From assembly GCA_039583875.1 (NCBI GenBank), contig CM077149.1:19357194-19421193 (forward strand): 64,000 nt of DNA, given 5' to 3'. The position numbers and the translations under genes were made by a program. The DNA is from Platanthera guangdongensis (Eukaryota > Streptophyta > Magnoliopsida > Asparagales > Orchidaceae). The notes under the pieces are model-generated. The model ran no database searches, was not told the DNA's origin, and saw only the letters and a list, made by a program, of their open reading frames with translations. Below are positions 1-64,000 of this stretch, piece after piece; within the stretch, counting starts at the first letter, position 1; the number at the start of each line of letters is the position of its first letter.

Positions 1-1562
1 TGCTCCCTAAGAAAATGATATTTTATTTCAATATGTTTAGTTCTACTATGGGAAACAGGATTATGTGCAATTGATATAGCACTTGTAGAATCACAAAAGA
101 GTGGAGTTCTACTTACCTGAATTCCATAGTCCTCAAGCTGATGTTGTATCCATAGAAGTTGAGCACAGCAACTTCCAGCAGCCACATATTCTGATTCTGC
201 AGTGGAGATAGCCACACTTGTTTGCTTTTTGCTACTCCATGAAATCAGGCTTCCACCTAGGAATTGACAGGTTCCAGTTGTGCTTTTTCTGTCTTCTTTG
301 CATCCTGCAAAGTCTGCATCTGAATAACCTGTTAGTTCAAAATCCCCATTCCTAGGGTACCAGAGGCCTAGATAAGGAGTACCCTTTAGATATCTCAATA
401 TTCTTTTGACTGCTGTCAAATGAGACTCTTTAGGGCAGACTTGATACCTTGCACAGACACATGTAGCATACATAATATCTGGTCTACTTGCAGTCAAATA
501 TAATAGGGAGCCAACTATCCCTCTATACAAATACTCATCTACAGGTTTCCCTGCATCATCCTTGCTAAGAGACATACTTGACCCCATAGGAGTCTTCATG
601 GTACTGGATGAATCCATACCATACTTCCTTATGAGTTCTAGGGTGAACTTAGACTGGCATATGGACAATCCATTCTCAGTCTGTCTTACTTGGAGACCCA
701 AGAAGAACTTAAGTTCTCCCATACTAATCATCTCAAATTGTACTTGCATTAGTTTTGCAAACCTTTTGCAAAGACTACTTTCAGTAGACCCAAATATAAT
801 GTCATCTACATATATTTGGACTAGTATTACTTTGCCTCTAGATTCCCTAAGGAATAGAGTCTTGTCTATTTTCCCCCTTGTGAACTTATTCTCAATGAGG
901 AAACTAGACATGGTTTCATACCAAGCCCTAGGGGCTTGCTTTAACCCATATAATGCTTTCCTAAGTCTATAGACATGATTAGGTAGAGTTGAATCAACAA
1001 AACCTGATGGCTGTTCCACATAGACTTCCTCTTTAAGATTACCATTCAGAAATGCTGACTTGACATCCATTTGATAAACTTTAAATCCTTGAAAGGTTGC
1101 ATAGGCCAGGAACATCCTTATGGCTTCCAGTCTGGCTACTGGAGCAAAGGTTTGATCAAAATCAATACCTTCTTCCTGCCTATATCCTTTAGCAACCAAT
1201 CTTGCTTTGTTCTTAATGATGACTCCACGCTCATCCATCTTGTTCCTATAGATCCACTTGGTCTCAATTATGTTGTGGTCTTTAGGTTTAGGAACAAGCT
1301 CCCAGACCTTGCATCTCTTGAACTGATTCAGCTCTTCTTGCATTGCCTCAATCCAATGAGGGTCTAGGATGGCTTCTTCAAACTTTTTTGGTTCAACTTG
1401 GGATAGAAAACTGGAGTAGATTGCTGCATTCAGATTTCTGCTCCTTGTTTGTACCCCTTATCTTGGATCACCAATGATTTGTTCTGCTGGATGATCTCTT
1501 AGATGCCTATTGGCTGGAGGCATCCTGACTTCAAGTTGAACTTCTTCAACTTCTTCATCTTG
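1..1562 (-). pseudogene. pol: Element A pol: reverse transcriptase and RNase H, open at left edge
   Basis: C-terminal part of the copia polyprotein; RT copies element RNA into DNA and RNase H removes the RNA strand. Visible motifs are the RT start ([10 protein letters not shown], then [20 protein letters not shown]), [10 protein letters not shown], the catalytic YVDD ([10 protein letters not shown], around 800-830), the SKFTLELI block, SRPDIMYA, and the RNase H motifs YSDADFAG and [11 protein letters not shown] near 180-320. A TAA at 1458-1460 follows GDPR in the linker between IN and RT, and a TAG closes the upstream frame at 1563-1565. After 1458 I read an open frame to position 1. The catalytic residues that can be seen are intact. 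Sure of family; exact ends unknown because the window cuts it. Confidence 0.9.
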
Positions 1563-3041
1563 CTATACTCCTTGTACTTCTTCTGCATTTGGTACATGTA
1601 GTACTCCCCCTGGACAGCAGCCACTATCTTCTACTTGCTGCCTTGCAGTAGGTTCTTCTTCTATAGTGAGCTTATCCATTTTCTTTGTTAAACCTGTGGG
1701 GCTGCATACACTACTAGACAACTCATTGTTAATAAGTCTAGTTTCATCAAATACTACATGTACAGATTCTTCTACAACTTGTGTAGTCAAGTTGTAGACT
1801 CTATAAGCCTTACTGTTGTTGCTGTACCCAACAAAAATTCCCTCTTGGGACTTGGCAGCAAACTTAGTCAAGTAAGACTTTCCATTGTTAAGTATAAAGC
1901 ACTTACAGCCAAAGATCCTGAAGTAGGATAGGTTTGGTTTCCTGCCTTTCACAACCTCATAGGGGGTCTTGTTGAGGCTTTTAGTTATGGTAGCCCTATT
2001 AATAACATGGCATGTAGTATTCACTGCCTCAGCCCAGAAGTATTCTGGTAGTGATGTATCACTTAATAGGGTCCTACCAGCCTCAATCAAGGTTCTATTC
2101 TTCCTTTCAGCAATGCCATTTTGCTGAGGTGTCCTTGGTGAAGAAAACTCTTGAAATATCCCAAATTCTTCACATAGTTTTGTCATGCTATCAGACTGAA
2201 ATTCAGTACCATGGTCACTTCTTATTTTAACCACTGTACTATTTAGTTCATTCTGAATTTGTCTAACAAAGCTATAGAAGACACTGAGTGTTTCAGATTT
2301 TTGTCTAAGGAAGAACACCAGGGAAAACCTTGAGTAGTCATCTACAACTACAAAGGTATAGACCTTCCTACCTAGGCTGTGAACTGGCATTGGACCAAAG
2401 AGATCCATATGCAAGAGGTATAAGCACCTCACAGCATCTTTGTTTTCAATGCTTCTAAAGGTTGATCTAGTCTGCTTGCCCTTTTGACAAGCTGAGCAAA
2501 TACCATCTGTAATACACTTAACTTGAGGACCATTCCTCACTAACTCTTTGCTAAAGAGTTTACCAATTGTCTTGTAGTTAAGATGAGCTAGCCTCTTGTG
2601 CCATTTGACACAATGAGAGACTGTCTCATCAGCTACTAGACACACTGGAGAACCATTGTTCTCAACCATGATGTCTAAGCAGTAGACATTTCTTTTTCTA
2701 TAACCAGTCAAAATGATCTCTTGATCATTTGACCTCCTGATATGACAACCATCTTTTACAAATGAGATGTCATATCCTACATCACTCAATTGACTTATAC
2801 TAATAAGGTTATGTTTCAAACCTTTAACATAGGCCACTTGAGTAATTGTAATAAAGGAGTTAGAAATGTTACCAAAACCCTTGATGATCCCTTTTTCAGA
2901 ACCACCAAAGGTGACTTTTGGACCATCCTTGATGGGTGTGTAGTCCTTTAGTAAACCCCTTGTTCCAGTCATATGTCTGGAACATCCACTGTCCAAGTAC
3001 TATATTGGGGCATGGACACTTGGACTCACCTGCAAAACAGA
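1563..3041 (-). pseudogene. pol: Element A pol: aspartic protease and integrase
   Basis: Begins straight after the gag stop. Protease motif DSGCSRHMTG lies at about 2965-2995. The GAG-pre-integrase motif (HKRLAHLNYKTIG) is at about 2570-2610. The integrase core DDE is visible as the D of LLHMDLFGP, the D of RSDHGTEF and the E of IAERKNRTL. Integrase inserts the cDNA and protease cuts the polyprotein. In sister copies the residues just before the protease read PIWYLDSG; in A the W codon is TAG (about 2999-3001), a premature stop. The frame then stays open for 477 codons to a TAG at 1563-1565 in the acidic linker before RT. So only point mutations break it. Confidence 0.9.
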
Positions 3042-5084
3042 TTAGTGAACCTTAGAACCCAAAGAATTCTTGGGTCCTTGGTACTGGTTAGTTTGCATCC
3101 TAACAAAGCTACCAGCAAGCTTTCCAACAGGCAGTTTGCTACTCACTTTGGCACTAGCATTGTGCCAACAGTCCATTGCAAAGTGACCTACCTTGCCACA
3201 GCACCAACACTCAAACTTATTGTACCTTTGCTTAGGTACTGTCTTTACTATTTTATCTACATCTGACTTGTTGAGAGTTGGGGCTTTGCCCTTGGACTTG
3301 GACTTGGACTGAACAGTCCTTGCAGGTCTAGTAAATCCCAGTCCAGCTTTACCTTTGTGATGAACAAATTCATCAATTAAGGGTAGAACTGACTTAGGTT
3401 TAGAAAACCTAGCAACTAAGTCTTTCTCCTTCTGAAGATTAATCTCCAGACTCTTGATTTGATCATTCTTAAATGATATAGTCCCCATCTAAATCACAGT
3501 TATGTGCTTCAGTCTGGCTATCTCATTAAGCTTTTGATCAAACAACTTCTCAAAATCAGTTGCAGCAGCTTTGAGATTAGCAATTTCCTTTGCCTGACTT
3601 TTGGCTAGGGACTTGCTCTTCTTATAAGCTTGCAACAGAACTTTATATTCATCTATCAACTGATGAATATCCTCTTCAGACTCAGATGCACTCTCATCAT
3701 TTGATGATGATGAATCTGATTCTGTACTGGCACAAGAAATTGAACTAAAAGAACAATGTTGTACCTTACTAGGTCCTGGCTGCTCCAGGATTTTGTCACT
3801 TTCTGTCAATGTCATTAGTCCTTGGCACTGACTGTCCTCTTGTTCATATATAGAGTTCATGATCTGAATGAACTCTTCTTCTTCTTCCTCAGCAAACAGT
3901 CCTATATATGCCTCAGCATCTGACTCAGTTTCTGATGAAGAAATATCTGACAGGCTCTTGTCCTTTTTGGTAACAAAAGACTTTTCTTTCTTGCCCTTGT
4001 ATTGAGTCCTTTTCTTGTCACTAGACTCCTTCCTCTTCTCTGGACAGTCTACAATGACATGTCCTTGTCTATTACAGCAATAACATACAATTTTTGATAG
4101 TGTTGCTTTGCTAGACTTGGACTTTTTCCTGTCTTTCTTTGAAGACTTTTTATTCTGATAATAGTCTTCTTTTCCCTATGAAGTAGATGGCCTTGTCCTC
4201 CACTGTTTCTTCTTTAAGAACTTCTGGAAATGTCTTGTGAAGGCAGCAAAGTCCTCATCACTTTCACTACTTTCAGATTTTCTGCTGACTGACTCATCTG
4301 ACTCAGATTCAGCTGCTTTTGGAGGTGGAGTTGGTGACTTATTTCTGTACTTTCTGGGGGCTTCTATTTTGAAGGCCACTGTCCTTTCTTTGTGTTCACT
4401 TCTTGTAGATTTCTCCTCTTCTTTCCTCACCATTAACTGCATTTCATAGGACAGCAGTTTACCAAATAGTGTTGGTGGAGGAATTTCTCCCAACTTTGCC
4501 ATTTCCCTAATGGCACAGATCTTGGTGTCCCAATCTTTTGTTAGGGACCTTAGAAACTTATCATTGAGTTCATAATTACTGAACTCTCTGCCATAGGACA
4601 TGAGCTCATTCACAATCCTGTAGAACTTCTTATAGCACTCAGTTATGCTATCAGCCTTACCTTGTCTAAAACTTTCATATTCTTGGTTTAGCAAGGATTT
4701 TCTGTCTTGCCTCACTTCTTCAGAACCCTCCATATACACAATAAGAGTATCCCACATTTCTTTAGCTGTCTTACAGTGTATCAGATTCTGAAAAGTTACA
4801 TCATCTATGGCACTCACTATGATGTTCTGAGCTCTCTTATCCATAGTGGCTAGAATAATTTCATCCTTTGTCATTTCAGAGAAATCCTTAGGTGTTCTCT
4901 GATTTGCATCTAAGACTGACACCTTCATGGGCACATATGACCCTTCTTTTACTGTGATATAAATCCTAGGGTCTGAGGCTTCCATAAACAGTCTCACCCT
5001 TTCCTTCCAGATACCAAAGATCTCTTTTCTACATATGGGTAACTTCATGGATCCCAATTCCTTGTGATTCTTAGTGGAACCCAT
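3042..5084 (-). pseudogene. gag: Element A gag (capsid/nucleocapsid)
   Basis: Start chosen at 5084 (MGSTKNHKELGSM) because D and E begin with the same block; the open frame runs further upstream into the primer-site leader. Order: UBN2-type capsid region (GIWKERVRLFMEASDPRIY; KDWDTKICAIRE; LFGKLLSYEMQL), basic and serine-rich stretch, first CCHC knuckle (CYCCNRQGHVIVDC, near 4050-4090), acidic region, coiled-coil segment (3500-3680), second knuckle (CWCCGKVGHFAMDC, near 3165-3205). Gag packages the element RNA in virus-like particles. Nonsense codons are TAG at about 4173-4175 and TAG at about 3486-3488. The final TAA at 3042-3044 is shared with D and E and is probably the true gag end. Confidence 0.9.
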
Positions 5085-5171
5085 GGTTCTTGATTTTCTT
5101 GATTCTGTAATTGACTTAGACTGAATCTGCCAACAGGATCTACTCAGACAGTTATGTCCCTTTGTGAGCAA

Positions 5172-5187
5172 CCTCCCTCTAATACCA
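5172..5187 (-). other. Element A primer binding site
   Basis: Read on the minus strand: TGGTATTAGAGGGAGG, two bases inside the LTR end. It matches the usual plant initiator-tRNA-Met primer site TGGTATCAGAG with one C-to-T change. Confidence 0.85.
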
Positions 5188-5514
5188 CTTGAAAGATATT
5201 GTACCTAAACACCTAGAGGGGGGGGGGGGTGAATAGGTGACTTGAATCTTTTTAACTTTTTAAGGCAGCAATCAGATTTTATCTCAGAGTTATATCTATT
5301 TATACACAATAATCACACAGCAATCACAGAATATCACAGCACACAGTAGACATACAGTTTTATAGTGGTTCCCCAAGGTTTGGGTACATCCACTTTCCCC
5401 CTTCGCCTATCTAGCAGTGTACTAGATTCGGCCAAACTCCTCCACTATCTCAGAACCCAAATAAGGTTCCTACACCTCAGGCCCAAGGCCCTACAACTCA
5501 GCTTCTTCACAAAG

Positions 5515-5600
5515 CCTACACTTAGCCACCAAGGCCTACACTCAGCCACCAAGGCCTACACTCAGCCACCAAGGCCTACACTCAGCCACAATAGGCCTAC
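5515..5600. repeat. 20-bp tandem repeat in transcribed part of LTR A
   Basis: Four direct copies of CCTACACTCAGCCACCAAGG, the last degenerate. They sit downstream of the TATA box, so in the transcribed R/U5 part. D and E have looser CCTACAACTCAG-type modules at the same place. Confidence 0.85.
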
Positions 5601-6096
5601 AATCAGAGATTCCAATCTCCTACACTCAGGCTCTCAAGCCCTACACTCAGCCTTTATAATTACAAGCTTACAAAGACTCAGATCCCTAAGGATCCTACAA
5701 GATAAAATTAATACAATAATTGTAACTCAACAACTCAGAGAAAATAGAGAAGAGTTGTGAGTTTCTTGATGAGTTCTTGGAAGAACTCAGCTGAAATCAA
5801 TCTGACTTGGCTTTCTTCAAAGCATCTTGAATGTAGAACTCAATAAGATTGACCTCTTCTGCAGTTGATCCTTGATCTCTGCTACTTAAGATTCAGAATA
5901 AATCTGAACCCTTCTTCTCAGTCTGGTTCCAATGACTGATTTCTTGGATGGAGCTCTCTCTCTCCAACTTCTTAGATCTTCACTAGATTCTTCAAGGAAT
6001 AGCTAGATCTTCTTTGTACTACTTCATGTGTTGATTATCAACTTGGACAACCACTTGATCAATAATCTGAACCTTTCTTCTTGTAGACAGCATAAG

Positions 6097-6106
6097 CCTA
6101 TTTATA
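6097..6106 (-). promoter_or_regulatory. Element A LTR TATA box
   Basis: TATAAATAGG on the minus strand, about 135-150 bp downstream of the last motif of the palindrome array. The LTRs of D and E have TATATAAGG and TATATAAAG at the matching place. Confidence 0.7.
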
Positions 6107-6238
6107 GGCCTTCTTCATGGTAACCGGCTGGTCCGGTTCATAACTGATTTCTGATAACTCTGACAGGTGCAGTAGACCGGCTGGAATGGCAGCTGTCAAG
6201 TCATTCAGTCAGTTCTTGAAAATTCTGTAACTGTCTGC

Positions 6239-7127
6239 AAGTGTCGAGACTTTCTGTCTTTAAGTGTCAACACTTATAGACCAAGTGTCGACACAAGTTG
6301 TCTAAGTGTCGACACTAGTCTACAAGGTGTCGACACAACTCCTTGTGTTGTAGATTTTATATCTCGACACTGCTTCTTCTTCATGTGTCGACACTGATAA
6401 TGTGTGTCGACACAAGTCCTTGTACTTCAGTATTTTGCTGAATTCTTCTAACTGTCGACACAACACCTTTGTGTCGACACATCTTCATGTGTTGAACTCG
6501 CTGAGTGTCGACACTTCTTCTTGGTGTCGACACATGTCTTCAGTGTTGATACTTGCTGAGTGTCGACACAGCTCCTTGTGTCGACACATTCTTCTTCTAT
6601 CGAGTCTCTGGCTGAGTGTCGACACAACCCCTTAGTGTCGATACTTGTACTTAGAATATTTTGTTGAACTTTGCTGATCTTTGTTAAGTGTCGACACATC
6701 TCCTTGTGTCGACACTTTATTCAAGTGTTGAGTCTTCAGCTGAGTGTCGACACATTCTTTCTTGTGTCGACACTTTCTTCAAGTGTTGACTCTTGTGTTG
6801 AGTGTCGACACATTGCTCTGGGTGTCGACACTTATACTTAGTCTCTGCTGACTTTTGCTGAGTGTCGACATATCCTCCAAGTTTCGACACTTTCTGATGT
6901 AGACACAGTTTCTCTGGGTGTCGACACAACTGCTAAGTGTCGATACTGCTTCACTGTACTTTTCTTCACTGAGTGTCGACACAGCTCCTTGTGTCGACAC
7001 TTTCTGTCTGGTGTCGACTCAGTATCCCTGGTGTCGACAGAAATACTCCAAGTGTCGACACTCTTGCCTGGGTGTCGACACAAGTCTTCTTAAGTGTCGA
7101 CACTTTGCTCCTTGGTGTCGACACATG
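6239..7127. repeat. GTGTCGACAC palindrome array in LTR of A
   Basis: About forty copies, exact or with one or two mismatches, of the self-complementary decamer GTGTCGACAC, separated by 8-20 variable pyrimidine-rich bases, with neighbouring copies often 18-22 nt apart. Degenerate copies such as GTGTTGAC and GTGTCGATAC show decay of the same unit. It lies in U3 upstream of the TATA box. About 890 bp here against about 540 bp in D and about 340 bp in E. Confidence 0.95.
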
Positions 7128-7270
7128 GACTTAGAAACTTTTTCTTCTTTCCTGTAAATACTTAACCTACACAAGTAAACTCAAAACACATCAAATACAC
7201 TTTTGATGTATATCATTGAGTTGGGTGAGGCTTCTTCAAATCAGGTACATTTAAACCAATGTACCCAACA

Positions 7271-8400
7271 CCTAGCTCACATGAAACACATCATGGACAC
7301 CAAGGAAGGTAGCAAGCTGCTCCAGCCTATAAGCAAACACTCCGATATGCTCCAGAATATGAAAAGATCCCACATACCGGGGGTCTAACTTGTGATTCCT
7401 TCCAAACCTTTTAACACCAGACATCAGAGAAACTTTTAGAAAAACCAAGTCCCTAATAGCAAACACCAGATCAACCCTTCATTGATTAGCATATTTCTCA
7501 TAGCGCTCTTATGCTACACGGATCTGTTTTTGAATACGAGTCACAACACAATTCATTTCTTCAAGGCTTCTGGACTAGCACCGGTATCTCATCAACCTCA
7601 GCCCAAACAAAGGAGTCCTACAACGCCTCCCATATATGGCCTCAAATCAGGCCATCTGTAGACTCTCTTGGTAACTATTATTATAAGCAAACTCCATGAG
7701 TCTGAGACGCTCATCTGAAGCACCACCATGATCCAAAATATAACACCTGATCATATCTTCCACGATCTGATTTACTCTTTCTGTCTGACCATTCATCTTC
7801 GGATGATAGACGGTGGAATACCTCAAATCGGTACCCAATCCCTCCTGTAAACTTTTCCAAAAATGAGACGTAATTCTAGAGTCTCAATCTGATACGATGC
7901 TAACAGGCACTCCATGTAATTTGATGACCTCATCAAGGTATAACTCAACTATCTTCTTCATCGAATACCCAATCTTAAAAGGCACAAAGTGAGCACATTT
8001 AGTCAATCTATCAACAATCACCGAAATAGAGTCACGCTCACGGGGAGATCTCGGTAAACCGGTGATGAAATCCATCGAAATATTCTCCCCCTTCCAACTT
8101 GGAATATAAAGTGGTGTCAATTTACCTCCAGGCCTTCCATGGTCAGCTTTAACACGCTGACACATATAACATTCTCGCACGAACTTCGCTATATCATTCT
8201 TCATCGCCGACCACTAAACACTTTGCTTTATATCTTTATACATTTTAGTGGAACCAGGATGGTAGGCAACACTGAAACCATGAGCTTCAGTACAAATCTT
8301 AGCCCGAATATCACCGAGAGAGGGGATGCAAAATCTACCCTGATACTTCAAAGTGTATAACTCATCCAAAAATAAATCAGGTAGCTCTCCCTTCTAGTTC
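7271..8400 (-). pseudogene. pol: Element B integrase, truncated by A
   Basis: The zinc part has CYMCQRVKADHGRPGG (about 8130-8180). The core shows ISMDFITGLP with the first catalytic D near 8060-8080, HGVPVSIVSD with the second near 7884-7905, and YHPKMNGQTERVNQ with the catalytic E near 7790. The C-terminal region (KLDPRYVGSFHILEHIG, near 7330-7380) follows. A frameshift or stop lies between 7884 and 7838 and another between 7647 and 7466. The gene ends at the A insertion. Confidence 0.88.
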
Positions 8401-8434
8401 TATTCCGGAGATGCAACAAATCCGGATCATCCTT

Positions 8435-10417
8435 CTAGTGCACTCTAGTTAGGGAAATCCAAGAGGGCTCTTCTGCTTCCAAACTAGTAGGCACGAAACT
8501 ACTCCCAACCTCAACCATCAATAAGAATTCTTCTTGTAAGGACTGTACAAACAGATTAACAATTTTGGCGGTCTTTCTACTCAAAGCATTGGCTACTACG
8601 TTAGCCTTTCCGAGATGATAAAAGATCTCCACTTCATAATCAGCCACATATTCTAACCACCTACGCTGGCGCAGATTTAGTTCCTTCTGAGTGAAGACGT
8701 ACTTCAAACTCTTATGGTCTGTATAGATCTTGCACAGCGTGCCATATAGTAAATGTCTCCAAAGCTTCAGCGCATAAATTACAGCAACAAACTCCAAATC
8801 ATGCGTAGGATAGTTTATTTCATGAATCTTCAATTTTCTTGATTCGTACGCGATCACATTTCCATCTTACACCAAAACTCAACCAAGTCCAATGTGTGAT
8901 GCATCCACAAACATAACAGACTCAACTCCTTTAGTAGGTAAGGTTAAGATTGGAGCAGTACACAATCTCTTCTTCAACTCCTGGAAAGCTTCTTCACACT
9001 TATCGCTCCAAATGAACACAGTATTCTTCTGGGTAAGTCTAGTTAGAGGAGCAGACAACAATGAAAACCCTTCCATGAATCTTCTATAATAGCCAGTCAG
9101 GCCTAAGAAGCTCCTAATCTCCTTAGGTGTAGAAGGTCTCTCCCATTCCATCACAGCAGAAATCGTGGTCGGGTCTACGGAAATACCGCCCTTGCTGACA
9201 ACATGACCCAGAAAGGACACTTGAGGTAGCCAGAACTCACACTTGCTCAACTTCACATATAACTTATGCTCCCTCATGGTCGACAAAACTAGTCGCAAAT
9301 GTTGAGTATGCTCCTCAACACTGCAGGAATACACAAGGATGTCGTCTATGAATACGATCACAAAATGGTTCTAGAAATCCTTGAACACTCTATTCATTAA
9401 ATCCATGAATGCAGAGGGTGTATTGGTCAAACCAAAGGACATCAACAAAAACTCAAAATGTCCATGTCGCGAACGGAAAGCGGTCCGTGGAATATCTGCC
9501 TCACGAATTCTCAACTGGTGGTATCTTGAACGAAGATCGATCTTTGAAAATACCGAGCTACCACGCAACTGATCAAACAGATCATCGATCCTCGACAAGG
9601 GATATCTATTCTTAATGGTCACCTTGTTCAATATTCTATAATCGATGCAAAGCCTCATCGATCTATCCTTTCTCTTTACAAATAGAACGGGAGCACCCCA
9701 CGGAGAAGAACTCAGTCTAATAAAACCACACTGCAGCAAATCATCAAGCTGAGTACGTAACTCATCCAACTCACGCGGAGCTATACAGTGAGGTGCTTTG
9801 GCAATAGGACGAGTACCTGGCTCGAGGTCTATCACAAACTCTATCTCCCTCACAGGAGGAAGTCCTGGAAGACAATCGGGAAAGACATCAGAAAACTCTC
9901 GCACCACTGAGATATCCTCAAGACGTGGTGTAACAGAAGCTGTTTCCAAAGTAGAAATAGAAACCAAATACGCCTCACAACCAGACTCTATAGCACGACA
10001 AACACATACCGTAGAAATAATAGGGGAAACCTTGTCCCGAAAACCATAGACCCTCATAGGTTGGCCATTGCCCATCTTGAAGTCTAGTAGCTTTGCTTTG
10101 TACTGGATGACCACATCGTAGTTGGACAGCCAGTCCATGCCCAAAATAAAATCAAAGTCAGTCAGATCCAAAACCATTAGATACGCAAAGGCTTTGAAAT
10201 CGCTTAGATAAATAGGGCATCTCAGAACTCTTTGATTAGATATCGCTGAATCACCAAAGGGAAGCTTGACAATGAAGGTGTCTCCTGATTGATCGACATT
10301 CAAACAATGTTTATCTACGAACTTCCGTGCCACAAAGGAATGGGTGGCACACGAATCGAAAATAACGCTCACCCACCTATTCCGTACCTTAAACTCCCCT
10401 AAAACCGTAGCATACAT
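8435..10417 (-). pseudogene. pol: Element B protease, reverse transcriptase and RNase H
   Basis: Protease motif reads DSCATHSFV (about 10350), where DSGATHSFV is usual, so the active-site glycine is changed. Then [10 protein letters not shown], the leader [14 protein letters not shown] motifs [64 protein letters not shown], then a stop between 9371 and 9361 and the catalytic FIDDILVYS (9330-9361), [21 protein letters not shown]. RNase H begins at MFVDASH (8885) and after a break continues as [18 protein letters not shown] and [15 protein letters not shown] to 8435. Breaks at about 9365 and 8870 are single stops. Confidence 0.9.
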
Positions 10418-10603
10418 AACTAAATGAACGAAAACTATTGCAATAATAGAGAGTAAAAATTAAACTAGGGTCTAACCCGATATCACTTGTGTAGAGGTCT
10501 GAGCTTCCTCCCTACTCACCACATTCAGGTTTCCTTTTCCACTGTCCTAGTTTGGTGGCGGCGTCAGAGCCCGAAGCGGGGCAGGCTACAGTGGAGTCTG
10601 AGC

Positions 10604-11702
10604 CTAGGGGCATGAAGTCTTCAGGTGCCCCTTTTTCCCGCACTGGAAGCAAGTTTTATCCTTCAACCAGCAACGACTCATGTCCTGTCCCTTCCTTGTA
10701 CAGTACATGCACACCATATCTCCTTTGGGTGCATCATGGATGGCGAGCACTTGCTGCTGCTTTAGGGTGGCAGTCCTTTTGAAACACATTTCGTAAGGGT
10801 GGCCAGATTGACCACAGAAGCTACATACTTCTTTACTTTTTCTCTTGGAATAAAGGCCAGATGCCCTAGAGCTTCCATCCTCAACACCCTTCCTCTTCTC
10901 TTTTCTCGTCGCGGCTCCTCGATTCTTGGCGTTCTCGATCGCCTCAACCTTCAGAGAGGCTTCCTCTACCTCAGCATAGCTTTCAGCTCTATAAGCGCAT
11001 GCCAATTATTGGACATCGCTTCTTAATCCTTCGAGAAAACACTTCACTCTTCCTGCCTCTGAAGCTACCATATTAGGAGCAAATCTGCTCAACATACTGA
11101 ACTCAATTTCATATTCACTCACTGTGAGCTGTCTCTGCTTCAAATGCAGGAAATTATTCATCAGACGGTCCTGCTCGACCGAAGGTAAAAACTTCTTAAG
11201 TAGCATCTTCTTGAAGGACTCCCAAGAGCATCCTTCCTTCAAACTTTCTGTTTCCTAAATCTAGCAAGTTTTTGCCAGGCCTTTTAGCTGGTAGGCCACA
11301 ATCATTACCTTCTGGGCTTCAGCAATCCCCGAATACATGAACATCTCATCGATAGCGATGATCCAGTCATCCAAGACCATAAAGTCGGCACTCCCATCAT
11401 AAGTGGGAGGTCTCAATCACTGGAAATACGATATAAGGTTCATCTCTGGTGGTAACGTCACTGGGGGTACCAGAGGAGCAAGATTAGCAGGTACAGCTTG
11501 ACCCGCAACAGAATCTTGCGCTAAGGGTTGCTGCGCGGAGTGGCAGACAACAAGGACTGAATCTGCGACTGCATCGCAACTAACTACCTCGCTAGAGCCT
11601 CGTTACTCTGATGCAAAAAATCGATCACCACATCACTTTACGCACCAAACGATTCACCCTCCAACTAGGTAGCGACCTCATCGCAGGTCGTCTAGCCGGC
11701 AT
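10604..11702 (-). pseudogene. gag: Element B gag
   Basis: Start taken at 11702 (ATG followed by CCGGCTAGACG, coding MPARRPAMR), the first ATG downstream of the leader. The retrotransposon-gag domain is visible as PPTYDGSADFMVLDDWI (about 11390), QKVMIVAYQLKG, SWESFKKMLLKKFLP and LTVSEYEIEFSMLSRFAPN (11090). The nucleocapsid has three knuckles near 10830-10610: CSFCGQSGHPYEMC, CMYCTRKGQDMSRC (histidine lost) and CFQCGKKGHLKTSC. Several nonsense codons, e.g. just after LRSDVQ at 11006, break it. Apparent plus-strand frames here are shadows. Confidence 0.87.
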
Positions 11703-11752
11703 TTCTATAAAAGTAACGAACGACTCATCAAAAATCCTAGATTACAATTAGG

Positions 11753-11757
11753 CCACG
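11753..11757. other. Target site duplication of C, left copy
   Basis: CCACG directly outside the 3' LTR; the right copy is at 21381-21385. It proves integrase-mediated insertion into B. Confidence 0.93.
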
Positions 11758-12191
11758 TGTAAAAGGCGAACAAAAGTGAACAAAAACAAACCGGAAGTGG
11801 TTTAACTGACACTTTATTATCCGAAAAAGGTATCTATTATAAAGGTATGACCTCCTTTATATAGAATGGAGGAGAGAAGGGAGAATACAAATAAGAAATG
11901 TGGGACTAAAAATTTACAGGACACAAGCGGACTATACAGACACAAACCGCACAAGCCGCACTGTTAGACAGAAGGGCTAACCGCTCGGCAACTACCAGAG
12001 AGAGAGAGAGAGATCGCCATGGGAGACCGCTAGATCGCCTGGTCTCCAAGTCGCCAGAGACAAACCGCTAGACTGCTTGGACCTCAGACAGCAACACACA
12101 ACAACCAAACCGCTGAAGGGTAAAAGCAAAACCGCACGATCATCAACCCGCCAAGCCAGACTGCCAGACCGCCCGGTCACCAACTTCAACA
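11758..12191 (-). repeat. Element C 3' LTR (434 bp)
   Basis: TGTTGAAGTTGG at 12191 and TTTTACA at 11758 on the minus strand; ends are TG and CA. It holds the uninterrupted version of the G insertion site (AGATCGCCATGG at 12011-12022). Confidence 0.95.
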
Positions 12192-12207
12192 CTCCCCTTC
12201 AAGCTGG
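12192..12207 (-). other. Element C polypurine tract
   Basis: CCAGCTTGAAGGGGAG on the minus strand, immediately upstream of the 3' LTR. It primes plus-strand DNA synthesis. The pol stop codon TGA lies inside it. Confidence 0.85.
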
Positions 12208-13689
12208 AGCATATATATCGATCATGCCTAGCTTGTCACAAATATGAAGAAACGAGGCGAATACTGGCTTGGTGAAGATGTCAGCCAGCTCTTTATCAGA
12301 AGTGACGAAGGGAGTGCAAATTTGTTCCTTCAAAATCTCTTCACGAATGAAATGACAGTCTACCTCAATGTGTTTGGTTCTTTCATGGAAGACCGGATTT
12401 TTGGAGATGTATATGGCAGCCTTGTTGTCACAGAACATAGGTAGAGGATGGTTGTAGACCTCTCCTAAATCCAGCATGAGAGCCCGTAGCCATTTTAACT
12501 CACAAGTGGTCGATGTCATACTCCGATACTCTGCTTCAGCACTGGTCCTGGAAACAACAGACTGCTTCTTGCTCTTCCAGCTTACCAGATTTCCCCCAAC
12601 AAAGGTGCAGAAACCGGAGGTAGACTTGCGATCCCCTTTGTCATTAGCGTAACTCGCATCTGAGTATGTTTCAACCCTCAGATGACCATTCTTCTGAAAG
12701 AGTAATCCTTTCCCCGGCGCTGCTTTGACATACTCCAAGATCCGCAAGGCAGACTGTAGATGGCACTCCCTAGGTGCTTGCATGAATTGTCTCACCTTGC
12801 CCACATCATAGGAAATGTCGGGCCTGGTCACTGTGAGATATATGAGCTTACCAACTAGATGCCTGTACCGCGTAGTATCTGAAAGAAGAGGCGAATCATC
12901 TGTCCAGGTTTTGTCTTATCCAATTGCCATGGGGCATCGGGCAGGTTTGGCTCCAGTCAATCCTGCTTCTTTTAATAGATCAAGGGCATACTTACACTGG
13001 GAGAGGACTAAGGAGTTGAGCTTCCGAGAGATTTCGATCCCCAAAAAGTACTTCGGAGAGCCCATATCTTTCGTGACCAGATGTTGACGAAGATGTCGTT
13101 TTGTCAAGGCTACCCCTTCCTGATCATCGCCAGTAAGAAGAATATCATCGACGTACACAACAAGAACCACCAGTCCCGAGGAGGTTTTGCGAATAAATAG
13201 CGAGTGATCGGCAAAGCTGCGCGCAAAACGAACGGCCACCACGATGCCGCTGAACTTGTCAAACCAAGCTCGAGGTCTCTGCTTGAGGCCATAGATTGCC
13301 GTCTTCAGCCGACATACTCGTGTCTCCCCCTGAGTAACATACCCAGGAGGTTGCTCCATGTAGACGGCCTCCTGAAGATCACCATAAAGGAAGGCATTCT
13401 TTACATCAAGCTGGGAAATCGGCCAATCTCGATTGACCGCCACAGAGAGAAGGACCCGTATAGTGCTGAGACGAGCCACAGGAGAGAAAGTGTCAAAGTA
13501 ATCAACCACAAAGGTCTGAGTAAAACCCTTAGCAACAAGGCGAGCTTTATAATGGTCCACCGTGCGGTCCAGGCCAAATTTGACCACAAAGACCCAGCGA
13601 CACCCAAAAACATCAGTACCGAAGGGAGGAGGAATAAGAGTCCAGGTACCCCGCTCCGTGAGGGTCGCCATTTCCTCATCCATGGCCAT
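12199..13689 (-). pseudogene. pol: Element C reverse transcriptase and RNase H
   Basis: RT motifs: [66 protein letters not shown], catalytic VVYVDDILLTG (about 13140-13170), GSPKYFLGIEI. A single TAA near 12913-12915 precedes KTWTDDSPLL. RNase H follows: TRPDISYDVG, YSDASYANDKGDRKSTSGF, RTSAEAEYRSM, DNKAAIYISKNPVFHERTKH, and the end MIDIYAPA with its stop in the polypurine tract. A TAG or frame break at about 13690 separates it from the integrase frame. Catalytic residues are intact. Confidence 0.9.
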
Positions 13690-13692
13690 GTG

Positions 13693-15354
13693 CTAGTGAG
13701 GAATAACAAGGGCCTCCTGGTAGGAACAAGGTGTGGAAGTGGCAGAGATAGCCAACGCAAAGGCCCTGCGAGAAGAGGTAAGACGATCATATGAAACAAC
13801 AATAGTAAGGGGGTATAGGGTACACGTCCACACCCCTTTGTGAAGAGCTACAGGAATATCCAGGTCGGTGGGTCCCTCGGTATCCGGAGCATCCGTGGCA
13901 GAGAGAGCTGGCTCGGGTGGAGAGAGCGACGATGGCGGAGATGAGGAAGACGGTGGCGGAGAAGTGGGAGAGAGAGGTGGAGGGAGAGGAGTGGATGGAG
14001 ACGGTGTAGGGGTGGATATCGCAGTAGGAGACGAGGGAACGAAGGGAATAGCAGGAGAATCAGAAGCTGGGGGAAGAGGAGAGGAAGCTGGGGGAAGAGA
14101 AGAGGAGTCATCCGAGAAGTAGGAGGCATTCTCGAAGAAGGTAAAGTCATCGGAGACGAACTGTTGACGAAGAACGGGGTTAAAGCAACAGTAGCCTTTC
14201 TGAGTGGTGGAGTACCCCAGAAAGACACATTTGGTGGAGCAAGGGGATAGATTATCACGGGTGGCAGAGGGGGCATGCATAAATGCAGTGCACCCAAAGA
14301 TTCAGAGAGGGAGAGGAAAAGGCTCCTTGCCCGGATACAGAATGGAGAATGGGGTTTTCTCGTGGAGAACTGTGAAGGGAATACGATTGATGAGGTAGCA
14401 GGCAAGGAGAACAACATAGCCCGAATATGAGCGAGGGACATACATCTGGGTCATTAACGTGCGAGCGACATCAAGGAGGTGACGGTTTTTGTGTTCCGCC
14501 ACCCCATTTTGTTGGGAGGTATAAACACAGCTAGTCTGATGAATAATGCCATGTTGTACACAAAAAGAGGTAAAAACATGACTCAGATATTCTTTAGCAT
14601 TGTCAGAGCGAAAGATTTTAATACGAACACCAAACTGAGTTTTAATTAACTGATAAAAAGAGAGCCATACATCGAAAAGTTCAGAGCGATCTCGTAAGAG
14701 ATACACCCAAGTACATCTAGAAAAATTATCAATAATGGTTACAAAATAAGAACTACCCCGACTAATGGTGAGGGTAGGAGCAGGTCCCCAGACATCGGAG
14801 TGGACAAGATCAAACGGACGAGTAGAGCCCCGACCTTGCTTCAGCGGGAAGGAGGAACGGTGATGCTTGCCTAGTTGACAAGCGTCGTAGTGGAGAGGAG
14901 TACTGGAGGGAGGGAGGTGGGGCAGAAGCTGATGTAAAAGGCATGGTGGAGGATGACCGAGACAGAGATGCCACTGGAGAAGATCCGGACAAGAAGATGA
15001 GGAGGCGGACAAGGCGGAAACGTTGTCGAGGAAGTAGAGGCTGTCGCTCTCAGTCCCACTAGCAATCGTCCGTTGGGAGCTCGGATCCTGAAAAGAACAA
15101 GAAGTCGGAGTAAACGTCACAGAACACTGAAGCTGCTTGCATAAAGAGATAACTGACAATAAATTGCACGAAAACTTGGGCACATAGAGAGTGTCCGCTA
15201 GTCGAAGGGACGGAGTAACATGAACCACTCCCGACCCATGAACCGGGGAGGAAGAACTGTCTACAACGAGGACCGGGGGCAACCGATCATGCTGTTCGAG
15301 TAGAGAGAAGCACTCAGGATTGCCCGTCATGTGATTAGTTGCACCAGAGTCGAT
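13693..15354 (-). pseudogene. pol: Element C protease and integrase
   Basis: Protease motif IDSGATNHMTGNPE at about 15310-15354, just after a TGA that ends gag. Then LADTLYVPKFSCNLLSV and the GAG-pre-integrase motif LLQWHLCLGHPP. The integrase core shows D of LVHSDVWGP, D of IFRSDNAKEY and E of GVAEHKNRHLL, where ERKN is usual. The C-terminal part FLGYSTTQKGYCCFNP comes after a stop near 14302. It ends in a long Pro/Ser-rich linker (about 13900-14100) before RT, common in copia. Confidence 0.88.
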
Positions 15355-15357
15355 GAG

Positions 15358-16278
15358 TCATTTACCTTGAGTCACCACGTGGGCACTACCTGAGGATGTG
15401 ATCACGGAGGCAGACGGCTTGGAAGAGGAGGCAGAAGAGTCACCAGAGGGTCGAAGATGGGGATGCTTCATCCAGCAGTGTTTGGAAGTATGTCTGGTGC
15501 GGCCACAGTGAGAGCAGAGGTAGCGGGAAGAAGCACGTCCGCCGAACTGGTGACTGCGGCTACCAGAGCCACTCCACTGAGTTTGATGAGCATAGTTGTC
15601 CGGGGGAGGAGAAGCGGGCAGAAGTGGGCGCTGAAGGAGAGAGGTGACAGCGGCGATGCGGGCAGCGGTGACATCTAAGGTAGGAGATTCCGCCTCACAC
15701 AGAATTTGTTGGCGGATCATGTCATAAGTATCAGGAAGCCGGAGCAGATAACACACAACCAGAAGCTCCTGGAAGTGCTTGTGTTATTGAGCCAAATTCG
15801 CAGAAAAGGGGCGATTCTGAAGAATCTTAGCCCCAAGAGCCTGAACCTGTTAGTAGGCAGCAGTAGGAGACAAGGTATGACGGGCAAAGAGGTCCGTATA
15901 CAACGTATAGACGCGGGATGTCTGAGCCCCCTTGGAGTACAGAGCAGCAAGATGAAGCCAAGTGGTCTTGACCGTCTCATCATGACGGATGACGGGACGA
16001 CACTCATCGGAAAGGCTATTAGCGAGCCAAGTACGCACAAGCGTGTCACTCGCATCCCAGTCATCAAAGAGAGGTGAAGTGGTAGGAGGAGGGTTATCAA
16101 CGAGATGGTGGCGTTTGTGTTGCGAGCGGAGGAGAAAGGTGAAAGAGACGCTCCAATCCGGGTAGTTGGAGCCGACAAGCTTGGAAACTGTGCCAAGGTT
16201 CCCGGAAGGAGTAGGTGGAAGAGGCGGAGCCGGATTGGCGGCAGGAGTGGTGGTAGTAGAAGCATCAGAAAGAGCCAT
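15358..16278 (-). pseudogene. gag: Element C gag
   Basis: Start at 16278 (MALSDAS). The capsid region shows KLVGSNYPDWSVSFTFLL, DDWDASDTLVRTWLANSL and KTTWLHLAALYS. Stops at about 15850 and 15780 interrupt it; the frame goes on with RLPDTYDMIRQQIL and a knuckle CSHCGRTRHTSKHC in which the usual GH is RH. TGA at 15355-15357 separates it from protease. Confidence 0.82.
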
Positions 16279-16621
16279 AGGAGCAAACAACGGGAAGCCA
16301 CGCGGTTAGGAAACAAGCCGTGCGGATAGGAAGAAGAACAGCTGCAGCGGTCATGATGGCAGACACCAATGGCCAGAAAATCCACGACCAAGCCGCAGAA
16401 TCAAGCAGAGGGATAGAAGTTGAGCGGTTAGAAGACAGTCCGCTCGAACAGAAGCAAAGACCAAACAAGGCAACAGGTCGCGGCGACTTAGCACAGGTAA
16501 CAAAGAGGTCGCACACACAGAGGACAACGACAAGGAGAGAAAGAAGCCGCGCGGACAGGGAGCAAACCGGCAAAGCAAGCCGCGCGGACAGGGAAGGCGC
16601 ACAGGATTAGGAGGAGAATAT
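16279..16621 (-). other. Element C leader between primer site and gag
   Basis: No gene seen. It contains several copies of a short CCGCGCGGACAGG-type motif; the same purine- and GCG-rich vocabulary is found in the leader of F. Confidence 0.6.
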
Positions 16622-16638
16622 CGAGCCCTCTGATACCA
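16622..16638 (-). other. Element C primer binding site
   Basis: TGGTATCAGAGGGCTCG on the minus strand, directly after the LTR end TTTTACA: a perfect tRNA-Met-type primer site. Confidence 0.92.
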
Positions 16639-16892
16639 TGTAAAAGGCGAACAAAAACGAACAAAAACAAACCGGAAGTGGTTTAACTGAAACTTTATTA
16701 TCCGAAAAAGGTATCTATTACAAAGGTATGGCCTCCCTTATATAGAATGGAGGAGAGAAGAGAGAATACAAATAAGAGATGTGGGACTAAAAATTTACAA
16801 GACACAAGCAGACTATACAGACACAAACCGCACAAGCCGCACGGTTAGACAGAAGGGCTAACCGCTCGGCTACTACCAGAGAGAGAGAGAGA

Positions 16893-16897
16893 TCGCC
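16893..16897. other. Target site duplication of G, left copy
   Basis: TCGCC at 16893-16897, repeated at 21203-21207. The 3' LTR of C has a single TCGCC at 12014-12018, an empty site that confirms the duplication. Confidence 0.93.
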
Positions 16898-18927
16898 TGT
16901 AACACCCCCTATCTGTCGCATAACATATAGCAGTAGGTCCAGCCGGGGCCCGATGCCATATACTACAGACAGACCGGGTGGTTACTCATGGAAACCATCC
17001 AACCAATCATAACGTCCTACACAGAGCATTCTAGCGGAAGTAGATTAATAAGTTGCAATAAAGAACCCAGCACTAAAGCATGAATGTCCACTAATACCAA
17101 ATAGGAATGTTGTACATACACAAGTACAGGCCTTAAGGCCTTACAAAATGGTTCACTTGATATTACATGATTTACAAACCACAGCACGCAGGCCGGTCAT
17201 ACATGAATAAAACAGTAAACACTCCTGTTAGGCCTTCGAGGGCTGGCTTCGCAATTTGGGCTTTAGCCCGCTATTGACTGCTTGGTCCAGCAGCACCTGC
17301 AAGCAACAAACCAACGCACGGTGGCAAAACAAGGCAACGGTCAGCAATGCTGACCAAATTATAACGATCCCGCCCCCAACTCAGTGCGGCGTTGCTCCTT
17401 CTCTGCATTTCATTAGCATAAGCGAGCAATATATATATATTCATTTCATCACAGACGTTGGCACGCACGGCCACACGCTCCGTGCTCTCAGGGCACATTC
17501 TCGGTGAACCGGTCGATGTCACGTCAATTAAAGCCATAGACATTCCGGACTCACCACCGCCACTTTGACGGCCAAACCTATGAGCAATTTGTCTTCCCGG
17601 CATGGGTCACGACAGTTTAAGCCATAGACCGCCGAAGACCCTCATCTATGCCAACGGCAAGTGCCACGTCACCTTAGGTCTCTTTAACCGAACAACATAG
17701 AAATGGGTACGGTTCTATCTAACACGTGCTCACGTCGCAACGACAGTTTAAGCCATATGCGCGGGTCAAACTTCTCCCGAGTCCCATTTTCGTCACACAT
17801 TTCACATAACCCGATTATGTTCAAGTTGGCTCTCAGGCCTCCAAGTTGGCAAGATCACGCATCCGCCCAGTTTTCCGGGTGCACCTTTGTGTTAATCCCC
17901 AAGGTTCCCTGTTGCAATCTACCGCGTAGAAAACCCGAAAAACAACCAATAGCACAGAGTCTTCTCCGGCATTATGCAATGCAACATCACCGATCCAGAC
18001 CAACATGTCCGGATAGGCTTCACACATCATGCCTATGTCCGTTCTCGCTTACGGACTCTACACAACGGGGAATTTACATACCTACCCGAAGGAACGCCTT
18101 CAACTCACCGCAAACTCGCGAGAGCGGGCTTCCTATGCAAAGAAGGAGAGCTACACATGCTCAAGAAGAGAATCGTTACCCTTGCATTCTTCTTTGGCGC
18201 CATGGAAAAGTAAGCGGATGAAAAGCACCGCACTAGCTTTGCCTCCGTGGATCCGGAGTCAGCTCACAATTTGGAGTTTCGAAGCTCCACCAATGGCCAG
18301 ATCTAGCTCCTTCTTCCTTCCTTGGCTCTCCTCTCTCCCTAAGCTTTAGAAAGATAACCACTCATGAAAAGTGAGGGTTTCTAAGGCCCAATCCCGGGTA
18401 TATCCCATCAGGAACAACTCCCAGCCGTTGGATCACCAATTAAAGAAACGAACGACTTTGATTCGGGACTGAAATATCCAATCTGGACCGAACACTGCCT
18501 GGCACACGCCTGTGTCCAGGGTCGTGTGCCTCATTCGCCATCAAAATCGACGTGCCTGGAACATCACACGGGCATCGAACACGCCCGTGTTCGAGCCGAC
18601 ATGCCCGTGTTCCAACTGACACGGCCGTGTGGTCGGCCGTGTGCCCCCATCTTTTTATACCGAAAACAACCCGAGAACTACACGGGTTCCTGGACACGCC
18701 CGTGTCCTAACCCATGTCCACTCGAACATGCCTGGGCTCCAGGCCGTGTTCACGGTCTCGACACTCGACACTTCGTCGAGCGAAGTTCGTCGAGCTCACA
18801 ACACGGCCTTGGACACGCCCATGTCCTAGGCCGTGTGCCTTCTCTCGACACTTCGTCGAGCAAAATTCGTCGACTCCCCGGGACGAGTGTCGACACGGGT
18901 CGACACACCCTGAGACACGCCCGTGTC
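16898..18927 (+). repeat. Element G left inverted arm
   Basis: 2030 bp, complementary to 21202-19107. No gene. A short (TA) run at about 17427-17441 marks the site of the large (TA) expansion in the other arm. The inner part holds the ACACGGGCGTGT-type array. Confidence 0.92.
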
Positions 18928-19560
18928 AGGCTGGGTTCGATGTTTTGGTCGAGAGGTCGACGATTTTGGAGTCGATGATCGTCGAGCAGAGAACACGACC
19001 TGCGACACGGGCGTGTCGCAGGGCGTGTCAAGGCCGTGTCGACGATCGGCCCAGAGTGTCGACGAATTTCGCTCGACGATGTGTCAAGAGATGGCACACG
19101 GCCTACGACACGGGTGTGTCACAGGGCGTGTCGACCCGTGTCGACACTCGTCCCGGGGAGTCGATGAATTTTGCTCGATGAAGTGTTGAGATAAGGCACA
19201 CAGCCTAGGACACGGTCATGTCCAAGGCCTTGTCGTGAGCTCGACGAAGTGTCGAGTGTCGAGACCGTGAACACGGCCTGGAGTCCAGGTATGTTCGAGT
19301 GGATACGGGTTAGGACACGGGCGTGTCCAGGAACCCGTGTAGTTCTCGGGTTGTTTTCGGGATAAAAGGATGGGGGCACACGGCCGACCACACGGTCGTG
19401 TTAGTTGGAACACGGGCATGTCGGCTCGAACACGGGCGTGTTCGATGCCCGTGTGATGTTTCAGGCACATCGATTTTGATGGCGAATGAGGCACACGGCC
19501 CTGGACACGGGCGTGTGCCAGGCCGTGTTTGGTCCAGATTGGACATTTCAGTACCGAATC
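18480..19560. repeat. ACACGGGCGTGT / TCGTCGAG motif array in G
   Basis: Repeated near-palindromes of the type ACACGGGCGTGT, e.g. starting at 19390, 19410 and 19430 (20-nt spacing), mixed with GTGTCGACAC and TCGTCGAGC-type motifs also seen in the SIRE-like and Tat-like elements. It spans the centre of the palindrome. Confidence 0.85.
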
Positions 19561-20578
19561 AAAGCCGTTCGTTTCTTTAATTGGTGATCCAACGGCTGGG
19601 GGTTGTTCCTGATGGGATATACCCGGGATTGAGCCTTAGAAACCCTCACTTTTCATGAGTGGTTATCTTTCTAAAGCTTAGAGAGAGAGAGGAGAGCCAA
19701 GGAAGGAAGAAGGAGCTAGATCCGGCCATTGGATGAACTTCGAAGCTCCAAATCGCGAGCCGACTCTGGATCCACGGAGGCAAAGCTAGTGCGGTGCTTT
19801 TCATGCGCTTACTTTTCCATGGCGCCAAAGAAGAACGCAAGGGTAACGATTCTCTTCTTGAGCATGTGTAGCTCTCCTTCTTTGCATAGGAAGCCCGCTC
19901 TCGTGAGTTTGCGGTGAGTTGGAGGCGTTCCTTCGGGTAGATATGTAAAGTCCCCGTTGTGTAGAGTCTGTAAGCGAGAACAGACATATGCATGATGTGT
20001 GAAGCCTATCGGGACATGTTGGTCTGGATCGGTGATGTTGCATTGCATAATGCCGGAGAAGACTCCGTGCTATTGGTTGTTTTTCGGGTTTTCTACGCGG
20101 TAGATTGCAACAGGGAACCTTGGGGATTAACCCAAAGGTGCACCCAGAAAACTGGGCGGATGCGTGATCTTGCCAACTTGGAGGCCTGAGATCCAACTTG
20201 AACATAACCGTATTATGTGAAATGTGTGACGAAAATGGGACTCGTTAGAAGTTTGACCCGCGCATATGGCTTAAACTGTCGTTGCGACGTGAGCACGGGT
20301 TAGATGGAACCGTACCCATTTCTATGTTGTTCGGTTAAAGAGACCTAAGGTGACGTGGCACTTGCCGTTGGCATAGATGAGGGTCTTCGGCGGCCTATGG
20401 CTTAAACTGTCGTGACCCATGCCGGGAAGACAAATTGCTCATAGGTTTGGCCGTTAAAGTGGCGATGGTGAGTCCGGAATGTCTATGGCTTTAATTGACG
20501 TGACATCGACCGGTTCACCGAGAATGTGCCCTGAGAGCACGGGGCGTGTGGTCGTGTGAGCCAACGTCTGTGATGAAA

Positions 20579-20673
<95 letters not shown>

Positions 20674-21202
20674 CTCGCTTATGCTAATGAAATGCAGGGA
20701 AGGAGTATCGCCGCCCCGAGTTGGGGGCGGGATCGTTATAATTTGGTCAGCATTGCTGACCGTTGCCTTGTTTTGCCACCGTGCGGTGGTTTGTTGCTTG
20801 CAGGTGCTGCTGGATGAAGCAGTCAATAGCGGGCTAAAGCCCAAATTGCGAAGCCGGCCCTCGAAGGCCTAATTGGAGTGTTTACTGTTTTATTCATGTA
20901 TGACCGGCCTACGTGCCGTGGTTTGTAAATCATGTAATATCAAGTGAACCATTTTGTAAGGCCTTAAGGCCTGTACTTGTGTATGTACAACATTCCTATT
21001 TGGTATTAGTGGACATTCATGCTTTAGTGCTGGGTTCTTTATTGCAACTTATTAATCTGCTTCCGCTAGAATGCTCTGTGTAGGACGTTATGATTGGTTA
21101 TATGGTTTCCATGAGTAACCACCCGGTCTGTCTGTAGTATATGGCGTCGGGCCCCGGCCGTACCTACTGCTATATGCTATGCGACAGATATGGGGTGTTA
21201 CA
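19107..21202 (-). repeat. Element G right inverted arm
   Basis: 2096 bp, the reverse complement of the left arm. The 66-bp excess over the left arm is explained by the (TA) tract at 20583-20672. Confidence 0.92.
20583..20672. repeat. (TA)n microsatellite, about 45 units
   Basis: Uninterrupted alternating TA of about 90 bp in the right arm of G; the matching place in the left arm has only about 15 bp. Confidence 0.97.
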
Positions 21203-21385
21203 TCGCCATAGGAGACCGCTAGATCGCCTAGTCTCCAAGTCGCCAGAGACAAACCGCTAGACCGCTTGGACCTCAGACAGCAACACACAATAACCAAACC
21301 GCTGAAGGGTAACAGCAAAACCGCACGGTCATCAACCCGCCAAGCCAGACCGCCAGACCGCCCGGTCACCAACTTCAACACCACG

Positions 21386-21984
21386 CAACTAGTTAAGACC
21401 ATACTTTAAAGACACTTGCTTTGCTGCAAACTTGATCTGGGATTATGATGTTATGTCCTACTTAGGATGATATCCTCTCATCCTATTTACACATGTGCCT
21501 ATGATAATGAATGCATGAATTCTTTATTCTTATTTAAAATCATGTGTGTACTTGTGTCATTATTTAAACCCTAACTTAGCACTCGTGCTTATGTGATGAT
21601 ATGCTATGTATGCAGTGCTATGCATTCTAAAAAGGCCTCAATGCTTGTATGAGCGACGTACACATGAAATGTTATGCATCCCATACTACATAACATCACA
21701 TGCAATGAGAAAATAAAACGTGCTAATGGGCACCCATGTGATGATGGTTATGTATCTCATACTATATAACCGTCACATGTTGCCTCCTATGGTGGATCCA
21801 TATACAAACACATATTATGCATCTCATACTACATAATATGCCCCATATACTTCTTATCATGCTATGAGTGTAGTGATTATGCTTCAGTTAAGACGTAATG
21901 ATGACATATCAGTGTGTGTATGCAGATGAATGAAGGTAAATAAACTATACGATATTGGCTGGTTCGACCAATTTGTCAAACCAA
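21386..21984 (-). other. Element B leader, no gene seen
   Basis: Lies between the primer site of B and the C insertion. AT-rich with several degenerate CATACTACATAAC-type repeats (21660-21850). No frame of interest. Confidence 0.7.
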
Positions 21985-22001
21985 CCTCCCTCTGATACTA
22001 A
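21985..22001 (-). other. Element B primer binding site
   Basis: TTAGTATCAGAGGGAGG on the minus strand right after the LTR end GTGACA: one change from the usual TGGTATCAGAG. Confidence 0.82.
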
Positions 22002-23972
22002 CTGTCACAACACGTATTTTTCGCCGTCATTAAAGTAATATCAGAGTAAGGGAAAAATACGGGTCTTGATACCCCGCTAGCAGGGGATAACTGCGGACGC
22101 TCAGGCGAAATTCCAACTTGATCATGAAGAAAGATCTTTAAGTTATTTAGCGAAAAAAATCATTTTAAGTATAGCAGTTGTCCATATCCCTCGGCTTAGT
22201 GGCTCATCTAGTCCATGAGAAAAAGTAGTTAAAAGCTAAAAAACATACTTCTTTTTACAATGTTAGACATCCTGCATGAGTTTAGAGGTTCCTAGAGGAC
22301 ACCTCAAGGTATGCAAGTTCTAACTTTATAATAGTAATAAAAGTAGATTTTTAAAGTCATTAAAAGTAGTGATTTAATATTTTAAAGTGTGCAATGCATG
22401 AGGTAATAATAGTAGTTTTATTCTTGAAAATACCTACCATGCAGTCCTAGCATAAAATATCCCAGAGAGCAAGTAATCCAAATACACATAAAGAAAACTA
22501 AGAAACTAGCAAGCATCCAAAATCAACATTCCTGTGGGCGTCAGCAAACTGACTTGAACCCACATAAAACAAAGTATGTCTGAGCTAGTAAAGTAAACTA
22601 AACAATAATCTACCTCGCTACGATGAGGTAAAAATCACAACCAACACTGCTGCTCAAACACTCCAACCCAGCACTACAATCAACTACAGATCTGAACCTG
22701 AGGCATTCCAAAGATAAAACACCTCAGCAAGAATGTACAAGTGATGGCAAAAAGTAAGCCAAAAGTAAATAAAGTTAATGGGTACCAACCCAAGACCAAA
22801 GGAAAGATACATAAATAATGTACAATAGTAGGTAAAAAGTCAAAAAGGGAACACTTACATCACGTACAACAAAAGTACATCAAATGCACAAGACCATAAG
22901 GGGAAAAGGTCATGATTAAATCATCAGGAAGAAGGCAAGACCCTACTAGCCACCTGTGGTCAACTCCACCAAAAAAACATACGGACAGGGTGGTCAACTC
23001 ATCTGGACACACCCCCATGGATATATTAATCCGTCATAAGTGCGGGAGAGATTGGATACTCCACCATACACTGCAAAAGCCCCAACACCCGGTAGAGTCC
23101 CACAAAGTACTAACAGAGGGATCAAACATTGCGGTGGTTGATTTGCCCACAAATAACACCCGCAACGAAGAAAATCATAAAGTCACACCCCGTAATGATC
23201 TGGGTTTAGAGCTCAGGGGCACACCACAACCCTATCGGGGCTTGGCGGCTTGTCTCGCCCCACGACATCGCCACGAAGAAAACCATGATATTGATCTCAA
23301 GACAACAATGACACATCAGATTCTACTAGACAATTCTAGATTTGACATGGTTGATTAACCTTTAGGAAGAATTTACAATCCTAAATAAACTCTAACACAT
23401 CCTTCATAAACGTTGAGGAATGATTATAAGGGTGAGATTTAACCACATCATTAAAGTGTATAGCCCTTAACAAGACAAGATAGAAAAATCGAGTACATGA
23501 AAACTATAAATAGAATTAGACAAGAGATCTAAACAACACTATATTCAGCAAGTTGTAAATAATGAATACAAGAAATTGGAAACTTCTGCAAATCAGGTTA
23601 AATAAGGGAAAAGAAGGAGGAAACCATCACTTGCCTTGATTTTACCGGAGAAGACCTCCAAATCGCACCACGACATAGATCGACACCAAGAAAGATGAGG
23701 GAAAATGAAATCTAATAAAAATGGCCAAAAAATAGGAGTTAGGGCCGAAAACCCTAGCGAGAAAAACTCAAGGAATGGGGAAGATTTTACTACGATGGCG
23801 TAGCTCTTGTTGAGAGCTTTCCAGATCTATATTCGGTTGAAGTTCTCGAGCACCGGAGCACCGTCGACGACCACCGGAATATTCACGAACGGACGTTCTC
23901 TCTCTAACTCACGCCTCTCTGGTTCATGAAGAAGGAAGAAAATCTGCCTAAGGAGGAGAAGAAGAAGTTTAT

Positions 23973-23982
23973 CCTATTTATA
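23973..23982 (-). promoter_or_regulatory. Element B LTR TATA box
   Basis: TATAAATAGG on the minus strand, merged with a TATATA run. It lies about 75 bp downstream of the CTCGAG array. It is the same ten bases as in the LTR of A and the internal promoters of D and E. Confidence 0.65.
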
Positions 23983-24055
23983 TATATATATATTATCAAA
24001 TGAATAGTATAATAGATCATTACACTTAAAGAGATAGTCAAGAGTCGGCTGAACT

Positions 24056-25220
24056 GGAATTCTCGGGACGAAGCAAAGATTTCTCGAGAGTAGCTGAATT
24101 TCTCGAGAAGGGACGAATTTCTCGAGAGCAAGGTTGGATTACTCAAGAACAAGATGATGACTTTCTCGAGAACAGGACGAAGCTTGCTCGAAAACAGGAC
24201 GAAGTTTTCTCGAGAACAGGACAAAGCTTTCTCGAGAACAAGACGAAGCTTTCTCGAGAACAGGACAAGACACTTCTCGAGAATAACATAACTTCTCGAG
24301 AAACACCTCTCGAGAACAACAGGACTTCTCGAGTACTGAAATGGACTTCTCGAGAACCGGGAGGACAGTTCTCGAGTACAAGTGAAATTTCTCGAGAAAA
24401 GAGAGAAATTTCACGAGTGAAGGAGGTAACTCGAGAAATGGAGGAGAAATTCCTCGACTACCCGTGAGGCAATTCTCGAGTACAAAGGGCAGATCTCGAT
24501 AACAAAAGAATATTACTTGAGTACTAAAGCATTACTCGAGAATAGAAGGAAGTTTTCTCGAGTAGAAGAAAGAGGTTTCTCGAGTAAGGAAGAAGTTATT
24601 TCTCGAGTACAAAAGCATTACTCGAGAACAAAAGGAAGTACCACTCGGGAACAGCAAAACCCAATTATCGATTACAGAGCCAAAACTTCTCGAGAACAAG
24701 GGCAATTCTCGAGTACAAGTGGATCTTCTTGAGAACAAGAAGGGCAGTTCTCGAGTACAAGCGTATTTTCTCGAGAATAAGAAGGGCAGTTCTCGAGTAC
24801 AAGCGGATCTTCTCGAGAACAAGAAGGGCAATTCTCGAGAACAAGACTGCCTTCTCGAGAACAAGAACAGATCTCGAGTACAAAAGAAGATTACTCGAGT
24901 ACTAAAATAACCTTCTCGAGAAGTAAAAGGACTTATCGAGAGCAAAACTGCATATCTCGAGAACAATAGGGTACTTCTCAAGAACAAACTACTATTACTG
25001 GGGAACAATTCAACCATTACTCGGCTTCAAAAGTAGACCTCTCGAGAACTAGAAGCATTACGCAAGAGCTAGAGGAATTTCTCTCGAGTACAAGAAAAGG
25101 CATTCTCGGGAATCAACACACTACTCGGGAACAAGTCCCTGCCTATTGAGAAACGAAGGGCCAAAGCTCCCGAGTACACAACGATCTCTCTCGAGGACAA
25201 GGTTGTCCAACCCGAGTACT
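24056..25220. repeat. TTCTCGAGAA palindrome array in LTR of B
   Basis: About fifty copies, exact or degenerate, of TTCTCGAGAA or TACTCGAGAA. In the best part CTCGAG-type cores start at 24728, 24750, 24770, 24792, 24812, 24834, 24854 and 24873: spacings 22, 20, 22, 20, 22, 20 and 19 nt. Spacers are A-rich (ACAAGAAGGGCAG type). It sits in U3. Confidence 0.94.
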
Positions 25221-25640
25221 AAGCAGGGTAAATTTCAGAAATTCTAATTTGACTAACATCCGAGATAAAAATGTGACTCTAACAATTTAGAGCGAGGACA
25301 ATCCCTAGAATATGACGTACCATTCTTGAGACACAACAACAAGTTCTTACACAAGCAAAAAAAATCACCACAAGGGTCCAAACACACGCCGAGACTCCAA
25401 AATGCTTGGATCGCAATAAAACTGGACAAATCCAAAGCCTCAAAACCACATCCTTCAAACCAAGGGAAACACTCAACTCAATCAAAAGCCCAAAATCTGG
25501 TCAACCAGATCCAACAGATGCAAAAACGCACAAATGGTGTGGCACCGTCAACAAAACATAAGAAGTGAGGTAATGCCCCGACGTCATAAATACGATGACA
25601 CCAAATTGAATAATAACATCATAAAATCAGGGGCATTACA

Positions 25641-26414
25641 TAGGAGGAGAGAAGTCAGGGTGGAGATGCCCTACTGCAACTTCCACCAAGAGGAAGGGCA
25701 CACCACGGCCACGTGCCCGGAGTTCCTCGAGATGAGAGGAAACAAGGAGCAGTATCAGCAACAATGTCGCCAGGAGGTGAGGATCGACGAGGTCCTGCCT
25801 CAGGCGGAGGAGGATAGATGTGAAGACCGGATGGACGTCGGGACCCGGGGAGGGATCAGTGTGATCCATGAGGGGTGGGGGTGGGGATCGAGGCTTCCTA
25901 GAAGGCGAGCCTCCACACCATGTACCGCCGAAGCGTTGGCTCCACATCCCAGACCCCACCCCCAGAATAGAAGATCACCTTCTCGAGGAAGGATATGCCG
26001 GATCATGATGATCCCTTCTGCGATGTGCTGGTCATCCAGACATCCATTGAGAATTTCACCATATCCAGGATCCTCATTGACAACGGGAGCTCCATCAATG
26101 TCATTTTCAAGAAGGCGTTCGATGCAATGAAGGTGGAGACAAAGAGGGTGCTGAGTTCAGATGGGCCCCTGTTTGGGTTTTTAGGGGAGAGGAAAGAGAT
26201 TGAAGGAGGAGTGGGGCTCCACGTTACTCTGGTGGGGGGGGGGGAGTCCAGGAACTGCAGGTTTGTCATCGTGGATGCCCCCAGTAGCTACAATGCCATC
26301 TTTGAAAGGCCCCTCATCAGCGCCTTCCATTGCGTCCCCTCATCCTTCCACCAGTGCTTAAAGTTCAACGCCGAAGGGATCCAGGTCCGAGTTCGGGGGG
26401 ACGCCAAGTTGTAA
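25641..26414 (+). pseudogene. gag: Element H gag C-terminus and protease
   Basis: Single finger of the Tat type, CNFHQEEGHTTATC (about 25675-25720), then a polar linker. Protease region from about 25995: RILIDNGSSINVIFKKAF, where DNGSS replaces the usual D-S/G-G-S-S, and APSSYNAIFERPLI. Gag N-terminus is missing because of the B insertion; the two parts are in different frames at about 26000. Confidence 0.82.
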
Positions 26415-26719
26415 AGGGAGTGCTACGTCACTGTCGTAAACTCTATCTCTTAGCAGGAGGGGGTCGAGGAGATGGAGCGGAGAATGGAGGAGGCCGAGTA
26501 GGAGGCTGGCGAAGAGGAGATGGAGATAGAAGGGAGCTGCACCCAGGTGGTGACAGGTAGAGGTCAGGAGGAGGTGGCTGAGGTGATGGACATGGAGGAA
26601 GAGGTGGAAGCTGAGGAAGTTATTGTCCCGGAGGAGAGGGATGTCAGAGAGTGGGGGGAGCAGTCTAGGCTGGAGGCTGCGGAGGAGGTAGTGGAGATGG
26701 AGGTTCTCACCCTCAGAGG

Positions 26720-28123
26720 CAGGGTGGAGAAGATTTGCATCAGCGGGGGGCTGACCCCAGAGGCCCATGGCAGAATGTTTGCATACATCTAGAAGAATGT
26801 GGACATCTTCACGTGGAGCGCAACAGAGATGTCGGGGATTGATGCGGACGTGGCCTGCCACCGCCTCAACTTTGACCCGGGACCTCGCCCAATCCAGCAG
26901 AAGAAGTGGTCCACCGCCGACAAGCTAGTCATGCCCATCAGGGAGGAGGTGGCCAAACTCCTCAAGGCCAGCTTTGTATCTGAAATATAGTATACTAGCT
27001 GGGTCTCCAACGTAGTAATGGTTAAAAAAGGATACGACTGGTGGTGTATGTGTGTTGATTTTTCTTTGCTTAATAAATCATGCCCTAAGGACTGTTATCC
27101 TTTTTCTCGGATCGACGCGCTGGTTGACTCAGTCGTCAGTTTTCCTGTAATGAGCTTATTAGATGTGTTTTCAGGTTGTCACCAGATTAGGATGCACCCC
27201 CAGATATCAAAGATGTCTCATTCATCACGGGAGATGGGTGCTACTACTACAAGATGATGCCCTTTGTACTGAAGAACACAGGGACGACATACCAGAAGAT
27301 GATGGACATGGTCTTTCGGGAACAGAAGGGGAGGAACCTGGAGGTGTATGTAGATGATCTTATGATCAAGAGGCGAGACATGGACTCTCACCTCTAGGAC
27401 CTGGAAGAAAACTTCACCACCCTGCGCAAATACAAGATGCGGCTGAACCCCCTGAAGTGTGTTTCCGGGGCCAGCAGGGGGAAGTTCCTGGGACATCTCA
27501 CCCCCACGGGGTTCGAGCCAAATCCCGACAAGGTTAAAGCCATCATGGAGCTGGGGTCGCCTCAGAATACCAAAGAGGTGCAGCGGTTGATAGGGAAGCT
27601 GGCAGGATTAAGCAGGTTCCTCTCCCGGGCCAGGGAGAAGTGCTCACCTTTCTTCAAGACATTGAGGGGGTGGGGGTGGGGGAAAAGGTTCGAGTGGACA
27701 AAGGAATGTGAGGAGGCATTCCAAGCCCTGAAGAAGCAATTGACTCAGGCTCCCCTGCTTCAAGGGCCGAAGGAGGGGGAGGACCTATATTTGTATCTCA
27801 GGGTCAGAGCAGAGGCCTTGAGCTCCGTTCTGGTTTGAGAAGAGGGTAAGAAGCAGCTCCCAATATATTACCTGATTCAGGTCCTGAGGAAGGCCGAGCT
27901 TTGATATCCTATCTTGGAAAAGCTGGCCTTCGCTCTAGTCATCTCGGCTCGAAGGCTACAACCCTACTTCCAGGCACACTCCATCCGAGTGGTGACTGAC
28001 CTTCCTCTCCGCAACATCTTTGAGGGGGTGAAGCATTCAGGCAGGTTGGCTAAGTGGTCCGTGGAACTGAGCGAGTTTGAAATCTCCTTCGTCCCACGCC
28101 TCTCGATCAAGACCAAGCAATGA
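26720..28123 (+). pseudogene. pol: Element H reverse transcriptase and first RNase H
   Basis: RT motifs: HRLNFDPGPRPIQQKK, VMPIREEVAKLLKASF, then a TAG near 26989, VKKGYDWWCMCVDFSLLNKS, CYPFSRIDALVDSV, SLLDVFSGCHQIRMH, a frameshift near 27200, the catalytic EVYVDDLMIK (27342-27371), KCVSGASRGKFLGHL, IGKLAGLSRFLSRA. RNase H: FEWTKECEEAFQALKK, then stops near 27837 and 27904, EKLAFALVISARRLQPYF, LPLRNIFEG. Catalytic YVDD is kept. Confidence 0.87.
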
Positions 28124-28640
28124 CCGACTTTCTGGCTAACTATGCGGTCGAGGTGGCGGGGGAAGAACTCACTCATCCGGCTTCATGGAAGGTGAAGGTA
28201 GACGATGCTTCGGGGAGACATTCCTTAGGGGTAGGGGTAATCTTGGAAAGCCCCTAAGGGACAAGAATCGAGCAAACGGTGGTGGTTCACTTTCCCATCA
28301 CTAACAATCAGACCGATTACGAAGCGGTGATTGCTGGGCTGTGCCTGGCCAGGGAGCTGGGGGTGCTTGACGTGGAGGTCTTCATTGACTCCATGGTGGT
28401 GGCTTCCAAGATCAATGGACAGTTCGAGGCGAGAGAGCCCACACTCCGGTTATACTTAGCGAAAGTAAAGGGGTTTTTGGGATGTTCCAGACCTTCTCCA
28501 TCCGACACGTGCATAGGGAGGATAATGAGCAGGTCGATCAGCTGGCAAAGTACGGTCCCCGTGTGGGGGGTACCATCACTGATCTATTCTGCCCTTCCAT
28601 TGAAGAGGGAGAGCTGAAGGAGGTGGATCAACACCTCTCA
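28124..28640 (+). pseudogene. pol: Element H second, archaeal-type RNase H
   Basis: After the first RNase H comes WKVKVDDASGRHSLGVGVIL (first catalytic D), TNNQTDYEAVIAGLCLAREL (E), VEVFIDSMVVASKINGQF (D) and, in another frame, HVHREDNEQVDQLAKY. This is the layout of the extra RNase H of Tat/Ogre elements. A TAA at 28255-28257 and a frameshift near 28480 break it. Confidence 0.8.
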
Positions 28641-28659
28641 TGGATGGACCCATTCACGA

Positions 28660-29889
28660 CCTTCCTTTCAACAGGAGAGTATCCGAAGGGGATGTACAAA
28701 AAGAAGTTCAGATACAAGTCGACATACTACCTCCTCCGGGATGGGCAGTTGTATCAGAAGACTCTCTTAGGGATGCTGGCCTATTGTGTGGTCGGGAGGG
28801 AAGTGTAGAGGATCTTGGAAGAAGTCCACTCCAGGGAGTGTGGGAGCCACTCCGAGAGTCGGACCCTGGAAGGAAGGATTGTCAGACAAGGGTACTTCTG
28901 GCCTACCCTAGGCCACTATGCTGTGGAGTTCACAAGAAGGTGCCACAAATGCCAGTTGTTCACCCCCATCTAACTGCAATCAGCCCAATGTCTCAGAAGC
29001 ATCACGGCCCCACGACCCTTCGCCATATGGGGGATGGATTTGGTAGGGCCGTTTTCCGAGGCCAGCGGGCAAAGGAGGTTCCTATTAGTAATGATAAATT
29101 ATTTCTCTAAGTGGCTGGGGGTGAAGGCACTGGCCAAGGTGACCTCCTAGGTCATCAGAAATTTTGTTTGGGGGGAGATATTATGCAACCACGGGTTGTC
29201 GCAGGCCATCGTCACGGACAACGGGCCTCAGTTCGCCAACACAGAATTCAACAGCTTCTGCGAGCAGCTCGGAATTAACCTCAGATTAACCTCGGTCCAC
29301 CACCCTAGGAGCAACAGGCAGGTGGAGGCGGCGAACAAGATCATTGTGAACCTCCTGAAAAAGAAGGTTGAGAATCTGAAGGGTAGCTGGGTGGAGCAGC
29401 TTCCCTCAGTTCTATGGGCCCTGAGGACTACCCCCAACACAGCTACATGGGAGACCCCCTTCAAGCTCTCCCATGGCTGCGAAGCAGTACTTCCAATAGA
29501 ATTAGAGGTCCAGACACCTTAGGTGGCTAAGGCCCGGGAAGGCAGGGAGGATTGGCTGGCTGGAAACGAGGAGGAGCTACAACTCTCCCTCAACATGGTG
29601 GAGGAGCTGCGTGATCTCTCAGCCATCCGACAGTAAGAAGTGAAGAGGAGAATGATAAGGTACTTTGACAAGCACGTTAGAGTCAAATAGTTTGCAGATG
29701 GGGACTTGGTCTTGAAGAAGGTGGATTTAGCAGGAAGATCAGCAACTGTGGGAAAGCTCAACCCTAACTGGGAGGGTCCATACATTGTGAAAGAAGCATT
29801 GAAAACCGGGGGTATCACCTCTGGAATGTGAGGGCGAGACCCTGAGTCTCCCTTGGAGTGGTGATGACTTGAAGCGCTTTTACCCGTAA
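28660..29889 (+). pseudogene. pol: Element H integrase
   Basis: Zinc part near 28900-28970 (RRCHKCQLFTP in one frame). Core: IWGMDLVGPFSEASGQRRF (first D), SQAIVTDNGPQFANTEF (second D, 29200-29250), RSNRQVEAANKIIVNLLKKK (E). Then PFKLSHGCEAVLPIE, DGDLVLKKVDLAGR and the end LKRFYP with TAA at 29887-29889. About six stops and two frameshifts. Confidence 0.86.
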
Positions 29890-29949
29890 GATATGTAATG
29901 TCGTTTTTCTAATAAAGCTTCTTCATGTGCCAAGTCTCCTGCAATGATT

Positions 29950-30786
29950 CATATGAGTAGGTGGAGATCTCACCTAGCAGACCCCGAGCAGATCTCGCTG
30001 TCAGGCTCTAACCTAGCTGGTAAGGCTGGATGTCACTTGTGTGTGTCAACCCGGACCCAGAGCAGATCCCGCTGCCAGGCTCTCACTAGCTAGTAGGGTT
30101 GGATGTCACTCATGTGTGTCTACCTGGACCCCCGAGCAGATCCCTCTGCCAGGCTCTCACCTTGTTGGCAGGGCTAGATGTCACTCGTGTGTGTCTACCT
30201 GGACCCCGAGCAGATCCCTCTTCCAGGCTCTCACCTAGCTAACAGGGCTGGATGTCACTCGTGTGTGTCTACCCAGACCCCGAGCAGATCCCGCTGTCAT
30301 GCTCTCACCTAGCTAACAGGGCTGGATGTCACTCGTGTGTGTTTACCAGGACCCCAAGCAGATCCCCCTGCCAGGCTCTCACCTAGCTGGCAGGGCTGGA
30401 TGTCCCTCATGTGTGTCTACCCGAATCCTGAGTAGATCCCACTGCCAGAATCTCACCTAGTTGGAAGGGCTGGATGTCACTCGTGTGTGTTAACCCGGAC
30501 CCCAAGCAGATCTTGCTCTCAGGCTCTCACCTAGCTGGTAGGGCTGGATGTCACCCATGCGTGTCAACCCGGACTTCGAGAAGATCCCTCTGCCAGGCTC
30601 TCACCTAGCTTGCAGGGCTAGATGTCACTTATGTGTGTCTACCCGGACCCCGAGCAGAGCCCGCTGTCAGGCTCTCACCTAACTGGCAGGGCTGGATGTC
30701 ACTCATGTGTGTCTACCCGGACCCTGAGCAGATCCCGCTGTCAGGCTCTCACCTAGATGGCAGGGCTGGATGTCACTCGTGAGTCT
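29950..30786. repeat. 74-bp minisatellite downstream of H pol
   Basis: About eleven direct copies of a 73-75 bp unit; each holds GATGTCAC, GTGTGTCTACCCGGACCCC, GAGCAGATCC and AGGCTCTCACCTAGCT. TGTCAC starts at 30031, 30104, 30179 and 30253. Tandem repeats after pol are known for Tat/Ogre elements. Confidence 0.93.
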
Positions 30787-31605
30787 ACTCAGATCCACAA
30801 CTAGCCAGCAGGACAGACCTCGACGAACGAAATGAGGTCGACAAGCCAGGAGTGTCGAGTCGATGCTCTGGCGGGCCAGCGAGCTCAGGACTACGGCCCG
30901 ATGACGCGAGCTCTCGGGACCCAACATATTCACCAGACACCTAAAGCAGCTGTCGTGGTCGCGAGAACTCAAGCCGCATCGTGACCTCATGGGGTGGGGG
31001 GGGGGGCAACTCGCGTAAAAGCAGGTGACCCGGGCGTGGGGCGAGCCGGCCCACTCCCTCTATCTTACAGGTAGCGAAGAGGATCCAAGCTAAAGAGGCG
31101 AGCCACAATTCGCGGTTCAGCTAACTAGGCCCCCCTATGCTTCCTAAGTTAAGGCCTTAGGGGACACGCGACCTCGCTAACAAGGCACGGGCCCGAAGGC
31201 AGCGAGAGGGAGAATCGGGCCAGGCTGCAAGTACAAAGTAAAGAGGGAGAGAGACGACATCACATCAGAATGGAACACATGTATATATATATCATTGATT
31301 GGATAATGAATTACAAGTTTTGTGGCTCAGCCCGCGCTTACATTCAAGAACAAAAAATACAATAGAGGCGAGGCACGGGGATTCGGCGAGGCGAGCTCTC
31401 GGGCGACAAGTCCTAGAGGGGCTAGTAGGACTTGTCTCCCAGCTTCGGTACTGGAAGGAATAATGCATGTACCACGTCACTCTTGGAAAGTCCCGCGCCC
31501 TCGCTCTTGATAAGGTCCGCCCGCCATAACGTCTGGAGGGTATGTTTCGCCGCGCTTGCAGCGTTCTTCTGCATCATTTCCTCCAGCTCGTACTCATAAT
31601 GTGCG
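30787..31605. other. Element H noncoding stretch
   Basis: No gene seen. GC-rich, with a G run at about 30992-31005. Probably holds the end of the antisense transcript. Confidence 0.55.
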
Positions 31606-33189
31606 AGCTAACAGCTACTGCTGGAGGGAGGCGGGACAGATACTGCAGCCTCTAGCTCTCGCACCCGTGCCTATAACGCCTCCTTTTCTTCCTCCAAGGT
31701 GGAGACGATGGCGTCGGTCGCTTCCGCCCTCTCTCTCTCTCTGTTGCTCTGCCTCCTCCTGGGAGAGACAACAGGCCTCCTCCTTCTCGTCCACCAGCCT
31801 CTTGAGCGAGGGGGAATTCTTCTCCATCTGGGTGCACCGCCGGCCAACCATGTGGGCCACCTCCAGGCTGCGGAGCTGGGCCCGCACACTCTCATGGATC
31901 AGCACCCGCGTGGCCTCCTCGTCGTAGATGGCGGAGTCCTCCCGCAAGTAGAGGCCGAAGGAAAAGTTGTAGGCCTCCCCGCCGATGGTCTCCTGCTCTA
32001 ACCAACTCGGTAGTAGGGTGGATAGGATGACCCTGTTCGATTCCTTGTCCCACAGGAGGAGGGGGATGCCGAGCTAATCTAGGCTCTACTCAACGTAGCC
32101 AAAATTGCGGTTCCCTCTCGGCACTAGCTTCATAGTGGGTGGCACCTCTTCTTACGGCCTGGAGGTGCCAGCCGCCCCATTGGGGGAACTGCTGGCCAAG
32201 GCGGCTGTGGGGGAGAGATCCCCAGCAGGATGTCTCGCTGGGGCCTCTCCTTTATCCCGAGCTGCGGGAGGTGCGCCGTTCGCGGTCTTCGATTTCTTGG
32301 GCGGCGGAGGAAGTGATCCGCGGCTAGGCCGCTTCGGGGGAGCAGATACCAAGGTCTCGCGGAGCGCGGCGTTAGTGGCCTCGGCATGAGCGAGCTCGCT
32401 GGAATCGAGTCGCGCACTCTCATAAGGAGGGTGTAAAGGGATATCCCGCTCACCTGCATGAAAGAAAAGTTAAAAGCAGGAAAGATAATGACAATAAAAA
32501 GGAGAAGCCTGAGTAGCTTACCTCCCCCTTGCGGGATGGGTGCGAGGTTGTCTAGATTCTGGCACAGGAAGGCGACTTCAAAATTCTTCCCGACGAAGAA
32601 CCCGAACAGCTTCGCTTCATGGCCCCCCAGGCTAAGGGTGGTATCTCATCTCGCTGAGCTTTACCGACGAGAAGGAGACGTTGCCGAAGTCCCCTTTGAC
32701 AAAGACAAATTTCTTTAGCCTGTTATGGCTCTTGTTAACGGTCTCCCGTACCTTGACGTGGCCGCTGGAGAAGTAGGCGGTCCCATCATTATTCACCCGA
32801 AAGGAGAACAGCTTGCGGATGACCGCAAGACTAAACTCAACCCGCTCTTCCCACAAGAAGTACCCAAACTCGATCACCACTGTGATGGAGTTTGGGGTCA
32901 TCTGCCTGGGGATGGCTCCGTAGTATTTCAATATTTGGCGGACCTCCGGCCATAAGGGAAGACAGAGACCTGCCTCGAAATGCGCCATTGGGATGGCGAG
33001 CTCTTCTCCCGAGAGATCATTTATCTTCTCTCCCTCCCCAGGTCGCCTCTCCACAAAGCATGGTGATATATAGTAGCCTATGGCGTCAAAGAACTCGCCT
33101 TCGAAGATGGCAACATGGGGTAAGTTGTGCTCAGAGAAGGTCCAGGCACACTTGCCCCGCTCATCCGCATTGCCGCTACCACCACCCAT
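31606..33189 (-). pseudogene. Element H antisense extra gene 1 (gypsy-type transposon domain + coiled coil)
   Basis: Antisense to pol. Begins at 33189 (MGGGSGNADERG). The first 185 codons carry AGLCLPLWPEVRQILKYYG, MTPNSITVVIEFGYFLWEE and FSFRVNNDGTAYFSS, the pattern of the plant putative gypsy-type transposon family (PF04195-like by my reading). A one-base shift near 32635 leads to a frame running to 32522. A candidate 68-nt intron, 32521-32454, has donor GAG/GTAAGC, branch-like TTTTAAC and acceptor TTTCATGCAG; exon 2 continues in frame. Exon 2 is Pro/Lys-rich, then a charged helical segment (LRSLEVAHMVGRR; LVDEKEEACCLSQEEAE) ending near 31606. Stops near 32150 and 32080. TATA box 33318-33309 lies upstream. 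Function unknown. Confidence 0.62.
32454..32521 (-). other. Candidate intron in antisense gene 1
   Basis: 68 nt; GTAAGCTACT at the 5' side, pyrimidine-rich TTTTCTTTCATGCAG at the 3' side. Removing it keeps one open frame across the joint. Confidence 0.6.
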
Positions 33190-33308
33190 CTCATAGGAAG
33201 TTCGCTAAGCGAAATGAGGTTGTTCTCGAAGCGGGCAAGTCAAGGTTCGCAGGAAGCAAAGGATAAAGGGAAATCTTAAATGCAGTGGGTGAGAAAGAGA
33301 CGGCAAGG

Positions 33309-33318
33309 CCTTTTTATA
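33309..33318 (-). promoter_or_regulatory. TATA box of antisense gene 1
   Basis: TATAAAAAGG on the minus strand, about 120 bp upstream of the ATG at 33189. Confidence 0.6.
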
Positions 33319-33765
33319 GAGAGAAAAAGGGCGGGAAAATCTTCCGCCGGCGGGAAAAGTGCGGATAACAAAATATGCCCTGATGTTTTGACTTCCCGAC
33401 TCGCAGCCATGCCACAAAAACATTTCTGCAGTAGACAGTGTTTGCCCGCGTCCGCTCAAAGCGCTAGTAAGTTGTCACTCACGCCCGCCTGGAATGGTAG
33501 GCAGGTCGCGCAGACTCCCAATCTACGAACATTCCAGCTCGCTCACGCCAAGACAAGACAAGCGAGCTGGGTGAGCCGACTCAACGATCTCGCATCACCT
33601 TAAAGAAGTGGTGAGAGAGTAGCAGGGCTTCATCTGCATTCACCCCGAGAAAACTAAGCAGCAACATAATAAAAGTAGGGTGCAACAAGCATTAAGCCCA
33701 TTGGCGGGCGGAAGAAGTATCAGATTATTACAGATATTAAAAATATTTCAAGATGGATAACCCTC

Positions 33766-34333
33766 CTAAGCGAATTGGTTTAGAGTGCAGATGCGGTCCG
33801 AGCCCGGCGACCGGTAACAAACTGACACGAGTATGAACTCACCAGGTGTCGACACGTCTCCCGCACCAGCTGATGGCCGAGAAGAGCCCGGCCGGCCCTG
33901 GAGGAGTCCTCCCTCAAGAACCGCGAAGGAGTTTCCCAACCCAGGGGGAATTGTCAACCGGGAAGTCTCCGGAGGGGGGTGCCCCAGGCCCGAGGGGCTA
34001 GCAACCCACTCAGTTGACAACATGAGGGAATGACCCCATTCCCCTCCATCGCCTCCATCCTCGCGAGGCGGCACATGCAGAAAGAGAAGTCAGAAGCAAC
34101 GCGACGAATCAGGTGGGAGGTGCGCATACCTCATGGGCAACCTCGGCACCGGCCGCTAAGCTGGATCCCGGGAGGTCATTTGCCGGAGACCGCATGATGA
34201 TTTTCCCTTTTACCGGCCTAAAGAGGGGGCCGGGTGATTCGCGCACCAACCACGGGGCGGCCTCGAGAGTCTCCTCCATAGAATTTTCCCTTGCGGCCGC
34301 TAGTCGAGCTCGCATCTCCTTGGTCACAGGCAT
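33766..34333 (-). CDS. Element H antisense extra gene 2, two exons (hypothetical)
   Basis: Begins at 34333 (MPVTKEMRARLAAARENSM). Without splicing it stops at 34109 after 75 codons. A candidate intron 34129-34060 (70 nt) has donor GAG/GTATGC, a CTGAC branch-like site followed by TTCTCTTTCTGC, and the first downstream AG as acceptor (CGCGAG). Exon 2 then continues in frame (DGGDGGEWGHSLML) to a stop at 33766, giving about 165 residues. The exon-1 product is charged; exon 2 is Gly/Pro/Ser-rich. No family recognised. A TATA box lies 66 bp upstream of the ATG. It could be a regulatory or remnant frame. Confidence 0.42.
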
Positions 34334-34398
34334 TGTGCAGCTGCAACTCACTGAGAAGGCTAAAAGAAGGCGAGACTTTTCCAAAGAGTCCGATGGCA

Positions 34399-34406
34399 TA
34401 TTTATA
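34399..34406 (-). promoter_or_regulatory. TATA box of antisense gene 2
   Basis: TATAAATA on the minus strand (context ACGCTATAAATATGCC), 66 bp upstream of the ATG at 34333. Confidence 0.55.
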
Positions 34407-34743
34407 GCGTGAGGGTGATACCCACCAAAATATTCCTTCCAGATCAGCAAAGCACTCATCGAACACGTGGGTTGGATGATTCTTTACGATCTTGGTCAAG
34501 CCCAAAAAGATCGGGGATTGTTTACAACCCCGTGTTTGCCGAGTGGGTCCACCAGGCAAGGCGATCGGACCAAGGAGACCTGTCCGCGCTAGAGCAGCAT
34601 ACGGGCTAACTCAGAATGGCCAGCTCACGCCCGCCAAAGCTCGGAGGGTAAGCTGCGCGAGCCTGCCCAGGCAGCTCGCTTCCGCCCAAGGTTCGTCAAA
34701 CCGAGTCGGGTTTTCACCGAAATGAGCTCGGGTTGAGACCGAC

Positions 34744-34945
34744 GTTCGTCGAGCAGGGCTCGGCGTTTGTCGAATGGAGCCCGACGTTCGTCGAGCAGGG
34801 CTCAGCAATCGTCGAACGGAGCTCGCCGTTCGACGAGCAGGGCTCGACGTTCATCGAACGGAGCTCGTCATTCGTCGAGCAGGGCTCAACGTTCGTCAAA
34901 GGGAGCTCGTCGTTCGTCGAGCGGAGCTCAATCTTCTTCGAGCTA
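34744..34945. repeat. 21-nt TCGTCGAG array in H
   Basis: Ten direct units with cores TCGTCGA (or one change) at 34746, 34767, 34788, 34809, 34830, 34851, 34872, 34893, 34914 and 34935: every step is exactly 21 nt. Units alternate GCAGGGCTCGACGT and ACGGAGCTCGTCGT spacers, giving a 42-nt higher-order repeat. With F removed it lies about 415 bp upstream of the plus-strand TATA box at 40229. Confidence 0.95.
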
Positions 34946-35084
34946 ACCTCGTGAGTTAGAATCCTAGATTTGCTTGACAAAGCTCGACGAACTCAATTCT
35001 TCTGGAATTCCTTCCATAGTAAGTCCCAGACCGCCCCAGGCGAGTGAAGGTATCCGAGGGCCACTCACCCAGCTTCTTTATGAG

Positions 35085-35556
35085 TGTTCGGACAGATAAG
35101 AAGAAGCCAGAAATTGGAATAGCAAAAACTTTATTATCCAAAAAAGGTGAGTATTACAAAGGTATAACCTCCCTTTTATAGAATGGAGGAGATGAGAGAG
35201 ATTACAAATAAGCAATGTGGGACTAAATAATTACAAGTATATACGGCTTAATAAATAAACAGACCGAACAAGTCGCGCAGTTAGACGAGTAGGATAACCG
35301 CTCGACAACCACCAGAAGGAGAGAACAAGCTGCCATAGAGAACAAGCCGTCAGAGGAGACCGCTAGACCACCGGTCTCCAAGTTTCCTGAGACAAACCGC
35401 CAGATCGCACGAATACCAAACAACAATAGACCGCCCGATCTTCGTACTGAAACAGATGCAAAACAGCAACAGCGCGGCAGACAAGCCGCTAAGATAAACC
35501 GCTAGACCGGCTGGCCTCCGAACAGCAACAGATCGCCAGACCTCCATACTGCAACA
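35085..35556 (-). repeat. Element F 3' LTR (472 bp)
   Basis: TGTTGCAGTATGG at 35556; other end CGAACA-like at 35085 (TGTTCG on plus). The polypurine tract CCAGCTTGAGGGGGAG (35572-35557, minus) adjoins it. Confidence 0.93.
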
Positions 35557-35572
35557 CTCCCCCTCAAGCTGG

Positions 35573-37053
35573 TGCATATATATCGATCATGCACAGCTTG
35601 TCTCAAATGTGGAAAAAGGAAGCGGACACCGGATTGGTGAAGATATCTGCCAACTCATTGTCAGAAGTGACAAACGGAGAACAAAGTACAAATCTGTTTC
35701 TTCAAGATCTCTTCCCGAATAAAATGACAGTCGACTTCTATGTGTTTTGTTCTCTCATGGAAGACCGGATTTCTAGAGATGTATATCGCGGCCTTGTTGT
35801 TGCAGAACATAGGAAGAGGATAGTTGTAAACCTCTCCTAAGTCAAGCATGAGAGCTCGTAACCATTTCAACTCACATGTGGTCGATGCCATACTACGATA
35901 TTCTGCTTCAGCATTAAACCTGAAGACTACGAATTGTTTCTTGCTCTTCCAGCTCACAATATTTCTTCCAATAAATGTGCAGAAGCTCGATGTTGACTTG
36001 TGGTCTCTTTTGTCATCAGCATGGCTTAAATCTGAGTATACTTCAACCCTCAAGTGATCATTTTTATGAAAAAGAAGTCCTTTCCCTGGCGCTGCTTTAA
36101 CATACTCTAATATCATCAGGGCAGACTATAAATGGTACTCCCTAGGAGCTTGCATAAATTGGCTCTCCTTTCCTACAGAATAGGAGATGTCGGGTCTGGT
36201 TATCGTGAGATAAATGAGTTTTCCAATAAGACGCGGGTACCTTGTAAGATCAGATAGAAGAGGCGAGTCATCTGTCCAAGTTTTGTCTTCTCCAGCAGCC
36301 ATAGGACATCGGGCAGGTTTCGCACCAGTCAACCCTGCCTTTTTCAAAGATCAAGAGCAAACTTCCGTTGGGAAAGAACCATGGAGTTGGGCTTCCTAGA
36401 GATTTCAATCCCCAAAAGTATTTTGGGGAGCCCATATCCTTTGTGACCAGGTGTTGACGGAGGTGTTTCATTGTCAAAGCTACCCCAGCCTGGTCATCTC
36501 TAGTAAGAAGAATGTCATCAACATATATAGCCAAAACTACCAGACCAAAGGAGGTTTTGCGAATGAATAAGGAGTGATCGGCTGAACTTCTTACAAAACC
36601 AATGGCTGCAACAATTCTGCTAAACTTCTCAAACCAAGCCCGAGGGCTTTGTTTTAGGCCATAGATAGCCTTCTTCAGCCGACATACTCGTGTATCCCCC
36701 AGAGCAACATACCCCAGAGGTTGCTCCATGTAAACATCTTCCTGAAGATCACCATAGAGAAAGACATTCTTAACATCCAGCAGTGAAATGGGTCAATCCC
36801 TATTGACAGCCATAGAGAGAAGGACCTGAATGGTACTGAGACGAGCAACGAGAGAGAAGGTGTCAAAGTAGTCAACAACATAAGTCTGAGTGAAGCCTTT
36901 GGCGACCAGGTGGGCCTTATATCGATCCACGCTACCGTCTGGACGGAACTTTACAACAAAGACCCAGCGGCAGCCAACCACATCAGTGCCCAAAGGAGGA
37001 GGAACAAGGGTCCAGGTTTCCCTTTCAGTGAGGGTAGCAATTTTCTCATCCAT
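35573..37053 (-). pseudogene. pol: Element F reverse transcriptase and RNase H
   Basis: [42 protein letters not shown], a frame change near 36795, MEQPLGYVALGDTRVCRL, IYGLKQSPRAWFEKF, catalytic AIYVDDILLTRDD (about 36500-36530). Stops and shifts near 36400 and 36270. RNase H: TRPDISYSVG, a TAG near 36125, EVYSDLSHADDKRDHKSTSS, FNAEAEYRSMASTT, NNKAAIYISRNPVFHERTKH. More decayed than C. Confidence 0.87.
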
Positions 37054-37059
37054 GGCGGC

Positions 37060-38700
37060 CTTCCAATGAGAAATGACAAGAGCTTACTGGTAGGTGCGGG
37101 GAGTGGCAGTGGCGGAGATAGCCAAGGCAAATGCTCTGCGATAAGGAGTTAGACGATCATAGGAAACAACAACACCCAATGGGTGTTGGGTACATGCCCG
37201 TACCCATTTGCGAAGAGCAATGGGAATATCTAGGTCGGTGTGTCCTGCAAGAACTGGAGCATCCGTGGCGGAGAGAGCTGGCCCTGGAGTAGAGAGAGAT
37301 GGCCGTGGAGAGGAGAGAGATAGCAGTGGTGGAGTGGGAGAGAGAGAGATGGAGGAGACTGTGGAGATGACAATGGAGAAAGCTCGAAGGGAGTATACGT
37401 GGTGGTGTGTATGGTAGGAGGAGCAGAAATATCTGGAGAGGGAGAGGATTCAGAAGAGAAATAGGAGGCATTTTCGAAGAAGGTCACATCTGCGGATACG
37501 TATTATTTACGAAGAACGGGGTCAAAGAAACAATAGCCATTCTAAGTAGTAGAGTAACCCAAAAAGGCACACTTGATGGCACGTGGGTCGAGTTTGTCAT
37601 GAGTGGCGGAAGGAGCGTGCACAAAAGTCGTGCACCCAAAGATACGTAGAGGGAGAGGAAACAGATCCTTGCCTGGATAGAGAATGGAGAATGGGGTTTG
37701 ACCATGGAGAACCGTGGACAAAATTCGATTAATGAGATAGCAAGAGATGAGGACAACGTAGCCCCAATAGGAGCGAGGAACCTGCATTTGTGTCATCAGA
37801 GTGCGAGCGATATCGAGGAGGTGATAGTTTTTACGTTCTGCTAACCAATTTTGCTGTGAGGTATAGACACAACTATTTTGATGAATAATACTATGTTGCA
37901 TACAGAAAGAAGAGAAATCTTTACTAAGATATTCATTAACATTTTCAGAGCGAAATATTTTAATAGATACATCAAACTGAGTCTTAATCATATTATAGAA
38001 GGAGGTCCATACAGAAAATAGTTCGGAGCGATCCTTTAAAAGATACACCCACGTACATCGAGAGAAATCATCAATAAAGGTTACAAAATATGAACTACCC
38101 CGACCAATGGTGAGTGTAAGAGCAGGACCTCAGATGTAGGAGTGAACTAGATCAAATGGTCGGGAAGATCCACGACCTTGCTTTGGTGGGAAGGAGGAGC
38201 GGTGATGCTTGCCAAGATGACATGCGTCAAAGTTGAGAGGAGGACTCTACGGAGGAAGATGGGGCAAAAGCTGACGAAAAAGTCTTGGAGGAGCATGACC
38301 AAGATGAAGGTGCCATTGGAGAAGATCAGTAGAAGAGGAGGAGAAGACGGATAGTGCGGAAGCAATGTCGAGGAAGTAGAGGTCGCCGCTCTCCGTCCCA
38401 GTAGCAATCGTCCGTTTGGAGCCCGGTTCCTGAAGAGAACAAGTAGTAGAAGTGAATGTGATGGAGCACTGTAGTTGCTTGCAAAGAGAAGTAAAAGATA
38501 AGAAATTGCAAGCGAAAGTGGGCACGTAGAGGGTGTCCGCCAAGCGAAGATATGGAGTGACTTGAACCACTCCTTTTCTATGGACCGGTGAGGGAGAGCC
38601 ATCCGCAATAAGGACTGGGGGCAACTGATCATGCTGTTCGAGGAGAGAAAAATATTACAGATTGCCAGTCATATGATTGGTAGCACCAGAGTCGATCGGC
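37060..38700 (-). pseudogene. pol: Element F protease and integrase
   Basis: Protease IDSGATNHMTGNL at 38657-38695. Then LADTLYVPTFACNFLSF, LLQWHLHLGHAPP, and the integrase core with FRSENVNEY, where the usual D is changed to E, and AERKNYHLLDIARTLM. Pro/Ser-rich linker at 37230-37470. Many stops. Confidence 0.85.
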
Positions 38701-39461
38701 CGTTTTCCTTGAGTAGCGACGTGGACACGACCAGAAGACATGACCATAGCGGCAGACGGTTTCGAAGAAGAGGTGGCCACAGAAGAGTGCAGAGAGATAA
38801 CAATCCGAGGCTTGTAAAGGAGGGCGTGGCGACTAGGCACAGGTCGTAGCAGTAAGAACAGGCCGTGATGACTTAACAACAGGTCGCAACGACTTAAGAA
38901 GAAGAGCAATTAGAAAAGGAGGGCGCGACAACAAGGCACAGGGTACTGCAAGAAGAGGAGGTCGCGGTGATTAGGCACAAGTCGCAGCAACAAGAACAAG
39001 CCACACAGACAGGTCGCGCAGACAGAGAAAGCCAACAGAATCCACACGAGAGAGACATGCCGCGCGAACAGCTAGAAGGGGAGAAGACAGGACATGCAAC
39101 AAGGATGGCCGCAGCAGACAGAAGACGAGGGTCTGCAGCGGTCATGGTGCAACACACCAGCGGTAAGGAAGGCCACAACCAAGAAGCAGAACAAAGCAGA
39201 GGGAAACAAGTCGGACGGCTAACAAGAAGGTCGTGCGAACAGGAGATGGAGAAGACATGATGAACTGAAAGGAGTCGCGGAGAGAAAATAAGTAGAGAAA
39301 CCGCGAAAACAGGTCACAGATAGAGAGACAAGGCGATAAGAGAAACCACGCACACAAAGGGCAGTGACAAAGAAGAGAAGAGAAGTCGCGTGAACATAGT
39401 ACAAGAAGAAGGGCAAACAGCGAGGGCAGAAAAAGGCACAGAATAAGGCGGAAAAGATCGA
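38701..39461 (-). other. Element F leader with remnant of gag
   Basis: Only the last residues of gag before the protease (SSSKPSA, VATQGK) match C. The capsid and zinc-knuckle parts present in C are absent. The rest is purine-rich leader with repeated AGGTCGCG / CAACAAG words. Confidence 0.7.
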
Positions 39462-39475
39462 GTCCTCTGATACCG
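39462..39475 (-). other. Element F primer binding site
   Basis: CGGTATCAGAGGAC on the minus strand: one change from TGGTATCAGAGG. Confidence 0.82.
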
Positions 39476-39947
39476 TATTCGAACAGACAAGAAGAAGCCG
39501 GAAATTGGAATAACAAAAACTTTATTATCCAAAAAAGGTGAGTATTACAAAGGTATAGCCTCCCTTTTATAGAATGAAGGAGATGAGAGAGATTACAAAT
39601 AAGCAATGTGGGACTAAATAATTGCAAGTATATGCGGCTTTACAAATAAACATACCGAACAAGTCGCGCGGTTAGACGAGTAGGCTAACCGCTCGACAAC
39701 CAACAGAAGGAGAGAACAAGCTGTCACAGGGAACAAGCCGCCAAAGGAGACCGCTAGACCGCCGGTCTCTAAGTTGCCTGAGACAAACCGCTAGACTGCA
39801 CGGATACTAAACAGCAACAGACTGCCAGGCCTTCGTACCGCAACAGATGCTAAATAGTAACAGCCCGACAAACAAGTTGTTGAGATAAACCGCCAGACCG
39901 GCCGGCCTCCGAACAGCAACAGAGCGTCCGGCCTCCATACTGCAACA
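39476..39947 (-). repeat. Element F 5' LTR (472 bp)
   Basis: Same length as the 3' LTR; its inner terminal base pair has mutated (TA for TG on plus). TATA box TATAAAAGG at 39571-39563 (minus). Confidence 0.93.
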
Positions 39948-40440
39948 ATGAGGCTTCACCTGGACTTTACCCCCGCTGGCGCCCTCCTGGCTTTGGCGTT
40001 GAGTGACGTTGCTCCACTAACGCTCTCGGCGCCCTCCTGGAAATGGCGTTGAGTGACGCTGCTCCACTCACCTAGTCTCCTATGAGGTATTTTTTAACAT
40101 TTTACCCTCGTTGGTCTGCCTATAGCCTGTTATAACAGCAGAGTTACGATGTTGGCAGACCCAATTGGGCTGCGTATAGCTGTTCAAAACAACGAAGGTT
40201 GGCTATTTATAGTCCGTCTTCAAAAAACTATAAATAAGACCCAAGGGTACCTCAGAAGGCAGGCTCACTAGATTTCAGATCTTTTTGCGCTTTCTGAGGT
40301 ATCCTTAGCTCAGCTTTTGACTATGGAGGGGAAACGATCTAAGATCTTCCGGGTGTGTGGTGGGACTTCCACGCCGAGCCCTTGCGTCAGTCCCCATTTC
40401 TTTTGCTATTTGTCTTGCAAGAGAGAAGTATGTGCACGAT
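39948..40440 (+). promoter_or_regulatory. Element H LTR-like promoter region
   Basis: Holds a 50-bp direct duplication (39978-40077; GGCGCCCTCCTGG at 39978 and 40028), then TATAAATA at 40229-40236 on plus. A mirror TATA (CTATAAATAGCC, minus) sits at 40212-40201. A 45-codon frame starts at 40325 (MEGKRSKIF), too short to judge. I take it as the LTR of H after the F insertion. Confidence 0.5.
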
Positions 40441-40835
40441 CACCCCTTCTCCAAGGGTGAACTCCACAAGAGACTAAGTTTTCAGTTTCAACAGATAGAA
40501 ACTGAGAAGAAATGCAGGAACTGAAATACAAAAATAAAGAATAGAAAAACGATTTATTTAGTTCTACAGTCTTATCTCCTTTTAAGGAGACAAGTTCAGT
40601 CTTTCTCTCTATTTATAGGAGGCTTCTTCGTTCATATGAGACAAGTTCTTCACTTCATTCAAAATTGGCTTCTCCATTCATAGGAGGCAAGTTCTTCACT
40701 CCATTCATAAGAGACTTTCTCTGTTCATTGGATGCAAGTTCTTCACTTCGTATGTAGGAGACTTTTTCGTTAATGGGAGGCAAGTTCTTCTCTTCATTTG
40801 TAGGCGGCTTCTTAGTATTTTATCATATTAGGTTT
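40441..40835 (-). repeat. Fragment K: probable LTR piece with 48-bp repeats
   Basis: On the minus strand: about four degenerate copies of a 48-bp unit (40815-40620, word AAGAACTTGCCTCC), then CTATAAATAGAG at 40619-40608 and an AT-rich stretch. This order looks like U3-TATA-R of a copia LTR. Cut by E at 40835. Confidence 0.4.
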
Positions 40836-42358
40836 TGAAAGAATTGGATTAAAGATGACCTAAACACCTAGATGGGGGGGGGGGTGAATAGGTTCAATTA
40901 TTTTATTCAGGAAGATAATATAAATTACTTGTTAGACAGCCTTAGCAATATATATCACAATATAGATTATAGCAAACACATGCAACACAACATACACACA
41001 GATTTATAGTGGTTCCCCAAGTGATGGGTACATCCACTTTCCCCCTTCGCCTATCTAGCAGTATACTAGATTCGGCCTAACTCCCTTCTTCCTTCTCTGA
41101 TCCTCAGATCTTATAACTCAGAACCTAGAATGGTTCCTACAACTCAGACTTCAGCAAGTCCTATGGCTCAGATCCTCTTAGAGAATCCTACCTCAGAGTG
41201 AGTCCACTCTCCTACAACTCAAGCAATCAAGCCCTACCTAAGCCTCTTCAATAGGCCTACAACTCAAAGAAATTAATCCCCTACCTCAGGCACTCAGCCC
41301 TACCTCAGCCTTTATAGATTTAGGCATACAACTCAGAGAGATAACTCTACTACACTCAGATCTATAAAAGATCCTACAGAGAAAATTAATTATAAAAAGA
41401 ATAAATACTTTACCCAGGTAGAGAGAGAATGGGTTGAAGATTTCTTGATCAGTTCTTGATAGATCTGATTGCTTTAGATCCAACCTGTCTTAGCTCTTCA
41501 AAGCTTCTTGAATTTAAACAAAGTAAGGTTGATCTTATTGTGAAGTTGGAGATGATCTTCAATCTAGCTTCCTTCTTCTATTCAGATGTGGCTCTGAATT
41601 CTTCTTGCAGACTTGTTCAGGATCTGCCCTTAGAGACTTGTTGATCTCATGATGAAGACTTCTCTTCTTCTTTGTTGTTAGTGCTCTCTCCTTTTGATGA
41701 TAGAACATGTCTTTATATAGACTCCATCCGAGATTACCGGATAATCCGGTTCCTAACGGCCTTCTGACAGCTCTGACAGATGCAACTGTTTTGTTGGTTG
41801 TGACATCTGTCAAGTCTCTAGTCATGACATCTGATACTTCATTGAACTTCAACTCAACAGCAAAGTGTGGAGATAATATTTCAAATGTGTCGACACAAAT
41901 AGATCATGTGTCGACACAATTCTTGGCGATGTCGACATAGCTCACATAATGTCTACACAGCTCTTCTTTATCTTCTTGACATAGTTTCTGTGGAATGTGT
42001 CGACACAAGTCCTGTGTGTCGACACAATAACTCCTAGTCTCAACAAAGTTGATGTCGACAGAATTCTGGAGTGTGTCGACACAAGTCCTGTGTGTCGACA
42101 CAATTGTTGTCGACAGAATTCTGTGTGTCGACACAAGTCCTGTGTGTCGACACAATCTGGCTCCTGGTGTCGACATAGCCTTTACCAAGTGTCGACACAA
42201 TTCTTCTCAGGTATCGACACTTATACTTAGAAACTTTTTCTGCATTTCCTTAACCTGCACATTGAAACTCAACACACCATCAAATACACATTGATGAATA
42301 TCATTGAGTTAGGTGAGGCTTCTCCAAATTTGGTACACATTTTCCAATGTACCCAACA
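40836..42358 (-). repeat. Element E 3' LTR (1523 bp)
   Basis: TGTTGGGTAC at 42358, CTTTCA at 40836 on minus. Array 42222-41885, TATATAAAG at 41719-41711, a G run of 11 at 40874-40884. Confidence 0.95.
41885..42222. repeat. GTGTCGACAC array in 3' LTR of E
   Basis: About sixteen cores; GTCGAC-type cores start at 41889, 41910, 41931, 41951, 41999, 42018, 42037, 42054, 42075, 42094, 42109, 42127, 42146, 42169, 42191 and 42213. Neighbouring steps are mostly 18-23 nt. Confidence 0.94.
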
Positions 42359-42376
42359 ATCTCCCCCTATTTGGAG
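42359..42376 (-). other. Element E polypurine tract
   Basis: CCAAATAGGGGGAGAT on the minus strand directly before the 3' LTR. Confidence 0.85.
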
Positions 42377-42599
42377 AAGTCATAACCCTTAGTCAATGAT
42401 ATACATCACTTTATAATAAAACACAAATTATGATGTATAAAAAGATTATTTAGACAGGGTAACACATAAACAAAACCAAGATATTATATCATCACAAAAC
42501 ATAATAAAATATAGTGAACATGAATCAGTGTTTTGTTGAAGTACAAGAAGTTTTTGAACAACAGATTACATATATTTTAAAACAAAAGATTACATAGTT

Positions 42600-45409
42600 C
42601 TAAAGTCTATTCAATCTATTCTGGGACTGATCAGGCTTCTTAATGACAATGTCGTTGTCAGACTGAATCCTTGCTTGTACATTAGCTTCAGTGTCTTCAG
42701 CTGGCTTTTTCCCTTTAAGATCCTTTTTCTTGAGCTCTTCAGCCTTGACCTTTTGCCTTTCAAAATAATGATAAGGCTTTGAAAAGTATTTGCTAGGCTC
42801 TACAGAAGTAGTAGGTATCTTCTCAGCTTTGAGATCTCTTCTAAACTGATATATGGCATCTTGTCGTTTCTGATACTTGCTCCATTCTTGTTCAGAGTAC
42901 CACTTGCCTCTATCATGCATGTTGTCTTTAATATCTTGCCAGGTAGTGAGAATAATGTTTCTGGAGGTGGGACTTTATCTTTCAAAATCAGGCTTTAATT
43001 CAGCCTGCTCTCTAAACCTTTTCTTAGAAAGTTGAGCTTCTTGTTCTCTTTTCAAAGCAGTTTCAGACATTTCAACTTTTTCAATAATTACATTTTGTAC
43101 CTCCTGTGGAGGACTATACATTTGTTGAACTGCATATTGAATTCCCTCAAAATCAGCAGGTGGATAAATAATTTGAGCTACTTCCTGCTGAACACCTTCA
43201 TTTGAAGTCGGTTGAATGCCTGATTCAGCTGTGTTATCATCATCGCATAGGGGTGGATAACCAAGAGTTGCTCTGATAGCATTAGTTATCCATTTAGCAT
43301 GTTCAAAGCCTATATTGACTAACACTCTCTCCCCCTTTATGACTTCTCTTTCAATATGGTCTCTGAGATCATCCTTTTAAAATCTAATCTGATTAGCTAG
43401 GTAATTGGTGCCTTCTTTATAGAATGATCTGAATTTCTACAGTTGATCAACAATCAATTTTTGAGAGTCCTGAATAGCTGTGTGGACGTTAGCCAAATCT
43501 TCTTTGAGTTGTTGATCAAACTCAGACTTTGCTTTAACCATGTTGGCAGTGAAAGCAGTGGCTTTATTATGGAGTTTTGTGACAATAACATTGTGGGATT
43601 CTGTCAGATTGTCATTAATTCTAATTTGGTTTTCCAGAACATAGTCTTGTTTAACTGCTATGTCATCTATTTGTGTCTTGGCCTCCTGTTGTTGTTTGGC
43701 CAAATAGACTACAACATTACCTCCATTATGGAAGCAATCTGTCATTTCCTTTTTATGCAAATTCACTTCAAATCTGATAGATTTGATATCTTGGGCCAGC
43801 TGAATTTGCAATTCCTTATTGCTCTCATCAACATATTTTTCAAGTGCATGTCTTTGTTCATCCATATTTACTTGCAGTTGCATCAGAAGTGAACTGAAGT
43901 CTACTGCTGGAGCTGGAGTTTGTGGAACAGCCTGCAAGGCTTTCTTATAGCTTGAGCTCCTTTTCCTGAGCTCCACAATTTTTCTCTTCTTAGCCCTGGA
44001 GGCTTCTGCATGTTCAGAAGAATCAGATGAACTTGCTATGTCCACAGTGTCTTTTGGACTTGAGGCAATGATGGGTATCTCTTGCTCAATTCTTGAGTGC
44101 TCCCCCTCAATCCTTACTCATATCAAATCAGGAAATAACTCTTATAATGTTACTTCTTGGTTTATTTGAACTGGAGGAATAGCTTGCTCTTGCTCAACAG
44201 ATTGTCCTCCTTCAACTTCAAAAGGTTCTTCCCTAGTAATATCATCTTCAGGGACATTGTCTTGGTTATTTTTATCAATATCAGTCATATGCACATCTAG
44301 TACATCATTTTCAGTGTCTGTAGCAACATGATTTATGTCCTGGACTACCTCAAGTATTGATTGAGTTGCTGCTTCACTATCCAATTCAGCTTTTATACAT
44401 GAGCTTACTTTGAAGGTGATGGCAGTGGTGGAGCTGGAACTGGAGAAAGCTCATTAGCTCCCCCTTGATGAGGCTCTTCCTGTACCTGATCCACTGAGAT
44501 GTTGGTGGCAGGAATCTGCTCCCCCTGCACCTGACTATCTGTCACAATTTCTTGAGCATGAGATTTGTTAGTCCTTTCTGCTTCTTCTTCATCTCAGCTG
44601 AAAACAACCATTTCTTCTGAATCACTAGATGATTCAGTGGTCTTGGAGGCTGTTTGCTTCTTTTGCTAAATCTGCTTTGTTTGTTTCTGAGGGGTAGAAA
44701 CATCTTTGGACAGTACCCTATCCCATCTGGACAGTATCCTTAAGTCCATTCTTCTCATGTGATTAATCTTAGAACCTGCAGATTGATTTACCACTTCAGG
44801 TATATTCTCAGCCAAAAATAGGCTCAGTAATCTGCCCAGATTAGGTTTCTTGATTCCTTCTTTGATCTTGTCAAACATAACCGCATACCAATTTGTTTTC
44901 ACCTTGAATATCACTCTGGTCATTAGATTGAACATATGGGATGAAATCCTATCATGTCCTCCGAATTTGCACAAAATAACTTTCCTTACAATTTCAAAAA
45001 GAAACTTGCCTTGGGAATTCATTCCCTTCCTGTTCATAGAAGATCCAATCTTGGAAGTGGGATACATTCCACACCATTGGAGAGCTTCTCTTGTCATGGA
45101 AGATACTATTTCAGTGTCTTCTTTAACCCTGGGAAGTTGAAGTGTTTTTCTTAAGCTTTTCTGTGTCAGTTTTACCTTTGTTCCTTGAACTGACGTCTTA
45201 ATTTTCATTCCCGTCGAATCCATGGATTCCGACGAGTAGAATTCAAGAACTTCCTTTTTCCATATCTTTGTAGGTTCTGATACTAAGTAGTCCAATCCAT
45301 TTTATGTGATTAGGGTAATCATGGCTTTGATTTCTGGCATGGCAGTCTCAAACGCATGGCGAACTAATTCATAGCACACATTGATGTTCTCTTCCGGCTT
45401 TGGCGCCAT
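42600..45409 (-). pseudogene. Element E extra (env-like position) ORF downstream of pol
   Basis: Starts at 45409 (MAPKPEENIN); D has the same start. About 2.8 kb of coding sequence in one or more frames broken by stops. N-terminal third (45295-44666): LEFYSSESMDSTGMK, KFLFEIVRKVILCK and KTNWYAVMFDKIKEG resemble the putative plant transposon protein found in SIRE-type elements. Middle: acidic and Gln/Val-rich. 44045-43437: a basic cluster (SRAKKRKIVELRKR, possible nuclear signal) then a long coiled coil (MDEQRHALEKYVDES; KQQQEAKTQIDDI). C-terminal part is Lys/Glu-rich, ending at 42600. I see no clear signal peptide or membrane span, so env-like refers to position only. Confidence 0.7.
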
Positions 45410-45508
45410 TAGGGATTAGAGATTGAGGAGAAGAGAGATGAAGGTCTGTCGACACAAAGATTTGGTCTCGAGAATACTGAGAGCGTAGTCGACAGAGTTT
45501 TTCTTCCA

Positions 45509-45518
45509 CCTATTTATA
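45509..45518 (-). promoter_or_regulatory. Internal TATA box upstream of extra ORF in E
   Basis: TATAAATAGG on minus, 100 bp upstream of the ATG at 45409 and just downstream of the internal GTGTCGACAC array. D has the same ten bases 100 bp before its ATG. Confidence 0.65.
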
Positions 45519-45555
45519 TGTTTCTAAATAAATAAGGTCAAAAGGTGGGTTGAAA

Positions 45556-45880
45556 TAAGCTTATTGTGTCGACATTGTTGGGATTGAGTCGACACACACT
45601 ATTAAAGTCTCGACAGAGAATGTAAAGGTATTATAATACTATGTGTCGACACCATCTGTGATGTGTTGACACAGACAACCTTAAGAGTCTACACTAATGT
45701 CTGCGTGTCGACATAGACGACTATATGTATCGACACCAAAATCTAAGTGTCAGGCGAGCTATGTGTCGACACCAAATTCTAAGTGTCGACACAATTTTCT
45801 TGATGTGTCGACAGAATTTTCCTTATGTGTCGACACCAACTACTAAGTGTCGACACAGACGTCTTTATGTGTCGACAAAA
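45556..45880. repeat. Internal GTGTCGACAC array of E
   Basis: About fifteen exact or degenerate cores between the end of pol and the internal TATA box, mostly 18-23 nt apart, the same unit as in the LTR. Confidence 0.92.
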
Positions 45881-45929
45881 AGTTTACTTAGTTAATTTTG
45901 TCATCCTGATTCCAAGTTTAGCATGCCTA

Positions 45930-47472
45930 ATTCAATTTTAAAATAATTGAATTTAGTTTCATCCAGTGGTTTGGTGAACATGTCAGCAATTTGAAAATTA
46001 GTATTGACAAATTCTAAACTTATGTCTTCCTTTTCAACACGATCTCTAAGGAAATGAAATCTTATTTCTATGTGCTTAGTTCTGCTATGAAAAACAGGAT
46101 TTCTAGCAAGAGAAATGGAAGTAGTAGAATCATTAAATAATGAAGTTTTACTTACCTCGATGCCATAATCTTCATGCTAATGTTGTATCCATAACAGCTG
46201 AGCACATCAACTGCCTGCAGCTACATATTCAGACTTAGTAGTGGAAATAGCCACACTTGTCTGCTTTTTGCTGCTCCATGACACCAATCTTCCACCTAGA
46301 AACTGACATGTGCCAGTTATACTTTTCCTATCGTCTTTGCATCCTGCAAAGTCTACATCTGAATAACCAGTTAGTAGAAAATCTCTATTCTTAGGGTAAC
46401 AAAGGCCAAGATTCGGTGTTCCCTTAAGATATCTTAAAATTCTTTTGACTGCAGTATAATGAGATTCTTTTGGGCTGGTTTGATACCTAACACAGACATA
46501 TGTAGCATACATGATGTCTGGTCTACTAGAAATTAAGTATAAAAGGGTGTCAATTATCCCTCTATACAAAGACTCATCTACAGATTTCCCTGCATCATCT
46601 TTGCTTATAGGCATACTTGACCTCATTGGAGTTCTCATGGTGGAGGCTGACTTCATACCATATTTCTTAATCAACTCCTTGGTGAACTTAGACTGGGATA
46701 TGGACAAGTCATCATCAGTCTGTCTAACTTGGAGTCCCAAGAAGAATTTCAACTCACCCATGCTGCTCATCTCAAACTTCTCTTGCATAAGTTTAACAAA
46801 CTTTCTACAAAGGTTGTTTTCAGTTGATCCAAAGATAATGCCATCAACATATATCTGGACTAGGATGATCTTGCCTTTTAATTCCCTTAGGAATAGAGTT
46901 TTGTCTACTTTCCCCCTTGAGAATTTATTCTCAATGAAGAATGTAGACAGAGTTTCATACCAAGCCCTAAGGGCTTGTTTCAAACCATATAGTGCTTTAT
47001 TAAGCCTATACACATAATTAGGATAAAGAGGATCTACAAAACCTGAGGGTTGTTCAACATAAACTTCCTCTTTTAAGTCACCATTCAAAAATGCTGACTT
47101 TACATCCATCTGAAATACCTTGAACCCTTGATAAGCTGCAAAGGCAAGGAACATCTTTATTGCTTCCAACCTTGCCACTGGGACAAAAGTCTGGTCAAAA
47201 TCTATTCCTTCTTCTTGTTTGTAACCCTTTGCCACCAGTCTTGCTTTGTTCTTAACTATAATGTCATTTTCATCTAGCTTGTTCCTGTAGATCCACTTAG
47301 TCCCTATGATATTATGATTCTTTGGTTTAGGAACCAACTTCCAGACTTTGCATCTTCTAAATTGATTCAGCTCTTCCTGCATGACATCAATCCAATTTGG
47401 GTCTTGTATGGCTTCTTCAAATTTCTTGGGTTCTATTTGGGATAGGAAACTTGAGCAAAGGACTGTGTTCAT
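45930..47472 (-). pseudogene. pol: Element E reverse transcriptase and RNase H
   Basis: [62 protein letters not shown], then [10 protein letters not shown] at about 46830-46860: the second catalytic aspartate of YVDD is glycine. [42 protein letters not shown], where A-E is usual. 421 codons are open from 47472 to 46207; a stop then interrupts the last RNase H part that reaches about 45930. Confidence 0.92.
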
Positions 47473-47479
47473 GTTCTTG

Positions 47480-48597
47480 CTCCTTGTCTAAACACCATGA
47501 CTTGGATCACCAATAATTTGGTGTGCTGGATGATCCTTTAGATGTCTTATTACTGGATGCAATCTATCTACACCTTGATTTTCTCTAATCACCTCACAAT
47601 GCTGTACTTCATTGTCCTCTTCATAAGCTTGTGGGTCTTGTACTCCCCCTGAATAGCATCCATCATTTTCTTCATCCTGCCTTGCAGGTTGGTCTTCACT
47701 AATGGTTAGCTTGTCCATCTTTTCCTTCAAACCTGGAGAGCTATAAGAAGTACTAGACAACTCACAGTTGATTAGTTTAGTTTCATCAAAAACTACATGG
47801 ACAGATTCTTCTACAACTTGAGTAGTCAAGTTTTAGACTTTGTATGCTCTACTGCTGTTGTTGTACCCAACAAATATCCCTTCTTGGAATTTGGCAACAA
47901 ACTTAGTTAAATAGTGCTTGCCATTATTAAGAACAAAACACTTGCTACCAAAGATTCGAAAATATGCTTAATTTGGTTTTCTGCCTTTCATAATCTCATA
48001 GGGTGTCTTCTTGTGGCTTTTGGTGATGGATGCCCTATTGAGAATATGACATGAAGTGTTTATTGCCTCAGCCCAGAAATATTCTGGGAGAGAAGTGTCA
48101 CTTAGTAGGGTTCTACCAGCCTCAATAAGAGTCTTATTCTTTCTTTCAGCAATACCATTTTGCTGGGGAGTTCTGGGTGAGGAGAACTCTTGATGAATCC
48201 CTAGTTCTTCACAAAATCTTGTCATGCATTCAGACTGAAATTCAGTCCCATGGTCACTTCTGATTTTGACTACTGAATTGTTAAGTTCATTCTGAATTTG
48301 CCTAACAAAATTGTTGAAGACAGTAGGGGTTTCAGATTTCTGCCTCAGGAAGAAAACCCATGTAAATCTAGAATAGTCATCCACAACCACAAATGTGTAG
48401 ACTTTCCTACCTAGACTATGAACTGGCATAAGGCCAAATAAATCCATATGCAGGAGGTACAAACACCTTAATGAGTCTTTGGTATCAAGACTGTGGAAGG
48501 AGGTCTTAGTCTGTTTGTCTTTTTGACAAGCTGAACACACACCCTCCTGAATGCACTTGACTTGAGGATCATTCCTCACTAACTCCATACTATAGAG
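47480..48597 (-). pseudogene. pol: Element E integrase
   Basis: LLHMDLFGLMPVHSLGRKVY, IRSDHGTEFQSE and PQQNGIAERKNKTLIEAG carry the D, D and E. Stops near 48597, 47966 and 47832 and a TAG near 47487 (after SHGV) break the frame. Acidic linker to RT at 47700-47490. Confidence 0.9.
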
Positions 48598-49080
48598 TTA
48601 GCCTATTGACTTGTAGTTCAGGTGAGCCAGCCTCTTATGCCATTTGACACAATGCGAAGCTTTCTCATCTGTAACTAGATAAATAGGAGAATTCTTATTC
48701 TCACAATCAAAGTTGAGACAGTAAACATTTCCTTTTGTATAACCTGACAAGATGACCTCTTGATCACTTGTCCTTCTAATCTGACAACCATTCCTAATAA
48801 AAGAGGTATCATAACCAAGATCACTCATCTGGCTTATGCTTATTAAGTTATGTTTCAAACCTTTCACATAAACCACTTGGGTGATAGTAATAGAACTATT
48901 GGAAATGTTACCAAACCCTTTGATGACCCCCTTTTCAGATCCACCAAAGATCACTTTGGGTCCATTCTCTATGGGAGAGTAGTCCTTCAGCATCCTTCTT
49001 GTTCCAGTCATGTGCCTGGAACATCCACTGTCCAAGTACCATATTGGGGTATGGACACTTGGACTCACCTGCATCAAATA
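48598..49080 (-). pseudogene. pol: Element E protease and GAG-pre-integrase
   Basis: WYLDSGCSRHMTGTRRML (about 48990-49040) keeps the protease active site; HKRLAHLNYKSIG near 48600-48640. Confidence 0.9.
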
Positions 49081-49082
49081 AA

Positions 49083-51359
49083 TTACTTAACCTTAGAACC
49101 CCAATAATTATTGGGTCCTAGGTTCGGGTTAGACTGAAACTTGTCATGCTTTCCAGCAGCTTTTCTGATAGGTAAGCTGGCATTCTTTCTGACAGTAGTG
49201 TTGTGCCAATAATCAATGGCATAATGACCCACTTTGCCACAACACCAACACTCATATCTATTGTATCTTTTTTTGAGTACAATTTTAACAGCATTGCTGT
49301 CAGTAGACCTAAAAACTGTAGGTACAGTGGTCCTTTTCTTGAGTGTTGGGGCTGATGCATCAAACATTGATGATTCCTGAAGATCATACTGTGTTTGTAC
49401 ATGGGCTGCCCTATTGGCATTTACACCCTTGTCATTCAGATTTCCAGTCTTACAGTGACCATGTGTAATGTCATGGTCATACTTGTTAGTAGGCTGCATC
49501 ACTTTCCTGAAAGCAATATGGGGTTTGAAGACTAGTGGCTGAACTGGGGCTTTGCCTTTTCCTTTAGAATTAGCTGCCCTAGTTCTTCCCTCGAAGCCTA
49601 ATCCTGTCTTACACTTTTGGAGAATGAAGTCATCAATTAAGGGTAAGACTGATTTTGGCTTTGAGAATTTAGCCACAAGATCCTTCTCTCTCTTAAGTCT
49701 GACTTCCAGACTCTTGATTTGATCATTTTTGAATGTAATTGTATCCATATGAATAAAAGTTATATTTTTCAGTTTGGCAACTTCATTCAACTTCAAATGC
49801 AGCATTTTTGCTGAATCTGATGCAGCCAATTGAAGACTTGTAATTTCCTTAGCCTGTTTCTTGTTAAGGATTCTGCTTCTCTTTAGAGCTTGCGACAAAT
49901 CACCATACTCATCAATTAATTGATGAACATTCCCTTCAGATTCAGAACAATCCCCATCTCTTGATGCATATGCTTTTGATTGTAATCCAGTATAATAATC
50001 AGAATCTGAAGATAGGTTGTTTACCTTACTGGGACCAGGCTGATCCTGGCACTAATCTTCCTCAGTCAAAGCCATCAGCCCTTTGTAATGAAGATCTTCA
50101 CTCCCATTGATAGAGTCCAGCATTTGCAAGAACTCAGATTCTACTGAATCCTCTTCAGAAGTGAACAATCCTATATAGGCTTCAGCTTCAGTCTCTTCTC
50201 CTGATTCTGATGATGATGAGTCAGTCCAACTCTTCTGCTTCTTTGTAACTAAGGATCTCGCCTTCTTTCCCTTATTTGGTTGCCTCTTTTTATCTTTAGA
50301 TTCCTTTCTTTTTTCAGGACAATCAGCTATGACATGTCCTGGTCTGTTGCAACAGTAACAAACAATTTTAGAAGAAGTTTATTTACTGGGATTAGAGACA
50401 TACCGGTCATCCTTAGATGTTTTCTTCTTCTTGTAATAGTCATCCTTGGAGAATGATGAAGATGACTTTGATCTCCATTTCTTCTTCTTCATGAACCTTT
50501 GAAATTGTCTTGTGAAGGCAGCAAAGTCTTCATCAGATTTGTGACTGTCTGAAGTGTTGATGTCAGAATTTTCAGATTCAACTTCAGGCATTCTCTTGGG
50601 AAGAGAAGGTGACTTTCTCCTGCCCTTTCTTGTGGCTTCAGCCTTGAAAGCAACTGACTTCTCTCTGTATTCAGACTTTTTGCTTTTCTCCTCCTCCTTT
50701 CTGGTAGTGAGCTGCATCTCATAGGATAACAGTTTTCCAAATAAGGTTGGTGGAGGTCTATCTGCAAGCTTGGTCACCTCTCTGATGGCACATATTTTAG
50801 TATCCCAATCCTTGGTTAGAGATCTGAGAAACTTGTCATTTAATTCATAAGTGATAAAGACTCTTCCATATGTCATTAGCTCATTAACAATTCTAAAGAA
50901 TTTCTTATAGCATTCATCTATTCTATCTGTCTTAGCTTGTCTAAAGCTTTCATATTCTTAATTTAACATAGACTTCATATCCTCTCTCACTTCTTCTGTC
51001 CCCTCCATGTTGACAATCAAGGTGTCCCACATCTCCTTGGAGGTTTTGCAATGGACCAGATTCTGGAATGTAGAGTCATCTATGACACTCACAATTATGT
51101 TTTATGCCCTCTTGTCTAAGGTTGTTAGAATGATCTCTTCCTTAGTCATTTCTGAATAACTTTTTGGAGTCTTGAGATTAGCATCAAGAACTGATATGTT
51201 CATAGGAATAAATGGCCCTTCTAGCACTGTGATGTAAATTCTTGGATCAGATGCTTCTATGAACAATCTGACCCTCTCTTTCCATATGCCAAAATTTTCT
51301 TTCCTACAGATAGGAAGTTTCATGGATCCAAGTTCCTTCTGATTCTCACCTGAACCCAT
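49083..51359 (-). pseudogene. gag: Element E gag
   Basis: Start at 51359 (MGSGENQKELGSMKLP). Capsid region GIWKERVRLFIEASDPRIY; stops near 51100, 50957, 50379 and 50054. First knuckle CYCCNRPGHVIADC near 50320-50360; coiled coil 49900-49700; second knuckle CWCCGKVGHYAIDY near 49205-49245 with the last cysteine lost. Ends at TAA 49083-49085 as in A and D. Confidence 0.88.
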
Positions 51360-51420
51360 TTTGTCTAATGGATAACTGACTTATAGATCAACCCAGACTA
51401 TTAAGTCTAATCTTGAGTAA

Positions 51421-51436
51421 CCTACCTCTGATACCA
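51421..51436 (-). other. Element E primer binding site
   Basis: TGGTATCAGAGGTAGG on minus, two bases from the LTR end. Confidence 0.9.
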
Positions 51437-51438
51437 CT

Positions 51439-52958
51439 TGAAAGAATTAGATTAAAGATGACCTAAACACTTAGAGGGGGGGGGGTGAATAGGTTCAATT
51501 CTTTTATTCAGACAGATAATGTAAATTACTTGTTAGACTTCCTTAGCAATATCTATCACATCACAAATTATAACAAACACGGGCAACACAACATACACAT
51601 AGATTTATAGTGGTTCCCCAAGTGATGGGTACATCCACTTTCCCCCTTCGCCTATCTAGCAGTATACTAGATTCGACCTAACTCCCTTCTTCCTTCTCAG
51701 ATCCTCAGATCTTACAACTCAGAACCCATAATGGTTCCTACAACTCAGACTTCAGCAAGTCCTATAGATCAGATCCTCTCAGAGAATCCTACCTCAGAGT
51801 GAGTCCACACTCATACAACTCAGGCAATCAAGCCCTGCCTCAGCCTCTTCAATAGTCCTACAACTCAGAGAAATTAATCCCCTACCTCAGGCACTCAGCC
51901 CTACCTCAGCCTTTATAAATTTAGGCTTACAACTCAGAGAGATAACTCTTTTACACTCAGATCTATAAAAGATCCTACATAGAAAATTAATTATAAAAAG
52001 AATAAATCCTTCACCCAAGTAGAGAGAATGAGTTGAAGGTTTCTTGATCAGTTCTTGATAGATCTGATTGTTTTAGATCCAACATGTCTTAGCTTCTTCA
52101 AAGCTTCTTGAATTTGAACAAAGTAAGGTTGATCTTCTTGTGAAGTTGGAGATGATCTTCAATCTAGCTTCCTTCTTCTATTCAAATGTGGCTCTGAATT
52201 CTTCTTGCAGACTTGTTCAGGATCTGCCCTTAGAGACTTGTTGATCTCTGGATGAAGACTTCTCTTCTTCTTAGTTGTTAGTGCTCTCTCCTTCTCATGA
52301 TAGAATATGTCTTTATATAGACTCCATCCGAGGTTACCGGCTGATCCGATTCTTAACGGCCTTCTGACAGCTCTGACAGATGCAACTGCTTTGTTGGTTG
52401 TGACATCTGTCAAGTCTCTAGTCATGACATCTGATACTTCATTGAACTTCAACTCAGCAGCATAGTGTCGAGACAATACTTCAAATGTGTCGACACAAAT
52501 AGATCATGTGTCGACACGATTCTTGGTGATGTCGACATAGCTCACATAATGTCGACACAACTCTTCTTTATCTTCTTGACACAATTTCTGTGGAATGTGT
52601 CGACACAAGTCCTGTGTGTCGACACAATAACTCCTATTCTCGACAAATATGATGTCGACAGAATTCTGGAGTGTGTCGATAGAAGTCCTGTGTGTCGACA
52701 TAATTGTTGTCGATAGAATTCTATGTGTCGACACAAGTCCTGTGTGTCGACACAATCTGGCTCCTGGTGTCGACACAGCCTTTCCCAAGTGTCGACAAAA
52801 TTCTTCTTAGGTGTCGACACTTGTACTTAGAAACTTTTTCTGCATTTCCTTAACCTGCACACTGAAATTCAACACATCATCAAATACACATTGACGAATA
52901 TCATTGAGTTAGGTGAGCCTTCTCCAAATCTGGTACACATTTTCCATTGTACCCAACA
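51439..52958 (-). repeat. Element E 5' LTR (1520 bp)
   Basis: TGTTGGGTAC at 52958 and CTTTCA at 51439 on minus. GTGTCGACAC array 52826-52466; TATATAAAG 52319-52311; G run about 51476-51485. Very similar to the 3' LTR. Confidence 0.95.
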
Positions 52959-53458
52959 GGTTCCACCGACTTATTTGAGTCAAATAATTATATTCATTGA
53001 ACCTCTTAGATTGACTTACTCGGACTTATGGTTAAGAGATGACCTTTTTATAATTTCTTGCTTCTCGTTATAATGATTTGATTACCGAGATTATAAACAC
53101 TTGCAAGAGGTCTATCACAATATTTATTAACCTCAATCGCTCGTGTTGGAGCGATTCTAGCTATCTATCGAGGTGGGACTGATTATTCTCAATTTTCAAC
53201 CTCTTTAATTAATAAATGTTAAAAGCATTAGACAAATCCAAAACATCAACTTGAGGTAGGAAATTGCCCTAACATTATCCCCAAAGATATGAGCTGGGTT
53301 TAATCCAAATTAATTTCTCGTCACGTGCAAACCCTCATATTTAAGTCCAAAAAAACTTTTTAGATAACCAAAATTTCAAGATTTTGTTGAGGGTTAGAAT
53401 TACCATTCGGAGCATTTTTAAATATTCCCAAATTTTATAATAATTTTCTCAATCATTT
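52959..53458. other. AT-rich spacer, nothing recognised
   Basis: 500 bp between E and J. No coding frame, repeat or element end that I recognise; may be the continuation of fragment K or host DNA. Confidence 0.5.
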
Positions 53459-56196
53459 ATGTCACAACCCGCATTTTCACCGCATAAAATAACTTATCAG
53501 AGTAAGGAAAAATGCGCGCCATGATGCCACGTCAGCAGGGGATAACTGCGGACGCTCAGGAAGACTCCTACTGAAACATGAAGAAAGATTCCTTCAGTTA
53601 TTTTAAGGAAAAAAATTAGCTAAATGCAAAGGTTAGCTGTATCCCTCGGCTTGGTGGCTCACTTAGTCCACGAATCAAAATATAGTTATACGCTGCGGAA
53701 AAATACTTGTTTAGATTGACTCAAACATCCTACATGAGTATAAACGTCCCCAAAGGACAACTCATGGTATGCAAGACTCTAAATTTTTAATAGTAGTAAG
53801 AATAGCTTTTACGGTCGCCAAATATAACATACTAGAGTTTTTAAATTATGTTGTGCATGAAGTAGTAGTAATAGATTTTATAGTTGAAAATACATAACAT
53901 GCATTCCTAGCATAAATTCTCCCAGAGAGTAAGTGGTACACATCCACATATAGAAAACTAAGCAGCTAGCAAGTTTCTAAAAGTAACAATATTGTGGGCG
54001 TCAACAAACTGACACGAACCCATATACAGAAAAGTATGTCTGAACCAGTAACTAAAAAAAATAACAAACTATCTCGTTGAGATAAGGTAACAACCACAGC
54101 CAACACTGCCGCCCAGAAACTCCAAAACTAGCTCTGCTATCTGCTACTGCTCTGAACCTGAGGTATTCCAAAAACAGAACACCTCAGCAAGAAGGAACAA
54201 ATGGTGGCAGAAATTAATAAGCCCAAATAAACAAAGGTCAAAGGGGTACCAACCCAAGATCAACAGTACTGAAATAAAGCACAAAAAGTGGAACAAGTCA
54301 TCATCATGAAAAAGAACTCTTACGTGATTCGTCACGTACAATAATAGTACACCAGAGCACGAGGCTATAAGGTGACAACATGAATAATTCGTAAGGAAGA
54401 AGTACAAATCCTTTATTAGGCACCTGTGGTCGACTTTACCCAAAAACACGGGCATGGTGGCCACTCGTGGACACACCACCCAAAAAAAACGGGCGAGGTG
54501 GTCACTCTTGGACACACCACCCAAAAACACAGATATAAAATCCGTCTAACTGCGAGGGAGTCTCATACTCTCCACCATACACCGCAGACATCCAAAAGCC
54601 GGGTAGACTTCCACAGATCACTAATGAAGGAAACAAACACTGCGGAGGTGGAATCGTCCACTAACTCCCGCAATCAAGAAAACCACCCAGAAAACACCAC
54701 ATATCTCAAGATTTGGCTCGTTAGATTCTACTTGACATTACTATATACAAGACGTGGCTGATCAACCCTTAGGAACGATTTACATACATAATTAAACTCT
54801 AATACGTTCAATAACGATAAATAAGGCAATTAAAGCCAATATTATAAACATTTTATCAAACCTATATGAATTTACCAGATTCAGTTAACAAAACAAGATT
54901 TAGAAATTCTCAAGTGATCGAAAGATTAGACATAGCTATAACTTGGAAAGAAGATAAAGGAACAAAACTCATTCATTACCATTAAATCGGACAAGGGGAA
55001 ACGAGGGGAAACCACCACTTGCCTTGGTTTTACCGGAAAAGTCCTCTGAAGCACTCCACGTCGTAGATCGGGGCAAGAGAATGTGGGAGGAGATGAAATC
55101 TAGACAAAAATGGCCGAAATAGAGGTTAGGGCCGAAAAACCCTAACGCGAAATCTCAAGAAATGGGGAAGATATTACCACGATGGCGTAGCTCTCGGCGA
55201 GAGCTTTCCGAATCTATGTTCGGATGAAGATTTCGGGCACCGGAGCACCGTCGGCGGCCACCAGAAGATTCACGAAAAAGAAACTCTCTCTCTCGCTCGC
55301 TGCTCTGGTTCAGTAGAAAAGATATCGGAGAAGATAAAGTTCGGTTCTAAAACCTAAGTCTAAGAATATATATATATATATACTGTTTATAAAAAGTTTT
55401 GTCAAAAACAGATTATTTCGAGCAGTTTCGCAGGAACACATAATAGAGGCCTAGGATTACTCCAAATCGAAACTTGTCCAACATGAAAGTTGTAGATCTC
55501 GTCGAGAAGAACAAATTTCATGTTAACGAGTTTTCCAAACGACATTGTTTTGACCCTTAAAAAGGCATCCGAACGTAAATAATAACGGACTACACGAGAA
55601 CAAGCCTACGGGTACTCGAGAGGTAGAAAACGACTACTCGAGTAGTTCAAAATGACTAGAGTAGTTCAGAAAGGATACTTGAGTAGTTCAAAATGACTAC
55701 TCGAGTAGTTCAGAAAGGCTACTCGAGTAGTTCAAAATTACTACTCGAGTAGTTCAGAAAGGCTACTCGAGTAGTTCAAATGACTACTCGAGTAGTTCAG
55801 AAAGGCTACTCGAGTAGTTCAAATGACTACTCGAGTAGTTCAGAACGGCTACTTGAGTAGTTCAAATGACTACTCGAGTAGTTCAGAAAGGCTACTCGAG
55901 TAGTTCAGAATGACTACTCGAGTAGTACCAGAAACTTCACTCGTGCAGAAAGAATAATCACTCGAGTAGGCAGACAAAGACTACTCGTATATATATAAAA
56001 AATATCACTCGAGTCATAAAATCACTCGAGTATGATAGAAGAATCTCTCGAGTATATACTGATGATTCACTCGTGTAATTAACTGACCACTCGGGTAAAA
56101 AAAATGAAATTTACATAAATCCATAAATTCTTTACAAATATATCCCGGAAATTAAACTATTTCAATGAATAGTGTTTTTAATTTTTGAATAGTACT
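53459..56196 (-). repeat. LTR J: Tekay-like LTR, cut by D
   Basis: Begins TGTCACAAC at 53459 (LTR end on minus) and matches the LTR of B along its length, e.g. the GCAGGGGATAACTGCGGACG block. No primer site follows at 53458, so it is a 3' LTR or solo LTR. An 8-14 bp (TA) TATA region lies near 55368-55385 and a CTACTCGAGTAG array at 55610-56095. The first few hundred bases of U3 are missing because D inserted at 56197. Confidence 0.85.
55610..56095. repeat. CTACTCGAGTAG palindrome array in LTR J
   Basis: CTCGAG cores start at 55700, 55722, 55744, 55766, 55787, 55809, 55830, 55852 (CTTGAG), 55873, 55895 and 55917: steps 22, 22, 22, 21, 22, 21, 22, 21, 22 and 22. Spacers alternate CAGAAAGG and CAAATGA types, so a 43-nt dimer. 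Decayed copies continue to 56095. Confidence 0.95.
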
Positions 56197-56339
56197 TGTT
56201 GGGTATACTGGAAAATGTGTACTAGATTTAAAGAAGCCTCACCTTACTCAATGATATGCATCAAGGTGTATTTGATGTTATTTTGAGTTTATATGTGCAG
56301 GTTAAGAAAATGCAGGAATGCAGGAAAAAGTTTCTAAGT

Positions 56340-56883
56340 CCATGAGTCGACACCAGAGAAACTGTGTCGACACTTATGAAGGCTTGTGTCGACACTGGAG
56401 AAATGTTGTGTTGAAACCTGGAGTCAATTGTGTCGACACTTGGAAAGGCTGTGTCGACACCAGAAGAAACTATGTCGACACACAGAGGCAGTGTCGACAC
56501 ACAGAAAAGCTTAGTCGACATCAACTATGTCAACATAGAGAGACAGTGTCGACACACAGAAAAGCTTAGTCGACAACAACTGTGTCGACAAACAGAGGCA
56601 GTGTCGACAAACAGAGGCAGTGTCGACACACAGAAGACTTTGTCGACATCAACTGTGTCGACACACAGGACTTGTTTCGACACATAGCAGACTTTTAACA
56701 AAGTTAATTTTTGTGAAGAAAAGAAGTGACTGTGTCGACACAATAGAACTAGTGTCGACACATTCTACAGAAGCTGTGTCGAGAAGTAGTGTCAACACAA
56801 AGGGAGCTGTGTCGACACCACCAAGGCTTGTGTCGACACTTAGTCTACTTGTGTCGACACATGATGAAGTTCAGTCTCGACAC
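56340..56883. repeat. GTGTCGACAC array in LTR of D
   Basis: About twenty-five exact or degenerate cores, often 20-22 nt apart, ending about 140 bp upstream of the TATA box. Confidence 0.94.
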
Positions 56884-57018
56884 TTTACTGACAGAGACAG
56901 AGTTTCAAGAAGTGACTGGAAGACTTGATAGCTGCCATAACCAACCGGCCTACTACAACTGTCAGAGCTGTCAGAAGTCTGTTAGAAACCGGATCAACCG
57001 GTTACCATGGAGAAAGTC

Positions 57019-57027
57019 TATATAAGG
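57019..57027 (+). promoter_or_regulatory. Element D LTR TATA box
   Basis: TATATAAGG, downstream of the array and of an ACCGGATCAACCGGTTACC block shared in part with A and E. Confidence 0.7.
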
Positions 57028-58024
57028 ACATTCTTTATCAACTGAAGAATAATTCAATAACAAATATAGAGATACATACAAACTAAAGAAGATTTTCAAC
57101 AGAAGATCTAAGAAGACATTCTCAAGTGGTGATCTACTCAGAGTTTGTCAAGAGAATTCAAAGAAGAATTCAAAAGAATCTTCAGAAGAATTTGGAGAGA
57201 GAGAGCTCCATCTATTCAAGTGAAGAAAGGGACTTACATCAACAAGTCTCTTAAGTGTAGATTCTGAACCAATCTGCCAAGAAGAATTCAGATTGATTTC
57301 TGAAATTCAAGAAAGAAGCTGATTGAAGATCGACTTCAAAGGAGATCAACCCTACTGTGTTCAGATTCAAGAAGCTTTGAAGAAAGATAAGACAGGTTGA
57401 TCTCTATCATCAGATTCGTTCAAGAACTGATCAAGAAACCATTCATCCTTTCTCTCTCAACCAGGGTGGTGGTAGATTTCAAATTTACATCTATTTGTTG
57501 TAGGATCTTTTTAAGATCTGAGTTGTAAGCCTGATTTATAAAGGCTGAGTTGTAGGAGATAAGTTCTCTGAGTGGTAGGCCTTGTTGAAGGCTGAGGTAG
57601 GGCTGTGAGCCTGAGTTGTAGGAGATTGTTATCTCTGAGTTGTAGGCTTTGTTGAAGGTTGAGGTAGGGAAGATTGCCTGAGCTGTAGGAGTATGGACTC
57701 ACTCTGAGTTGTAGGAACCTTGTTTGGGTTCTGATCTGTAAGATCTGAGGATCTGAGGAGAAGGAAAGAAGTTAGGCCGAATATAGCACACTGCTAGATA
57801 GACGAAGGGGGAAAGTGGATGTAACCAGACCTTGGGGAACCACTATAAATCAGTGTGCAATCTGTGAATGTGTGTGGTATTATTATTTTTGTGCTGTGAT
57901 AGCTGTAGAACTATCTGATTTTATTAATTAACTGAATTAAAAGTTTTGCCTTAAAAGAAAAAGGAATTACACCTATTCACCCCCCCCCCCCCCCTCTAGG
58001 TGTTTAGGAACCAATTCTTTCAAA

Positions 58025-58040
58025 TGGTATCACAGGGAGG
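58025..58040 (+). other. Element D primer binding site
   Basis: TGGTATCACAGGGAGG; one G-to-C change from the tRNA-Met site. Confidence 0.88.
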
Positions 58041-58102
58041 TTACTCAAAGAAAGACTTAACAGTCTGAGTAAGATCTGTAAGGCAGTAATAAGTTAAAGA
58101 AG

Positions 58103-60141
58103 ATGGGTTCAGGAGAAAACCATAAAGAACTTGGTTCAATGAAGTTGCCTATCTACAGGAAGGAAATCTTTGGAATTTGGAAGGAAAGGGTCAGACTATT
58201 TATGGAGGCATCTGATCCTAGAATTTATATAACAGATCAGGAAGGACCATATGTTCCAATGAACGTTTCTGTTCTTGATGCTAATCAAAGGACTCCTAAG
58301 GATTTTTCAGAAATGATAAAAGATGAGATCATCTTGGCTACAATGGATAAAAGAGCACAGAATATTATAGTGAGTGCCATAGATGATTCAACATTCCAGA
58401 ATCTGATTCACTGCCAAACTTCCAAGGAGATATGGGACACTTTGGTTGTCTACATGGAGGGTTCTGAAGAGGTTAGGCAAGATAGAAAGACTATGCTTAA
58501 TCAAGAGTATGTGAGTTTCAGACAAGCCAAGTCTGATAGTATAATTGAATGTTATAAGAAGTTCTACAGAATTGTAAATGAATTAATGTCCTATGGAAGA
58601 ATCTTCAGTACATATGAGCTGAATGACAAATTCCTTTGGTCTTTGACTAAGGATTGGGATACAAAGATTTGTGCCATAAGGGAAGTGGCCAGACTAGCAG
58701 AGATTTCACCTCCAACACTGTTTGGTAAATTGTTGTCTTATGAGATGCAGTTGTTGGCCAGGAAGGAGGAAGAGAAAAATACAAAGGGTGACCATAGAGA
58801 CAAGTCAGTGGCCTTCAAGGTAGAAGCCACAAGGAAGAATAGGAGAATGTCTCCATCTTCTCCTAAGAAAGATGCAGAAGTGAACTCAGAAAATTCTGAT
58901 AATCCCAGTTCAGACAGCAGTAATTCAGATGAAGATTTTGCTGCTTTCACTAGGCAGTTTCAGAGATTCTTAAAGAAGAAGCCGTGGAAATCTAAGCCAT
59001 CATCATCTCAGTCCAAGGATGACTATTATCAGAAGAGAAAATCATCTAGGAAGGACAAGAGTGGGACAAAGCCTAGCAAGTCAACTACATCAAAGATCAT
59101 TTGTTATTGCTGCAATAGACCTGGACATGTTGTGGCTGACTGTCCAGACAAAAGGAAGGAGTTTACTGATAAGAAGAAGTCTCAGCACAAGAGCAAGAAG
59201 GATAAATCCTTGGTAGCTAAGAAAGAGAAAAGTTGGACAGATCAATCAACTTCAGAGTCTGAATTTGAGGCTGAGGCCTATATTGGTCTGTTTGCAACAG
59301 AAGAAGAGGATGAGTTCTTGAGATTACTGGACTCTATATATGAACAAGAAGACCATCAGTGCAAAGGACTGATGGCTATGTCTGAAGAAGACCAGTGACA
59401 GGATCAACCTGGCCCCAATAAGGTAAAAAGTTCATCTGTAGATTCTGATTACTTCACTGGATCAGAATCAGATGCATCTGCATCAATAGATGTGGATGAG
59501 TCTGAATCCGAAGGAGATATTTATCAGCTGATAGATGAATATGGGGATTTGTTGCAGACACTCAAGAGAAGCAAAAACCTGGCCAAAATCTGGCTAAGGA
59601 AATTGCAGCTCTTAAGTTGGTTGCATCTGATTCAGATAAGCTACTGGATCAGAAGATGAATGAGATTGCCAGGCTGAAAAACATAACTGTTATTCAGATG
59701 GGTACAATCACATTCAAAAATGATCAGATCAAAAGTCTGGAAAACAGATTTCAGAAAGAGAAGGAGATAGTGGCAAATTTCTCTAAGCCAAAATCTGTCC
59801 TACCCCTAATTGATGACTTTGTGTCTCAAAATGGTAAGGCAGGATTAGGCTTTAAGGGAACTACATGGGCTGCCCAGTTCAATAATAAAGGCAAAGCCCT
59901 AGCACAAAATAAAAGAGCTGCTGCCAACAATACAGCTAAGATTGTACCTGAAAAGAGGTATAATAAGTATGAGTGCTGGTGTTGTGGTAAGATATGCCAT
60001 TATGCCTTAGACTGTTGGCACAATACCATTGTCAGAAAGGATAGCAGTCTACCTATTAGAAGTGCTGCAGGCAGATTTGTCAAGTTTCAGGCTAACTTGA
60101 ACCAAGGACCCAAAAGTTATTTGGGTTCTAAGGTTAAGTAA
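58103..60141 (+). pseudogene. gag: Element D gag
   Basis: Start at 58103 (MGSGENHKELGSM). Open for 431 codons: capsid (GIWKERVRLFMEASDPRIY; KDWDTKICAIREVARL; LFGKLLSYEMQL), Ser/Lys-rich region, knuckle CYCCNRPGHVVADC (59102-59143), acidic tail. TGA at 59396-59398, then a frameshift near 59585, then the second part from about 59617 with a coiled coil and the second knuckle CWCCGKICHYALDC (59973-60014), in which the usual G before H is C. Ends at TAA 60139-60141, the stop shared by A, D and E. Confidence 0.9.
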
Positions 60142-60660
60142 TCTTTGTTACAGGTGAGTCCAAGTTTCCATACCCCTATATGGTACTTGGACGGTGGATG
60201 TTCCAGGCACATGACTGGAACAAGAGGATTGCTAAAGCACTACTCACCAATACTGAATAGGCCTAAAGTAATCTTTGGTGGTTCTGAAAAAGGAGTCATC
60301 AAAGGGTTTGGTAACATCTCTACCAACTCAATCACTATCACTCAAGTGGCTTATGTGAAGGGTTTGAAACACAACCTAATAAGCATAAGCCAGCTGAGTG
60401 ATCTTGGATATGACATTTCATTTATCAAAAATGGGTGTCATATCAAGAGATCTAGTGATCAAAAAGTCATATTGACTGGCTATAGAAATAGAAATATATA
60501 TTGCCTAAATTTTGAGTGTGAGAATAAAAATTCTCCTATCTGTCTTGTGGTTGATGAGAAAGCCTCTCATTGTGTCAAATGGCACAAGAGGCTGGCTCAT
60601 CTTAACTACAAGACTATTGACCAACTCTTTAGTAAAGAGTTAGTGAGGAATGGTCCTTAA
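60142..60660 (+). pseudogene. pol: Element D protease and GAG-pre-integrase
   Basis: Same frame as gag, after its stop. WYLDGGCSRHMTG (60181-60219) has glycine where the serine of D-S-G is expected. HKRLAHLNYKTID near 60580-60618. TAA at 60658-60660 replaces a glutamine codon found in A. Confidence 0.9.
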
Positions 60661-61785
60661 GTTAAGTGCTATAAGGATGAGATATGCTCAGCTTGTCAAA
60701 AAGGCAAGCAGACCAGATCCTCCTTTCATAGCCTAGGAACCAAAGACTCTGTGAGGTGCTTATACCTCTTGCATATGGATTTATTTGGTCCTATGCCAGT
60801 TCATAGTCTAGGTAGGAAGGTTTATACTTTTGTGGTAGTAGATGACTATTCTAGATTTTCATGGGTATTCTTTCTGAGACAGAAATCTGAAACCCCAAAT
60901 GTCTTCTGCAATTTTGTCAAACAAATTCAGAATGAATTAGATAGTTCAGTGGTCAAAATCAGAAGTGACCATGGAACTGAATTCCAATCTGAAAGTATGA
61001 CAAGGTTGTGTGAAGAATTTGGGATTCATCAGGAATTCTCCTCACCTAGAACACCTCAGAAAAATGACATTGCTGAAAGAAAGAATAGGACATTGATTGA
61101 GGCTGGAAGAACACTATTGAGTGATACTACTCTCCCAAAATATTTTTGGGCTGAGGTAGTAAACACTGCATATCATGTGCTCAATAGGGCTTCCATCACC
61201 AAAAGCCACAAAAAGACACCCTATGAGGTTATGAAGGGCAAAAAACCAAACTTATCCTATTTTAGGACCTTTGGTTACAAGTGCTATGTACTTAACAATG
61301 GCAAGTCTCACCTAACTAAGTTTGCTGCCAAATCCCAAGATGGGATATTTGTTGGGTACAACAATAATAGTAAGGCTTATAGGGTCTACAATTTGGCTAC
61401 TCAAGTTGTAGAAGAGTCAGTTCATGTCATATTTGATGAATGTAGACTTATTAACAGTGAGTTGCCTAGTTGTTCTTGTAGCTCCACAGGTATGCAACAG
61501 AAGATGGACCAACTTACTATCAGAGAAGATCCAAATGCAAAGCAGGATGAGGAAAATCATAGTTGTTGTCCAGGGGGAGTACAAGACACTCAAGAGAAAA
61601 ATAAAGACCATGAGGTGCAGCATAATGAAGAGATTGAAGAAGGTCAAACGGTTGATAGATTACCTCCAGCAGTTAGACATTTAAAGGATCATCCCGCACA
61701 CCAGATCATTGGTGATCCAAGACATGGAGTACAAACAAGGAGCAGGAACTTAAATACAGTTCTTTGCTCAAGTTTCTTATCTTAA
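60661..61785 (+). pseudogene. pol: Element D integrase
   Basis: LLHMDLFGPMPVHSLGRKVY, IRSDHGTEFQSE and PQKNDIAERKNRTL carry D, D and E; the usual QQNG is QKND. 344 codons are open from 60751 through the acidic linker to TAA at 61783-61785. Confidence 0.9.
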
Positions 61786-63250
61786 TTGGAACCCAAGAGA
61801 TTTGAAGAAGATATTCATGACCCACACTGGATTGATGCTATGCAGGGGGAGTTAAATCAATTCAGAAGGTGCAAGGTCTGGGAGTTGGTTCAAATACCAA
61901 AGGGCCACAATATCATATGGACAAAGTAGATTTATAGAAACAAGCTTGATGAGAGTGAGATCATAGTGAAGAACAAGGAAAGACTAGTTGCCAAAGGATA
62001 CAGGCAGGAAAAGGGCATTGACTTTGATCAGACTTTTGCTCCAATGGCAAGGTTGGAAGCAATCAGGCTATTCCTTGCCTATGCAGCATATTAAGCTTCA
62101 AAGTATTCTAAATGGATGTTAAGTCAGCATTCTTAAATGGAGACTTAAAAGAGGGGGTTTATGTAGAACAACCCTCAGGTTTTGTTGATCCACTCAAACA
62201 TAATTATGTTTATAGACTTATGAAAGCTTTATATGGGTTGAAACAAGCCCCAAGGGCTTGGTATGAAACCCTATCTAATTTCCTCATTGAGAACAAATTC
62301 TCAAGGGGGAGAATAGATAAGACTCTATTCCTTAGAGAATCCAAAGAAAAGATCATCCTAGTCTAAATATATGTTGATGACATAATATTTGGTTCTACTG
62401 AAAATAACCTTTGTAGAAAGTTTGCAAAACTTATGCAAGAGAAATTTGAAATGAGCATTATGGGAGAACTTAAGTTCTTCTTGGGACTCCAAGTAAGACA
62501 GACTGATGATGGTATGTCCATATATCAGTCTAAGTTCACCCTGGAGTTAATTAAGAAGTATGGTATGGAGTCATCCACTACCATGAGAACTCCAATGGGG
62601 ACAAGTATGTCTCTAAGCAAAGATGATGTATGGAAACCTGTAGATTAGTCTTTGTATAGAGGAATAGTTGGATCCCTCCTATATCTGACTGCTAGTAGAC
62701 CAGATATCATGTATGCTACATGTGTCTGTGTTAGGTACCAATCCTGCCCTAAAGAATCTCATTATACTGCTGTCAAAAGGATTTTGAGATATCTTAAGGG
62801 CACACCTAATCTAGGCCTTTGGTATCCTAGGAATAGAGATTTTCTACTAATGGGCTATTCAGATGCAGACTTTGCAGGTTGCAAAGTAGATAGGAAAAGC
62901 ACAACAGGCACCTGTCAATTTCTAGGAGGAAGACTGGTGTCATGGAGCTGTAAGAAGCAGACTAGTGCGGCAATTTCCACAGCTGAGTCTGAGTATGTTG
63001 CTGCAGGAAGTTGCTGTGCACAAATGTTGTGGATACATCTTTAGTTAGAAGATTATGGTATTCAGGTAAGTAGAACTCCATTATTATGTGATTCTACTAG
63101 TGCTATTTGTATTGCACATAATCATGTTTCACATAATAGAACAAAACTTATAGAAATAAGATACCATTTTCTTATAGATCATGAGAGAAAGAAGATATTT
63201 CATTAGAATTTGTTAATACTGATTTACAAATTGCTGACATGTTCACAAAG
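61786..63250 (+). pseudogene. pol: Element D reverse transcriptase and RNase H
   Basis: RT: CKVWELVQIPKGHNI, TAG 61927-61929, [22 protein letters not shown] and shift near 62091, [23 protein letters not shown] 62364-62366, catalytic [10 protein letters not shown] (62367-62396), TAG 62646-62648. [38 protein letters not shown] near 63042, then CDSTSAICIAHN. Active-site residues kept. Confidence 0.9.
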
Positions 63251-63338
63251 CTTTTAGATGAAACTAAATTCAATAATTTCAAAATTGAATTAGGAATGTT
63301 GAACATAAATTAGTTTAACAAATTTGGCTAAGTAAAAT

Positions 63339-63720
63339 TGTGTCGACACGAAACGTTGTCTGTGTCGACACATAGTAGTTGGTGTCAACACTCCAGGGAA
63401 GTGATGTCGACACATCCAGAAAATTGGTGTCGACACTTTAGAGAAGTAGTGTCGACACATCCAGAAGTGGTGTCGACACTTAGAATCAACACACAGATTT
63501 CGTCGAGCGCAGAATCTACTAATCGTCGAGTGCAGAATGGACACATATCGTCGAGCGCAGATTCAACAACACTTCGTCGACCTCAAGTCGTCGACTTCAC
63601 GGGCTCTTCGTCGAACTCGACCAAGACAAATAGAATTGGTGTCGACATATAGAAGTCAACACTCAGTCGAGGCATTAGAAGTCTGTGTCGACACATTTCA
63701 ACTGTGTCGACACATTAAGA
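63339..63720. repeat. Internal array of D (GTGTCGACAC and TCGTCGAG)
   Basis: GTGTCGACAC-type cores at 63341, 63362, 63381, 63403, 63427, 63450, 63470, then TCGTCGAGCGCAG-type cores (63501-63610), then GTGTCGACAC again to 63715. Lies between pol and the internal TATA. Confidence 0.93.
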
Positions 63721-63760
63721 GAATATTGACGCGCCTTTTGAACTTCATTATTTAGAAGGG

Positions 63761-63770
63761 TATAAATAGG
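63761..63770 (+). promoter_or_regulatory. Internal TATA box upstream of extra ORF in D
   Basis: TATAAATAGG, 100-109 bp upstream of the ATG at 63870; followed by a CT-rich leader (TTCTCTCTTCTCACTCC) as in E. Confidence 0.65.
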
Positions 63771-63869
63771 TCAACAACATATACTGTCGACACACTCTCC
63801 ATCTTTTCGAGACCAAAACCCTGTGTCGACAAATTCTCTCTTCTCACTCCAAGCTTTCACTCAACCCCA

Positions 63870-63911
63870 ATGGCGCCAAAGCTTGAAGATAACGTCAACG
63901 AAGACCACTAG
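63870..63911 (+). pseudogene. Element D extra ORF, truncated after 13 codons
   Basis: ATGGCGCCAAAGC start as in E, good start context, then TAG at 63909-63911. Homology to E is lost within a few bases after this point. Confidence 0.75.
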
Positions 63912-63919
63912 AAGATATG

Positions 63920-64000
63920 CACTTTACAGTGACGTTTTTTTTTTGCGACGTTTTGAAAACGTCACTGTTTGTTTTCTTTCTAGCGACGTTTTTTTAAAAA
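63920..64000 (+). mobile_element. Possible end of a CACTA transposon
   Basis: Starts CACTTTACAGTGACG, followed by the perfect palindrome GACGTTTTGAAAACGTC (63948-63964) and another CGACGTTTTTTT. Plant CACTA elements start with CACTA/CACT and carry subterminal GACGTTTT repeats. Only 81 bp are visible, so this is tentative. Confidence 0.4.

Follow-up and report, generated by a model that had tools for sequence, protein, structure and literature searches.

The 64,000-nt stretch of the orchid Platanthera guangdongensis analysed here (C3:19357194-19421193; the window) is a nest of LTR retrotransposons, and it raises the question of why elements of unrelated lineages carry closely similar rows of short palindromes near their promoters. 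An earlier note, made from the letters alone, had described TCGA-centred arrays in SIRE-like copia, Tekay-like gypsy and Tat-like gypsy elements and had offered three roles for them, namely a platform for a dimeric factor, a dense CpG target, and small-RNA or structure effects. The arrays were found at the positions claimed, with an enrichment of TCGA far above chance. Rows of TCGA palindromes stand at 6.2-7.1, 24.1-25.2, 34.7-35.0, 41.9-42.2, 45.4-45.9, 52.5-52.8, 55.6-56.0, 56.3-56.9 and 63.3-63.8 kb (Table 1), and their sites fall into three classes, GTGTCGACAC (class I), TWCTCGAGWA (class II) and TTCGTCGA[AG] (class III). SIRE, Tekay and Tat-like are lineage names that we take to apply to these elements; domain tests back Ty1/copia and Ty3/gypsy, not the finer lineages. 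One genome, of 4.25 Gb, was analysed.

Table 1. Arrays, promoters and coding features in the window (positions in nt of the window)
Feature	Position	Strand	Remarks
SIRE1 LTR class I array (GTGTCGACAC)	6244..7121	-	34 TCGA; LTR start 7270; TATA at 6106, 137 nt on
TekB gag (zinc knuckles, broken frames), RVP_2 protease, RVT_1 reverse transcriptase	8879..11757	-	Ty3/gypsy
Nested insert in TekB, TG..CA ends	11758..21380	.	5-bp duplication CCACG at 11753-11757 and 21381-21385
TekB LTR, TGTAATGCCCC...GTGACA	22004..25645	-	Followed by PBS-like sequence at 22000
TekB TATA box TATAAATAGG	23973..23982	-	Downstream of array; first TATA-like match 91 nt past array
TekB class II array TWCTCGAGWA	24084..25194	-	U3 part of Ty3/gypsy LTR
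Tat-like antisense ORF, Transposase_28	32632..33204	-	E 3.4e-8
Tat-like class III array TTCGTCGA[AG]	34740..34987	+	11 TCGA in 34725-35000; probable 3' LTR, boundary by eye
Copia insertion, 5-bp TSD ATGAG	35085..39947	.	Splits Tat-like array from sense TATA at 40229
SIRE2-type second LTR, class I array	41890..42217	-	LTR start 42358; TATA 170 nt on
SIRE2 accessory ('envelope-like') ORF, open piece	44666..45301	-	A stop interrupts the ORF before this piece
SIRE2 internal class I array, between pol and accessory ORF	45449..45875	-	12 TCGA before and 3 after TATA
SIRE2 internal TATA TATAAATAGG	45509..45518	-	109 nt before ATGGCGCC (45409)
SIRE2 5' LTR class I array	52468..52817	-	LTR start 52958; TATA 148 nt on; 17 TCGA in 52.4-52.8 kb
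TekJ class II array CTACTCGAGTAG	55616..56051	-	16 TCGA in 55590-56110
SIRE3 LTR class I array	56347..56880	+	LTR start 56197; TATA 138 nt on; 23 TCGA in 56.3-56.9 kb
SIRE3 internal array, class I and TTCGTCGA-type sites	63343..63829	+	TATAAATAGG at 63761, ATG at 63870

Abundance and periodicity of the palindromes

TCGA pairs occur in the window at 25.4 per nt of distance for 19-23 nt, against 3.4 for 25-34 nt and 1.7 expected; a sample of 20 hand-picked 10-kb stretches (200 kb, in which related elements count as separate loci) gave 29.0, 8.8 and 3.3, respectively. Among the 16 palindromic 4-mers, TCGA has the highest 19-23-nt periodicity in this hand-picked sample (ratio 3.3), followed by CTAG (2.0), GGCC (1.65) and CCGG (1.62). 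The sample is enriched 29-fold in TGTCGACA and 19.5-fold in ACTCGAGT over a first-order expectation; the only palindromic 8-mers that outrank these two are TATATATA and ATATATAT, and CCGCGCGG (12 copies, 18.7-fold) stands just below them. TCGA clusters make up 7.2 of the 200 kb and hold 69 of the 71 copies of TGTCGACA and 72 of the 76 copies of WCTCGAGW. Clusters of at least six TCGA are present in 13 of the 20 stretches, six of which (L010, L011, L013, L018, L022 and L023) carry regularly stepped arrays of class I or II. Arrays of the GACACGGGCGTGTC type are likewise abundant.

Over the 4.25 Gb, GTGTCGACAC was counted 2,076,908 times and its backwards control 2,228 times, while TACTCGAGTA was counted 263,017 times against 7,045 for its control. 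Pairs were counted genome-wide for the class I decamer GTGTCGACAC at steps of 18-29 nt, and steps of 18-23 nt (965,101 pairs; control 0) are preferred 82-fold over the equally wide range of 24-29 nt (11,768 pairs; control 1). A chance origin of the arrays is rejected by the genome counts against backwards controls, by the pair-step counts and by the 4-mer periodicity. Roughly two million copies of one decamer at a fixed step amount to about 0.5% of the genome, and this combination of copy number and constant spacing speaks unusually strongly for selection acting on a transposon cis-element. The two-turn step is departed from at C1:18192409-18192530, where GTGTCGACAC is repeated at exact 14-bp steps.

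Arrays in copia and gypsy LTRs

The copia domains RVT_2, rve and Retrotran_gag_2, together with an accessory ORF after pol, accompany the class I loci and some class II loci. Class II arrays in copia elements include L013, where a PPT and an LTR start TGTTGGGTATTGT follow the copia RT, the homologous LTR piece of L022, L023, in which a tRNA-Met-like PBS TTGGTATCAGAG precedes the copia gag, and L030 from outside the sample. The assignment of all CTCGAG arrays to gypsy is wrong, L011, L013, L022 and L023 having turned out to be SIRE. The SIRE LTR arrays listed hold 14-38 TCGA each; repeated units of about 58 bp occur in L018. A TATA-like box lies 125-170 nt past the last site in all ten class I or II SIRE LTR arrays with the downstream side in view (136-170 nt in six class I arrays, 125-142 nt in three class II arrays and, by eye, 136 nt in L032); the chance of any TATA-like box in 250 nt is 0.24, and the ten arrays are related and not independent trials. 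L022, where the stretch ends, and the interrupted array at L010:4633-4900 were left out of this count.

Placement in SIRE LTRs, as first described, holds for several LTRs but is not general: arrays also occur downstream of pol, and the SIRE LTRs L015, L016 and L024 have no arrays of these classes and carry other repeats instead. The boxes of the L015 LTR (6870-5300) are long imperfect palindromes, TTCTCGCCGA..TCGTCGAGAA, of a motif class unlike I and II. SIRE leaders also contain short tandem repeats of 20-24-bp and 67-bp units (window 5510-5652 and 57545-57724), apart from the palindrome arrays.

The TekB array is a class II array of 41 TCGA (24060-25215, minus strand), in which TTCTCGAGAA occurs together with TTCTCGAGTA/TACTCGAGAA; its gag, PR and RT domains show the element to be Ty3/gypsy, within which Tekay/Del is a candidate label. 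Another copy of the family on C10 (L040) shows the LTR match followed in line by leader, gypsy gag and the start of the protease, and it is free of the nested insert. Genome-wide, the TekB family yielded 10,779 first-look candidates, of which 40 were scored, with at least 84% identity among the matches listed. Flank segments of the TekJ LTR (53461-56195) match TekB at 72-80% identity; this LTR is cut by the SIRE insertion at 56197, and TekJ has a clear 43-bp duplicated unit. Class II arrays were found in three of the five windows fetched at other gypsy copies (L041, L042 and L043), and the remaining two miss the array stretch, L039 ending 433 nt into the LTR and L044 being without an LTR match. 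The distance from array to TATA is 91 nt in TekB, 233 in TekJ, 92 in L041, 66 in L042 and 52 in L043. In L042 (C13:16249100-16250500), a class III (TTCGTCGAA) block is followed by a class II (CTCGAG) block and then by the TATA.

A position upstream of a TATA box is supported for SIRE, TekB and TekJ, whereas the Tat-like array reaches its sense TATA only across the 4.9-kb copia insertion, without which the two would be about 380 nt apart. A minus-strand TATA at 34407 lies between this array and the Transposase_28 ORF, which puts a TATA on each side of the array. The exact 21-nt steps that the earlier note had read in the Tat-like array apply to five of its ten steps, and six fall within 18-24 nt. 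Elsewhere in the window, at 18480-19560, imperfect palindromes of the type ACACGGGCGTGT/GACACGCCCGTGTC are mixed with TCGA sites in an element whose inverted arms (16898-17440 and 20660-21202) are 96% identical; arrays of this kind also occur in L014 and L037.

The claim that unrelated lineages share TCGA-core arrays was upheld and can be extended, as the same decamer family, TWCTCGAGWA, is common to SIRE copia LTRs (L013, L022, L023 and L030) and Ty3/gypsy LTRs (TekB, TekJ and L041-L043). The flanks are unrelated, as had been stated; in blastn comparisons of gypsy and SIRE LTRs, the long matches are confined to the array stretches. A SIRE internal array (63.5 kb), the Tat-like array (34.7 kb) and the gypsy LTR L042, here ahead of the class II sites, likewise have the class III word TTCGTCGA in common. 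Conceivably, pieces of array were exchanged between lineages by template switching, in line with the ...GTAGTTC extension that class II sites of both lineages may carry on one side. We nevertheless infer convergence over such exchange. The sharing of one palindrome array by copia and gypsy appears to be new: our literature searches, with most subscription papers outside their coverage, returned no account of it. A search by the motif letters retrieved unrelated papers, probably through primers with SalI/XhoI sites, and the viral-contig scan amounted to one contig.

Anatomy of the sites and steps

When the arrays were aligned on TCGA, the median information at the six positions of the outer core was 1.2-1.9 bits, and that of the flanks 0.2-0.5 bits, in 11 of the 14. 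A clear contrast is missing from the SIRE3 internal array (0.50 versus 0.16 bits), from TekJ (1.53 versus 0.86 bits), which carries the young 43-bp duplication, and from the Tat-like array (0.42 versus 0.52 bits), whose core is not better conserved than its flanks. Neutral, minisatellite-like tandem duplication would suit the TekJ unit, the L018 units and the Tat-like array, but the equal divergence of core and spacer that it predicts was seen, among the 14 arrays, in the Tat-like array only. For most arrays, it is ruled out by the conservation of core over flank, and several families converge on one step and position; as a general account, we hold it to be highly improbable.

Steps of 18-24 nt make up 109 of 159 in the class I set (seven SIRE arrays; mean 20.4) and 99 of 134 in the class II set (six arrays; mean 21.3), so that the two-turn step described at the outset stands, with a spread wider than the 20-22 nt first given. 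The 10.5-bp phase itself is weak (|R| 0.15 for class I and 0.27 for class II), and hence the sites lie on one face of the DNA only approximately.

Sites lost from the rows may be traced in the double-length steps (34-48 nt; n=47 in 11 arrays), which hold 15 CpG-transition relics, 16 other relics and 16 spacers with no recognisable site, as compared with 3%, 7% and 90%, respectively, in random spacers. This one-third share of CpG-transition relics is in line with the view that the arrays matter as dense groups of CpG at which methylation is set or removed, the palindrome being incidental, and so is the observed/expected ratio of CpG in the sample, which is 1.43 in clusters and 0.74 outside. With TCGA masked, however, the ratio in clusters is 0.89, the site itself supplying most of the excess; single arrays range over 0.81-1.39 and class I LTR arrays over 0.81-1.12. 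Moreover, the outer bases GTG/CAC and TWC/GWA contain no CpG yet are conserved, and we regard a CpG effect as very unlikely to be the main explanation.

The half-sites provide a further view of the palindromes. Class II half-sites show an association when the arrays are pooled (Fisher p 6e-8; 73 sites symmetric versus 47.8 +- 4.5), because each array has its own favourite half-site. Within arrays, 73 of 140 class II sites are symmetric versus 70.6 +- 2.6 after shuffling, and 444 of 2000 shuffles reach 73; in class I, symmetric sites are slightly too frequent within arrays (107 of 166 versus 99.5 +- 2.6; 15 of 2000 shuffles). Independence of half-sites is informative in two arrays only, TekB and L022, which have enough of both TTC and TAC, and in these the two are mixed within one site in 11 of 27 and 7 of 14 cases. 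The mixed sites are lopsided, 15 versus 4. Such free mixing would be explained by half-site recognition by a dimer; base pairing within the site would not favour it. The decamers were also compared with consensus sequences, and neither a heat-shock element (HSE), since TTC and GAA lie 4 apart, nor an auxin-response element (AuxRE), since two TGTC half-sites would overlap, was accepted as their identity.

An alternative is that the palindromes pair with one another once transcribed, either because such pairing is required in cis or because it triggers small RNAs. Four arrays fold strongly as RNA (z -12.4, -10.9, -13.3 and -7.2), the palindromes of maize Sireviruses have been viewed in this way (Bousios 2016, as cited in PMC10760457), and the pooled association of half-sites and the slight class I symmetry excess point in the same direction. 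Against this, repeated self-complementary words always fold well, lone sites give by inspection just 3-4-bp stems with a 4-nt loop, the TTC/TAC mixed sites are not favoured by pairing, and pairing needs neither a fixed distance to TATA nor a step of 18-23 nt. We consider RNA or single-strand structure an unlikely driver of the arrays, although the strong folding means that a small-RNA role can coexist with a dimeric factor. Among the three roles originally offered, the dimer platform thus fits best, on account of the step preference and of the half-site mixing in two arrays, with RNA structure and CpG effects remaining as lesser candidates.

An internal array ahead of the accessory ORF

SIRE arrays also stand outside the LTRs, downstream of pol. 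All eight loci examined show the order array, TATA-like box, leader and ATG; they were chosen for their second array, and the box patterns were written after reading them. The distance from TATA to ATG is 106-109 nt in the five class I loci with TATAAATAGG, whose leaders hold three further TCGA, and 151 nt in two near-identical class II loci, while L011 has a weaker box, 164 nt from the ATG, which does not match the general TATA pattern. A ninth internal array, in L018, belongs to a stretch that ends before the ORF. In L015, the accessory ORF (an open 479-codon frame, 9454-8015, minus strand) has no class I or II array before it. The SIRE3 accessory ORF is cut soon after its start by inverted AACGTC-rich repeats (window 63900-64000), possibly another insertion. 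Judged by its sequence, the arrangement of TATA-like box, leader and ATG in the eight picked SIRE loci may well be the promoter that Bousios suspected but did not identify, and it bears on how Sireviruses express their envelope-like gene. Searches of literature listings, as distinct from the full later Sirevirus papers, gave no later account of this TATA-ATG architecture.

The LTR array and the internal array have the same main motif in all five elements read for both, which are SIRE2, SIRE3, L018, C1:450k (L032/L033) and C1:6.28M (L030/L031), the two C1 pairs being joined by order and distance only. This agreement would be expected if the factor were encoded by the element itself, in the manner of VANC or of foamy-virus Tas, with the accessory ORF product binding both arrays and gypsy elements exploiting it. 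The accessory ORF also diverges faster than RT between the motif classes (29-32% identity between class I and class II families, versus 67-69%), and VANC proteins are described as binding motifs that change between related elements (PMC5735166). On the other hand, LTR boxes are present even in four Sireviruses that lack ENV, according to Table 3 of PMC2829016, and the protein itself gives little sign of such a role: its Transposase_32 match is weak (E 5.8e-4, below the curated cut-off), the structure model of the ORF piece is useless (pLDDT 35), and a profile search of the PDB with the ORF gave no convincing relative (best E 0.67). An element-encoded factor therefore seems to us rather unlikely. 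We give somewhat less credence still to a variant akin to a regulatory commons, in which the fast-evolving accessory protein of each SIRE family would bind both of its arrays and gypsy elements would have built or captured the same array; this would form a feed-forward or anti-silencing loop, like that of foamy-virus Tas or VANC.

A dimeric host factor as the favoured reading

With moderate confidence, we favour the reading that the arrays are promoter-proximal sites of a dimeric, sequence-specific factor, most likely a host protein, taken up independently by unrelated elements. The promoter-proximal cis-elements would then consist of numerous 10-bp sites with two-fold symmetry, spaced by about two helical turns, to which a putative dimeric protein would bind cooperatively, and the bound factor would drive, or keep open, a promoter about 25-235 nt downstream. 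In SIRE elements, one array would act at the LTR promoter for the genomic RNA and the second at the internal promoter for the accessory-ORF mRNA, so that one factor would control both transcripts. This factor could be one host protein or a small host protein family whose half-sites are related and take the form xxxTC|GAxxx. Two observations favour a host origin, namely the sharing of the sites by gypsy and copia and the presence of boxes in ENV-less Sireviruses (PMC2829016, Table 3). One factor does not explain everything, as L015, L016 and L024 use other motifs and the L015 ORF lacks a class I or II array. If one factor does serve both copia and gypsy, the host may depend on a single protein to control several large repeat families. 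The class I and class II families provide a matched pair for deciding between a host-encoded and an element-encoded factor.

Comparison with known systems

HTLV carries repeats of about 21 bp in U3 upstream of its TATA box, which act with Tax, and foamy viruses have a second, internal promoter that answers to the same factor as the first, Tas. These are animal retroviruses with a known viral transactivator, and for the present arrays they serve as an analogy only. VANDAL elements are DNA transposons. The noncoding parts of VANDAL elements, as described in PMC5735166, have accumulated short motifs as tandem arrays that vary between relatives, and the arrays described here likewise differ between related families; the VANDAL motif, however, is not palindromic, is arrayed in one orientation, and has a known binding protein (PMC5735166).

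Among plant LTR elements, Retand and Grande are reported to have an accessory ORF (TRP28) between pol and the 3' LTR with tandem repeats nearby (PMC11963269), and for the Grande ORF a promoter of its own is announced in the title of reference 13 of that paper. This ORF is antisense, and the arrays are not presented as palindromic promoter elements in the available text (PMC11963269). Immediately downstream of the Tat-like integrase region, a 74-bp unit is repeated in tandem about eleven times (window 29980-30778), a placement that resembles that of the repeats reported between pol and the 3' LTR in Retand. Del (Tekay) LTRs were described in 2014 as having CpG islands in a variable, CpG-rich 5' stretch of the gypsy LTR, with LTRs lacking islands predominating in the cluster that holds the eudicot elements of that study; its main text mentions neither palindromes nor tandem repeats (PMC4029996).

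The closest relatives of the present arrays are those of Sireviruses. The earlier note knew of no account of such a pattern, but palindromic RM boxes, repeated many times upstream of TATA in the LTRs of SIRE-copia elements, were described in 2010 (Bousios 2010, PMC2829016), and a 2016 study (Bousios 2016, as cited in PMC10760457) connected palindrome clusters in the cis-region of maize Sirevirus LTRs with small RNAs. The maize motif CACCGGACNNNGTCCGGTG has 8-bp arms, whereas the present decamers give only 3-4-bp hairpins. RM boxes are reported to occur again upstream of ENV, in ENV-bearing elements only, to constitute CpG islands, and to have prompted the proposal of an internal promoter that was not conclusively identified; they were called Sirevirus-specific against a comparison set of Ty1/copia elements (PMC2829016). 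The SIRE arrays described here resemble them as palindromic motifs of at least eight copies in the LTR upstream of TATA, with further copies upstream of the accessory ORF in the eight picked loci, two of which are near-identical. They differ in that the core is not CGG-CCG, which PMC2829016 gives for 12 of 13 boxes, Vitis CGGTCGACCG included and Tnd-1 ACAATCGATTGT excepted, but GTGTCGACAC and TWCTCGAGWA; in that arrays also occur in Ty3/gypsy TekB, with its gypsy gag, RVP_2 and RVT_1; and in that an internal TATA-like box and ATG are located. The inner TC...GA is nevertheless common to Vitis CGGTCGACCG, Osr10 CGGTCTGACCG and the classes described here, suggesting that RM boxes and these arrays share a single half-site type whose outer bases vary. 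In essence, the SIRE part of the arrays was already known, while the palindrome shared by two lineages, the internal TATA-ATG arrangement, and the half-site mixing and core conservation go beyond the earlier accounts.
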